Position numbers and translations under genes: made by a program. A stretch of DNA of 64,000 nucleotides from Paramacrobiotus metropolitanus (taxonomy: Eukaryota > Tardigrada > Eutardigrada > Parachela > Macrobiotidae), in contig NW_026570370.1 of assembly GCF_019649055.1 (NCBI RefSeq), positions 1 through 64,000 of the forward strand, given 5' to 3'. Under the pieces are notes generated by a model, which was not told the DNA's origin, made no database searches, and saw only the letters and a list, made by a program, of their open reading frames with translations. Below are positions 1 to 64,000 of this stretch, in pieces (the stretch's first letter is position 1; the number at the start of each line of letters is the position of its first letter).

Positions 1-74
1 CCTGAAAAATCTCTCGTTCTTGTCGCACTCTTAGCAGATTCCATAAGAAAACCACGAATGCTTTTTTCTGACAG

Positions 75-908
75 GATATGGACGGATGCCGCGTATGGGA
101 TGATATTGTGTCCGGATGGATGCCATCCAGCGACGGCACCAAATCAAATACCCATTCGATGCCGGTTTCAGCGGTTAGCGACATCCGCGGTCACTGCGGC
201 TACGTGGCCACGATAATCACCGTCTGTACCACGGTCATTCTGTGCGTGTCAGTAGGGTGTTCGTTATTTATTAATCGGAACTGGAGATTCCCGTTGTGCA
301 CACAACATCTGCGCGGCTGCCAACACTTGCGGGCCCTTTCGAACCGCCACCCGTGGAAACTGCTGGAGGGACGCTTTGCCTTGCGTTCACTGATCGTGTG
401 CGTGATGTGCCCGGTTTTTGTCATTCTCAGCATGGTCGTCTGGATGATACTGGCGGTACTACCGGTTGTGATTGTGACCGGCAATATTGCTTGGATCGCG
501 GCTAAGACATTCGGGATTGAGGCTGTGTTTCCCTGTTGCGTTGTGCGGGTGTGCCTGCTCAGCGTCTACTGCACCGGGAGAATCGGGGGAATCTGGATGA
601 AGGAGACTTATTTCACATATGTTAACAACTTTTTCAGGTTGGCGGATCTCATTTTCACGAAATTAAGAAATTTTTTTTGTCTACGGTGGAAATGTTTACC
701 TTATCTGTTAACAACAGACGACGGAGAAATTTGAATTTCGTTCATCGTAGCGAAAATTTCTTATAAAAGCTGCTATGCGTGATAGGAGGAAATAAATTTA
801 TTTGTGGGTTGTTTTATTTTTTTATTTTGTTTAGGCGAGTATGCGGAGCTGCACTACTTCTCCATTCGTCAGAGGTCAAACCAGGCCCGCTTCCAGCGCA
901 GTTTGTGA
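75..908 (+). CDS. Putative multi-span membrane protein, 3' part (gene partial, function unknown)
   Basis: An open exon begins after a good acceptor (tttttctgacag, ending at 74). It encodes at least three strongly hydrophobic segments, near YVATIITVCTTVILCVSVGC, SLIVCVMCPVFVILSMVVW and ILAVLPVVIVTGNIAWI, separated by short basic loops, so an integral membrane protein is likely. A candidate last exon starts after the acceptor at about 832 (ttgtttag) and reads EYAELHYFSIRQRSNQARF before a stop at 906-908. The donor joining the two is not clear: several weak GT sites lie between 600 and 690, and another frame stays open to 1180. The 5' end lies outside the window. I do not recognise the family. 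Seen: hydrophobic profile and splice acceptors. Inferred: that the two pieces belong to one gene. Confidence 0.4.
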
Positions 909-2295
909 AAAACTATCATAAAACTCAACTGATGATGCGAAAAATGTGGGGACGCATAGTACCCTTGGTGAAGTGGGCGCTACTCGGTATATGTTGTCAG
1001 ACTGTACAGATAAACGTGGACGGCATGAGGAGTGTGATGCGTTCGGCAATACCCGTTGATGGTGCGTCGTCAAGGAATGGACGATATAACGTGAATTACA
1101 ACGTCACCGACTCCGACTGTTTCCAGTATTCCACGGTGAGCACAACTCAATGTGGAATCACTCAGCGCTCAGATAAATAATATATAACTATGGTACTGGC
1201 ACATAATTTTCCAGCCATCTCGCTTCTCATGGTTAAGAACGAAAATCTTAAGTAAATGTTTCTGTAGATACTTAGTGTACGAACTTCTTGTTCCTGTACA
1301 AGAGCTATCGCTTTCGAGCACTCTCATATGCTTTTTTTGGCACTGCTACGAGATTTTGTAGGAAATTTTCCTATATACGGGTGAACAGCTGTTGTGCGCG
1401 GGACATCCTGTTGCGTTGTTATTTGTACTGTTTAATTACTTTCTAAAACGTCTACGCACAAACAAGTTTACCGAATGTCTTAGTGTAGATTGATTCTCTT
1501 CAAATTTTGAATATACACTCACATCAAGTATGAAGATCGTTCTTACACCGAACTGCGTTCAAAATTTAAAATGAGTATTTTTAATGTTCAAAATTATTTT
1601 TACAGTTTGAGAAAAATATTAGAACCGTGAGACGGTGTGAGAACTATCGTTCTCAGGTTTGCGCCAGTGCGTTTGGATTGCAGACTTTTAGTACAGTAAT
1701 ATTGCCCCGAATGAGGCTTTTGGTATACTTAAATATTTTGAAATTCACTTCAATCACTGTAGTCGCGCATCAGCAGTTTTCACGCTTTATGTATGTCTGA
1801 AAATCATTTGGCTGATGGTGAGAAACATCAGAAAAACTATGCAAAAACCTTTTTGAAAATGCGCGAAACGGACAGTTTCCGTGCAGGTACACGGATTTTT
1901 TACTACGTATGTACCGGCATACATACTTCCGTTTAAACACCAACATCTAATTTCTTTCGCACTACACAGCACAATTAAAAAAAATAAATCTGTGTATATT
2001 TGAGTTCACCGCGCAACAATATTTGAAAAACATTTTTCTCAACAAATATGTATATTAAAAGTTCGCAAAACTCGAATAGATCAGTTGAACTTTCTAGTTG
2101 CATGCAAATCCTAAAACCGCTTCTTTCGGTAGCTGAAAATGATCGAGCGTGTTTCGCACGTGTCAAGCACAGACTTAAGCTACTGCGACAAAACGTACTT
2201 TGCGAATGTTTCCTTTGGTCGAATATATTCGTAACGATCGAACAGAAAAAGGATTCAGTATTGCAATGAACAGCTCATAATCTGTTGTGCGACAG
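909..2295. other. Gene-poor spacer with a degenerate foldback repeat
   Basis: No convincing exon is seen. About 1195-1945 resembles a dispersed palindromic element also found at 12.0, 24.8 and 53.3-53.9 kb. Shared blocks include a CTTCAAATTTT stretch followed by a GAAGATCGTTCTTACACCG-type block near 1510-1550, a gcgcGGGACATCCtGTT block near 1395, and outer blocks with GCACTCTCAtat (1316) and tgcgcgaaacgg (1860). The outer blocks are loosely inverted relative to each other. Confidence 0.4.
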
Positions 2296-3121
2296 GGTAT
2301 GCGATATCAGGAGGCCATACTTTCGTACTGGATAGACGTGGGATATCCTCAATGGAACACAACCCAACCCGCCCTGTTGTCTCTGTTCGCCTCCACGTTT
2401 TCACCGGCAATGCACAAGTTTGTTCAAGTGTGGACCGAATTCCTTTTTTTTACGCCCCTTTTGCCGGTTATTTTCTTCCTGATCTGGTGTATTCATCGTG
2501 CATTCATCGTGCATTCGAGCCGTGGCAGGTTTGTAGCACCTATCCGTATCTGCTAAAAAAAATTTGTTGCAGTAATTTTGTTGCAAAAAGATCACAGCAT
2601 TGCTTTTGGATGACAACGGTGGTTATTTAAATCCTTGTCTCTAATTCAGGATCTCTTTTTTGGGCTTATCCCATGAGAACGAGGATGATCCTGCCGTTAA
2701 GGAGGGTTCTGGCGAAGAAGCGAAGGAACTGGTAGCAGATGGGAGCTTCGAGATCACCAATCCAGACGCACAACCTTCTGATCAGGAGACGGTTACCCCA
2801 ATTGAGAATCCGCTTGACGGGCCAATGAAATATTTTGCTTGTATTTGTCCACGGTTGGTCAGCTTACTCGCATTCACTACGATCATGATCCGACGAATAA
2901 TTTGCTGGACCCATCTTCCGTATCCGGCTGTACAGCTCCTCGTTCCCGAAGCGTTTCAACTGTGGGCGTTGTTGCTGCTGCTGAGCGGTTTCATCACGTG
3001 GAAGGTGGGGAAGTTTATTCAAGACGTTCGAGAGTTTCATAAGGCACAACCGGTTTCACTCCAAGAGGCTGAGAACGGTCCACCCTGGGAAGTGGATTTG
3101 CTTCCGCGGATCATGGAATAA
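2296..3121 (+). CDS. Small membrane protein with acidic loop (function unknown)
   Basis: Two exons join in frame: 2296-2528 after an acceptor (gcgacag) and 2650-3121, with a 121-bp GT-AG intron between them (phase 2; AG plus G gives Arg). The first exon ends with a hydrophobic span around FLFFTPLLPVIFFLIWCI. The second starts with an acidic hydrophilic stretch (ENEDDPAVKEGSGEEAKEL), then has two further hydrophobic spans (ACICPRLVSLLAFTTIMI and LWALLLLLSGFITW) and a soluble tail ending DLLPRIME. It is probably a three-span membrane protein with a long acidic loop. Upstream exons are likely but not identified. It may be related to, or even continuous with, the membrane protein at 75-908. No family is recognised. 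Confidence 0.5.
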
Positions 3122-3412
3122 TGTCAACATTCCCGTATGAAGAGGAAATACTGTATCAGCTACAGATATTATATTATGGTGGCGGTTCAGAAACTTTACT
3201 AATAAGCCAAAATCTGCTAGAACACACTGATTTTAGCTTAGCTGGTTTATAACATTATTACTCGAGCCTGTATAAAAAAGGCTCTCACGCTTTTGTACGA
3301 ATATAAGTGGTCATACTTACTAGAGCAGGCTTTTCTTTGTGAGTTGCATGCATGTCGTTCACCAGGACATACTCGTACCAGCGGTAATTGCTAAACTCTA
3401 ATACATACTATA

Positions 3413-3494
3413 CAGTGGACATATAAATGTGGTTACACCGATAGCATGCACAGCGCTATCGGCTATCGGTGTAACCACATTAGCGGAGTCCACT
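3413..3494. mobile_element. Short foldback MITE, pogo/Tigger-like ends
   Basis: The two halves are near-perfect inverted copies. The left half runs CAGTGGACatataAATGTGG then TTACACCGATAG; the right half is CTATCGGTGTAACC then ACATTagcggaGTCCACTA. Together they make an 80-bp hairpin with a short central loop. CAGTGGAC ends next to a TA are typical of pogo/Tigger-type terminal repeats (established pattern). There is no coding capacity. Confidence 0.5.
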
Positions 3495-3759
3495 ATGTTC
3501 CTGTGTATCCTCTACTTTAATGTACAAGTTTTAAACAGTTTTACTTAATACGGATTCACTATCATGCTAAATGAAGCGAGAAACGCCGAATTTTCGGGAT
3601 AAAAAGCAATCGACAAATAAACCTGTTCATCGTGTTAAAGAGGCAGCCTCTCTTTGTACAATCGTTGGATAAAATCTTTCAATAAACTGGTATGCTGTGC
3701 CAACTTAAAATAGTGTTTGCAACAGCAGTCGGTTAAGCTGCTGTTCTAGGGGATGGTTA

Positions 3760-4137
3760 ATGTCACTTAATGATAATCCACCGTACGACGATGTAGCGAC
3801 TGTAAAGACAACTAACTGCCAAAAGGCTGGCGGTCGGCAAGATGTTGACCGGAAGTATGCTGGCAGTTACACAACTACACTAAGTGAGAAACGATTCATC
3901 CCAACGTTTTTACGAATACTAGTAACAACGCAAGACATGGCAGTCACGGCAACATTCTTATTAGCAAGTAAACTGGGCAAGAAAGCAAAAGTAAGGTTGG
4001 CTGGCTTTCAAGAAAATCCCCCAAGCATGAACCTAGTATGCCAAAGTAAAAGTCAAGAGCATCGAGATAGCAGCGGTAAAACGGTAAGACAATGGGATGC
4101 TGATTCACATTATCTTAACGAGGAAGACAAGCAATGA
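3760..4137 (+). CDS. Hypothetical 125-aa ORF
   Basis: An ATG-initiated ORF of 125 codons reads MSLNDNPPYDDVATVKTTN at the start and ends NEEDKQ. It is hydrophilic with one moderately hydrophobic stretch (VTATFLLASKLG). There are no recognisable motifs, no paralogue in the window and no supporting splice signals. It could be a real short gene or a chance ORF in AT-rich DNA, and its composition does not decide between these. Confidence 0.25.
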   Translation: MSLNDNPPYDDVATVKTTNCQKAGGRQDVDRKYAGSYTTTLSEKRFIPTFLRILVTTQDMAVTATFLLASKLGKKAKVRLAGFQENPPSMNLVCQSKSQEHRDSSGKTVRQWDADSHYLNEEDKQ

Positions 4138-5562
4138 ATGAACCAAAAACAGATGTAGAAAAGCACGCAACAATCCCACTTGGCGATATTACAATTTTCT
4201 ATCGTACCTGGGCGATTAGTGCCGTCGGCCGGAGTTTGTGCTTGAATGCTGGGAAAAATTTGCCAACCGGTTAGTCGTTCACAGTAAGCGAAATTCATGC
4301 ACGAACACCAAAGATTCTGACTTTTTTGCAATTTTGGGAATTTCAAATTTCCAGTGGACGAAACAAAGACTTAGAATTGAGCACCAATTTTTTTATTTGC
4401 AGAAACACGAGCAATACATCGCTCCTTGCCGTTGACTACCTTATCTTGCAGCGAAAGACCGGGTGTTTGATCAAATACCACCGGAAGTCCTGTCCGCGGC
4501 GTTACAATAACTCGATATTCCGCTCGCAAATTGCTGCCGAAAGGTGAGTCCTCACGCCGAGACAGCATTGTATTGTGCATAAAAATCGATGGTAGCATGT
4601 GTATTATACGAATGCGGTTCCAACTCTAAGTAAAGAAGTTCGAAGACATCAACAATAATACGGGTATCACTAATTTTTAAATTTCGTTAATAAATAAAGC
4701 GGATGGCTAATTCAGCGCTTGTGGGGATCACACAGCTCATAGCGAACAGCCCAGAGCATTTCGCCACAATTTGGGCCTTAGTAAGCCGCTTTGACAGCAG
4801 TCATCCAATTTTCTTATTAATAGAACCGGTTTTGTGGCTATCCTGGTTCATGAATGGCGTTCACTAGTTGCTGCAATTATGCCAGGAAAATTATATGCAT
4901 GTACTCTGTAGTCGGCCAATTACAGAAAAATAAATATTTTTGTTGCCGTTAGGCACTCGTTGATCCGAAAGTGTGTGCGGATTGGATCCGCGATTTGGAT
5001 GTTGAGTTCCTGGTCAAATTTGCAGCTGACTATGCTGGCCCACCACTGCTCTGCTGGACCAGCCCGATTCCTTGTTGGAACTATCCTTCCGTCTCTCCGC
5101 TAAACCGATGTTAGGCGCTGAGACCGGAAATCGTAGCGACAGGGCCGTTGCCGGAAACCAACGGCCACGCGTATTGCGCACAATTAGATTTGCACAATGA
5201 TTTTTCTGTTTTGCCAAATAATAATAGCAGCCAATAACTATGTACTAAAAATCCACGTTGGCCTGCATTTGGCGGACCGGAGCGCACCTGCTTTTCGGGA
5301 GCGCAGCTGCTTTTGCGCTTGTGGCGAGCGATAATTAAGTATAATTTTTAGCGTCTTACCAGTAGCATTGTTAACAAAAGAAAATAATTATTTATTTCAG
5401 CTTAACAACCAAACCAGCTAGCGACACCTTCGTAACGATCTTTTTAACAGCCTTCCGTAACGGACAGACATCAACGAAAGCATTTGTCTTGAATATAGAG
5501 GACGTTCGCTACGCTCCGGTAGATAAATTATTCAGTAGTTTTATACTCTGCCAGTGAATCAG
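4136..5562 (+). pseudogene. Exon-like fragments of an unrecognised gene, probably broken
   Basis: Several short stretches look coding and are flanked by splice-like sites, but they do not join into one clean frame. An ATG at 4136 opens MNEPKTDVEKHATIPLGDI. After the acceptor near 4450 a frame reads AKDRVFDQIPPEVLSAALQ and then stops. An ATG at 4704 gives a 54-codon ORF (IANSPEHFATIWALVSRFD), followed after a TTAG acceptor near 4952 by ALVDPKVCADWIRDLDVEF. After a TTTCAG at about 5400 another frame reads TKPASDTFVTIFLTAF and ends at 5562. This suggests a decayed gene, or several exons of one with indels. The family is unknown. Confidence 0.3.
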
Positions 5563-5861
5563 GGCGGTAGGATGGATTATTACGGTTTCTATTTATATCC
5601 TCGTCATCTTGCATCCTGATCTCTCCGGTCAGGATTGCAGGTCCCAAACTAGCATTTCCATGGTAACGGTAAGTTACAGGTGCGTGTTATTATGCAGCAA
5701 CATTTTGCAATATTATCAACCAAAGAATTCTCCCGTCAAAGCCTGAATTTCCAAAGAAACGTCGTATTTCACATTGTTTGGTTTTCTTACGGAAGACTAT
5801 TTTCTTTACCGTACCGTTACGAACGGTTTAACAGTAGGCCTCTGCAGCCAGGCAGACAGGA

Positions 5862-8800
5862 ATGCACCTGTACGATATTGCTGGACGATCATTGTACCGA
5901 TTGTACGCATGGAACGCGGTGGACGTGGAGATCGACGGCCTGTTGCAACACGGTCACGTCATCGGCCTGGAAGAGAAGCCAGAGAACGACAGCGTACAGC
6001 CGCGTCTGATCGTCGATTTCGGATGCCCGAAACAGCAGTCGGTGCTGGTCCCGTACGGGACGGCCCCGGGACTGCTCCATCCCGAGGTGGTGCAGGCCAT
6101 CGAGATGCTCCCGCGAGGGAGAGGATGTGGAGGTGCTGCTGCACGATGGCCCAGATCGGACCTGGAGATGGCATCCCGGAAGAGTCCTGACTCCGTCCTT
6201 TGAGCTGCTGGATGATGTGGCGTTGGTGGAGGTGATGATAGACGGACAGTGTCGTCGCGAGCTGCTTCCCCAGCGGCAGATTCGCCTTCTGGAGGGACAC
6301 AGCGAGCAACGAGAAATCCTTCCCGCGGGTCATTTCGTCATCAATGCGTGCAACGTTCCCAGCGGCTACTGGGTTATGAGGCCGTCCGCCGCGGCGCTTC
6401 TGTGCCGAGAAATTGAAGAAACGTTAGAGCTGCATTTTGTGAATATTCTGAGCAGGACGATGTATTATCTGCGACGCCGTCAGGACATTCCCTTTTGTGA
6501 TGACAAAGTGGTAGGTCTCTTGACAATGGTGGCGTTGTGTTCTCGAAGTACGAGGATGCGCCAAGTAAATGTAATAGACATGAAAACAAGAGAAAAAGAA
6601 TGTAATAACCATGCCCGGCTCGTGCAACACGGGAAACCATCTAGGTTCGCCATGGCTTCTAAGCGCAACAAAAAATACCCCTCACTTAAATTATGCAAGC
6701 TTCGAACGCTGAATTCTCCTGTATTTTGACATTTAACTGTTGAACCAGTAAATACAGCTTGTTTTATTCGCTATTCATTGTAACTTGCTTGGTATGAAAA
6801 TTCTTGTAGATTTTTTCTGCATTTTGGGATAATAATTATGGGACACAAATATAAATATGCAAACCAAGAAAAGCACTTTTGTTCACGTCTGAGACAAAAC
6901 AGGACAATAATAAACCGTTGCCCATCTTTGTTGCGTATTTAACTCGCACTTTCTAGCTTTGTGTTCCGTTTTCCGACTTGCATATTACTGTATCCGCCCG
7001 ATAGATTTGCAACACAGAGTGTGGTATACGGAAAAATGCAAGTCCAATATACGCACTGTGCTCCGTGCATGAATTCAAGCAGTTTTCGCTATGTTGCACT
7101 TGCCGCGAACATTCTACATGCTTTTGCTGTTCTAGTTTCTACCCTAGTTCTCGTATCATTTTCAAAGTGTGATAAGTGTAGTAACAGCACACTTTCAGAG
7201 CTCTAATAAATAAGATTTTCAATTTATAAATCTGGTTTGTTGTGGTTTTTAGGGTGCCCCTGGCAGGGGCAGGAGTTTTGTATTTCATTTGATTGAATGG
7301 CTCTATGGATTGCTGTTATGTTAGAGCTCTTATGAAGACTATGAAAATATTGGACAACAGTTTTTCACAAGGAAAAAAGAAATTAGTTTTTCCACAAATA
7401 TTATTCTAGAGAGTAATGATATCTGAAAGACGGGTGAGAAGTAGGAAATAGCAATAACAAGAAAAAGCAAAGTGTGCGCCGCATGGTGGCGGAAGGCTCG
7501 TGCTCAATACCCGGCCAGAGGAAGGCAGCGCCCGGATCTAAAAGTGGTGCAAATCTATCGGGCGGGTACAGTACTCACTAATTACTGTAAGCATATTACT
7601 GCAGTCTGTAACTCAAATCTTCCCAGCGCATTTAATGCAGCTCCGTTCAAGCACGGTACTAATAAATTAAAATGTTAAATTAAAATTTGTGGAAACTACA
7701 GCTTTTTTAGTTTTTTTTGTTTGTTAAAATAAAAAAAATTTAACTTACTCTTCATGCTTCGATCCAGTTCTTGTATTTTCTTGAGACGAAATGTGATCAC
7801 CGTAGAACAGGCACAGCCTCAGATGCTGATGGGCTCGAAGACGAAGAGCAGAACATGATTAGTTCAAAAACATTACGAAGTTACGGACTACCGTTGTTAA
7901 GTGCTAAAGAAAACTATTTCAAACATAACAGCTTTAGAATGCGAGAGAACCATCAGGGAAAACCTGAGGAACCTGCTGTTACGCCTCCTGAATCCTGATC
8001 GTAACATATTTCATTAAGTATTGTAGGTGCACGAAAGTACGTTGGAATAAGCAGCTTATCTGAGTTGCCATTTCAAAAAAAACTACTCCGGAGTAGTTTC
8101 TTTATTTTGCTTATCCTGGGCGGGATATGCCAGTTCTGCATATTTACGTCACGCCATGCGAACCAACTGCCGTAGAGGGGAGGTGCCTGTGACGTGAACA
8201 AAAGTGCTTTTCTTGGTTTGCATATTTATATTTGTGTCCCATAAATATTGGTTGAATAGCTCTACTCCAAAACACACGAGAAATTAGCGTTAAAAGTTAG
8301 CATATGCGTCTACGAAATAGTGCTGTTCACAACAGAGCGTGGACGGCTGGCTGCTTGGCTATCATTAATAATTAAGAACGAAACACAAGAAAATATAAGA
8401 AAAAAAACAAGCGAGAATACATATTAATCTCGCTTGTTTTTTGTCTATCACGAATTGTTAGCACACCCTCGTTATAATGCTAACGACTCTCGCATCGGTA
8501 TTGTAGGAAATGGAGTTTGAAGACAGACACGAGAGCTACACCAACTACCGGCACAATTTACTCAAAATACCTGCAGAGTCGGACGCTGAGGATGAGCCGA
8601 AGCGGAAAAAGCCGCTGGGTGTCGGTGGAGGCGATTTGGTGGTGCCTTTGGATGTGCTGCAGGAGATCTTTCGCTCACTGGACACCGTCGACCGACAGCG
8701 CTGCCGCCGGACTTGCTCGTTGTGGGATGCCCTTCTCACGTCGGCGGAGCTGTGCCTGGACGTGCACGTGAAGCGGGAACTACCGAGCAGTCCCTACCAA

Positions 8801-10134
8801 GTGCAGTGGACGCTTAATTACGCCATGTACGCCTGCATCTTCAAGCACATCACGCCCGCCACCCGCACGCTCTCCATCCGCGACATGGACGAGTATCGTC
8901 GTTACAGTTTCGACGGGGAAAGGATCGAAGAACCACTGACCTGTATTCAGAAGGTTCTGGACGCGGCCGGCTTGCGTCTGGGTCGTCTGATCATCGCCCA
9001 GTGTTCGCTGGAATTTCCGATGTCCGAACCGTATGGACGATGGCAGTTCAGCGCGCTGTTAGGCACAAACGCCGCACGCCTGTCCCAGTTGGTCTCGTGC
9101 TGTGATCGTGTGATATGGACTACGTACACCCTCAAACTGGTGGACAAGAAGAGAGTGCCTTTGATAAACATCCACATTCCCCGGACTGTCTTTGCGGCGG
9201 GGCGCGTCAGTGAGGCGCATATTGCGGACTTATTTGAGCAGCATCTGCGCTGGGAGGGACCGGCACTGGATGTGCAGGACATAGCCCATTTCGTGGCCAA
9301 TCGCACTGACAGTGAACCGAAGGCCAAAACCGTGCTGCAGGTATTAGTGTGTCGCTGAATCGCGTTGAACTTAACTCTAGAAATAGCTAGCTACTAGCTA
9401 GTGCATCTCATACAGTCCTGCGACAGGTCGTCGCGGGACAATTGGTTTTACGGACATTTCGTCGAAGGACAACTAGTTTTTGTGGCAGATAGTCGTATGA
9501 CTGTACGTTGCCATAAACCAGTCGATAACTTTTCGACTCTGCAAAAGTCGCGCAACCAAATGTCACACAACAAAACGGCTGCAAAATGAGCTGTTTCAAA
9601 ACAATTATCCGCTGCGACGAAACACGTGCGGCGACATGTCTCACGGCGAAATGTCCGTGACCGCGGGCTGTCACGGAAAAGATGTACTTAAAGTGGTAAA
9701 AATGTGAAAAACCGAAATATATCTAATCAAAGGACTCGGGTAGTTACAATGTAGGACTAAATGGTCGCATATTCCCATACGCATTCTGTACGCAAGCGGT
9801 GCAGTGCACTTGTACGAAACGGATATTTTGAACTCAGTCGTACAGTGCACCGCGCTGCATTCGTACTGAATGTGGAGATGTGGGTATGCGACCATTTTAT
9901 CTAAGCTAATAAACTGTTCTTGTTTACTGGTGTAGAAAGTGTGTAACGTGCTGAATAAATTTACAGGTTTTGGAAGACTACCAGTCTTGTGATCCTCGTC
10001 CGTCGGCACATTATCGGGAATATCAGTGGAGTGTGGACAATGTGGCTATCGTAGACGTCAGCCAAATGAACCGATTCTGCCTGCAGGCCTTGTCGCACTA
10101 CATGCAGAACTGGTGCTCAGCAGCTGCGGAATAA
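5862..10134 (+). CDS. F-box family protein copy 1 (N-terminal Tudor/Agenet-like region plus F-box)
   Basis: Three exons: 5862-6510, 8507-9340, 9967-10134, all joined in phase 0. Exon 1 (MHLYDIAGRSLYRLYAWNAV) carries a beta-rich region with GLLQHGHVIGLEE and LIVDFGC motifs, reminiscent of Tudor/Agenet folds (pattern only). Exon 2 has an acidic/basic linker (SDAEDEPKRKKPL) and a clear F-box: VPLDVLQEIFRSLDTVDRQ, then RCRR, then SLWDALL. Exon 3 (VLEDYQSCDPRPSAHYREY) matches the terminal exons of copies 2, 4 and 5. F-box proteins normally recruit substrates to SCF ubiquitin ligases through SKP1, and that role is inferred here. Near 6105-6125 the frame must shift once to stay aligned with the paralogues, so exon 1 is either mutated or mis-assembled. 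Total length would be about 550 residues. A 1.4-kb transposon-like element sits in intron 1 and a MITE in intron 2. Confidence 0.65.
6838..8242. mobile_element. 1.4-kb element with perfect 52-bp terminal inverted repeats in intron 1 of F-box copy 1
   Basis: Positions 6838-6889 (starting ATGGGACACAAATATAAAT) are repeated exactly as the reverse complement at 8191-8242. If the ends are read as TGGGACAC...GTGTCCCA, a TA flanks both sides, which is consistent with a TA target-site duplication of the Tc1/mariner type. The interior (6961-7206, 7472-7678, 7771-7998) has only short ORFs and no recognisable transposase, so this is probably a non-autonomous element. Perfect long ends suggest recent insertion. 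Confidence 0.6.
8402..8442. other. Strong hairpin, 15-bp stem
   Basis: AAAAAACAAGCGAGA (8402-) pairs perfectly with TCTCGCTTGTTTTTT (ending at 8442) across a 12-base loop. It lies just outside the intron element and before exon 2 of the F-box gene. It may be the tip of a small MITE; nothing else supports a function. Confidence 0.4.
9417..9668. repeat. Possible foldback repeat inside repeat A
   Basis: A block near 9455 with GGACATTTCGTCG is echoed in inverted form near 9645 by CGGCGAAATGTCC, and the flanking GTCGCGGGACA and GCGGGCTGTCAC segments are also loosely inverted. It is repeated at 17497-17753 as part of copy A2. It has no coding capacity and is probably a small DNA-transposon derivative in the intron. 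Confidence 0.3.
9744..9908. mobile_element. Palindromic MITE (TTACA family), copy 1
   Basis: A roughly 165-bp element with terminal inverted repeats: TAGGACTAAATGGTCGCAT at the left and ATGCGACCATTTTATCTA at the right. The inner halves are also inverted (GTACGCAAGCGGTGCAGTG versus the GCACCGCGCTGCATTCGTAC side). It sits in intron 2 of F-box copy 1. Copies at 17830-17999 (by the duplication) and 48296-48465 (independent locus) show that it is dispersed. Confidence 0.65.
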
Positions 10135-10829
10135 TAACGCAACATGATGAAGAATCCATCAAGAAAAATTCCGGGGAGTGAAATTTGTAAATCCATATAT
10201 GTCAATCCATATCCATCCATGACCAGTGCGTTCGAGTCTTTATGCATTGATTAACTGGAAAGACATAACTTTTTGTTCATTTTGATTATGTTTCTGCACA
10301 TCTGGCATTGATTTATCTAACTTATGATTATGAACACACAAATTCTTATCTTAACGTCAAACGAGTGGCATACTTCCTGTAATGGACAGACAGTCAATAA
10401 TAAATTAGTGTCTGTTGTGGATCTGCGCCTTGCAACGTTGGTTGCAACATTGCTGAAACAAACGCAACCACAGCCGCTCTGGAACTCGGGAAAGGATGTT
10501 AATCTTTCAAATGATCAGACGGCTGCGGAGTGAAACACTACATCAAGTGAATTTCGAGCCACAAACGAACAAATCACCAGGATTACAGGCCGGTCCGGAG
10601 TTAGAGCACGTAAAGGTAGAAGTACAGCTAATGCACACTAAATGCGATATTAGCGCTTAAAAGACGGTGGCCACTACACTAAAATTGGCATAACCCCTGC
10701 ATTTTTTTTTTCACTAACTGTATTGTATTACTCGTATATCTAGTGCCAACAGTTTATGGTACAACGGAAAACAATGAAACAATCATCCGCAGGAGATACA
10801 CCCCAATCACAACAAGAAAAATTCTCCTA
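10135..10829. other. Downstream region of F-box copy 1; no confident gene
   Basis: The region contains a 69-codon ORF at 10324-10533 (MIMNTQILILTSNEWHTSC...), which is identical in the duplicate at 18417-18626. Identity is expected from the duplication and is not evidence of selection. A run of T at about 10700 and ATTTT-rich stretches lie near the presumed 3' end of the minus-strand retroelement. No RNA gene is seen. Confidence 0.3.
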
Positions 10830-11497
10830 TACTGTCCTGCTCGGGAATCGTGCCCATAACGCATATCGCATTCCCGCGCTGTATCTGTATAGACAAACGC
10901 TGCCGAAGAAACTCTTTGGCGCGTTTTCTGACCAGTGGCAGATATTAGGCAGCTTCAACCTTGTCCACAAGTTTCTTAGTGCCACCACTCCACGGTCCGT
11001 GAATCTCAAACGCCGCCGCAACGAAATCGTATCGTGGCATCAGCCAGCTGTGCTTCGATAACTTTCCCCTTTCGGCTTGCTCCGCAGCGGCTCTAGCGTT
11101 CACGGAAGTGCGATCAATATAGGAGGCCGCGAGTGTGTCAACGCAGGTAACATCTACAGCCAGTGGTTTACCCCGTGCCCATGGTACTAGAGTTATGACG
11201 TCCGGCCTTTTGTCTTTACCCGACAGGCCCTTTGGCTCCGTTCTGGCTGGAAAGCCCGCTGTCTTAAGGCCCCGGGCGATCTCACCGCTAATACCGTCGT
11301 GCCTTGGCAGTCTTCCTGCTGAGCGCTTGCAGCGAAGTCCATGCCGGCCCAACTCATCAACTTGCATGCCGCAAACGCAAACGTGAGGAGTAACAATAGG
11401 CGCTCCTAACCGTAAAGCGACGCTGATTCGGAAGGCCGTGTTGTCCAGTAGGTTTCCGAGACAGGCAGCGGGAAGCGCGTGAATCCAGATACTAGAT
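10830..11497 (-). pseudogene. Non-LTR retroelement C-terminal endonuclease-like domain (copy in A1)
   Basis: Minus-strand frames encode the C-terminal end of a reverse-transcriptase polyprotein of the type that carries a restriction-like endonuclease after the RT. It begins SIWIHALPAACLGNLLDN. Next comes a Cys/His knuckle (CVCGMQVDELGRHGLRC then SAGRLPRH). Then follows the PD-(D/E)XK-like signature KRPDVITLVPW...AVDVTCVDT. The usual tail (RQRLSIQIQRGNAICVMGT) is reached only after a frameshift near 10945. The matching RT is not contiguous here: it lies in the inverted block and points the other way. The element is dead. Confidence 0.75.
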
Positions 11498-12039
11498 TGA
11501 AGTTGAAGCAATGTCTATATTGTGTGGTCTAGGCGCATCGGCTACTATCGCCATATTTAAACTCACGCTCGTATGTAAAGTTCAGCTGGAAGCCGGTACA
11601 GGGATTCAGCTGGAACAAAACTATGCTGCGGGAAGCCAGTAAAGCCATCAATGACAGAGGCCGATCTGTCGGCTTGTCAGCATCCTTTCGATTACTTGAG
11701 TTGAGCAGAAGATATTAACTTCTTGAGAACTAAAACCATCGTGTTCCAGGACGAAAACAACCTCGCCCATAAACTTGTGCACCTTTAAGTTTTGGGTGAC
11801 TAATTACTGCAATACATTACTGTAAATAATCATGAATTTTCTATCGAACTGTGGTGCGCGTGCCGCTGCTACCAGTACGAAAACTACAACCAAAATACGG
11901 TAATTATAAGTGTTTCCATCTGCAACTTCCAAAAACGTTTGTTGTCTTTTACCTTATAGATTCTGTTTATACTTTATTGTTATGTGTACTTCCGCACATG
12001 AGAATGGAGTCCGTGTGAAGATATTTATATTTGACTACT

Positions 12040-12210
12040 GTACAGTCTGCGCGCGCGACATCCGGTTCGGGAGTTCGGGAGTTATTAGTGAAAAAAAATT
12101 CCAAAGGTTTAAACGCGCGGAGGTGTACCAAAAGTCTAATTATTAACCGATGCTCTTCAAATTTTTCATAAAAAACTCACATTACTATGAAGGTCGTTTG
12201 TCACCACACA
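12040..12210. repeat. Fragment of dispersed palindromic element
   Basis: It shares GCGCGACATCCGGTTCGGG, the ggtgtaccaaaagtctaat block and CTTCAAATTTTTCATAA...ATGAAGGTCGTTTGTCACC with the long palindromic element at 53.3-53.95 kb and with 1.2-1.9 kb. The mirror copy is at about 24825-25000. It overlaps the 3' flank of the SMYD-like gene. Confidence 0.45.
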
Positions 12211-12228
12211 AGCTTGCCACCATTTTTT

Positions 12229-14099
12229 TCAAATGTTAGAATAATTTGGATGAAGCTGCCGGATGAACTGACTAAACTGCGCTAGCCGGGCGCTGTTGAT
12301 GGCCCCGCATTCGGAGCAGGGCTGATGTGCACGGCTGTCGCTGGGAATCGGGTTCATGCACCCCGGTGTCACGCAGCGTAATGGGTTAATCTCGGCGTCC
12401 TGAAAGAAACCATGCAGTGGCATTACATTAAAGTATCAGACTACGGTACAAACAAAAAGATGGTGAGCATCGTACGTATTCAGGTGTGCATCGGCGACAT
12501 GCACACGGATACCCGTAGCGCTTCTCGAAATCAGCGCGACGTTCCTCTCGTGTTTGAGAGAATGGATCCAGGGCGTCGTTGTATCGCAGCTGCAAGACGT
12601 GCCATTATTACATGGCAATGAAGCATTACCGCGCAATCTCCAAACTCCAACGTTGAAATAAAAATTAGGTGGAACGACTTTCACCCATTCTATTCTTAAT
12701 TACTGTGTATCTACGACTTCACGTGAAAAACCATGGCACTAACATCCTCAAGTCCGGTATACTGTGGAATGTCTTCTACGGCATGTATGAGCAGTCGCCG
12801 CCCTTGGAAGTTCAGCACCACGTTGACGTCCCAGCACACGGGCGTCATCCGCGGCAGTGGTGCCTGTGGATACAACGCCATGCCGAAAGGTGCGGTGACG
12901 TGGCACAGTGCATCATGCATGGGCACGCCGTTGTAGCGGACGAGTCCGTAATAGACCAAGAGTTCTGTGACAGGTACACCGATGGCTTTCAGCTCCTCCA
13001 TACCGTGCCTGCCAACAATCACGGGCCACTCAGTACTAGGCAGGATGTACTTCACGAAAAAAAATTAACTTACGATGGTGTTACAGTCCGGTTGATTTCC
13101 GATTGTGCGGGATTGACTGGCAGCATGGATAGCAGGTCTTTGGCAGATTTTCGACCCATACCCGGGATGTCCATCATCACGTTTAACTAAGCAAAATTAA
13201 CAGGAGCATGTCAGCAGATATCAGAGAACTCGCACCAAGGGGGGAGTATGCCATCAATTTGAGGCGACCTCGGCCAAAAAAACATTTATAGTGTATCCCC
13301 CTCTTGCGAATTTGGTCGATCTCAGAGTTACGGGGGGGTGTGGGGTGGACCACCGCCCTTGACTAAATTCGCCACTTAGTAAAGCATGGAAGAGGAAGAT
13401 GCTAATTTGAGTGGTGCGCTTCTTATAATTAGTGCCAGTTAGTGTCACAGTGAAGGGCTCAACTTAAATTTCAAATTTTACAAATATCCCAAAAATCTAT
13501 GAAGCGCTATTTTTACAGATTAGAACTGCCGTCCTACTCCTGCCAGCTGACTGCCCTAGTATATTGACCCAGCTACTGGGTATGCAAAAAAATTAGATTA
13601 ACTGAGCCGACAGCTGATTATTTTATTTTACCTTGATCTTGTTGGCCAACTTGGCGATGATATCCCGACCAGTGGCGGTCTTCAGTAGGACGCATTCCAG
13701 TTTATGCTCCAGCTTCCAGTCAGCAGACTATTCAAAAGCCCATATCACTATATCAGCCCATTCAAACACTCTTCTTCGTGATTTGCAACAATAAACTCCG
13801 ATCGTCTCCTTGAAATTTACAGAATACTTCGCTGATACCACGAAGAACCCAGCAGAGCGAGAACTGTCAATCCTCAGACAAAAAACTGAGGAACCACCTA
13901 GTCACACCTGGCACGCGACGCTGCAGTAGCGGTGAAGTTTGCATCCTGAACAGGTACGCAGTTCTTGGCTCTTTTGCAGGCAGTAGGCACAACGTGTTTC
14001 ATAGGCGCTGCTGTCAAGTACCCACACCAAAGGCTCGCAGCACAAAACAACATCGCCAGCCGTGAAGAAACGGCAGTCCGTGGTCTCTTTTGTTTCCAT
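12229..14099 (-). CDS. SMYD-like protein (MYND finger plus degenerate SET domain)
   Basis: Six exons join in frame on the minus strand: 14099-13908, 13727-13632, 13186-13074, 13035-12744, 12589-12476, 12399-12229, giving about 325 residues. Exon 1 has a MYND zinc finger (ETRCAYCLQKSQ, RTCSGCKLHRYCSVACQ), completed in exon 2 by WKLEHKLEC. Exon 3 has DIPGMGRKSAKDLLSMLPV, a typical SMYD linker. Exon 4 is SET-like (PFGMALYPQAPLPRM, VVLNFQGRRLLIHAVEDI), and exon 5 has the post-SET cysteines (REERRADFEKRYGYPCAC, RRC). SMYD proteins are lysine methyltransferases. Here the catalytic NHSC motif expected before VNVVLNF is replaced by PRMTPVCWDVN, and the C-terminal helical domain is absent, so activity is doubtful. 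A mirrored copy lies at 22932-24807. Confidence 0.7.
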
Positions 14100-16073
14100 T
14101 CGGAACAAATGGATAATCTTTCAGATACACTATGACACGAATGCAGGAAAACAAAATCCAACAATACCAAATCCAAGTTTTCGTAGACCCAGCGATCCAC
14201 GTAAACACTAAACACATGCTTGGCGTCTAATGAGTACAGTACGCTTTCTGCAGTCTGCACTCTGTAACAGAGAACGTAACATCTGTCGCGCTGTCTGCTT
14301 GTTGCTTGTTGTATGGAGCAGCCGCCCTCGGTGGCTGACGGTGCAGATTTCAAGCATTTCCGATGGGAATGATCAGTTTTATTACTTCCTTTTCCCCCTA
14401 TTCTTGTATTTTCCATGGCTGGGAGGCATTTGCAATTGATGATTCTCGCCAGGATGGTGCCCTGGGGCGGTTGGGAGCCGTGCGACTCAGGTGCGACGGG
14501 AAGTCATCGTAGGCACATAACAACAAGTGCTTATCCCGGCACTTTTTAAACAGTGCGCGCTCGCAAACTATGTTGTTGATTTATTGGACAGATACATGAA
14601 AATTTACAGAAAACCATTCTCTGCAAACGACCAAAAAATGTGTGATAAAAATGTTTACGGTATTCTTAAATTTAGCGCTAATGCTACGACCACGGTATTG
14701 CATTACCGCCTCAAAAATTTCAGCACACGAACAGAAACAGAGCGAATGCATAATTCTCTGTTGGCGCAGTCCAAAATCCCTGTTTGTTAGTGACGTCAAA
14801 ATGACACACTGCCAGCCTGCAGTCTCGGCGAGAATCACGAATGGGGAGAATCACTCGAACTTTAAAGCGGCTTCATCTCAACAACAGAAAATAAAAAAAA
14901 TCGCATCTAGTTTATAGTAGAAGCTGAGCTCCAGAGTCTGTAGTTTTGCTTGAATGTAATCATTTCGAATTCACGATAAATACACCAGTACGCTTTACTG
15001 CTTTTGTGTTCCTTGCTATCTAATTAATTTTGGTAGTTTAATTATTATTTTGTGGTTTCTACTTTCTAGCCGCATAACGCTGATTAATACGCGTCCCAAG
15101 GGAAAACCGCATAACTATCTGTAGAAGTACTAAAACGCGCCGCCAAGTCGCGTGTGGTTGCGTCGATGCGCATGACCGGCGCGTGCACCTGTTGTTCATT
15201 GCATAACTAACTTTAATCTTTCATGGGAAGTGTATCGATAGTCTTGGGTGGTATGTTGGAAAGTGTGATAACGGAGAGGAATGTCCTTGGAAATGTTGTG
15301 AACTGAATATAATGGCATGTGTCTAGACCGTCTTATTTTGTGGCAGTGTGCTTTTGGCGGAAATGATGGAATCATATTTTCACTTTACGATCTTACGATT
15401 TGAGCAAAATACAGCTTGCGGTATTAAACGACTAAACATCGTTGTTGCGGGATATCGCAAGGTCATACACGTAGCCGTGTGTATACGGGCGTAACATAGT
15501 ACTGTAATGAGTAATCTTCATAAGCCCGCGCAAATTGTACGAGATAAATATGGATGATTAGTTCAAAGCAAATACATATCTGATACCGGTAAATTAGATA
15601 TTTTACTAGTTACGAGTCTGTGCAAGTAAGGCATAATTATCTAAAGCCGTGTACGAGCACATTAAGGAAAGCATGACCGTGCTAATTTCGTTGCTGCTGA
15701 CATGCCGGACATCGCTAGCTTCAGACACACTTTTGCCGACGAAGTCGCACATCTAGAAAAACCCAACCTCCGTTTTCCTTCAAAACTATTAAATGCCTGA
15801 TACTTAATGGGTACAACTACGATTATGCTAGCACCCAGCACAAGAGAAATGTGACATTAATTTTGTATCCAGTTACAGTGTTTGTTACGTTCTCTTTGGA
15901 CTGTGGGTGTACGAAAAATAATCACAACCATTATTTTTAGGTTAACAAAGGATATAAGGTAAAGCAACTAAGATCAGAATTTTTAAACTCGACCCAAGTC
16001 AGCCAACACCGAATCCGGGATCCTTGTGTCCTTATTAACTCGACGCGAAACCGTTAAGCGCTTGCAGTAGGAT
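14100..16073. other. 2-kb stretch without a recognisable gene (left arm)
   Basis: Only short overlapping ORFs occur (for example 14527-14790 and 14642-14917), and they lack motifs or splice support. The stretch holds the 5' flank of the SMYD-like gene and the 5' flank of the RT fragment. The same stretch appears reversed at about 20945-22930. Confidence 0.5.
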
Positions 16074-17449
16074 GTGCAAGTAGGTCCGGATGAAGAGCGC
16101 GATAGAAAACAGCGAAAAATATCAATCCAGGGGTGTTATGTCCCCGTGTTATGTGGAGCTCGGCTGATCGCCCTACGGAAAAAAGATGGCGGACTGCGTC
16201 CAATCGCCGTTGGTAATACATACCGCCGCATCGCCGCCAAAGCCGTGGACCTCCGTATGCGGCCGATCGCAGCAAGGCATCTCGAACCACATCAGCTAGG
16301 TGCGGGCGTCAAGAAAGGTGCCGAAGGTGTTATACACGCCGCCAGAGATTTTCTCCTGTGCTACAGCAGTGACGTAAAGGTGCTCTTAAAAATCGACTTT
16401 GCCAACGCATTTAACTGCGTTTCCAGAGAGCATTTCCTGAAGATTGTAGCAGAATTCTTCCCGGACTACTACCCTTTTATTCGAATGTGCTATGCTACCC
16501 ATTCCTGGCTTATACTCGGGGAAACACGGATCTTTTCTCAGTCGGGTGTGCAGCAAGGGGATCCTCTCGCACCGGTATTGTTCTGCCTGGTTCTCCAACT
16601 CATCGTAAAACTTCTAGATACCAAGCTGAACGCTTGGTATATGGACGATGGGACTCTCGGAGGCGACGTGTGTAGTGTCCTGCGTAATTTCCAGTTGCTA
16701 ATTACGGAAGCGCAAAAGATCGGTGTCGCAGTCAACATCTCCAAGTGCGAATTGTTTCTCTGAGGCGGAACGGAAGCCCAAAGGACAGCGGCCGCTCAGC
16801 GCTTTTACAGCGTATTCCCTGATCTGAAGGTTGTGCCGGCTGACCAGCTCAATCTACTGGGGTCTCCTCTGTTGCCATCAGGAGTCGTACCGATGATCGG
16901 AAAAAAGATGGAGAAACTGGAGATAATGTGCACTCGACCACTCTTAATACCTAATCACCAGGCATTATTTTTACTTAAAAACTGTCTGGGCGTGCCAAAA
17001 GTCGTGCATATTTTACGTACTTCACTCGCATGGATGTTCCCGGAAGAGCTGTACAGGTTGGACCAGCTGTTCCGCGACGCAGTCGAGCGCATAACCAATG
17101 TCCAAATGGATTACCCGACATGGCTGCAAGCATCCCTGCCCGTCCGCCTGGGTGGTTTGGGTATCAGACGTACCGAGGAGCTAGCTCCCTCAGCCTACTT
17201 GGCTTCGGCTTCTTCGTTACGCCCACTGATCTCAAGACTGTGCCCAGTGCTACTGGCTACGGATGTAACCTGCGTTGTACACGCCTGGAAACTGCAAGCG
17301 AAGACCGTTGAACTTCCAACAGAAAGTCTTCGTCACGTGCAGAAAGCATGGGACACGCCCGCTACACTTGCGACTTTCTCCGAATTAACCCAACTGCGTG
17401 GATCACTGGACCAGGTCGCGCATCTCAAAGCTGTATCAGTACCCGAATC
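16074..17449 (+). pseudogene. Reverse transcriptase of a non-LTR retroelement (5'-truncated, left arm)
   Basis: The ORF contains the RT core in order: LIALRKKDGGLRPIAVGNT, KIDFANAFNCVSREHFL (motif A Asp), SQSGVQQGDPLAP and WYMDDGTLGG (the YxDD-type active site). After a stop at about 16761 the protein continues in another frame with the thumb-like region (VVPADQLNLLGSPLLPSG, PVRLGGLGIRRTEELAPSA) until the arm ends at 17449. The N-terminus is missing. The same stop or frameshift is present in the other arm (20.3 kb), so the element was already defective before duplication. In this arm the reading direction runs away from both endonuclease copies. Confidence 0.8.
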
Positions 17450-17829
17450 AGTTAACTCTAAAAATAGCTAGCTACTAGCTAGTGCGTCTCATACAGTCCT
17501 GCGACAGGTCGTCGCGGGACAATTGGTTTTACGGACATTTCGTCGAAGGACAACTAGTTTTTGTGGCAGATAGTCGTATGACTGTACGTTGCCATAAACC
17601 AGTCGATAACTTTTCGACTCTGCAAAAGTCGCGCAACCAAATGTCACACAACAAAACGGCTGCAAAATGAGCTGTTTCAAAACAATTATCCGCTGCGACG
17701 AAACACGTGCGGCGACATGTCTCACGGCGAAATGTCCCGTGACCACTTGGGCTGTCACGGAAAAGATGTACTTAAAGTGGTAAAAATGTGAGAAAAACCG
17801 AAATATATCTAATCAAAGGACTCGGGTAG

Positions 17830-17999
17830 TTACAATGTAGGACTAAATGGTCGCATATTCCCATACGCATTCTGTACGCAAGCGGTGCAGTGCACTTGTA
17901 CGAAACGGATATTTTGAACTCAGTCGTACAGTGCACCGCGCTGCATTCGTACTGAATGTGGAGATGTTGGGTATGCGACCATTTTGTCCTAAGCTGTAA
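17830..17999. mobile_element. Palindromic MITE (TTACA family), copy 2
   Basis: Copy carried by repeat A2. The ends are clearer than in copy 1: TTACAatgTAGGACtAAATGG at the left and ATTTTGTCCTAagcTGTAA at the right. It is about 170 bp with no ORF. Confidence 0.65.
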
Positions 18000-18054
18000 A
18001 ACTGTTCTTGTTTACTGGTGCAGAAAGTGTGTAACCTGCTGAATAAATTTACAG

Positions 18055-18240
18055 ATTTTGGAAGACTACCAGTCTTGTGATCCTCGTCCGTCGGCACATT
18101 ATCGGGAATATCAGTGGAGTGTGGACAATGTGGTTAGCGTAGACGTCAGCAAACTGAACCGATTCTGCCTGCAGGCCTTGTCGCACTACAGTACATGCAG
18201 AACTGTTGCTCAGCAGCCGCGGAATAATAACGCAACATGA
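18055..18240 (+). pseudogene. Orphan terminal exon of the F-box gene
   Basis: After an acceptor (aaatttacag, ending at 18054) the frame reads ILEDYQSCDPRPSAHYREY, almost the same as the last exon of F-box copy 1 (9967-10134). No F-box exon precedes it: the preceding sequence is the RT of the left arm. A 3-base insertion (gta) and further changes remove the original stop, so the frame runs on to 18240. It is a duplicated, promoterless exon. Confidence 0.75.
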
Positions 18241-18899
18241 TGAAGAATCCATCAAGAAAAATTCCGGGGAGTGAAATTTGTAAATCCATATATGTCAATC
18301 CATATCCATCCATGACCAGTGCGTTCGAGTCTTTATGCATTGATTAACTGGAAAGACATAACTTTTTGTTCATTTTGATTATGTTTCTGCACATCTGGCA
18401 TTGATTTATCTAACTTATGATTATGAACACACAAATTCTTATCTTAACGTCAAACGAGTGGCATACTTCCTGTAATGGACAGACAGTCAATAATAAATTA
18501 GTGTCTGTTGTGGATCTGCGCCTTGCAACGTTGGTTGCAACATTGCTGAAACAAACGCAACCACAGCCGCTCTGGAACTCGGGAAAGGATGTTAATCTTT
18601 CAAATGATCAGACGGCTGCGGAGTGAAACACTACATCAAGTGAATTTCGAGCCACAAACGAACAAATCACCAGGATTACAGGCCGGTCCGGAGTTAGAGC
18701 ACGTAAAGGTAGAAGTACAGCTAATGCACACTAAATGCGATATTAGCGCTTAAAAGACGGTGGCCACTACACTAAAATTGGCATAACCCCTGCATTTTTT
18801 TTTTCACTAACTGTATTGTATTACTCGTATATCTAGTGCCAACAGTTTATGGTACAACGGAAAACAATGAAACAATCATCCGCAGGAGATACACCCCAA

Positions 18900-20940
18900 T
18901 CACAACAAGAAAAATTCTCCTATACTGTCCTGCTCGGGAATCGTGCCCATAACGCATATCGCATTCCCGCGCTGTATCTGTATAGACAAACGCTGCCGAA
19001 GAAACTCTTTGGCGCGTTTCTGGCCAGTGGCAGATATTAGGCAGCTTCCAACCTTGTCCACAAGTTTCTTAGTGCCACCACTCCACGGTCCGTGAATCTC
19101 AAACGCCGCCGCAACGAAATCGTATCGTGGCATCAGCCAGCTGTGCTTCGATAACTTTCCCCTTTCGGCTTGCTCCGCAGCGGCTCTAGCGTTCACGGAA
19201 GTGCGATCAATATAGGAGGCCGCGAGTGTGTCAACGCAGGTAACATCTACAGCCAGTGGTTTACCCCGTGCCCATGGTACTAGAGTTATGACGTCCGGCC
19301 TTTTGTTGTCTTTACCCGACAGGCCCTTTGGCTCCGTTCTGGCTGGAAAGCCCGCTGTCTTAAGGCCCCGGGCGATCTCACCGCTAATACCGTCGTGCCT
19401 TGGCAGTCTTCCTGCTGAGCGCTTGCAGCAGTCCATGCCGGCCCAACTCATCAACTTGCATGCCGCAAACGCAAACGTGAGGAGTAACAATAGGCGCTCT
19501 AACCGTAAAGCGACGCTGATTCGGAAGGCCGTGATGTCAGTAGGTTTCCGAGACAGGCAGCGGGAAGCGCGTGAATCCAGATACTAGATAGTAGATTCGG
19601 GTACTGATACAGCTTTGAGATGCGCGACCTGGTCCAGTGATCCACGCAGTTGGGTTAATTCGGAGAAAGTCGCAAGTGTAGCGGGCGTGTCCCATGCTTT
19701 CTGCACGTGACGAAGACTTTCTGTTGGAAGTTCATCGGTCTTCGCTTGCAGTTTCCAGGCGTGTACAACGCAGGTTACATCCGTAGCCAGTAGCACTGGG
19801 CACAGTCTTGAGATCAGTGGGCGTAACGAAGAAGCCGAAGCCAAGTAGGCTGAGGGAGCTAGCTCCTCGGTACGTCTGATACCCAAACCACCCAGGCGGA
19901 CGGGCAGGGATGCTTGCAGCCATGTCGGGTAATCCATTTGGACATTGGTTATGCGCTCGACTGCGTCGAGGAACAGCTGGTCCAACCTGTACAGCTCTTC
20001 CGGGAACATCCATGCGAGTGAAGTACGTAAAATATGCACGACTTTTGGCACGCCCAGACAGTTTTAAGTAAAAATAATGCCTGGTGATTAGGTATTAAGA
20101 GTGGTCGAGTGCACATTATCTCCAGTTTCTCCATCTTTTTCCGATCATCGGTACGACTCCTGATGGCAACAGAGACCCCAGTAGATTGAGCTGGTCAGCC
20201 GGCACAACCTTCAGATCAGGGGAATACGCTGTAAAAGCGCTGAGCAGCCGCTGTCCTTTGGGCTTCCGTTCCGCCTCAGAGAAACAATTCGCACTTGGAG
20301 ATGTTGACTGCGACACCGATCTTTTGCGCTTCCGTAATTAGCAACTGGAAATTACGCAGGACACTACACGTCGCCTCCGAGTCCCATCGTCCATATACCA
20401 AGCGTTCGGCTTGGTATCCTAAGTTTACGATGAGTTGGAGAACCAGGCAGAACAATACCGGTGCGAGAGGATCCCTTGCTGCACACCCGACTGAGAAAAG
20501 ATCCGTGTTTCCCCGGTATAAGCCAGGAATGGGTAGCATAGCACATTCGAATAAAGGGTAGTAGTCGGGAAGAATTCTGCTACAATCTTCAGGAAATGCT
20601 CTCTGGAAACGCAGTTAAATGCGTTGGCAAAGTCGATTTTTAAGAGCACCTTTACGTCACTGCTGTAGCACAGGAGAAAATCTCTGGCGGCGTGTATAAC
20701 ACCTTCGGCACCTTTCTTGACGCCCGCACCTAGCTGATGTGGTTCGAGATGCCTTGCTGCGATCGGCCGCATACGGAGGTCCACGGCTTTGGCGGCGATG
20801 CGGCGGTATGTATTACCAACGGCGATTGGACGCAGTCCGCCATCTTTTCCGTAGGGCGATCAGCCGAGCTCCACATAACACGGGGACATAACACCCTGGA
20901 TTGATATTTTTCGCTGTTTTTCTATCGCGCTCTTCATCCG
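18900..20940 (-). pseudogene. Non-LTR retroelement, RT plus endonuclease in native order (right unit)
   Basis: Minus strand, 5' to 3': RT (about 20940-20276, with LRMRPIAARHLEPHQLGAG and KIDFANAFNCVSREHFL), thumb region (20316-19594), then the Cys/His knuckle and endonuclease-like domain (about 19570-18900, with RPDVITLVPW and VDVTCVDT, tail RQRLSIQIQRGNAICV). At the RT/endonuclease joint a 7-base insertion (near 19586) breaks the frame. Several other indels disrupt the RT, including one at the YxDD region, where the frame changes near 20400. Such elements insert by target-primed reverse transcription (family knowledge). This copy is inactive, but its order shows the ancestral structure. Confidence 0.75.
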
Positions 20941-23900
20941 GACCTACTTGCATCCTGCAAGCGCTTAACGGTTTCGCGTCGAGTTAATAAGGACACAAGG
21001 ATCCCGGATTCGGTGTTGGCTGACTTGGGTCGAGTTTAAAAATTCTGATCTTAGTTGCTTTACCTTATATCCTTTGTTAACCTAAAAATAATGGTTGTGA
21101 TTATTTTTCGTACACCCACAGTCCAAAGAGAACGTAACAAACACTGTAACTGGATACAAAATTAATGTCACATTTCTCTTGTGCTGGGTGCTAGCATAAT
21201 CGTAGTTGTACCCATTAAGTATCAGGCATTTAATAGTTTTGAAGGAAAACGGAGGTTGGGTTTTCTAGATGAGCGACTTCGTCGGCAAAAGTGTGTGTTC
21301 GAAGCTAGCGATGTCCGGCATGTCAGCAGCAACGAAATTAGCACGGTCATGCTTTCCTTAATGTGCTCGTACACGGCTTTAGATAATTATGCCTTACTTG
21401 CACAGACTCGTAACTAGTAAAATATCTAATTTACCGGTATCAGATATGTATTTGCTTTGAACTAATCATCCATATTTATCTCGTACAATTTGCGCGGGGC
21501 TTATGAAGATTACTCATTACAGTACTATGTTACGCCCGTATACACACGGCTACGTGTATGACCTTGCGATATCCCGCAACAACGATGTTTAGTCGTTTAA
21601 TACCGCAAGCTGTATTTTGCTCAAATCGTAAGATCGTAAAGTGAAAATATGATTCCATCATTTCCGCCAAAAGCACACTGCCACAAAATAAGACGGTCTA
21701 GACACATGCCATTATATTCAGTTCACAACATTTCCAAGGACATTCCTCTCCGTTATCACACTTTCCAACATACCACCCAAGACTATCGATACACTTCCCA
21801 TGAAAGATTAAAGTTAGTTATGCAATGAACAACAGGTGCACGCGCCGGTCATGCGCATCGACGCAACCACACGCGACTTGGCGGCGCGTTTTTAGTACTT
21901 CTACAGATAGTTATGCGGTTTTCCCTTGGGACGCGTATTAATCAGCGTTATGCGGCTAGAAAGTAGAAACCACAAAATAATAATTAAACTACCAAAATTA
22001 ATTAGATAGCAAGGAACACAAAAGCAGTAAAGCGTACTGGTGTATTTATCGTGAATTCGGAAATGATTACATTCAAGCAAAACTACAGACTCTGGAGCTC
22101 AGCTTCTACTATAAACTAGATGCGATTTTTTTTATTTTCTGTTGTTGAGATGAAGCCGCTTTAAAGTTCGAGTGATTCTCCCCATTCGTGATTCTCGCCG
22201 AGACTGCAGGCTGGCAGTGTGTCATTTTGACGTCACTAACAAACAGGGATTTTGGACTGCGCCAACAGAGAATTATGCATTCGCTCTGTTTCTGTTCGTG
22301 TGCTGAAATTTTTGAGGCGGTAATGCAATACCGTGGTCGTAGCATTAGCGCTAAATTTAAGAATACCGTAAACATTTTATCACACATTTTTGGTCGTTTG
22401 CAGAGAATGGTTTTCTGTAAATTTTCATGTATCTGTCAATAAATCAACAACATAGTTTGCGAGCGCGCACTGTTTAAAAAGTGCCGGGATAAGCACTTGT
22501 TGTTATGTGCCTACGATGACTTCCCGTCGCACCTGAGTCGCACGGCTCCCAACCGCCCCAGGGCACCATCCTGGCGAGAATCATCAATTGCAAATGCCTC
22601 CCAGCCATGGAAAATACAAGAATAGGGGGAAAAGGAAGTAATAAAACTGATCATTCCCATCGGAAATGCTTGAAATCTGCACCGTCAGCCACCGAGGGCG
22701 GCTGCTCCATACAACAAGCAACAAGCAGACAGCGCGACAGATGTTACGTTCTCTGTTACAGAGTGCAGACTGCAGAAAGCGTACTGTACTCATTAGACGC
22801 CAAGCATGTGTTTAGTGTTTACGTGGATCGCTGGGTCTACGAAAACTTGGATTTGGACATTTGGTATTGTTGGATTTCGTTTTCCTGCATTCGTGTCATA
22901 GTGTATCTGTAAGATTATCCATTTGTTCCGAATGGAAACAAAAGAGACCACGGACTGCCGTTCTTTCACGGCTGGCGATGTTGTTTCGTGCTGCGAGCCT
23001 TTGGTTTGGGTACTTGACAGCAGCGCCTATGAAACACGTTGTGCCTACTGCCTGCAAAAGAGCCAGGAACTGCGTACCTGTTCAGGATGCAAACTTCACC
23101 GCTACTGCAGCGTCGCGTGCCAGGTGTGACTAGGTGGTTCCTCAGTTTTTTGTCTGAGGATTGACAGTTCTCGCTCTGCTGGGTTCTTCGTGGTATCAGC
23201 GAAGTATTCTGTAAATTTCAAGGAGACGATCGGAGTTTATTGTTGCAAATCACGAAGAAGAGTGTTTGAATGGGCTGATATAGTGATATGGGCTTTTTTG
23301 AATAGTCTGCTGACTGGAAGCTGGAGCATAAACTGGAATGCGTCCTGCTGAAGACCGCCACTGGTCGGGATATCATCGCCAAGTTGGCCAACAAGATCAA
23401 GGTAAAATAAAATAATCAGCTGTCGGCTCAGTTAATCTAATTTTTTTGCATACGCAGTAGCTGGGTCAATATACTGGGGCAGTCAGTGGCAGGAGCATGA
23501 CGGCAGTTCTAATCTGTAAAAATAGCGCTTCATAGATTTTTGGGATATTTGTAAAATTTGAAATTTAAATTGATCCCTTTACTGTGACACTAACTGGCAC
23601 TAATTATAAGAAGCGCACCACTCAAATTAGCATCTTCCTCTTCCATGCTTTACTAAGTGGCGAATTTAGTCAAGGGGCGGTGGTCCACCCCACACCCCCC
23701 GTAACTCTGAGATCGAACAAATTCGCAAGAGGGGGATACACTATAAATGTTTTTTTGACCGAGGTCGCCTCAAATTGATGGCATACTCCCCCCTTGGTGC
23801 GAGTTCTCTGATATCTGTTGACATGCTCCTGTTAATTTTTGCTTAGTTAAACGTGATGATGGACATCCCGGGTATGGGTCGAAAATCTGCCAAAGACCTG

Positions 23901-25510
23901 CTATCCATGCTGCCAGTCAATCCCGCACAATCGGAAATCAACCGGACTGTAACACCATCGTAAGTTAATTTTTTTTCGTGAAGTACATCCTGCCTAGTAC
24001 TGAGTGGCCCGTGATTGTTGGCAGGCACGGTATGGAGGAGCTGAAAGCCATCGGTGTACCTGTCACAAGAACTCTTGGTCTATTACGGACTCGTCCGCTA
24101 CAACAGCGTGCCCATGCATGATGCACTGTGCCACGTCACCGCACCTTTCGGCATGGCGTTGTATCCACAGGCACCACTGCCGCGGATGACGCCCGTGTGC
24201 TGGGACGTCAACGTGGTGCTGAACTTCCAAGGGCGGCGACTGCTCATACATGCCGTAGAAGACATTCCACAGTATACCGGACTTGAGGATGTTAGTGCCA
24301 TGGTTTTTCACGTGAAGTCGTAGATACACAGTAATTAAGAATAGAATGGGTGAAAGTCGTTCCACCTAATTTTTATTTCAACGTTGGAGTTTGGAGATTA
24401 TGCGCGGTAATGCTTCATTGCCATGTAATAATGGCACGTCTTGCAGCTGCGATACAACGACGCCCTGGATCCATTCTCTCAAACACGAGAGGAACGTCGC
24501 GCTGATTTCGAGAAGCGCTACGGGTATCCGTGTGCATGTCGCCGATGCACACCTGAATACGTACGATGCTCACCATCTTTTTGTTTGTACCGTAGTCTGA
24601 TACTTTAATGTAATGCCACTGCATGGTTTCTTTCAGGACGCCGAGATTAACCCATTACGCTGCGTGACACCGGGGTGCATGAACCCGATTCCCAGCGACA
24701 GCCGTGCACATCAGCCCTGCTCCGAATGCGGGGCCATCAGCAACGCCCGGCTAGCGCAGTTTAGTCAGTTCATCCGGCAGCTTCATCCAAATTATTCTAA
24801 CATTTGAAAAAAATGGTGGCAAGCTTGTGTGGTGACAAACGACCTTCATAGTAATGTGAGTTTTTTATGAAAAATTTGAAGAGCATCGGTTAATAATTAG
24901 ACTTTTGGTACACCTCCGCGTTTAAACCTTTGGAATTTTTTTCACTAATAACTCCCGAACTCCCGAACCGGATGTCGCGCGCGCAGACTGTACAGTAGTC
25001 AAATATAAATATCTTCACACGGACTCCATTCTCATGTGCGGAAGTACACATAACAATAAAGTATAAACAGAATCTATAAGGTAAAGACAACAAACGTTTT
25101 TGGAAGTTGCAGATGGAAACACTTATAATTACCGTATTTTGGTTGTAGTTTTCGTACTGGTAGCAGCGGCACGCGCACCACAGTTCGATAGAAAATTCAT
25201 GATTATTTACAGTAATGTATTGCAGTAATTAGTCACCCAAAACTTAAAGGTGCACAAGTTTATGGGCGAGGTTGTTTTCGTCCTGGAACACGATGGTTTT
25301 AGTTCTCAAGAAGTTAATATCTTCTGCTCAACTCAAGTAATCGAAAGGATGCTGACAAGCCGACAGATCTGGCCTCTGTCGGTGATGGCTTTACTGGCTT
25401 CCAGCAGCATATTTTTGTTCCATCTGAATCCCTGTACTGGCTTCCAGCTGAACTTTACATACGAGCGTCGGTTGAAATATGGCGATAGTAGCCGATGCGC
25501 CAAGACCACA
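19594..25510. repeat. Inverted repeat B, right arm (5.9 kb)
   Basis: Reverse complement of 11523-17449. Landmarks run in mirror order: RT (20.9-19.6 kb, minus), unassigned stretch (20.9-22.9 kb), SMYD-like gene (22.9-24.8 kb, plus), palindromic-repeat fragment (24.8-25.0 kb). The outermost matching bases are near 25510 (GATGCGCCaAGACCACA, mirrored at 11523). Beyond that the flanks differ. Confidence 0.9.
22932..24807 (+). pseudogene. SMYD-like gene, mirrored copy with a frameshift
   Basis: Same six-exon structure as the left-arm gene: 22932-23123, 23306-23401, 23847-23959, 23998-24290, 24447-24560, 24637-24807. Exon 4 is 293 rather than 292 bases because of an extra A in CCTGTCACAAGAACTC (about 24066), which shifts the frame ahead of the SET core. 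MYND, linker and post-SET exons are otherwise preserved. It is a pseudogene unless the extra base is a sequencing error. Confidence 0.7.
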
Positions 25511-25925
25511 TAGCCTCCACTGCGCATTGTGTTTGATATTTGGCGGCTCACTGCACCACAGATAATCTATCTGTACTTGTCAAACACGCCTCATCTGTAC
25601 TGCATCTAGCTTCCTCATAATTATCAAAATCGACAGAGTCAGCGAAAAGCACATTTTTTTAACTGTATTTGCAGATCAATAATGTAAAGTGTTTGATACT
25701 GTCACAAGTTCCTCTTTCATACTTAATAACTCTTGTAACGCGATGGTAACCGTAGATAAAAAATGGGCACAAGAAAAGAGCCTAAAAATTACCTGGCTGT
25801 AATAAGGCCTATGGTGCAATTTAACCCAATAGAACGTAGCGACTCTAAATAGAAATCACTAGGATGAGCGAATGTCATGCCAAATTAACCAGACTGTTGA
25901 CCGTTTAGCAGCTGCGCAGGCCAGC
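25511..25925. other. Unique flank of the inverted repeat; nothing recognised
   Basis: AT-rich sequence between the end of the right arm and the foldback element. There are no exon-like ORFs with splice support and no RNA gene. Confidence 0.4.
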
Positions 25926-26256
25926 CAGTGACTGGCCCACGCTCAAGCTCTGACTCTGACTCTGACCGCTCAAACTCTGACTCTGACCACTTAAAGTTTG
26001 ACTATGACTGTCCAAACCTAAGAAATACCTAGAAACCTAAGAAACCTAAGAAACCTAAAAAAAACCAAAGAAACCTAAGTAACCTAAGAAAAACCTAAGA
26101 AACCTAAGAAAACCCTAAGAAACCTAAGAAAAACCTAAGAAACCTTCAGAATCAGAGTCAGACTTTTAGTAGACAGAGTCAGACTTTGAGCGGTCAGAGT
26201 CAGACTTTGAGTAGTCAGAATCAGAGTCAGAGTTTGAGTCTTGGCCCCAGTGACTC
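25926..26256. repeat. Foldback element with CTCTGA arms and a CCTAAGAAA minisatellite core
   Basis: The left arm (about 25926-26010) is built from CTCTGACTCTGACcgCTCAAA-type repeats. The right arm (about 26150-26256) is its inverted counterpart (GAGTCAGACTTTGAGcgGTC). The centre (about 26015-26150) is a degenerate tandem array of AAGAAACCTAAG/AAAAACCTAAG units. Outer ends CCAGTGACTGGcCC and GGCCcCAGTGACTCG are inverted. This is a foldback transposon-like structure, non-coding. A similar A-rich CCTAAG core recurs near 53.1 and 54.65 kb. Confidence 0.6.
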
Positions 26257-26828
26257 GTATTGTCTACTGTTGCTACTGCTTGGACTGACCTACATGGGAC
26301 TGCACACTAGCCACAAAGATAGGAGACTCTCTGTTCAGCTTCACACGCCGGACCAAAGCAAAAATTAATAACGGTTGTAAATACGGTACACCAAGCAGGG
26401 TGCCATCCGAAGAAAACCGAGAAATGCCCGAAAAACAACGAAAGGAGAAGCGCACCCCAGCTGCGCCGTACGATCCGTGTAGACAGTACCATTGCACAAC
26501 GGCGTGAAGTGTTCAAAATCCTTGAAAGACTTTGTCGCTGCACGTGAACCCATTCTTTTAACAGTTCCATGTCGATTATTTGCGTTTTCTTTGAATATCT
26601 TTAGAGTATAATTTTAATGGCTACAATTAAACTCCTTACAAACCGTTAAGCAGCTCATTCCCTTTCGTTCCCTGAAACCACTTCAGCTCTTGGTTAGCGG
26701 CGTCATATAATTCGGAAAATGTTTCCTGGCTCTAATCAGCATATTTTTCCAGCCAAGAAATAAATCCCCTCGGGTGCTGATCGACCCACGACCTGCACAA
26801 GGTGCGAATTTTACTTGATCAGAGAATC

Positions 26829-28889
26829 ATGGCCTCCGTAGCAGCGTTGCCGCCATTCCGGCGAATGTTGAATGCGGCGGATGGACAATCCTTTGGATAC
26901 CAGAACACGGTGGTTGTGCGGACTGGCAGCGACGATGATGCCTATTGGCTGGGATACATTCAGGACATCTCCGACGACGGCCATTCTATTCTGGTTGACT
27001 TTGACGCGCAAGGGATGGAACCGTCCTGGATAGAGGCCAGTCGCGTGTGGCTGGCTCTGTCGGCCGGCGATTGGATTTATGACAACTGCTATAATACGCC
27101 GGTGCAGGTGGCGCTGCGGGATGAAGACAACGGGCCCTACCGCTTCCGTGCGGCGGTTATAAAGGGCAGTGTCTGGACGGGCGACAATTACACCAGCATG
27201 TTTTTTGTCAGGACGCTACATTCCACGGCGGACAGTGAGTTGTTGGGATTTTATGTTGGCTTCGAAGTGGTCGACCGGTGTCAGGTTATTCTCGAATTAC
27301 CGTCCGCCCGGATCTCCGGCGCCAGCGCCACCCATGGCCTCCAGTATGTCAAGAACGTTATTCCATTTCCTGGCGCGGCGTCTGTCCTCCAAACAACCGC
27401 TGATCGCGGCTGTCTCGTCCAGCTTCTCCGCAAAGCCTTAAGCAGCAACGCCGCGTTAAAAGACTTTCGCGATCCCTGTCGCTTCCACCTCCGCGTCGGG
27501 ACGGACAGCTGCACCTTTATCGTCCTCAGCGCCCCGATTGCTGTCATGCCGGCGGAATGGACGACCTCCACGTTGTTGCAGGTGCTGCAACAGCACCGCG
27601 TCGAGCAGGGCGGATTCGCCACGGATCTGGTCAGTCCACCAGTCCTGGAGAGATGGAGTCCACGTGGCAGAAAGAATAGTCAATGCGAGGTTGAAGAACA
27701 GGGTTAGTGGAATAACTCTCTTTAATCAAAGTACCTATCTATTCTTTGCTAACCAATGTTTTCCTATCTCTTCTCTTCTTTACTAACCAACCTTTTATGG
27801 GTAGTTGTTAGGTCGACCGAACTCCCAGGCGCCGTCTTCTGTTACATGCCGCTTTCGCTTTGGAGCATGACCCTTTTTCTGCTGGACCTGCAGACACAAG
27901 CCACCGCCAAAAGGTAAGCAATCATAAGGCGTTGCGCGCACTAAGACCAGTCAAAAACCATTAACTCTTTTATTTGGCAGAGTCTGCACACTGTGGCAGC
28001 AGGTCCTCGAAGATCCCCGCAATGCGCAGCACATTATCTTCCATTGCGAATCCTGCCGCAACGGTGCAGCACAGTGCCGCGGCAACCAGGACCACGGCGC
28101 CGTGCTGCTTCTCGGCCGCTCCATCTGCTGCACCACGAAAAGCCTCACGATCATCGGTCCCCTCAAAAACTGCCGTCTATCATGGGTATGGTTCTACTTT
28201 TTCGAAGCCCTAAACCCCCGAATACCGCTGCTCATCCTGCGCGACTACGACCTCCATTTTGGCGGCGGCATCCCAGTGCATTACTTTGCGCAGGAAGTTA
28301 CCATATTCCGCCCTTACTGTCAGCGCATCATCCTCCGCAACTGGACACTGTGCAATCTATTCGGTCGCGTCATGCGCCTGCTGTTTTTCGGATATCCCAG
28401 CGCTTCCCTGCCGCTGACGGAGCAGCAGTTGATGGTCCCGCTGAACACGCCGGAGTCTCCGCTGGCCGTCGACCGGATGCAGATCAAGATGCCCTACGCA
28501 GAGTTTCACTGCGCCGCGTACGAGGACGACGACGCCCTGACCAGTCGCTTCATGTGGACCGTCAACGCCCACTGTCCGCCGGTCAGCGAAGACCTTTACG
28601 CTAAAGTGGCGCAAATCCGTGAGCGTTGGGTGCGTAACATGGCCTATCCCGCGCGCTGGGAAGGGATTCGGGAATACCTCAATATGTAGGTGACTGTGTG
28701 GCTCTTGCTGTTTCGCTGCGCAGAGATCTTTCATGATTGAGTAATTTCTTGATGAAATTTGGCAGATTCAGTCCATTTCGTTGCGATGGGGCAGCATACA
28801 GGTGGGATGACGTGGACTTACGGACGGTGGACGTGTGTCAACTGAGTAAACTGGCGGTGCTGGGCGTCAGCGAGGTCTTCCGCGTCTGA
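26829..28889 (+). CDS. F-box family protein copy 2 (intact, four exons)
   Basis: Exons 26829-27702, 27805-27913, 27981-28685 and 28766-28889 join with no frame break into about 603 residues. Exon 1 has a Tudor/Agenet-like opening (TVVVRTGSDDDAYWLGYIQ, SILVDFDAQGMEPSW, IEASRVW). The F-box spans exons 2-3: LPGAVFCYMPLSLWSMTLFLLD then QTQATAKRVCTLWQQVLED. The large exon 3 (IFRPYCQRIILRNWTLCNLF) corresponds to the C-terminal substrate-recognition half of the family. Exon 4 ends LSKLAVLGVSEVFRV. It is the best-preserved family member in the window but the most divergent in sequence. A role as an SCF-type ubiquitin-ligase adaptor is inferred from the F-box only. The extra intron inside the F-box is not seen in copies 1 and 4. 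The exon 2 acceptor (ggtag at 27804, or ttag a few bases later) is a choice made on frame. Confidence 0.65.
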
Positions 28890-29939
28890 AAGAAGGGACG
28901 GAAATGCATCAGTCGTTTATTACGCTTCGTTAGCGTAGCTTACGCTGGTGACTGCATTGAGCTATCTTAGTACTTTGTACTGTAATTAAGGAGCCCACCA
29001 CATTAAAACAAACCGTAATGGCGCACGGATGTTAAAAGGGGCAGAACTTACTGCGCATGCTGAAGATGGTTTGTACCTGTTGGTCGGCCGGAGGTTTTGG
29101 TGGCTATTACACCAAGCGCTATACAGTGTTGCCATTCTCCACAACTACGAGCTCGGTCAAAGTGTTTAACAAGTAACACCATTGCATATGTTCTTTGCCG
29201 CAAGTCTCAGTTATGATTTAATTTTTATTTGGCCATTTTTGACGGGAACGTTTATGCTTAAAGTTAAGTAAATGGACTACAATTTCGAAAAACCGGTATT
29301 TTTCGGCCCGCGCTGATGCCTGGATTAGGATCTGGATTACTCAGACTTGGACTCAGATTATTAAACTTGAATTTGCATTACTAACTTTGACTTGAACTTG
29401 CTTAACTTGGATTGGTTGTACCGACGGTTCACTTGGAACCTCGACTACGTACATAGAACTAGAAGCTGAGTCTAGAGTAAAGTTTGAACAATGGCTGTTC
29501 AGACTGAGTATCGCAACACTAAAATACTGAAGAACAAAAAAAGTACAAGTACTCAATGCAGCGGAATGCAAGAATACCGTTGCTAACAAAATCATAGCAA
29601 AGTTGCCAACAAAAACAACATCTGTCACTAATCATTCCCGCCCAGCCAATCCAAAAGCTACAAAAGCGTCTTCGTTGTCTCTAATGTAGTTAGAAGTTCC
29701 GAGGACACTCAGGACATACACATCACTTCCTCGTTGTATCTCAATACCGATTCTCACGCGTAAAAACTCTTCCGACCGTGAGTTACATCTACATTCATAA
29801 ATCTTCTTGAAAACATGTCTTTATTAGCGGTCCAAATGATTCGTCTTTCTTATCTACCTTTCTGTCGGCGGTATCCATTAATCTAACCACGAAAATTGCA
29901 GTTGTATTTCCTTGAGAGCAACAAATGTTTTCACCAGCT
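28890..29939. other. Intergenic region with ACTTGA-rich low-complexity stretch
   Basis: No convincing exon. About 29330-29475 is a degenerate low-complexity block built from GACTTG/AACTTG/CTCAGA words. One minus-strand ORF (29353-29628) runs through it, lacks motifs and is not called. Confidence 0.4.
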
Positions 29940-30784
29940 CGCTGAGGCTATGTTTACCGATATGTTGTGTCTGCAGGTCTGATAACAGGAAAGCGGTTTA
30001 ATGGTAAGTGATATGGCAATACGTCTGGTACCAACTGTGACACAAACTACAAACACATAGACGACTGGTACCAACTGTGACACAAACCGAGGATTCATAA
30101 CCTCGTTGCAGATACGTGATCGTTTTACTGAGAACAGACAGGATGCGTAAACCTTCTCCTCCATGTGCGCTCTTTCTGCCCGACTCTTCCAGTTTTCGCA
30201 AAACAAATCTCTCACAGACTGCTCAGCCGTTGTCCAGTATCCTTCAGGCACGCTGCACGTTCTGCTGACAAAATCACCAAATTGAACCATCGGTCGCTGG
30301 AGGTCTACTCCCGAGGGAGGCACGCGTAGCTGTTGTGTGGGAATCAGTTCGCGAACGCGCCGTACCGCTAACAACATCTCCACCAGAGTGTATCCTAGCA
30401 GAAACTCGAATTCGAATACCAAAGCTTTGCGGGACGCCATTTCCAAGGATGATCATGTTGCGTGCGGAGCAGCACTTGCACGTCCTCGTACTCGTCTCCC
30501 GCAGGAACGCTGCAGAACGCCCTTTTTCTGGTTTTAATCATTGGTAACTTAGCAAACAAAAAGTCGGAGAAGTGGAACACTTTTCCGTACTCCACTGGCA
30601 CGGGTTGTTGCGTCGCGCACCCGAAATCAACTGTAAGTGGTGGGGGAGTCTCCGTCGCTTCTTCCAGACCAACGACGTGGCCCAGTTGCAGCAATCCGCC
30701 CATCTCCACGTTCACGGCGTTCCAGATATCCAGCGATCGTTTGGACGGTTTCCACCACAGTGACCATACTTCGTAAAAGTGCAT
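29940..30784 (-). pseudogene. F-box family copy 3: N-terminal exon only, frameshifted
   Basis: The minus-strand start MHFYEVWSLWWKPSKRSLD and the GGLLQLGHVVGLEEATE and LTVDFGC motifs match exon 1 of copy 4 closely. Compared with copy 4 there is one base missing near 30425 (AAAGCTTTGG versus AAAGCTCCTGG), which moves the frame before VFEFEFLLGY, and another missing near 30200 before KLEESGRKSAHGGEG. No F-box or terminal exon follows downstream. It is a truncated pseudogene, probably from a partial duplication. The next recognisable sequence upstream is a retroelement tail. Confidence 0.7.
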
Positions 30785-31410
30785 TTCGACTATACAAACG
30801 GTACAAATTGAGGCACGAGTGCCGAAAAACAGGAAATAACGCGTTTAACATGAAAGTGTGCTTTATGTTGTCAGCACATCGTGCGTTACCGGTTATGCGA
30901 TATCGTGGTTTTATCGCACCGTCCCAAAGTTCTTGGTATTGTTGTCTTAACACATTATTTACCCGACGAGCGAAGTTTCCATCTGATTCCGCTCAGTAAT
31001 CAGAACTCTGCGGTTCGTTCTTGATTAATCTGTATGTTGTCACTTTTATCTCCACATATGGCCCAGATTGTTTAGGCAGACTAATGGCAGCGCTCAATGG
31101 TGGCACATACCTAATCGAACTCTCCGGCACTGTACGGAATCTAATGGAACGTGACGAACTCAAACACTGATTTTACAATCGCTCTAAAACACAACTAGGA
31201 AGCGAAACGTCGTGACTCGTGATCGAAATTTTTTCCTCTGGCCGTCGTCAGAACTACTTCAGCTCACAAATAACTGACAATCAATAACAATTACATATTA
31301 ATACGCCTGCGCGGGTTTACACTAATAAAAGTTCCGAATTTTAAACAGTGAAAAAAACATCCAAAATCATTAGCGTCTTGCGCGAGTTTAGGACGTGCGT
31401 TAAATGTACC

Positions 31411-31830
31411 CTAAATGGCCGCTGCATTCCCTCTGACTAAAGCTAAATTTAAACGTTGTCTCAAAAAGGCTGTAGATCGAAGCTCTCCGGTAATGACACG
31501 AATCTTGCGGCCGACGAACCGGATCAGCTCCGAGAAAGCCAATCCAAATGTCCCAAGCGTCTCGACGGCCAGAGCGTGGAAAAGTTATCTCAAATCCTCG
31601 ACGAAGGCGTATTTCCGGCGCTTGAAGTCTTCTGCCATCTGCGCTACACTTCTGGCTTTCATAGAACTAGCGCGCACGTGAGAGACGGCTACAGTGTCCC
31701 AGCACGTTGCATCCCACACAACCGCTTTCCCATCGCGTACAGGAATTAAGGTCATACCATCGGGACGTTTGTTTTCTATATCTGACAGGCCCGACGGTTC
31801 GGACTGACAAGGGTAACCCGCAGTCTCCAA
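31411..31830 (-). pseudogene. Second non-LTR retroelement 3' fragment (endonuclease-like tail)
   Basis: The minus strand reads a divergent version of the same C-terminal domain: KRPDGMTLIPVRDG, then VVWDATCWDTVAVSHVRAS. After one frameshift near 31600 it continues LFHALAVETLGTFG and TGELRSTAFLRQRLNLALV, ending RGNAAAI and a stop at 31411-31413. Sequence differences from the 10.9/18.9-kb copies show a separate insertion or subfamily. No RT is present upstream, so it is 5'-truncated, as is common for non-LTR elements. Confidence 0.65.
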
Positions 31831-32521
31831 GGAGCGTTTAACTTCGTTGTTTAATTCGGTATGACGTTACCATCTCCCCTTGCTGCTTGAACAGGAGAGA
31901 CCGTGATGGCCATTTACTTATAACAATTACATGTTTAACGCATTGGCATAATTAAGTAATCAAACTGCATCAGCAGATTTTGTGCTAAGTTCAACCATCA
32001 ACTAAGAATGAATTTTCTGCGGAAAGTGTAACAACCCGGGTGGCGCACCCTCTGTATGACCCATATGGTGCTTGCGCCAGTGCGCCATTTATTGTAAACG
32101 GACTGGGAAAAGCGAAAACTCGTGGTTATTTTATGCTGACTGGGTATTTACTTTATGCACACTGGGCTGACTGAGTGTTTATTTATTGAACTGTGTATAC
32201 ACCGCTACTGTTACATTTTGGCGTAAGGGTTTCACATTTTAACTTACTGTTTGTTTTCCTGTCAGCTGTTTCTTCACACACTGTTTACCAAGCGATATTT
32301 CTACCGATCTAACAAAGCGAACCTCGATTACAACTGTCAGTTCTACATTTTACATACAGTAAATGTTAATACCCTTAGCTTTGCACCACACCTACCGTAC
32401 TTGACGGGAATTGTAAGCTTATGTTACAGTTCAGGACTTGTTCGGTAAACATATAATTATTATTAGCAGGTTGTTACTGTACGCCATCCTTTTAAAAATT
32501 TTAAAAACTACATCAGAAGGC

Positions 32522-33550
32522 ATGGATGAATCCCAAAGGAATGTTTCTAAGCGTGAAGAAAACGTACTCGCGTCTGTTCCATTTGCTTCTCTTATCCAGT
32601 TCGCTTTTGGCTGGCATTCAAAAGCATGTTTCCAAACTGGATTGCGGTATAGCATATTGCTGCTGCTCGTGACAGTATTCATTATCGATCTGTCGGACTG
32701 GGCGTTGGCCGACCTCTCCACTGAATACGATGCGATGACCGGTCAGCTCATGTTTTCTCATCAAAGCCCGGTTATTTCCCTGCTCGCATACTTGAGAAGC
32801 CAAATAGCCTTTGGTACAACCGTCACAGTATTTGTGGGAGCAATAGCACGATCAAAAGAAATTCTAGCTTGCTTGCACCAAATGGCAACAGTAGAGCCGA
32901 AGCGGCATAGTGCCCATCCCGGAAAACGTTTACGGAACAAGTGGCTTCATCTCAGTTATCTTTTATTGGCCGCCTCAGCAACCGGTCACTTGGTCGTCTG
33001 CCTAGTTAATTTTTATTTCTGCGCAACGTTAAATTCTTATGAGTTTTGGCAAAGGGAGACTTACTTTGTCTGGTTATGGCCATCAGGTATACAGGAAATT
33101 TATTCCTCAGTTACCTTATTCATTACACATTTGCTTCCATTCGTTTTGTACATTCTGTACTGCTATATGACCAGCTCAATAACGAAATGTATTTTCCAAT
33201 TGAACAAAATGCTGAACCAATTAACTGCGACACTTATGTTATCGGGTGTTCCATTTTCTGCCGATGCGTTTATTACGCTGCGGCTGGAAGACGACAGACT
33301 GACTAGGATCAGCGATTCGCTACGAGCAGGATTTTCCCTCATTTTAGCCGGAGCAGTATTCGGCGGCTTTCTGCAACTGTTATCGGCTACATCTATGTTG
33401 TTTCTATCGAATGTTCCTACTGATTCTTGGATTTGTATCAGATATATACATCTTCTGATAAACACTGTGGTCTTGCTGGCGGTATTGATGATGTCGGGCG
33501 CTCGTCTGCATGAAGCGGTCAGTGAAATTAACATAAGGAAATATACTTAA
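32522..33550 (+). CDS. Gustatory-receptor-like 7TM chemoreceptor
   Basis: An uninterrupted ORF, from ATG 32522 (MDESQRNVSKREENV), gives 342 residues. The frame is open upstream to 32438 but that part looks like 5' flank. Hydrophobic spans include YSILLLLVTVFIIDLSDW, SQIAFGTTVTVFVGAIA, YLLLAASATGHLVVCLVNFY, SSVTLFITHLLPFVLYILYC, SLILAGAVFGGFLQLLSATS and YIHLLINTVVLLAVLMMSG, plus a shorter one. The last span followed by ARLHEAVSEI is like the end of invertebrate gustatory-receptor-like proteins (a G/SxxL-rich TM7 and short tail). These are ligand-gated ion channels with an intracellular N-terminus (family knowledge). Intronless here. Which ligand it binds cannot be said. Confidence 0.55.
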   Translation: MDESQRNVSKREENVLASVPFASLIQFAFGWHSKACFQTGLRYSILLLLVTVFIIDLSDWALADLSTEYDAMTGQLMFSHQSPVISLLAYLRSQIAFGTTVTVFVGAIARSKEILACLHQMATVEPKRHSAHPGKRLRNKWLHLSYLLLAASATGHLVVCLVNFYFCATLNSYEFWQRETYFVWLWPSGIQEIYSSVTLFITHLLPFVLYILYCYMTSSITKCIFQLNKMLNQLTATLMLSGVPFSADAFITLRLEDDRLTRISDSLRAGFSLILAGAVFGGFLQLLSATSMLFLSNVPTDSWICIRYIHLLINTVVLLAVLMMSGARLHEAVSEINIRKYT

Positions 33551-33610
33551 TATACTTAATTAACATAAGGAAGGTTTATAATAAGCTCTAAAGCCTCTAA
33601 AAGCCTCTAA

Positions 33611-33997
33611 AAGAGGCTTTCGGCAAACGCTCCGCTTAACCATAGCCATACGCTAACCATACTGTATGGTTAAGTGCGAGCGTATGGTAAGTGCGGATAC
33701 CATACAAACGCGTCGTATGGTGGTCGACTTCCAACGGCTCCTCTTAACATTTGTACAATCAAACTGCACTCGATGTGCACTTTTATAATACAGAAAACAT
33801 TAATGAACATAAATATAATTTTTTCGAATGATGCCGCGCCATGTAATGCGAGAGAAAAAATAAAATCTGAAGGCACCTAGAAGTCAGGAGAGCGCTTCAG
33901 CTGAACATGGCATACACTGCCACCTCCATGGCGGTCCACCACGACTCGATAAGGGATGGTTAAGGGATGGATATGGTGTCTTTTGCCGAAAGCCTCT
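33611..33997. mobile_element. MITE-like element with 16-bp inverted ends
   Basis: AGAGGCTTTCGGCAAA at 33611-33626 is mirrored by TTTGCCGAAAGCCTCT at 33982-33997. The interior includes further small inverted runs (CCATACGCTAACCATAC / GTATGGTTAAG...GTATGG). It has no coding capacity. Its right end merges with the 56-bp tandem repeat that follows. Confidence 0.5.
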
Positions 33998-34153
33998 AAT
34001 ATTATTACGATGTGGTAATAAATTTTTTAAAGTGATTACGTTTTAAAGCCTCTAATATTATTACGATGTGGTAATAAATTTTTTAAAGTGATTACGTTTT
34101 AAAGCCTCTAATATTATTACGATGTGGTAATAAATTTTTTAAAGTGATACGAT
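33991..34153. repeat. 56-bp tandem repeat, three units
   Basis: Units start at 33991, 34047 and 34103 (AGCCTCTAATATTATTACG...). The first two are identical; the third ends with a one-base change. The first six bases of each unit repeat the terminus of the adjacent MITE-like element, so the array may have formed from that end. Confidence 0.8.
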
Positions 34154-36099
34154 TAATAACAGCTTATACTTGATGGGCTGCCCATGTTAAAACAGTCCAT
34201 GTCATCAGTTTGCTGTATGTATCTGTATGGTTTATGACAAAATACTCTTTCCTTTGCAAGCAGAATCTTTAATGCACACCCTTGGTGCATAGCAGAGATC
34301 ATAGGTGCGGTAGTCAGTCATCGGAAAGATATATATTCTCGGTATTATTGCTGACTAATGCTGCACCGAGATGCATCAGTGTATTCGTGAAGCTGCCGAG
34401 TTCTAACATTGTTAGCTTAATTCAATGTAGTTTGCAGAGTACCGAATCCGTTACATTGTGGACGGATTTAATTACTGCGCATCAAAATTTCCAAAACAAG
34501 GTAAAGTAGTATATCACTGGGCAGAATTTTCAAATGTTTCGAATCGAAACTGTGCCGGTACGCACATACATGCTCGCGCAAGCACTATGGCATTATGTAC
34601 GGTAGATTGAAAAGCCAATGCTGTAATTTTTGTAATTTTACAGCTAACAATAAACAACATTTTTGTGCAGTGCGTGCCATGTTGCATGTACGAACACTAC
34701 AGATACTTGCGGGGATCGTCAATAAAATGTTTTCTCTCGACGTTTTTAGCAAGCGATTCACAGTGTAAAAACAGCCGATTTGTTGCTTTTCTTGCAAAAC
34801 CGTAATCACAGACACCACGGCCTGACCTTGGCGGGGTTTGCGACCTTAACAAGAAATACCGCGGTCACAGTAAGTAAATCTTCAGTAATAAAACTGGTTT
34901 ACCGATTCCGAACTGCTTTTCCGAAGTTCTTTCTGCATCGATTTACGGTTTCGGTGTTGCGCTGACTTAGTACGTTTTATGTTTTTCATTGATCGCTGCT
35001 GGGTTGTAGCTGGGCATTGCCTTTTCTGGATTTGTCGGATTTCTAATGGAAAGGTCGGAAGATTTCCGAGAAGGGGAACTGGTCTCCGACATGTTAAAGA
35101 ATCTGACAGAAAGTGTAAAGCAACTCAGCCATGACCGATGACCGCAATCCGTAAAACAGTTGAGTCTGCTCCTACATGAGAGCTATTTAATGAAGGTCGC
35201 CGTAGCTTGCAAGTTGTACATCTAAGGGAGCGTTTGTTGGCAGTGTCGTGCAACTACGTACATCAACTTACATGGCAGCATTTTCGTCATAAAGCTGATC
35301 ATCACAGCAAAATTTCTGGAATGTAATTGTAACAGAAACCAAATTGTTATGCTGTTAGAATCATTCCAGTTGTCAATCTTATGTTACGTAACCAAGGATT
35401 AAAAAGGCGCTGTAAATACTGTTACGGCCTGAAAGCACAAAACGCTACAATCTCTTAATGTCTGCCGGAATAGTTTTGGACAATGCGGTATCACAGAAAA
35501 TTGCTCTCCGACAGTACCTGCATGACCGGTTAGTAAAGGACTTCGCTTTCTATATTGGATTAATAGTTCGGAGTCTATTCTGCATTTTCCTCTTGGGAGG
35601 TAGCGCTGGCTCTCGATAACAGATCTATCTCGTCCTTACGGCTAAAGACAAGATAAGACCACGCCTACATGCACATTTTATCTAGTTACCGAAGATGCAA
35701 ACTGTCAAGAGTCCACTCAGAGTTGTGACTAGCATGTCGCGGCCAGTGGTACTCAGAAGTCATATCCATCTAAAAGTTAAGCAGCCAACAACAATGCATA
35801 GAGGGGCCTCGACCATCACATATCAATCGTTCATATTTGTCTTTCTTCATAATTTCTAGCTTCTAGCAAACATTAAATGTTATGTTATAAAACAAACCGG
35901 TCATTGTGCACGGTTTACGCTCCTGATTCAGCAGAATTCTATGAAGAATCTGACTTACTCCCATATTACGCACTAGTTGTCAACTTGTCATAGCAGCAGA
36001 GTAACAAACCAGCATAAGGCTGCGGTTAATTCTCTCTGGTCTTTCCGCTTAATGTTTAATTTTCAGTGCTTCCGCTAGAAAGATAAATGACTAAATCAA
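34154..36099. other. Gene-poor region
   Basis: Only short ORFs without motifs occur (34282-34509, 34585-34818, 34780-34965). No tRNA or other RNA gene is recognised. The last 300 bases belong to the segmental duplication shared with 62.5 kb. Confidence 0.4.
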
Positions 36100-37283
36100 T
36101 CAGTGTCTTGTGGCGTTTCCTCTTCTATTCCTTCGGCGTGGTGACTGGTTAGCGGGGGGTACGACGCAAAAACTCTTTACTCGATTAAACAGAATATACT
36201 GGCAGATTTTATTTAACTTCCGCACTTCCAGATCGCCCAGTTCGTCCACGTTATCCAGCCCCCATTCGCGGTCCGTGTACTGCGCGGATGAGCGCGGATC
36301 TTCCTTCTGGAATATCTCTAGAATCTACAATCAATAAAAATTTTAAAAGTTATGTAGCAGAATAAATTTTATAATAATATATGCTGTGCAATATTTGCAA
36401 AATTAATACTGTAAAAGAATTTTAACTCCCAATCACTGCAGTACAGAGGGAATCGTTGAGTACATACATCCATTACTTCCAAGTAGAAATCCTCGCGTTT
36501 ATCTTCAGTCAGTTCTGCCGACAACTGCGCCAGCGTATCCACATTAGCCGGCATTTCCCATTGCAAATGTTTCTCGAAGATATCAGGCATGCTCACCCCA
36601 CCAAAACGCTCAAGTGGAAAAACCGCCAACGGAATGCGAAACTGCATTTCAGGAACATCGTCAACCGAGGTGATATAAGTCAGCGAGAAACCCTTCCAAA
36701 TAAGCCGGTCACAACAGGACATCAGTCTGGAATACACTTTGTGGTTGCTGGCAACGTAATCCCACACCGAGTAATTGTGCTGCGAAATGGAGATGGATCG
36801 CGTGTGCATTACTAACCGGTCAATGCGGATGTTGGAGGCCATCAAAACCTTCTTGATGTACTTGATTAATTCGCCCGTAACCGTGGTGTCTTCGTGCTCG
36901 AATCCGCATTCGCACTTATCATCCGCGTCCCGAATGCAGATGGTCCGCGTGGCTGGTGTGACGTATTTAAAGACACAAGCGAAAGAAGCGTAGTCGCTTG
37001 GCAACTTTCCGTACCGTCCGTCCTTCATTGACATAAAAACTTCTTTGCACAGTTCGTCCGAAGTCAGAATCTCATTCCACAAATGACTGACACGTCGACA
37101 TCGCTGCCGATCGACGGTGTCCAGTGTTTTGAAAAGCTCCGCTAGAAGCACCGGCGGCAACGCTAATGTACTCAGTTCACTGCTGCAGAGAGGCTTTTTT
37201 CGTTTGGCCTCTTCCTCATCCTGTACTTTTCGAGGTTTTTGGAATTCCGCGAATCGTTCAGCTTCTTTCAGCAAATTAACCTA
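35808..37283. repeat. Segmental duplication, copy 1
   Basis: A 1.45-kb block from the 3' flank through exons 3 and 2 of F-box copy 4 matches 62511-63954 closely in the same orientation. Both begin with cGACCATCACATATCAA and share flanking non-coding sequence such as TTCTAGCTTCTAGCAAACATT. Similarity falls away just beyond the exon 2 acceptor. Confidence 0.8.
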
Positions 37284-38098
37284 CATGATGGAGAAGCTGA
37301 ATTTAACGTTATTCTGAACGCTGAATTGTTCAGGTTTGTATTAAAAAGCATTTATCGAAATTATTGACGCTTTATAAAAAATGACACCAACTTACAGCGT
37401 CTTCGTCTGACACCGTGGATTCACCACCGCGTTGTAGGTAAGTGATCGTTTGGCTGAGAACAGACAGGATGCGTAAACCTTCTCCTCCATGTGACCCTTT
37501 TTCTGCGCCACTCTTCCAGTTTCTCACGGAACAAATCTCGTACCGTCTCAGTCGTCGTCCAGTATCCTTGAGGCACGTTGCACGTCCGGATGACGAAGTC
37601 ACCCGGTTGAACGATTCGTCGCTGGAGGTCTTCTCTCGAAGGAGGTGCACGTATCTGTTGTACTGGGATCAGCTCGCGCACGCGCTGTTTTCCCAACAAG
37701 ACCTCTACCAGAGCGTACTCTTGCAAATACTCGAATTCCAGTACCAGGAGCTTTGCGGGACGCCATTTCCAAGGTTGATCCGGTTGATTGCGCAGCAACA
37801 CTTGCACATCCTCATATTCGTCTCCCGCCGGAACGCTGCAGAGCTTAGTTTTCGTGGCCTTAATTTCGGGTGACGAGTCGGAGAAGTCGAACACTTTTCC
37901 ATACTCCACTGACACGGATTGCTGCATCGCGCACCCGAAATCAACTATAAGTCGTATCGGAGTTTCTGTCGCTTCTTCCAGACCGACGACGTGGCCCAGT
38001 TGCAGCAATCCGTCCACTTCCACGTTCACTGCACTCCAGATGTCCAGCGATCGCTTGGAGGGCCTCCACCACAGTGACCATACTTCGTAAAAGTGCAT
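36100..38098 (-). CDS. F-box family protein copy 4
   Basis: Three minus-strand exons: 38098-37396, 37280-36468, 36324-36100, joined in phase 0. Exon 1 (MHFYEVWSLWWRPSKRSLD) has the beta-rich region (GLLQLGHVVGLEEATE, LIVDFGC, then GDFVIRTCNVPQGYW). Exon 2 has the F-box (LPPVLLAELFKTLDTVDRQR, CRR, SHLWNEIL) and the C-terminal half (TPATRTICIRDAD, LMSCCDRLIWKGFSL). Exon 3 reads ILEIFQKEDPRSSAQYTDRE. Against copy 3, an extra A in the AAAAAGGG run near 37500 shifts exon 1 before HGGEGLRILSVLSQTITYL. Correcting it restores the frame into exon 2. It is therefore either a recent pseudogene or a homopolymer error. In exon 3, a C-run near 36155 gives a tail different from copy 5. A role as ubiquitin-ligase adaptor is inferred. 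The satellite array begins about 460 bp upstream of the start codon. Confidence 0.65.
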
Positions 38099-38559
38099 TC
38101 TGGCTATGTTAGCGGTACAACTGTAAAACGGTGCCGAAAATACCAGATATTGCCTTTACTAGTATCAGTAGTGCGCCTAATGCTGTATACAAGCTTATCG
38201 AGCGCCACCGGTTATCCGTAATCGTGCTTTATCTCTTCGTTCTAAAGTTCATGCTATTGTTCTCTTTAAATTAGCAAGTTGTTTACACGACTGGTCTCGT
38301 TCCGTTGTTTCGTAATGCTAATCGCAATTCTGCAGTCCACTCTTGGTTACTCAGCAGATTAGAAGACAAAGAAAGGTTCGGAAATACGTATATTTAAGCC
38401 AAAAGTCAAAGAAATCTAATTTAAGAAATATAGATTTAGCAAAATTTTACCTGGCGGCTCATGGAATGGATAGCTATGTGAAGTATAAATATTCGTATAC
38501 TCCGGATGCTAGAACTGGCTCAATCGGTACCAAACTTTTATCGCGCGACAGTCGCGGCA

Positions 38560-41500
38560 ACGATCGCGACGCCGCGATGGCCGCGACGCCTGTATATAGC
38601 CGCGATGCACCGCGACACTGCGTATGCCGCAGGTAGGCCTGTTTGCCGCGACGCCGCGATGGCCGCGACGCCTGTATAAAGCCGCGATGCACCGCGACAC
38701 TGCGTATGCCGCAGGTAGGCTCTGCCGCGACGCCGCGATGGCCGCGACGCCTGTATAAAGCCGCGATGCACCGCGACACTGCGTATGCCGCAGGTAGGCC
38801 TGCTGCCGCGACGCGGCGGCCGCGACGCCTGTATAAAGCCGCGATGCACCGCGACACTGCGTATGCCGCAAGCAGGCCTGTTTGCTGCGACGCCGCGATG
38901 GCCGCGACGCCTGTATAAAGCCGCGATGCACCGCGACACTGCGGATGCCGCAAGTAGTCTGCCTGCCGCGACGCCGCCGCGATGGCCGCGACGCCTGTAT
39001 AGAGCCGCGATGCACCGCGACACTGCGGTGATGCCGCAGGCCTGCGTTTGCTGGCGACGCCGCGATGGCCGCGACGCCTGTATAAAGCCGCGATGCACCG
39101 CGACACTGCGTATGCCGCAGGTAGGCCTGCCTGCCGCGACGCCGCGATGGCCGCGACGCCTGTATAAAGCCGCGATGCACCGCGACACTGCGTATGCCGC
39201 AAGCAGGCCTGCCTGCTGCGACGCCGCGATGGCCGCGACGCCTGTATAAAGCCGCGATGCACCGCGACACTGCGTATGCCGCAGGTAGGCCTGCCTGCCG
39301 CGACGCCGCGATGGCCGCGACGCCTGTATAAAGCCGCGATGCACCGCGACACTGCGTATGCCGCAAGCAGGCCTGCTTGCTGCGACGCCGCGATGGCCGC
39401 GACGCGCCTGTATAAAGCCGCGATGCACCGCGACACTGCGTATGCCGTAGGTGTAGGCCTGCCTGCCGCGCGACGCCGCGATGGCCGCGACGCCTGCATA
39501 TAGCCGCGATGCACCGCGACTGCGTATGCCGCAGGTAGGCCTGCTGCGACGCCGCGATGGCCGCGACGCCTGTATAAAGCCGCGATGCACCGCGACACTG
39601 CGTATGCCGCAGGTAGGCCTGCCTGCCGCGACGCCGCGATGGCCGCGACGCCTGTATAAAGCCGCGATGCACCGCGACACTGCGTATGCCGCAAGCAGGC
39701 TTCCGTTTGCTGCGACGCCGCGATGGCCGCGACGCCTGTATAAAGCCGCGATGCACCGCGACACTGCGGATGCCGCAAGTGGCATGCCTGCCGCGACGCC
39801 GCGATGGCCGCGACGCCTGTATAAAGCCGCGATGCACCGCGACACTGCATGCCGCAAGCAGGCCTGCTTGCTGCGACGCCGCGATGGCCGCGACGCCTGT
39901 ATAAAGCCGCGATGCACCGCGACACTGCGGATGCCGCAAGTAGGCCTGCCTGCCGCGACGCCGCGATGGCCGCGACGCCTGTATAAAGCCGCGATGCACC
40001 GCGACACTGCGGATACCGCAGGCAGGTCTGCCATGGCGCCGCGATGGCCGCGACGCCTGTATAAAGCCGCGATGCACCGCGACACTGCGTATGCCGCAGG
40101 TAGGCCTGTTTGCCGCGACGCCGCGATGGCCGCGACGCCTGTATAAAGCCGCGATGCACCGCGACACTGCGTATGCCGCAAGCAGGCTCACTTGCTGCGA
40201 CGCCGCGATGGCCGCGACGCCTGTATAAAGCCGCGATGCACCGCGACACTGCGGATGCCGCAAGTAGGCCTGTTTCTACGCGACGCCGCGATGGCCGCGA
40301 CGCCTGTATAAAGCCGCGATGCACCGCGACACTGCGTATACCGCAAGCAGGCCCGTTTCTGCTGCGACGCCGCGATGGCCGCGACGCCTGTATAAAGCCG
40401 CGATGCACCGCGACACTGCGGATGCCGCAAGTAGGCCTGCCTGCCGCGACGCCGCGATGGCCGCGACGCCTGTATAAAGCCGCGATGCACCGCGACACTG
40501 CGTATGCCGCAAGCAGGCCTGCCTGCTGCGACGCCGCGATGGCCGCGACGCCTGTATAAAGCCGCGATGCACCGCGACACTGCGTATGCCGCAAGCAGGC
40601 CCGTTCTGCTGCGACGCCGCGATGGCCGCGACGCCTGTATAAAGCCGCGATGCACCGCGACTGCGGATGCCGCAAGCAGGTTGCCTGCCGCGACGCCGCG
40701 ATGGCCGCGACGCCTGTATAAAGCCGCGATGCACCGCGACACTGCGTATGCCGCAAGCAGGCCTGCTCTGCCGCGACGCCGCGATGGCCGCGACGTTCGT
40801 ATAAAGCCGCGATGCACCGCGACACTGCGGATGCCGCAGTATTGGCATGCCGCGACGCCGCGACGCCGCGATGGCCGCGACGCCTGTATAAAGCCGCGAT
40901 GCACCGCGACACTGCGTATGCCGCAAGCAGGCCTGCCTGCCGCGACGCCGCGATGGCCGCGACGCCTGTATAAAGCCGCGATGCACCGCGACACTGCGTA
41001 TGCCGCAAGCAGGCCTGCCTGCCGCGACGCCGCGATGGCCGCGACGCCTGTATAGCCGCGATGCACCGCGACACTGCGGATGCGCTAGGCCTGTTCGCCG
41101 CGACGCCGCGATGGCCGCGACGCCTGTATAAAGCCGCGATGCACCGCGACACTGCGTATGCCGCAAGCAGGCCTGCCTGCTGCGACGCCGCGATGGCCGC
41201 GACGCCTGTATAAAGCCGCGATGCACCGCGACACTGCGGATGCCGCAAGTAGGCCTGCCTGCCGCGACGCCGCGATGGCCGCGACGCCTGTATAAAGCCG
41301 CGATGCACCGCGACACTGCGTATGCCGCAAGCTATGCATTCTGCCGCGACGCCGCCGCGATGGCCGCGACGCCTGTATAAAGCCGCGATGCACCGCGACA
41401 CTGCGGATGCCGCAAGTAGGCCTGTTTGCCGCGACGCCGCGATGGCCGCGACGCCTGTATAAAGCCGCGATGCACCGCGACACTGCGTATACCGCAGGCT

Positions 41501-41646
41501 GGCATGCCTGCTGCGACGCCGCGATGGCCGCGACGCCTGTATAAAGCCGCGATGCACCGCGACACTGCGGATGCCGCAAGTAGGCCTGCCTGCCGCGACG
41601 CCGCGATGGCCGCGACGCCTGTATAAAGCCGCGATGCACCGCGACA
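38560..41646. repeat. GC-rich 82-bp satellite array, roughly 37 units
   Basis: The core GCCGCGATGGCCGCGACGCC is followed by TGTATAAAGCCGCGATGCA and CCGCGACACTGCG, and recurs every ~82 bases (for example TGTATAAAGC at 39161, 39243 and 39325). The core of about 55 bp is nearly invariant. The remaining ~25-bp linker (around TATGCCGCAGGTAGGCCTGCC) varies in sequence and length, and often alternates between GTAGGCCTGCCTGCCGCG and GCAGGCCTGCCTGCTGCG types, suggesting a partly dimeric higher-order unit. Since 82 is not a multiple of 3, all frames cycle. The minus strand nevertheless has no stop through the whole array, producing a 1123-codon ORF. I call it a satellite, not a gene. Composition is very unlike the AT-rich surroundings. 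Confidence 0.9.
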
Positions 41647-41695
41647 GTGTTACATATACTGCATTTAGGCATGCATGAAGCGATGCCTGTGTACA

Positions 41696-41845
41696 ACCGC
41701 AGCGCATCGCGACCCTTCCAGTATGACAGTTTACCATGCCTGCCTGCTTCATTTTCCGCAGTGCGTAAATGATGGGGTCTGCAATAAACTGGTTAATGGG
41801 CTGGTGATTCATTTGGCTTGAAATTGGATTGACTTCGAAGTGCAT
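41696..41845 (-). pseudogene. Possible rhodopsin-like GPCR TM7 fragment
   Basis: From an ATG at 41845 the minus strand reads MHFEVNPISSQMN, then NQFIADPIIYALRKMKQAG. The DPIIYALRK stretch looks like the NPxxY/DPxxY end of the seventh helix of class A GPCRs followed by a basic helix 8. No other helix is seen upstream. The frame runs on into the satellite array, which would be an odd C-terminus. It could be an exon relic or a chance resemblance. Confidence 0.3.
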
Positions 41846-41849
41846 TTAA

Positions 41850-44532
41850 TGTTGATCTGATGAAGGACAACTTCAAAGTTTCGCGTGTTTTGATGACAAT
41901 GCTGATCTATTATTTAACTTTTGCTAAGAGGAAAGTAAAAAACATTTATTAGCAGTTTCAGACTACTTGACTGAACAATATTCTGTAATCGCTGTTACAA
42001 AAAGTATAAGGAATTATCATGAAAATTCCAAAGAGCTTAAATGTTAAAGAATATTCATCATTCGCTGCATATTATATAGCTTTTCGAATAACGTAGCAAA
42101 AATTTAGCGTAAAGACTTAATAAGAAATCGCTGTGATGCCGTATTCGGATTCGTTTCGATCAGGCTGTGATGGCAAAAAGATCTGCCATTATCGTTAAGC
42201 TCGACAACATTCACTGTAAACGTTGTACGGAAAAAGAAAAATTTCAATTTGCCGGTTCCCGACGTCTCCAAAATCTCAGGTGTCTCCCTTGCAAGCAGAA
42301 CACTTGTAAGAGTTTTCCGCTTTTTTCGACAATTGGCGTTTTATTCCTTGGCACTTCAGATGATACCAAAGCTTGCAATCCGTGCACCCCACTCCTGGAT
42401 CGTCCAAATCAATATCACACGCGCACACGGAGCACTAAATAAAACAACTGTTTTATGGCCTTTCAGATGCAAATTGCTTCCTCGTGAGTCCGACAAATTT
42501 CATGCTCTTGATGAATGCTGTTTGCAGCATCCTGCTGCGATTCAAATAAACTAATGTTTTCGAACTGCGATTAAAATTCCTCTAACACATCATTGTTATA
42601 CGGTGTGCGCATTTCTCAGCAAGCAATATCTACGTGCTAATAGGGTTGCACTGTTAATAGGTGGCAGAACGTGAAGTCATCAACCATATCTGCGAGAGAT
42701 GCAGAATGGCGGAAAGACTATGATCCGATACTTACGATTATTTAATAACTGTTAATACTCAACACAGTTGTTATGCAGTCTCGAGAGAAGCATGACAAGA
42801 ATGTTTATTGCGTAAAGAACGCACCGCATTTGATAGAAAATAGCGGAAGAATGCAGCTGAAAACCGTCCAATGGTTTCGAAAATTTTCCGTGCGATTATG
42901 ATTCTTGTCACATGAGTTTATGAAAGTCTACTAAATAAAAAACCTTCAGCAAAGACTGTACCGAGTCATTAACCGTTAAGATACAACTATAAATAAATGT
43001 GTGTTAACCTAAACGGAGTGCGAACTTAAAGTCCGAGTCCCAGATCTGCACCAGTGACTAAACGAGACCGCCAACGACCTCGGGACTTTTTTTTAGAGCA
43101 AATCTGACCTCGGGATAACTCAGCGCATTTTTCTGATATAGAAACCATTTTTCAAAATTTTTCGAAAGAAAAATTTTCTCTGACTGCCGGGCATACAGCC
43201 GTTACCTTAATAGCAATGGCGCCTTAACAAAAAAACTTTAACTTTGCCTTTAAAACACTTTTTCTAGGTAAATCGATATCGCTGATTATGAATATGTTGT
43301 TAGAAACCTTGTATTAGTTATCTTAAGGAAGAATCTTACGTTTAAAATTTTTCGACAAAACTTTTCAAAATTTTTATTTTCTTCAAAAAACTTGTTTGAC
43401 TCAAACAATTTTTAATCACATTCGAACAGCGATATCATTTGAAAACGTGCTAAAGCAAAATAAAGCTTTGTTAGTAGAAAATACTGCAAGGCCTAACGGC
43501 AATCCGGATCAGAATCTTTCTTCAAAAAAGTTTTGAAAACTACCAGAAAACCGCTGAAAATCATCCGAGTCAACCGTTCAAAAAAAATCCCGATAACGTT
43601 GGGGTCGAATCCCAGGTCTGCACACCTCTTCCCTACCGGCGCTTTGCAATAGCCCAATCGCGATGAGTTGAATTAACACATCCAGTGGTCTACGGTTATC
43701 CTTACAAAAACTTTGCGGCGCAATACAAATTCAAGGGGGCAAGAAAATTTTGCTCTAATGCTCTAATCATAATGCGCGCCACTTTCACGAGCAGCATTCA
43801 CAAAATTCTTCAATTTTTCACATATTCACTTGTACCTTGGTCGCAGAGATGATTACTAGTCATAATAAAAACTTTCCTAGTTGCAACGCAAAAACATCAC
43901 CAATGTTCTTGCGTTACAACTTGCCTAAACAAACAAAAAAAAACAACAGGAACAGTTCGGTAAGCGGAAGTAAAAAAACTTTTTCTCCTCCGTTAAACAA
44001 AACGCTAAATGGCGCAAACTTCCATGAATGATCTTTAGTGTATATGTTTGAAATAGGCACTGAATCGCTCGTAAGTAGTACTTCAGTATCACTTCAGTTT
44101 CTACACTTCTGAACTGAAAGCTTTAAGCACACGTCTTTAGACACAAATATCTTCGTGAAGATAAGTCACTACTTGAAAGACGACCTGTTTTTCGGTGAGT
44201 TTTACTGTACATATACGTGATTCATGCAGCGTGCTGGTAGTACCGGGCCTACCGGCAACCACTATCAACTGGCGAGCAAAATATTAACAAATAAATACGT
44301 TAGATCAGCACAACATAACTCAAATCGTAGTATGTATTACGACGGTGATATTGAAATCGCTTGCTTGTTTCAAATATTTGGTTAGAAAGAATTCTGGCTT
44401 TCGTCTACTTTCGAATTCTGGCTTTCGCCCTAGATATACGTTTTTAAATATAGGGAAGACGTACCGAAATTTCATGTCCCGTTGATGTAATTTCGATTTT
44501 TGGCTTCTTCCCTCGCGTTAAAGCTAGCACAC
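41850..44532. other. Gene-poor region with a foldback repeat
   Basis: ORFs at 42167-42554 and 43837-44031 lack motifs or splice support. A foldback of about 540 bp lies at 43067-43604: CCAACGACCTCGGGACTTTT at the left is mirrored by AAAATCCCGATAACGTTGG at the right. Both outer flanks carry a GTC(C)GA(G/A)TCCCAG(A/G)TCTGCAC motif, similar to a tRNA B box. Confidence 0.4.
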
Positions 44533-45905
44533 CTAACAAATTGTAAATTTAGAAAAACACGTCATATAAAAAGAGAACATGTTCGTCATGCATTTCCAAT
44601 TTTTGCATAACGCCTTGAAGAGCAATGAGACCTTTGAAAGCACCGGTTGGTAACTATTACGAAAATAAAATTTACTAAATAGCGTAAAAAGGTCACCTTT
44701 TGATCCTTCCGTCCGCTTTCGCTTCGCCCGTTTTTTGGTAGTAGCGTTTAGCCCACCAGCATCCACCAGTCCTAACAAGTAACCGTAAGAAAGGTCACAA
44801 GAGTAAAGTGCTGTAAGTTCTGTAGCCGTATTAAAAATACGGAAATACATTAGCGGATGATCCAATATCAAGAGAGAACAAATTTTCACTACTTGCCTCG
44901 AGAAGCCGTAGTGCGTGGCGGCGACGGCAGCTGGTCTGTTATTGCAACCGGATAGGAAACGTGAGAAACTGGCGAGTGCACACTGCTGCTTGCTGTATTC
45001 ACTGTATCTTTTTCTGCCGCGCTGCTATCGCGTTCTACAAAAATGGTTCTTCGGTCATAATCGATGGATGTCGAATATACTGTAAACACCACTACACCAG
45101 CAACGTAAAAAAGAACTTGCCGTCGTCAACCCGGAACGTCGTACAACCAGAATTTCCTGCTGCCGTATCATCAGGACGGTCTGCCGGTGTAACTTTCAAT
45201 GGCGTCTGAGTGGTAGTTTGTGGGCTTTCAGAAGTCATTTTGTTGATTTCATCCACTGTGACGGACAACTGGAGTTCGGAGTTGGATGCCAGCGTTTTCT
45301 TTGCTTCTTCTGGCACAGACGAAGTGCTTCCTTCTGTAATTCCTGCACGACCGAAAACCATGTGCTTTAGGCAGTTTAGTGCAAAGCATTACTGCAGAGC
45401 TTTTAAACTGGAGCCCAGCACAGACAGAATAATTTTCGCACAGCAGATTATATTTACGCTGCACATGATAGTTAGCCAAAATGGAATGGTCATTTGTAAC
45501 GGTTACCGATTTTTCTCAGCATTGATTTGACATTTTCGGAAATAATCTCCACAGGAACCGCGGATGCCTTAAGTGAACGTCCGCCAAGCCTTACGTCTCG
45601 CGAAGTGTCAGCGTGTCGAACCAGGCGTAATGTCCGTACGTATGGTTGTAAAAAGGCTACATCTTTGCCTTGGGCCTTCAGATAACTTTCAATCCCATCT
45701 TGTTTAAATGCCAAAGAAAGTCCACCGCTTGATCTCCCTGGGATAAACTTAACATTGTTCCGCACCTAAACAAGAGATATTTCCTTAATTTTGGTTCATG
45801 GTTTGATTTGACTTTCCTTAAGCGAAGGTTCAAGTTTGTTTCCTTAAACAACATGACAGATGAAAAAAAATGACAATGGCTTACTAGACGTTTCACTTTG
45901 CACAA
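44533..45905 (-). CDS. Hypothetical multi-exon gene, exon joins unresolved
   Basis: A good internal exon lies after an acceptor (cttgtttag) at about 45773-45507, reading VRNNVKFIPGRSSGGLSLAF, then DVAFLQPYVRTLRLVRHAD and SLKASAVPVEIISENVKSM. Downstream minus-strand ORFs look coding: 45361-45092 is acidic and Ser/Thr-rich (ITEGSTSSVPEEAKKTLAS), 45092-44889 has FTVYSTSIDYDRRTIFVER, and 44889-44533 has a basic patch (TTKKRAKRKRTEGSKGDLF) that could be a nuclear localisation signal. Donors and acceptors between them do not give one unambiguous frame. The gene lies tandem to, and 3' of, the ATPase gene. The function is unknown. Confidence 0.35.
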
Positions 45906-46587
45906 TCTATTTGCAAACCAACAGTAAGCTAAGTATTTTACGTGTAACCGAGCACGACGTGGAGCAAACGTTTAGCTAAGCCGTCTTACCAGGTCCGGTC
46001 ACCGCCTTCACCCCTCAGAAAAATTTCATAGTTTGCTTGAAGTCAGAGTAGGTATTGGGAATATTTAAAAAATTATTTTCATCAATGGTCCAGTGGGCCT
46101 GGCCAAAAATAAATTTAACTGCCGTGTGTATTGTTAATGCACTGGCAATATACACGGCTTTTTTATATGGCCAATGTACGTACATACGTATTCTCAAAAA
46201 GCGTGTTCGTCGTACTGTTGAAACTTCTCTTTTGACTTTTTCTTCGGTAAATTTTACTTTTTACTGACTGGCGGGACAATGTAAAAGTCTCGTAAATTCC
46301 TTTTATTTGCCACCATTGCGCGCGTGGTACAGCACAGAGAAGAATTTAGAGGTATGCAGTGCAGTCGCATCAAATCGAATACCGGTCAGATTTTTAAAAA
46401 CTGAATGTTATAAAAACCAAAATTAAAAATTAGTAGTCAAAAAGGAAAACTGCAAATGCAGTGATAACGTGTAACACTGATCGGGTCCGATTGTATTGCC
46501 AATAATGTACATTGACAATACGTACGGCGCATAAATTTGTTTTTCGCCGCGCCCACTAGACCGTTGCCGACAAAAGTATTTTTAGGT

Positions 46588-46662
46588 TAGTTAGTTAGTT
46601 TTACTAGTTAGTTTTAGTAGGTTTAGTTAGTTTTATTAAGTTAGTTTTTAGTAGGTTTCTTC
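46588..46662. repeat. TTAG-rich simple repeat
   Basis: Degenerate (TTAG)n/(TTTAG)n run: GGTTAGTTAGTTAGTTTTAC, repeated with TTTAGTAGGTTTAG blocks. It lies between the hypothetical gene and the end of the ATPase gene. It is low complexity, with no inferred role. Confidence 0.6.
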
Positions 46663-46960
46663 TGTTTTCGTACATTTTGTGTTATGTTTTACTACTCGTC
46701 GTCCTCGTGTGGGTCGACATTGTTTCCTTCGACAAAGTGTAAGTCGGGGATCCTCTGACAACGTTAAGCATTTACATTATTAATAAATGCATTTTTTAGA
46801 GCCCTGAATGTGAACAATCATTTACACTTAAGTACTGGCATGCTACATCGCTGGCTTGACTGAAATTAGTCACAAGTTCCGCGTGGGATGTCTGCTAATC
46901 CCTGTCAGCAGATTCGGACTGAACGCATCAGTAAATGCCTTACTTTCATGTTCGAATAAA

Positions 46961-49900
46961 TTATAGGAGATTAAATTTTGCGATACGCAGGACATTTATT
47001 AAACGCACCGTTTCTTCGTCACAGGCTTTGAGAGCTTCTTCAATAACTTCGTTTATGGTAGCTGGTGCAGAAGAAACATGTTGCTGTTTAGTATCCGGCG
47101 AAAGGGGAGTTCGAGGTTGTACATGCTTGGCTTTGGTCTCCGGCTTTGACTGCCATTTAGCAGCTTCCTTACAGGCGATACGTAGGTGAAAAGCCCGGAA
47201 CTCTGCCAAATCAACACAGCCAGTGGGGTCCACCACTTCCAAAACCTAAACAGTGTTCTAACAATACATTGCTATAGTAGTCATGTGAATTACCTACCGG
47301 CAGTTGCGTAACCTTTTACCATAACAAAGCAAAATATACTACGGGTTCAGAAGTGTACAAAAAACCGAGCCTAAATGCTTTGTGCATGCACGAAGCCAAA
47401 GCCCGACCCTGATAGCATTTATTTGCCTATGGCACCTGAATGCCTACGGCATCGCCATGCGCGACCATACGCTTAATCTCCCTTGTCTTTTAATCACCAC
47501 TTTGTGTATATTCCCAATCTCGGGCAATTTCGGGCATGAATTTTCGATCTACAAATTAATTAGGTAGTGAGTTATTTTAGTTCATCTATCGTGCTTTATT
47601 ACAACCGTAACTGGCTTTTAATTAAATTTATTAGTTTTTAAACTTAACAGGTGCTTAAGTCTAAACGCGTTTGTTGCGCTTATGAAATTGCTAAAGATTT
47701 GCGGGAGGTGGTGGCCCAAAACTACCCGTTCATTCTAAAAATCGGGAAGAAAATCGGTGGCTTACTGTAAGCTCGCCGGATAAAAAAAACAATGGCAGCT
47801 GACTATCTGTGCAGAATTCGCAAAAACCAATAAACGCCCTGCCTGCGATCAGACAGTCAAAGCTGTTGCTGTTGCTGGTTGACTATATCACAAGCATTCG
47901 TGTCAAACCAGAGGTAACCGACCGGGGTTGCAGAACAGCAGTACGAGTGCTGGACTCAACAAACTACGCGTAAATATCCAAACGTTCTCATTGATACTAT
48001 GATCTTGCCTACAGGAAAGGTCATAAACAGCAGAAGTTTATGATTTTCGCTGTCATCGGTGAGATATTACGTATATTTATGTAAATCACAAGGTTCCTAA
48101 AAATGGCCAATGTCTGTACAGAAATAACCCGCACTCCTTTAACTGAGTGTGGGTGCCTGAGATTAACGGTGAAACTTAAGGTTTCCAAATAATTATTGCA
48201 GACGACTGAACGTGCGCATATCTACCACAGATACCCCTGATGGGGAGCTTATTTAATGAGCGCCCCCCTAAGAATTCCGTAATGGTTGCAGACCTTCAAT
48301 GTAGGACTAAATGGTCGCATAGCCCCATACCCAGCATTCTGTACGCAAGCGGTGCAGTGCACTTCTACGAAACGGATGTTTTGAACTCAGTCGTACAGCG
48401 CAGTGCGCTGCATGCGTACTGAATGTGGAGATGTTTGGTACGCGACCGTTTCGTCCTTAGCTGTATTTGCTTGACCACGGTGTGTTACCACTGAAAATTT
48501 TCGTGTTCGGTCTCTTTCTGAATGTTTAGCCACCATCACTCGCAGTACTACAAACCCCACGTTAATTGTTTGTGCTCTATTTGGTTTCAGAAGCCACAGC
48601 TTGCGCTCTCGCTGAACTGAAAACTGGATTATTTCGGTTTTAAAAATTGCAAAATTTATGGTCTTACTTTACATCCATAGGCATAAATGAGTGCAATGTT
48701 GAACGCAATTCGCTGCCTCGACTGTTCCAGGCCATAATCCTTCAGCTTTTCTGTCACCTCACTATAGATCGACTTGTGATGCTGAGCGACGGCAGCAATC
48801 TCGGCTTTACCACACTGGAACAATTTGACTGCATGTTGAGAAACGAAATTGAAAAGCCCTTTATCACGAACACGGGAACCGGCATCTCGTTCGGGGATTT
48901 CGTCAGTGAACGGGATCACCACACAGCGAGACATTCCCCTTATGCTATAAGATACAGTTCAGTTTGACGGAAGTTTGAATTGTAAATTATTATTGTCCCA
49001 TACTTACTTATCAAAATTACGAAAGTCACTGAGCGCATCAGCATTTAGAGTTACTATGGCTGATGTCCGTGGAAACCGTCGTTCTTTGTAGTTCGCTAAA
49101 GCTTTCTTCTCGTACGTATCTTCCACGGCCATTTTCACAATTTCTGGGCTGGCAGGGTCATGGATAACTACGGGAAAAGCCTGGCTGGTGATCGATTCTC
49201 TCAGTCCCGCCAGCGTTGTCGTCTTCAAATCGTAAAGTTTTGAAGCTCCCGTTCCAAACATTTCTAAAACTGTGCTGCCGGTGAAAGATTTCCCACAGTT
49301 GGTTTCCCCATACAAAAGTGGTGTCGGCATTCTCAGGAAGTTTTCAACAGTTGTATCGTAATGGAACCCGGCGTAGGCAGCCCCTAAAGCAGCCAAAAAA
49401 AAATAAAATTATTTTTCAAACTTCATAACCAAAGTTAATAGGTTACCAGGTGCACAATACTTGTGTTAGATGTATATATAACTATGCAAAGATCACCGCG
49501 GAGGACAGTTCATGAAAAGAGACGTGCGAACCGTCCCACGTCCAACATTCTCGGTCATGTATGTCCAGTTGTTTTATTCAAGTACTAACTTTTGATGAGC
49601 AAAAAAGTCTTAAAAAAGTACATGAAACTGCGCTGACTGTGCTTGCGTGAAGAATGTACAATCTAATGCATTTATCCTACCTAAAGCAAGGCTGAATCCA
49701 AAGAGCGCATTCTTCGGCAAAAAGGACGCGATGAACCTGAAGGCGTCAAACTCCGCCGGAAGCGAATCCGGAATCGACAAATCGGGGATAGCGCCGGGAA
49801 TCCAAATATATTCAGTTTCAGAAAGCCTTACTCGGTTCCAAGAGCCGTCCGGAAGCAAGCGGAATGCAGTGTCTCCACCAAGTACGACAATATCTTGATC

Positions 49901-51001
49901 AAGCTGACGACCGTGACGAACGACCCTTTTTCGGTACACAGGTTCGCCATTTTCTTTAGCCTTCCTGAAACACATGATCTTTATCAGTGTACGAGTACAT
50001 CCTCACAGAAGTCGATTTATCTTTTGGCCGGTAGCGATTTTGGTTGGAAACGTTTTCACCAATACAGCTGGGTGTATTGAGCAGTGAAGAAACTTCTTGC
50101 TTTTAATTCGTATTTCTGTTGAATGTTCCTCTCATAGAATCACGCTAAAACTTTTATGCCATTTCGAGCATAAAGGTTTTGGTTGTAGGATTTGTATGCA
50201 AGCATTTGAAGTTTCGGCTGATTTATGACGTTGTACGAGTAATACGATTGTTGTTTGCGTTCTCAGTAGCAGAAGTTTTTCATCAAACCTTAAATATTGC
50301 TTTACACCGATATTTACTAATAAGCTGAAGGCTGGCAAAAATTTACCAGAAATACGTTTATGGCACTTTACGAAAATAGCTCATGTACATTACTGCCGTA
50401 TAACTTCGCTAAGATTGCGTAATGTACAAGTACGAGGCCGCTTATCTCACCTGACAAAGTCTAAGGTCAGGGATTCTCCATAGTCCTGCAAGTCGGCCTG
50501 GCTGAGTTTGCAAAAGATAGCGGGCAAACCTTTGCAGCTTTTCTTTAGGGCATTGCGAAAGTTTTCAGCTGAGTGCCACGCCGTGCTCGGTAAGAAGCCA
50601 TCGCTAAAACAACCGCAGAATAGTCGGAGCCCTCAAAAATTTCAGTCACGTAACACCCTCAGTAAAAATGTTAAAATTCAGTTGCCTAAAATATGACAAG
50701 CATACAACTTACAATTTTCCAAAATCTTCGCAATCGACTTCGATAACGTAACCGCCGTCAGCATCGGAGTCATCTCCAAGGACTATTGCCTTAATAGCGA
50801 CAGCACAGCTTAAAACCTTTCGCTTGCCCGGGTCACCAGTTCGAGGAACAGCGACCTTAAACGTTTTTCCGTTTTCCACATTAAAGGAATAGTCGCAGTT
50901 CTTCTAGAGTAAAGATGCCAGAGCAACCATCAACAATCAATCAAATAACAAATAAACAATTAGCATGCGAACAAAGAATCAGTAATTACCGAAGAATCCA
51001 T
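46961..51001 (-). CDS. SF3-helicase/DUF927-like P-loop ATPase (seven exons)
   Basis: Minus-strand exons 51001-50990, 50903-50713, 50603-50451, 49964-49681, 49383-49008, 48944-48668 and 47245-46961 all join in frame into about 525 residues, starting MDSSKNCDYSFNVENGKTF. The N-terminal half (GYVIEVDCEDFG, DIVVLGGDTAFRLLPDGSW, AIPDLSIPDSLPAEF) resembles the module before the ATPase in DUF927-type proteins. Exon 5 carries the Walker A motif GETNCGKS (residues about 239-246), a Walker B-like VVIHDP (Asp ~289) and an SF3 motif-C-like IVTLN (Asn ~327). Exon 6 starts RGMSRCVVIPF, a plausible arginine-finger region. The tail is charged and Gln/Thr-rich. SF3/DUF927 ATPases are typically replication helicases of mobile elements (family knowledge). 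Its start lies 663 bp from the divergent KDZ-like gene. A MITE occupies intron 6. No frameshift is needed, so it may be functional. Confidence 0.65.
48296..48465. mobile_element. Palindromic MITE (TTACA family), copy 3
   Basis: The ends TAGGACTAAATGGTCGCAT and CGCGACCGTTTCGTCCTTAG match the 9.75- and 17.83-kb copies, and the interior (CATTCTGTACGCAAGCGGTG) is nearly the same. It lies in intron 6 of the ATPase gene. Its flanks differ from the other copies, so it marks a separate insertion. Confidence 0.65.
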
Positions 51002-51664
51002 TTCAGATTATGCTCAAAGCCTGCTAACAGCTTTAGACAAGAAAACTTTTAAGGACTGCGCATATTTTTTCATCAATCCATATGTACTCCATACTAAGAA
51101 TTTGTAACTGTTTGGAAACACGTTTCAAGTTATGCACAAACTCATTTTTTTCAAAGCAGAACCCAAAAGCGCACGTGAGAAAATTAGGTCAGCCTTCTTG
51201 TTTACGCCCGAGTAAGCTGAGCCATTGGTTGGCATGGGTGCAACCCTTTTCCCTGCAGGGCACTGCACAGACCGCATTGGATATTCGGCAAAGTGGGTGG
51301 ATTTTGCCGTATATTCGATTCAGTGCCGCAAATTGTGCGATTGAGTATGAGAGTTTAATCGGAATTTGTTCAAACTTTTAAAAAAGTCCACCTTCGGTGA
51401 CCGGTGTTATGCTCGCCAACAGCTTCTAACTGTTGAGATTAAAAACAGACTGCAAGCGAATATTCTCCAGAACTTTCAATACAGTTCCCTACTTAATCGA
51501 AATTTCTCCATTTTTTGTTTTGATAACTCGCATTCGATGCACTGAAGGTTACTTTTATATGCATATTATTATGGAAATATCCGTGTGAATGTGTACGCTT
51601 TTCTGGCAGAAATAACAATTTCGAAGTTTTGTTTAGCGACTTTAAAATTAATTTCCTTGACATT
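51002..51664. promoter_or_regulatory. Putative shared bidirectional promoter region
   Basis: The ATPase gene starts leftward at 51001 and the first ATG of the KDZ-like gene is at 51665 rightward. No gene is recognised between them. The shared position makes a bidirectional promoter possible, but no specific element (TATA, initiator) stands out and an upstream non-coding exon of either gene could lie here. Inference only. Confidence 0.3.
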
Positions 51665-54600
51665 ATGTCCTCCACGCCCGAATTCGATGCTGATTCTCGC
51701 GAGGCGTGTGGGTACTTGGCTACCAAGTACGGATTCCGAAATCTGGAACAGCTTAAAGTGTGCTGTGCTTTTGTGCCAAAGACAATGCCGTTTGCGCGTC
51801 GGATGCAGGTATTCATGACTAATTTCTTCTTTTTTTAAAAATTATGCGTATTACCGCTATACGAATTTCGACGTAATACCACTATTCAAATATTTGAAAA
51901 AATCAGATTTTTAACCTTACGTTCCTTTTTGATTTATGACACAGACAATTGCCGAAATGATGGGCCTCTCGATTTCTCAAACCCAAAGCTTCGCATGTGA
52001 ATACCGGCGATTTGCGCCGTCATTCTTTGAAGACCCACCGTATACATCATCAGTGGAAGTGCTCTGTCCTCCTGTTTTACACTGCCAAAACAAATGCTTG
52101 TGGAAAATTGGCCAACACAAAGGAATGTTACGAGTTCTGTCCTGGCATCGTAAACCGACTGAGGTATTATATAGACTGGTGCCCGAAGCATATGTGCAGA
52201 TATAATATATTGCTTTATTATCTTGGCTTCCAGGCTACCATTTTTTGCGGAGCTGGAAAAACGCAGCCGGCATTAGTGGTTACTTTGCGGTGCAGAGGAT
52301 GCAAGTCTCGCTATTCTTATAGCAGCTGGACAAACCATCGAACATCAAAGTACTACTTTTACACTACGGAACAGCCTTATCTGGATGTTTCGCAAAAGGT
52401 TTTCGTTTGTCGGAAATTCGCTTTTGAAATCGTTAACCACATGTAAGTTTACTTTATTATTGTATGTATTATTACTGTATTATTTTCTTACTGCATTAGT
52501 GAATTATCACTGTATAAATGTATTACTGTATTATTTTCTTAAACTACTTTGGTTCCTGCGGTTTCAACGGCCGAGTGATCTTAAAACCGCTTACTCGTTG
52601 CGGAGAATTCTTGTTTTTTGCAATATTAGCAAGATTCATCACTATACAACAGATAAACGGAATCTATCGTAGTTGCTTTAAATAATCTTGGGGTAGTATC
52701 AACTAGTTAAGTGACAACTAAGCGCTGTACAGCCTCACATATTCTTGCAGCCTTTTTAATCATGCTACGTACGATGGAATCGCGGAAACTATGCGGCAGA
52801 CCTATAAATGGGATTCGTGTAAGTTACTGCGAAGAATAACAACGTCTCCATGTTTTGTAGCTTATGGCTGCACTCGCATAAGCCGTATTCCTAAAACAGC
52901 GAAATTAATTACGATCATTCACGCATTTGACTTACCGCCGATTTGTCATCTCTCCTGAGAATTGTACTGTATGAAATACAAAACAATAACATCGAGCATT
53001 GCTCGATCACCGGTCGATCGATATGATATCGAGAAGCAGTAAAGTCGCCTATAACAAGGCCGACCGGACGATGTCGATCGTCATGAGACGACGGTTGAAA
53101 AAGCCAGGGAACCTAGGAAAACTAACAAACTGAAGAGATGCCGGTCGAGGGGTTTTCGTCAACGAAATTGCGGGTCACCGTTTAGGTTCACCGACATAAT
53201 TCCGTATGCACCTCTTTGTATGTGGCTTTGTGCAGCGGGTACGCGCAGGCGTAGCATATGTCTGCCGCTTAGATGTTTTAGGTAAAGGGAAGTTGCCCGG
53301 CACATGGTACCAAATTCGTTTTCATGTACGGAAAATTTCACTTCCGCGCACTCTCAAACACATTTTTGATTTGGCTTCTTAGATTCTGTAGCCGGAAGAT
53401 TTATATTAACTGCCGTGGAAACCGTTTGTGCACTCAACATCGGAAAGTTATGGATGGATGAAAATTCCAAAGAGTTTAAATTTATTCGGATGTACTAAAA
53501 GTCTGATTATGAGCTGATCACCTTCAAATTTGCCCATAAATGCACATCGCCATGAAGATCGGTTTTACACCGATCCAGAATTCCATAATGTTTATCAAAT
53601 TTTAAAATCAAATTTAAAATTTTTTTTTAATTTGAAAAATATGTTAGAACAACGGGTCGGTGTAAAAACGTTCTTCGTGGTTATGTGCATTTACGTGCAA
53701 AATCTAAAATAAATCGGTCCATAATCAGACCTTTGGTACACCTAAGTGCACTTGAACTTTTTGGAATTCCGAACCCCCAAACCGGATGTTGGGCGCACAA
53801 AAGGCTTTCAAGCCAGTGTACAGAAATCATTTTTCTACAGAATGTCATAAAACAAGAGAAAAAAGTGTCTGAGAGTGCGCGAAAGTAAAAATTCTCGTAC
53901 ATGTAAGCGAATTTGGTGCCATGTACCAGGCCATTTACCTTAAGAAAAACCAATCAGTTGGCCTCAGTGTCTGCTTACTAAACTGTGATAGCTTTTCTTC
54001 AGCGAGCTAGCCTGCATTGTGCATACCGCACCGTTTGTAAGTTGAAAATGACCTAGTAGTCCCCCGGTGTACGATTACACAGCTAAAGATTTGTTTATCT
54101 TAGATCATTTTATTTTGTGGCATTTATTCCAGCTTTGCTGTAAAAGGTTGCCAAGCAGAGATAAACGCGGATATTTTAATCATTTTAGTATTCTCCCGGA
54201 AAACAGTGGCAGCCACTTTCATGCGGCACGAAATCGAGTGTGACATTCGGGAACAGGATACTGAGCCATTCATGTTCGATGAGAATAAGAGTATTCTGCA
54301 ATATTTGGATAAGAGAATGGACGCCATATTTTCCACCGTGTTCCGACATGATTGCACCCCTGCATGTATTGCTCAGCAGTGTGGGAGGGTAATTATCATG
54401 GACGGAATTTGGAAAGCGGGTTTCAGACACTGCATCGCCGAAGTGCAGGTTAGTATGCAGAGGGAGCAAAAAGATGCGGTGCCAAATGTTTACTGTAATT
54501 TTTAAAATTTACTAATTGGGCTTACCGACTTTTTTTCATCTGACACTTTATCGACCGACGCATCGCCGACCACACAGCGTCCACCATCACGCAGACGGCG

Positions 54601-57600
54601 ACTAAGTAATGTAAAAAGACGTAAGAAGACTAAAAAATCAAGAGCCTAATGGACGTAACAAAAATGAGAAGATAAGGAACCCAAGAAAACTTAGAAATCC
54701 CAAGACTTTGAGACGCGTTAGAAAAACGGCATCTCGACTTCGTGGCGGGTCGACATCATGCCTGTTTGACGAAAGGACGGTCGACAAATTGGAGGGCGCC
54801 GGCTAACAACCCCATTTACGCAAATAATTTGTTTATAGTAAGGTGCAAACAGACCTTCTTTGAACCCGTTTTAGAACATTGTGGAAAGCATTCCATTGCT
54901 GAACTTTCCGAACGTATGTACAAACGGACCAGATGGCCGTTGTCTACACTGCAAAACACATAAGCACCTGGAAGCCGCCATTAGAGGGCCACGCGAACAT
55001 ATGACTATTCATATGGCAGGTAAGTTTTAGTACAGTATCCAATTTCGTGTTTCGTGATCAGTCGACGAATGTGTTTCAGGGCTTTCGGACATGCTCAGTT
55101 CTAAAGCAGTGTCCGACATTAATGCGCTGCTAAGCGGGGAGATGAACAGCGCCACCCAGGAGACTTCTTGCCGAAAATTTGATCCACAAGCCAGCTGCAA
55201 AAAGAACAAGGGTGAAAATCAGCGGGGACACCTATACAGCCGTGGCTACTTATTTCTAGTTGGACCAACTGGACACGTCTTCAGCTTTGCTCCAATTTAC
55301 AGGTAGCAAATACAAAGACCTGATAAACCAATAATTCATATGGATAACGAGGCATGGTAGACATCAAATCGCTATAAAAGTGGCCCAGAAAATCACATAT
55401 GTGATTCTGCGGTGAGTGCTACTACCAGCAGTATTATCGGCTGCCTATAATAATTCAGCAATCTGAGAAAACACTGCAGATACCCAAATATGTCAGCCAT
55501 ATCGCGCAATCGTTGTACCTTTCTTCAGTGTAGCAAGACTGCAAGAGTACTGAGGCCAAGTGCCAATCATTTCAAGGCGGCATAAGTAGTGTAACATGGC
55601 GGAGCCGAAACAAAGTTGTCGTAAAGCTACGTAAATTACATTATTTGTTGTTTTCTTGGACCGGTAAGATTTTTCCAATTCAGTAAAAGAAATTGGATCA
55701 GTTGCATGACACCGCGAGCACCCGGAATCCCACTTGTTTCCAATGGACCTTTCTAAAAATAGTTATTGCCATTATCAAAAAGGACGCAAGAGGTGCGTTA
55801 GAATTTGCAGGCTGTTATACGTGACAGCATTACGTTTACCGTCTACCATAACGTCCTACCTGCCATGGCAGCCACCGTATCCCGGTTGTAGATGGTAAAT
55901 GACAAAAATCTCAATAAAAATTTCCGCACAAAAATGGCATGAGCGCAGCGTAAAAATGTAGCCGATTCTGCTGCACCTGAGAGTGATGATTCTTGTGTCT
56001 GAAGAAAAGATAGGTTTGTGTGATCTTAATCATCTAGAGCAGTTATTTCCAGCACGAAGGTGCTTGAAGGAGAGAGCATGCGATTACCGCATAGGTGTAC
56101 ATAACCATGGCGGTACTAAAGAGAAGGCGTTACGCTCGCCGTTGGCGACGTCACAGTAAGGGAAGCAGCCCGCTAGCGCAGCGCTTTAAGGCCCGTAGGA
56201 CATAAGACTGTTATGGTGAACGCATTTCACTTTCCATGCTGTGGAATCACCGAGTTTTAGCTCAAAAGAAAGAGAAACAAAATTTCAAGTTTTGTTATGC
56301 AAACGTCTTTATTAATAAAAGATAAGTGAGATTTTTTAGAACATCTCGAAAGTAAGCCGAGTTACCGTTCAAAGTCGATGCAACGGTCGGTCCAGACCGC
56401 GCGAACGTTATGTGCTAATTGCACACAATTTGAAACTTTTTTACAACATGTAATCGACTTGAATTGCACACAAATTATACATGGAAATTTTTAAAAATTT
56501 TTTCTCTTTCTTTTAAGCTATAGCCTTCTCATTCTAAATTTTTAAATTTTAAAATCGCTTAACATGGCAACCAATGGAGCCTTCGAGCCATAAAGCATTG
56601 TGCAGATGGCTGGCTTGCCTTCTCATGACCTAGCACCGGAAGTAGCCGTGTTGCGCTAATGCCTTTTATTTAGTACTGGCATGACATAACACAGCTTTGT
56701 TCCATGCAAATGTACAGTAATGATTAAGTAACTGCTACCCCGCTAAATAAACAAAACACCATTTCGCGAGGGGAGCTTTTTTAAATAAGGGTTAATGTGA
56801 TTTATCTAAGTTCGAATAAACTCCCTTTCAGCCTATATATATTTTCAAGTTTTCACTATGGTAGCATGGAATCATGCAGAAATATCTACAGTACAACCTC
56901 TCGTTACATATACTTTTTTATTAAATACACTTCTCTATAACATTCAACCTGTAAGGAATCGAATTGGCTCGCAAGTTATACTTAGGGGAGATTCTTTTTA
57001 TAACATTCACCTCTTTATAAGTCTTACCTACACTTGCCGCGGAACCGAATGTGGGTTAACCAGTGTAGAGAACCTTTGAACAACATTCAGCTCCGGTTAA
57101 ATACAGTTGCACAGAAGTAGTCAGATGCAATCTGATGTTATCCTAACATCCTGACTTAATATGGAGCAACCAACATTAACTTTGTTTGTGTAAATGGTAA
57201 TTACTATATCCAGAAGTATATCTCTAACAGAATATCCTTACTTTACCAGTCTTCAGGCACTAATCATGCGTACTAAGTCATAATGATGAACTCCAAACGA
57301 AATTTATATTTTTTAATGAACATTTATGTAATTCAAATCTGTAATGTACTTCAGATTCTAGCTACTGCCTTAATGCTACATTTTCAAAATACATGTACTG
57401 CGATGCCCCCCTACCCCAAATTATAGCAGCGCCCCTTGGGGGCGTTTCCCTTTATGAAATACACCCCGGTATAACATACGAAAGGATGGAACCGTGCCTG
57501 TATTTTATAAAGAGATTTTACTGTAAACAGATAATTTCTGATTGGAAGCTTGTGTTTCGGAGGGACGTACGTCCGTTTTTCATTATTTTGATAATTTGTT

Positions 57601-59040
57601 CCATTAGGGCAGAAAGCCTTGGACAAGTCTTCCTGTTTTTGATCAGTGGATTATATCAGTTACTGCAAGATGTGCCACCTGACGACTGGGAGAATATACG
57701 AGGGTTACTCGGAAAGTAATGATAACTATCGCACGATTTTTTATTGCATCAGCGCTTTCCTCGTATTTTCTCAAAACAATGTCCCTTAATCTCTATACAA
57801 CGCAAACAGCTAAACAGCCACTCATCAAACGTTTTCGAAAAGAAATTAGGCGGTATCTTAGAGATCGGTGTACTGATATTTTCTTCCAGTTATTCATAAT
57901 TTCAAACTTTTGCCCCGCAACAATTTTTTTCAAGCCAGGAAATATTTGGAACAGATAAAGGACTAAGGTAAACTAAGAAAAATAATGGAACGATAATTTT
58001 ACTCCAGGCCGAGAAAAAAATAAATCAGGGACGGGGTGCTTATCTGTGGATTTTCGCGATATTGCACCACACGGATGATACCGTGCCAGAAACCATTTTC
58101 TTCTGCGTTATCAGTAAGCAGCTGCAGCACACTCGACACCTTTCCTTCCATAATGATTAGACCTCTGCTATTGCTTCGGGGTCGGAAAAGGATCCTTCTC
58201 GATCAGGGTTTTGACTATGATTACTTTTCGAAAGTGGAAACTCAAAAAAATATTCCAAAATTTGAGCACCGTTGTCAAAACGGAGTGCTCGGTGGGAGTT
58301 CGCTGGAACCAACTGGCAACATCAGCAAAGAATGGTCCTTATTAAGGCGACAGAACAGGCAATACAGCATGAAAAATTCTACACTTCTCTCTGCAAATCA
58401 ATTTTTCAAAATAATATCATGAAAACTGGCCAGTAATTAAGGCAACGCTTTCAGTGATCAGTGAAAAATCAGCGCTACCCAGCCATGTTCAGAGCCTTGC
58501 TAGCCGCCAACCTTAGGCGGTATGGCCACGGCCATTGCCCTATGATCTAGTTATGAATGCTACAGTTTTTAAAAAATCAGTGCATAATTTTATGATTATT
58601 AACTGATACTGATTATCATTACTTTCCGAGTAACCCTCGTATTTGTTTGTTACGACAATATCTGCCAGCTAAACCGGCTGAAGGCGGCTTGTGAACGACT
58701 GCCGTTGCCGAAACCATTTGATGAGATGTGGTTGCGGGTCAGCAAAATTATCGACGGATTGCACATACAAAACCACAAAGATCCAAAATGCAGTAAGGAT
58801 TACCACCCAGATAAATACTACTCAACCTATCCAGAGGCGGAAAAGCGGAACACGATGGCAGCTGAACAAACGTTTGCATGGCTGGCGAAATTCCGAAAAC
58901 AGCTGAACGCCATGAACAAGGCAAGACAAATCTTTTTTCTATATCGAATGATATTGCGGCGCAATGCCTACCTGGCAGAATGTGTAGAAGAGGAAAAGCA
59001 GCCGGTCGGGGGTACAATGCGCACGTTCACCGATAAATGA
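51665..59040 (+). CDS. KDZ-type DDE transposase-like gene, last exon interrupted by a mariner-like insertion
   Basis: Eight exons join in frame: 51665-51808, 51945-52163, 52234-52442, 52751-52818, 54207-54448, 54875-55019, 55080-55302, and 57608-57698 plus 58642-59040. The product would be about 579 residues. Exons 2-3 carry the cysteine-rich part (LHCQNKCLW, VVTLRCRGCKSRY), like the CxC clusters of KDZ transposases. Exon 5 has HDCTPACIAQQC and VIIMDGIWK; exon 6 has VCTNGPDGRCLHCKTH. Candidate catalytic residues are Asp279 (IMDGIW), Asp452 (CYDNIC) and Glu522 (AAEQTFAWL), with PDKYYSTYPEAEKRNTMAA before the Glu. KDZ elements move by cut-and-paste (family knowledge). A 941-bp mariner-type element splits exon 8 just before Asp452, so this allele cannot make the full protein. 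Introns 4 and 7 are long and repeat-filled. Confidence 0.65.
53000..53160. repeat. CGACCG-rich foldback fragment in intron 4 of the KDZ-like gene
   Basis: A block with gaCCGGTCGATCGatatGATA, GACGATGTCGATCGTCATG and an A-rich aaGCCAGGGAACCTAGGAAAA core ends with GCCGGTCGAGG. It resembles the block at about 54545-54790 (CGACCGACG... AAGAAAACTTAGAAATCCCA ...GGACGGTCGAC) and, in overall plan, the foldback at 25.9 kb. It is non-coding. Confidence 0.35.
53275..53950. mobile_element. Roughly 680-bp palindromic element in intron 4 of the KDZ-like gene
   Basis: About 100 bp at each end are inverted copies: GGTAAAGGGAAGTTGCCCGG, CACATGGTACCAAATTCG and CGCGCACTCTCAAACAC at the left pair with GAGAGTGCGCGAAAGT, CGAATTTGGTGCCATGTACC and GGCCATTTACCTT at the right. 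Inner blocks (CGGTTTTACACCG / CGGTGTAAAAACG; gtactaaaagtctgatTATGAG / ATAATCAGAcctttggtac) are also inverted. There is no transposase. Related fragments are at 1.2-1.9, 12.0-12.2 and 24.8-25.0 kb. Confidence 0.6.
55303..57607. other. Intron 7 of the KDZ-like gene; no further gene seen
   Basis: A 2.3-kb intron bounded by GTAGCA at 55303 and CCATTAG ending at 57607. ORFs inside it (55493-55678, 56858-57079) are short and lack motifs. No RNA gene was found. It may carry degraded repeats that are not resolved by eye. Confidence 0.4.
57699..58639 (-). mobile_element. Mariner-type element, degenerate, inserted at a TA in a coding exon
   Basis: Terminal inverted repeats of about 27 bp (CGAGGGTTACTCGGAAAGT and the following AATGATAA) bound a 941-bp element flanked by TA on both sides (57697-57698 and 58640-58641). 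On the minus strand near the left end a fragment reads FDEWLFSCLRCIE then GHYFEKI, like the C-terminus of mariner transposases. The rest is broken by stops and indels. It is an inactive, internally deleted copy. Removing it with one TA restores the host exon frame exactly. Confidence 0.75.
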
Positions 59041-60669
59041 AGCAATAACATATCGTTTTTAAGCGCAGGTGTTGAGCCTTCTTTATTAGCGCATGGCGAT
59101 TCCGTTTCGTATTATGTTGCCTAAGTTGTTTGCCTCCAGTAATTCGTTTTTTTCTTACTGTGTAAGGATGGAACGTGTCTACGTTATTAGTTTCGTCGGT
59201 TTGTACATAAAATCTTCTGGAACTAAAACCGTAAGAATAATTGATCGGCGTGCCGTACGAAAACGTTTGTAAGTCCTTCGGTGCTCGGAGCGCAACCATT
59301 TTCCAAAATGTAGATCTCCACTGTCCACAAGGTGTCTTAAAGGCTCACCGCAAACAACCAGCCGTGGATAGTTGCGTAACCAGCAGTTGCGTAGCAGTCA
59401 ACTTGAATATCTGCAGTGTGCTATCCAACGTTTGCAACGCTTTACTACAGAAGATCTGCACAAGTTCACGGTTGATGCCTAAGGAAAGGTTGATGGTTAT
59501 TTATTCAGAAACTTGAAGTTCAGTTCTATTCCGAGCGCTCAGTGCCAGTGATCCGGCGTGCATCATTCGCGAAACACTGACGGTTAACAAACAGGGGCAT
59601 GCGATTTTCTAAAGGACAGCATAAAGCAGATTGTCTTAGCCCTGCTAAAAACGTAATGCACTATGAACCCAGGCTTCAAAATTTTTATTAGCAGTACGAC
59701 ATTTCGTTTAGGTAAATCGCTAGATTGCACAGAGCATTCAAGGTGTCGAGGTATCCCGTGTACACATATACTTTACGTTTTGTAAGTGCGGCAGAAATGC
59801 ATACCGCTCCTAAGTTAGTTTTATGTTTTTCATTTTCAAGGCTGCTAGTTTCAATCCAATTTGATTAATGATGAGGTAAAATTGCTAATTGTTTTATCTT
59901 CATGTATATTTCGAATTCACTAATACGTTCTTAAATTATTGCGAAGGGCAGTAATTGTATCAATAGAAGACTTTTGTATTGTAATTGTATTTTAATTGTT
60001 TTACAGCAGTTTTGGCAGTAGTTATATCCAGTACGTGCGCTAATGTCACAGAATTATAATTATGAGTGTCTAAACTACTGTTCCAGTATTCGCACCGCAT
60101 GAATCGCACGTATTCGCCAGATTTGCCAAGTTCAGATTAAGGCTACACTGTGTCCAAGAAAAGACATTCTCGTACATCACTACAGTTTTGGTACGTAAAC
60201 ACATACGTCAAACTAATAAATTACAAAGTTGAGTTGGCAGTCATTAGTCAAGTTAGGAGCGCTGTAAGACGCTGTAATTTTATTTTATTTTCCATATTAT
60301 AATGCAGCACTACATACCGTTACATACAAAAACTTAACCCTTGACATACAGATTAGCTCTCAAGAAATGCACTGCACCTGATACACTTGACCTTTCACAG
60401 TGCGTACTACGAAAATAAAATGCATACGCTACATATATGGGGTTACTGTTCTCAATCTTCCAAAAATTGTTTTGCATAGCTGATGAAAATTTTGTAGGGT
60501 TATATAATAAATTTGGCGAGTCGAAAAGAGTAGCAATGGAGACATTATCATCAGAAAGCCAATCACAACTCAATCGCGTTACTGTGGATCCCGTAGCGCA
60601 CCCCCGTGTTGTCTTACTGATGTACGAGTGCTGTATTTACTGAAACATTTTCGGAATTGTTTACAATTT
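59041..60669. other. Gene-poor region downstream of the KDZ-like gene
   Basis: Short ORFs (59027-59299 minus, 59241-59516 plus, 60334-60573 minus) lack motifs and splice support. AT-rich sequence. No terminal inverted repeat matching the other side of the KDZ/ATPase pair was recognised. Confidence 0.4.
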
Positions 60670-61790
60670 TACTGCATCATTCATAGCTGGTTCGAAGAAG
60701 AACAAATACGTCGTCCCAGTAATGGTCAGACCCTTGCCGCCCAACGAAATGGACATAAGAAGAATCTTGATTCGCCCATTTCGCAAATCCTCTAAAGCAA
60801 CGGGAAGGCCTTTTTAGTCCTTGACATACAGAACCGTGTCCTCGTTGCGAATCACGATCGTCGTGTAATCATCCAGGCTTTCCGTTAATCAGAATAACCG
60901 AATAACCGAGAATTTTTCCGTAGATCAACACTGTTTAGGCTGAAAATCTTGTGCACCACTGCTTCCATTTTCTGTGGAGCACTTTTCAAACTCAACGTAT
61001 CTAAATGCAATTTTTCTGGCAAAGGTTTGCGGTGCACGCCGTCGGCCTTTACAACTTCGTGTTTTGTGTGGCGACTTTCCGAAACTGCGTTTGCTGCCTA
61101 TGATAGCTCGAAGCTTCCTTTTCTATCATTTTGTGACAAGTTCGGCAGATAACGTGAGTGCAGATACAAGGCCAATCTTTTCCCATCGCTGCACACCGCA
61201 TCATTACAGACACAGCATTCGTGCTGCTGTTCCTGGCTCTCGTTGAACATAGCCATCCTGCATATTTTGAATGTAATTGAATCGGGAGGTATCACCAGTC
61301 ACCACCGTGACGCCGGGAGTATGCTTTGGGCATCCTTTGGAATGAGCCCGTATTGCGCTGCAGATTTTTATCGGACAGAAGTAGCATAAAACGATATTTT
61401 ATGAATTTGACGCAGTTTATCACAGGAGCTAATTTAGGTTCGTAACATTTGGTACAGACTTGAGAAGCAAATCGGCTTCTCTTTCAGCAGATCCAAAACC
61501 AGCTGAAAATGCTTCCATTCCACTTTCCATTCAAAATAATCTTTATATATTTCTTTTTCTTATGGCCATTCGAAAGCTCTTCCAAAGCAGATGCTTGGAG
61601 GTCGTTTTGCAAATTTCCTTTAAACCACTGTCCGCTTAGTCCGATTCACGCCCATCGCAATCCAGACTCTTGCTGCATATCTTTTGTTTGCGTTGTCGGC
61701 CGGTCAACTCGGCACCATCGTCATCGTCGGTTAATTCCATTACAGTTCGGAAAATGAGATCTTCGTAACCGGAAAAGGCTTTTTCCAGCA
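60670..61790 (-). pseudogene. SNF2-family helicase with RING finger (HLTF/TTF2-like), decayed
   Basis: The minus strand, read 61790 to 60670, shows an acidic stretch (TVMELTDDDDGAELTGRQR). Next is a RING-like cysteine run (ECCVCNDAVCSD in one frame, THVICRTCHKMI in the next), then LHLDTLSLKSAPQKMEAV. The last part is a clear C-terminal helicase signature: LRNGRIKILLMSISLGGKGL, then TGTTYLFFFEPAMNDAVKL, equivalent to motifs V-VI of SNF2 ATPases. Stops and frame changes occur between each block (for example a TAA near 60813 and the RING frameshift near 61185). The N-terminal ATPase lobe is not seen. It is therefore a relic, or a badly assembled gene. Confidence 0.5.
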
Positions 61791-61929
61791 CACCCAGACG
61801 TTATCGTGTTTTAATCGGTAACAGCGATAACTGTATCTTCACGGTTACGATATTCGTTGCAGTGTTTAGGTTATGGTAATTTTTTTTAAAACAATAGCTG
61901 AAAGAAAACTAAAAAATAAAAGTCGTTCC

Positions 61930-62400
61930 GTTCTATTTGCTGCTTTGCTCGCTTCGCTGCGCTTACTCTCGCCGCAGCTCGAGTCGCTTCTGGCTCCGCT
62001 TTGATTTTCTTAGAAACAGTTACTCGCTAATGTACAGTATCATCATTAAAGTAAACGTTTAAATTGAACCGTAAACAAAACCATTTCCGAAGAAAAGATA
62101 TAATAATCCTTTGAGTTTTACTTTGTTGCTCCGCTCGCTGCGCTGCGCTTGCTCACGCCGCAGCTCGGCGTCGCCTTCGGCTCCGCCTTCGATTTCCGTA
62201 GAAACGGTTATTCGCTTCTGTATCATCGCGATAATGGAACGTCTGAACTACACCGTAAAAAATCTTTTGGAAGAATGAAAAATCGAACCCTTTGAATTTA
62301 CTTGCTGCTCCGCTCGCTACTCTGCGCTGGCTTGGTCCGCAGTTCGGCGTTGCCTTTGGCTACGCTTTCAGTTTCAACAGCAAGGGTGACGGCAATCCGT
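61930..62400. repeat. Three diverged GC-rich tandem copies, period about 180 bp
   Basis: GC-rich blocks starting near 61939, 62125 and 62303 share TGCTCCGCTCGCTGCGCT and a following GCCGCAGCTCGGCGTCGCC / TTCGGCTCCGCC segment. Each is followed by an AT-rich part with TTCGATTTCCGTAGAAAC-type sequence and gaataatcCTTTGA. CGCCGCAGCTCGGCG gives local palindromes. Just after, 62399-62505 has short GTTACGGTAAC / AGTTATGGTAGCGT repeats. No coding function is assigned. Confidence 0.6.
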
Positions 62401-62510
62401 TAACAATAGTTACGGTAGCCCTTACCGTGACCGAAACTAAGACGGTTACGGTAACATGTTATAGTTATGGTAGCGTAACATTTAGTTATGGTAGCGTCGT
62501 AGCGCCTTGA

Positions 62511-63954
62511 CCATCACATATCAAGCGTTCACATTTGTCATTCTTCATAATTTCTAGCTTCTAGCAAACATTAAATGTTATGTTATAAAACAAACCGGTC
62601 ATTGTGCACGGTTTACGCTCCTGATTCAGCAGAATTCTATGAAGTATCTAACTTACTCCCAATTTACGCACTAGTCGTCAGAGCAGCAGAGTAACAAACC
62701 AGCAAAAGGATGCGGTTAATTCTAGCTGGCCTTTCCGCTTAATGTTCAGTTTTCAGTGCCTCAGCTAGAAAGATAAATGGCTTCCTAAATCAGTGTCTTG
62801 TGGAGTTTCATCTTGCATTTCTTCGGCGCGGTGACTGGTTACAGAAAATAAATCGCGGTAACTCTTTACTCGATTACAGAGTACAAACTGGCAGATTTTA
62901 CTGAACTTTCGCACATCCAAATCGCCCAGTTCGCCCACGTTCCATTCGCGGTCTGAATACTGCGCGGATGAGCGCGGATCTTCCTTCTGGAATATTTCTA
63001 GAATCTACAAGAAACTCAAAAATTTTACCAGTTTGTAACAGAATAAATTTTGCAATAATAATCGGTGTGCAAAATTAATACTGCAAAAGACTTCTGACTG
63101 CCAGTCAGCACAATACAGAGGGAATTGTTTAGTACTTACGTCAGATACTTCCAAGTAGAAATCCTCGCGTTTATCTTCAGTCAGGTCTGCCGACAACTGC
63201 GCCAGCGTATCCACATTAGCCGGTATTTCCCATTGCAAATGTTTCTCGAAGATATCAGGAATGTTCACCGCATCAAAACTTTCAAGTTGAAAAACCGCCA
63301 ATGGAATGCGAAACTTCATTTCAGGAACATCATCTACCGAGGTGGAATAAGTCAGCGAGAAATCATTCCAAATTAGCCGGTCACAGCAGGACATTAGTCT
63401 GGAATACACTTTGTGGTTGCTGGGAAGTAATCCCACACCGAATAATTGTGCTGCGAAATGGAGATGGATCGCGTGTGCATTACCAACCGGTCAATGCGGA
63501 TGTTGGAGGCATTCGAAACCTTCTTAGTATACTTGATTAATTCGCCCGTGACCGTGGTGTTTTCATGCTCGAATCCGCATTCGCAGTTGTCATCCGCGTC
63601 CCGAATGCAGATGGTTCGCATGGCTGGTGTGACGTATTTAAAGACACAAGCGAAAGTAGCGTAGTCGCATGGCAACTTTCCGTACCGTCCGTCCTTCATT
63701 GACAGGAAAACTTCTTTGCACAGTTCGTCCGAAGTCAGAATCTCATTCCACAAATGACTGACACGTCGACATCGCTGCCGCTCGACGGTGTCCAGTGTTT
63801 TGGAAACCTCCGCTAGAAGCACCGGCGGCAACGCTAATGTACTCAGTTCAATGGTGCAGAGAGGCTTTTTTCGTTTGGCCTCTTCCTCAACTTCTACAGT
63901 TTTTGGTTTTTGGAAGCCAGCAAATCGTTCAGCTTCCTTCAACAAACTGACCTA
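62511..63954. repeat. Segmental duplication, copy 2
   Basis: Same-orientation duplicate of 35808-37283, including 3' flank and exons 3 and 2 of the F-box gene, with scattered substitutions and small indels. It begins TTGACCATCACATATCAAGC. Confidence 0.8.
62765..63951 (-). pseudogene. F-box family copy 5, partial (cut by window end) with a frameshift
   Basis: Minus-strand exon 2 (63951-63140) starts VSLLKEAERFAGFQKPKTV and has the F-box (LPPVLLAEVSKTLDTVERQ, then RCRRVSHLWNEIL). The terminal exon (63005-62765) reads ILEIFQKEDPRSSAQY and ends at a TAG. Compared with copy 4 one base is missing near 63421 (GGGAAGTAATCCC versus GGCAACGTAATCCC), which shifts the frame inside the C-terminal half before SNHKVYSRLMSCCDRLIW. 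The N-terminal exon would lie beyond base 64000. It is probably a pseudogene or carries an assembly indel. Confidence 0.6.
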
Positions 63955-64000
63955 CGCGATCGGAAACATCAGTGTATGCCGGGTATTTCAGCAAGAATCT

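What the first reader, a model, noticed from the sequence alone, without database searches (positions are those of the whole stretch)
46961..59040. Head-to-head pair: KDZ-like DDE transposase gene and SF3/DUF927-like ATPase gene
Seen: two multi-exon genes diverge from a 663-bp gap. The plus-strand gene has D279, D452 and E522 in KDZ-like contexts (MDGIWK, YDNIC, AAEQTF) plus Cys clusters. The minus-strand gene has Walker A GETNCGKS, a B-like and a motif-C-like Asn in correct spacing and order. Known: SF3/DUF927 ATPases serve replication of mobile elements, and KDZ elements can carry accessory genes. Inferred: the pair could be a composite or domesticated transposon system combining a DDE recombinase with a helicase, which I do not know as a described arrangement. 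No terminal inverted repeats were found, so domestication or chance adjacency remain possible.
Basis: partly seen in the sequence, partly recalled or inferred. Interest (0 to 1): 0.75.

Follow-up and report, generated by a model that had tools for sequence, protein, structure and literature searches.

The report
Two-gene jumping element with ATPase partner
The two genes are the core of a family of jumping DNA elements in this eukaryote, each pairing a cutting enzyme (transposase) with a motor-like ATPase that selection has kept equally intact, so the ATPase probably helps the element move; the copy in this window is itself broken.

Summary
The pair is real and belongs to a DNA transposon. The plus gene is a CxC5-KDZ (Kyakuja/Dileera/Zisupton) DDE transposase. 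The element extends beyond the interval: left TIR at 38510, then a 3.1-kb array of an 82-bp repeat. Relatives in the genome carry inverted arrays at both ends and exact 8-bp target-site duplications (7 loci, 3 subfamilies; one found by a relaxed scan). Of 37 ATPase loci, 25 have KDZ within 15 kb, 22 of them head-to-head. Both genes show dN/dS of about 0.1 between old lineages. The window copy is dead: a 941-bp mariner-type element splits the catalytic exon and the right end is missing. Likely mechanism: cut-and-paste by KDZ, helped by an ATPase acting at the end arrays or the target; cooperation is inferred. KDZ elements are known; a conserved ATPase(-PHD) partner was not seen in the listings and passages examined. 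New variant of a known kind; one genome only.

The parts
38510..38537 (+). Left terminal inverted repeat TAGAACTGGCTCAATCGGTACCAAACTT; outer edge of the element (flank CCGGATGC)
   Evidence: related TIRs at both ends of C92 and C7, with 8-bp TSDs
38565..41646 (.). Subterminal array, 37.6 copies of an 82-bp GC-rich unit
   Evidence: inverted array at the other end in C92, C7, C56
42279..42434 (-). PHD-finger exon (C4HC3) ending at a stop, probably the C-terminus of the ATPase gene (link inferred)
   Evidence: (Pfam PHD 8.2e-7, over cut-off)
45508..45765 (-). ATPase gene exon 7 (VRNNVKFIPG...), 94% identical between C56 and C7
47009..47245 (-).
48668..48944 (-). ATPase gene exon 5
49008..49383 (-). 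ATPase core exon 4: Walker A GETNCGKS, B-like VVIHDP, motif-C-like TLNAD
49681..49964 (-). ATPase gene exon 3
50451..50603 (-). ATPase gene exon 2
50713..50903 (-). ATPase gene exon 1b
50990..51001 (-). Putative ATPase start exon (ATG GAT TCT TCG | gt), also seen in C92 and C7; not found by exact search in C56
51002..51664 (.). 663-bp divergent intergenic region (shared promoter, inferred)
51665..51808 (+). KDZ transposase exon 1
51945..52163 (+). KDZ transposase exon 2 (CxC5 begins)
52234..52442 (+). KDZ transposase exon 3 (CxC5 cysteine cluster)
   Evidence: PF18718 E=1.5e-9
54133..54448 (+). KDZ transposase exon 4, first catalytic Asp (MDGIWK)
54875..55019 (+). KDZ transposase exon 5
55080..55302 (+). 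KDZ transposase exon 6
57608..57698 (+). KDZ exon 7, 5' part, interrupted by the mariner-type insertion
57699..58639 (.). Mariner-type insertion, 941 bp, perfect inverted ends, TA on each side; disrupts the transposase gene
   Evidence: 17 other near-full-length copies, 7 at 99%
58642..59040 (+). KDZ exon 7, 3' part: second Asp (YDNIC), catalytic Glu (EQTF), stop
60349..61818 (-). Decayed helicase-C (SNF2-like, label recalled) fragment carried in the element; 61818 is where similarity to the C92 element stops (right end lost)
   Evidence: (below cut-off)

Best explanation
This is a truncated, dead copy of a KDZ-superfamily DNA transposon with two core genes. The plus gene encodes a CxC5-KDZ DDE transposase that cuts at the YAGAASTGGCT... 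terminal inverted repeats and inserts with 8-bp target-site duplications (structure shown; chemistry inferred from the superfamily). The divergent minus gene encodes an SF3-like P-loop ATPase, probably ending in a PHD finger. It has been retained and selected with the transposase, so it is most likely a dedicated partner. I infer that it assembles as a ring or filament on the inverted tandem arrays just inside the TIRs, or on target DNA, and uses ATP to synapse ends, open DNA or license the transposase, with the PHD finger contacting histones. This would be analogous to the dedicated ATPases of IS21, Tn7 and Mu. Shown: recurrence of the pair, TIRs, TSDs, arrays, purifying selection, profile similarity. 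Inferred: cooperation, array binding, chromatin reading. The confidence given covers the transposon with a conserved ATPase partner; the specific regulator role alone is about 0.4.
For: Recurrence: 25 of 37 ATPase-core loci have a KDZ hit within 15 kb (random expectation about 0.9% each), 22 of them head-to-head. Transposon ends: exact 8-bp TSDs at C92, C7, C44 and C98 in the window's family, and at C58 and C130 in a diverged subfamily. A third, compact 6.4-kb element at C53 also has one, found by a relaxed scan, and its TIR resembles the window's. Inverted tandem arrays at both ends in three subfamilies with different repeat units. dN/dS 0.10-0.11 for the ATPase (586 codons, dS 0.68-0.74) and 0.09 for KDZ (525-538 codons, dS 0.80-0.94) between lineages. 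Family assignment: CxC5 1.5e-9; KDZ 4e-6, 27.1 bits, just over cut-off, in the C58 paralogue. ATPase versus three viral proteins, one with DUF5906 and one annotated primase/DNA polymerase: hhalign probability 96%, E=4.7e-9, aligning motifs A, B and C; best of 60 column shuffles E=0.025; a terminase P-loop control, a single sequence, gave 0.4%. A C4HC3 signature lies on the ATPase strand in 8 of 10 loci scanned, with no other match in them.
Against: No biochemical or expression data. 12 of 37 ATPase loci have no KDZ hit within 15 kb, and 30 of 52 KDZ loci have no ATPase hit within 15 kb, so the partnership is not universal, or those copies are fragments. Many loci are recent duplicates, not independent. 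5 of 9 TIR pairs in the window's family have non-matching flanks. The C53 TSD failed a stricter scan, and a loose scan of part of that locus gave one hit that does not span the element. The window KDZ part alone scores below Pfam's cut-off (18.5 versus 26.6 bits), as does C53's (24.7). The viral set was chosen after a weak tblastn hit (E=0.7). In the C58 row the Walker loop reads GLPDTWKT, lacking the second Gly. Joining the PHD exon to the ATPase gene is inferred; no C4HC3 match in C53 or C74, and C420's finger matches no PHD model (best C1_2, below cut-off). The dN/dS estimate used ungapped stretches and dropped stop codons. One genome only.
Confidence: 0.8

Rival explanations
1. The ATPase is a replication helicase: it binds the iteron-like arrays and unwinds the element so that it amplifies as a replicating intermediate, while KDZ only integrates and excises. 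The element would be a transposon-replicon hybrid.
For: The closest profile match is to viral proteins that match primase families, and the end arrays resemble origin iterons. Cch2 of SCCmec elements, a Rep-type helicase, unwinds DNA in an iteron-dependent way (PMC7581432, passages).
Against: No primase or polymerase domain was detected in the two spliced proteins or in the other element pieces scanned. The ends and TSDs are those of cut-and-paste KDZ elements.
Confidence: 0.35
2. The ATPase-PHD gene is an accessory cargo gene, helping against silencing or through chromatin rather than in transposition itself, as TET/JBP is proposed to do in fungal KDZ elements.
For: KDZ elements often carry accessory genes (PMC12730594 and PMC12477816, passages). 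PHD fingers are chromatin readers (recalled). 30 of 52 KDZ loci show no ATPase hit within 15 kb.
Against: It is kept in the compact 6.4-kb C53 element and in several diverged subfamilies in the same divergent position, with constraint equal to that on the transposase.
Confidence: 0.25
3. A domesticated host gene pair derived from a transposon.
For: Multi-exon genes with strong purifying selection.
Against: Many copies, some with TIRs and TSDs. The window copy is split by a mariner-type element and truncated.
Confidence: 0.03
4. Chance neighbours.
For: None found.
Against: 25 of 37 ATPase loci near KDZ against about 0.9% expected per locus.
Confidence: 0.005

Closest known systems
Giant KDZ (Kyakuja/Dileera/Zisupton) DNA transposons, e.g. 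30-kb Ectocarpus KDZ elements and Cryptococcus KDZ1-3
   Same: KDZ transposase with a CxC zinc cluster, TIRs, 8-bp TSDs in KDZ1 (4-8 bp in KDZ2 and KDZ3), sizes to about 30 kb, nested insertions, extra genes (PMC12810828, PMC12477816: passages); multi-exon Zisupton genes (PMC9297572, passages)
   Different: Here an SF3-like ATPase is conserved head-to-head across subfamilies, and long inverted tandem arrays line both ends. Neither feature appeared in the passages I read.
TET/JBP-carrying KDZ elements of fungi
   Same: KDZ transposase plus a second gene acting on chromatin or DNA; Zisupton and a Dileera-type element make 8-bp TSDs (PMC12730594, passages)
   Different: The second gene there is a dioxygenase; here it is a P-loop ATPase, probably with a PHD finger. 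Kyakuja elements in that paper have 7-bp TSDs and no TIRs, unlike these.
Bacterial IS21 (IstA/IstB), Tn7 and Mu
   Same: Transposase plus a dedicated ATPase regulator (PMC11208146, abstract)
   Different: Sequence membership was not shown. Here the ATPase resembles viral primase-helicases and the host is eukaryotic. An analogy of function only.
DUF5906 / primase-type proteins of archaeal viruses (Drs3, vir080, HAV2)
   Same: Walker A, B-like and motif-C-like Asn aligned over 100 columns
   Different: Remote. No single-sequence Pfam match; a PHD finger lies on the same strand here. DUF5906 was tested for Drs3 only.

Membership tests
KDZ superfamily | KDZ catalytic domain (PF18758) | tested here: inconclusive
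   Window C-terminal part E=0.0017, 18.5 bits, and C53 24.7 bits, below the 26.6 cut-off; C58 paralogue 27.1 bits, over it; C65, C129, C515 over it
KDZ superfamily | CxC cysteine cluster associated with KDZ | tested here: met
   PF18718 CxC5 1.5e-9, 38.5 bits, over cut-off; C58 24.6 bits, below the 26.9 cut-off
KDZ superfamily | D, D, E catalytic triad | tested here: met
   D281/D454/E524. DG[IL]WK is present in C58 and C420; second D in 4 of 5 aligned rows, the C420 row lacking that stretch; E in 5 of 5
KDZ superfamily | TIRs and 8-bp TSDs (8 bp for Zisupton, PMC12730594) | tested here: met
   Met in 7 related loci, C53 by a relaxed scan. The window copy lacks its right end, so its own TSD could not be tested
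SF3 helicase | Motifs A, B, C in order within about 100 residues | tested here: met
   Invariant G, K, HD and N columns in 6 rows; motif definitions recalled; the C58 loop lacks the second Gly
SF3 helicase | Profile match to an SF3-type family | tested here: inconclusive
   None significant by hmmscan; hhalign to DUF5906-type proteins 96%, E=4.7e-9. That DUF5906 is SF3-type is recalled
SF3 helicase | Hexameric ATPase/helicase activity and core fold | not testable with these tools
   A single-sequence fold of the core exon reading frame failed (pLDDT 37.8)
DUF927 (PF06048) | PF06048 profile match | tested here: not met
   No hit for the spliced window protein nor exon by exon in the genome
PHD finger | C4HC3 and Pfam PHD | tested here: met
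   PF00628 8.2e-7, 29.4 bits against a cut-off of 24; C4HC3 in 8 of 10 loci; C420's copy matches no PHD model
Domesticated transposase | Single or low copy, intact, without transposon ends | tested here: not met
   Multicopy with ends; this copy interrupted
ATPase-regulated transposition (Tn7/Mu/IS21-like) | ATPase required for or regulating transposition | not testable with these tools
   Needs an assay

The most novel reading that the evidence does not exclude
A eukaryotic two-component transposition machine: a KDZ DDE transposase that obligately works with a dedicated SF3-like ATPase carrying a PHD finger, which loads on inverted tandem-repeat arrays at the element ends and reads chromatin to license or aim integration. 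It would be an independent eukaryotic counterpart of Tn7, Mu and IS21 regulators, possibly recruited from a viral primase-helicase.
Probability: 0.4. Interest if true: 0.88.

Novelty: new variant of a known kind. Interest (0 to 1): 0.72.

Why it matters
As far as I know (recalled), eukaryotic cut-and-paste transposons are usually thought to need only a transposase, whereas several bacterial elements use an ATPase to choose targets. A family in which a transposase and an ATPase have been kept together under equal constraint, with a probable chromatin-reading finger and array-lined ends, makes ATPase-controlled transposition in eukaryotes directly testable and could offer a chromatin-aware integration system. 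It also warns annotators that pairs like this, which look like ordinary multi-exon host genes, are transposons.

Tried and rejected
Domestication: rejected (multicopy with TIRs and TSDs; the window copy is split and truncated). DUF927: rejected by profile. A PDB profile search with the ATPase alignment gave only weak hits (best E=0.015, an ABC transporter outside the Walker loop; most of the rest AAA ATPases around Walker A), and NCBIfam and PHROGs gave nothing significant. Structure prediction of the core exon failed, so no fold search was made. KDZ search of viral contigs: 58 pattern hits, none a relative. TIR/TSD scans found nothing for C74, C50 and C420. The right end of the window copy was sought to C150:82000 without success, and the TIR pattern found no right end in C150. 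A separate third gene was considered for the left part; splice phase favours an extension of the ATPase gene to exon 7, but a separate PHD gene is not excluded. Counting choices: one entry per locus, typed by hand; only ATPase core-exon hits counted, so loci with C-terminal exon hits alone were left out (C44 and C1, both near KDZ; two in C35, not near KDZ); the 15-kb limit was my choice. Literature: listings, several capped (for example 30 of 39, 40 of 68, 12 of 16, 12 of 59 shown); one search was too broad to bear on the question (16,558 papers, 15 shown). The library is open-licence only; the original Zisupton paper was not held, and the 2014 TET/JBP-KDZ paper I know only by citation.
Full report
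WHAT WAS CHECKED.

THE PLUS GENE IS A KDZ TRANSPOSASE, BROKEN IN THIS COPY. Pfam finds CxC5, the cysteine cluster associated with KDZ transposases, at E=1.5e-9, over its cut-off. The C-terminal catalytic part matches PF18758 (KDZ) at E=0.0017, below cut-off, and C53's copy also stays below (24.7 bits); the same part of a paralogue from a sister element (C58) matches at 4e-6, just over (27.1 against 26.6 bits). The Asp-Asp-Glu contexts DGxWK, YDNxC and EQTF are conserved in the paralogues that cover them. The last exon contains a 941-bp insertion, 57699-58639, with perfect inverted ends flanked by TA. The C92, C7 and C56 copies carry the uninterrupted site. The insertion has 17 other near-full-length copies, 7 of them 99% identical, 15 of them matching from its first base to its last and two starting at base 3 or 5 (a lower bound). 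It is a recent mariner-type insertion; the label mariner rests on TA and end sequence as I recall them, not on a transposase match.

THE MINUS GENE IS AN SF3-LIKE ATPASE, PROBABLY WITH A PHD FINGER. It has no match in Pfam and nothing significant in NCBIfam or PHROGs, and no DUF927 match was found exon by exon in the genome. An alignment of six family members from several element subfamilies has an invariant first Gly and Lys of the Walker A loop, an HD in the B-like strand and an Asn in the motif-C position; the C58 loop lacks the second Gly. The best hit in a tblastn of 50,697 phage records was a Methanobacterium virus Drs3 protein (E=0.7) that carries DUF5906 and matches viral DNA-primase families. 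A profile of it and two homologues, one annotated primase/DNA polymerase, aligns with the ATPase profile at 96% probability, E=4.7e-9, over 100 columns covering all three motifs. Sixty column-shuffled controls reached at best E=0.025, and an unrelated P-loop protein, a terminase given as a single sequence, gave 0.4%. The viral set was chosen after the weak hit, so the E-value flatters, but the controls support a real relation. Further down the same strand a PHD-finger exon ends at a stop (42434-42279; Pfam PHD 8.2e-7). A C4HC3 pattern occurs on the ATPase strand in 8 of 10 loci scanned (W, C92, C7, C56, C58, C130, C50, C420; not in C53 or C74, the latter locus fetched only in part), with no other match in them. 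The C420 copy matches no PHD model, only C1_2 below cut-off. Joining the finger to the ATPase gene is an inference.

THE PAIR IS THE CORE OF A TRANSPOSON. Whole-genome searches listed 90 ATPase and 89 KDZ exon matches, the window's own included, extended with diverged queries. From these lists I compared 37 ATPase-core loci and 52 KDZ loci, one entry per locus. 25 of 37 ATPase loci have a KDZ hit within 15 kb, against about 0.9% expected per locus, and 22 are head-to-head; the other three are second, decayed ATPase copies beyond the KDZ gene. Twelve ATPase loci have no KDZ hit within 15 kb and 30 of 52 KDZ loci have no ATPase hit within 15 kb. Many copies are recent duplicates, so the independent units are subfamilies; by eye, from the identities, there are about five. 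No tree was built.

ENDS. In the window, going left from the genes, an array of 37.6 copies of an 82-bp GC-rich unit occupies 38565-41646, preceded by a 28-bp end TAGAACTGGCTCAATCGGTACCAAACTT at 38510. In C92, C7 and C56 the array recurs inverted at the other end, followed by a related inverted 28-bp repeat. C92 (23.9 kb) is flanked by TGCAGCAC on both sides and C7 (29.8 kb) by CATTGTAT; C44 (8.8 kb) by ATAAAATT and C98 (3.2 kb) by TGTTTCGA. Of nine TIR pairs examined in this family, these four match exactly and five do not (C56, C52, C59, C9 and C69); C52, C59, C9 and C98 were paired by distance and orientation without reading their interiors. A pattern search found 55 TIR sites with up to 3 mismatches and none for the reversed control. 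In a subfamily with only about 50% KDZ identity, C58 (9.6 kb) and C130 (10.0 kb) have a different TIR, inverted 84-bp arrays and exact 8-bp TSDs ACAACATG and ACTTGGCG. A third, compact element at C53 (6.4 kb) has inverted 49-bp arrays. A stricter scan found no ends there and a loose scan of part of the locus gave one hit that does not span the element; a relaxed scan limited to the array flanks gave a single pair with CAATCTGA on both sides and a TIR resembling the window's. That resemblance, not the scan alone, is why I accept it. For C50 and C74 an array was seen at one side only, and none in C420.

SELECTION. Between the window/C92 lineage and the C7/C56 lineage, dS is 0.68-0.74 and dN/dS 0.10-0.11 over 586 ATPase codons, and dS 0.80-0.94 with dN/dS 0.09 over 525-538 KDZ codons. 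The PHD exon (52 codons) gives 0.11-0.28 over all six pairs. Between the two close copies, window and C92, the values are 0.13 (ATPase) and 0.24 (KDZ). The estimate uses ungapped stretches and drops stop codons, so decayed pieces are under-represented. The ATPase has been kept by selection about as strictly as the transposase over the same history, which is hard to explain if it were incidental cargo.

THE WINDOW COPY. It is dead or dying: the catalytic exon is split, and similarity to the C92 element stops at 61818. No inverted array was found to C150:82000, and the only other TIR site found in C150 is at 202369, in the same orientation as the left end. The window-C92 distance (dS about 0.05) says the two copies separated recently compared with the lineages above. 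This is a description of decay; no copy is proposed for revival.

HOW IT PROBABLY WORKS. From the literature: Zisupton and a Dileera-type element make 8-bp TSDs, while Kyakuja makes 7-bp TSDs and lacks TIRs (PMC12730594, passages); Cryptococcus KDZ1 makes 8-bp and KDZ2 and KDZ3 4-8-bp TSDs (PMC12810828, passages); giant KDZ elements of about 30 kb with extra genes exist (PMC12477816, passages). Shown here: the ATPase is a conserved neighbour under constraint, and array-lined inverted ends occur in three subfamilies with different units. Inferred: the ATPase assembles on the arrays or the target and assists synapsis, opening or target choice, as dedicated ATPases do in IS21, Tn7 and Mu (PMC11208146, abstract), with the PHD finger contacting chromatin. 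The main rival is a replication role like the Rep-type helicases of SCCmec elements (PMC7581432, passages). My rough split given a real element is 0.4 regulator, 0.35 replication helicase, 0.25 accessory or anti-silencing role.

NOVELTY. The KDZ transposon is known. The conserved divergent ATPase(-PHD) gene and array-lined ends were not seen in the search listings (several of them capped) or in the passages read. One search was too broad to count. The library is open-licence only, and Repbase and the original Zisupton paper could not be consulted, so the absence is provisional. I file it as a new variant of a known kind.

Noticed in passing
window 53274-53952: Fold-back inverted repeat (168-bp arms, 74% complementary) inside a KDZ intron, MITE-like; also present in the C92 copy.
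   Followed up: partly
window 60349-61818 (-): Helicase-C (SNF2-like, label recalled) fragment carried in the element, also in C92, C56 and C98; a related sequence outside the element copies examined lies at G000:C25:518128-519431, perhaps the host gene it was captured from.
   Followed up: partly
C92:18195-18569, C7:2303850-2308014, C56:367935-368081: A second, decayed paralogue of the ATPase on the far side of the KDZ gene, suggesting nested or duplicated element history.
   Followed up: partly
L016 (C44:656270-665025) and C98:506422-509579: Short members with exact 8-bp TSDs, probably internally deleted and non-autonomous.
   Followed up: partly
C56:365946-390595: The two kinds of TIR are swapped relative to the genes compared with C92 and C7, and the flanking 8-mers differ, suggesting recombination between inverted arrays.
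   Followed up: no
window 33989-34148: Perfect tandem repeat, 2.9 copies of a 56-bp AT-rich unit.
   Followed up: no
window 14280-14412 and 22611-22743: Inverted pair of about 130-bp segments sharing 80% identity with two places at the C56 locus, probably another repeat family.
   Followed up: no
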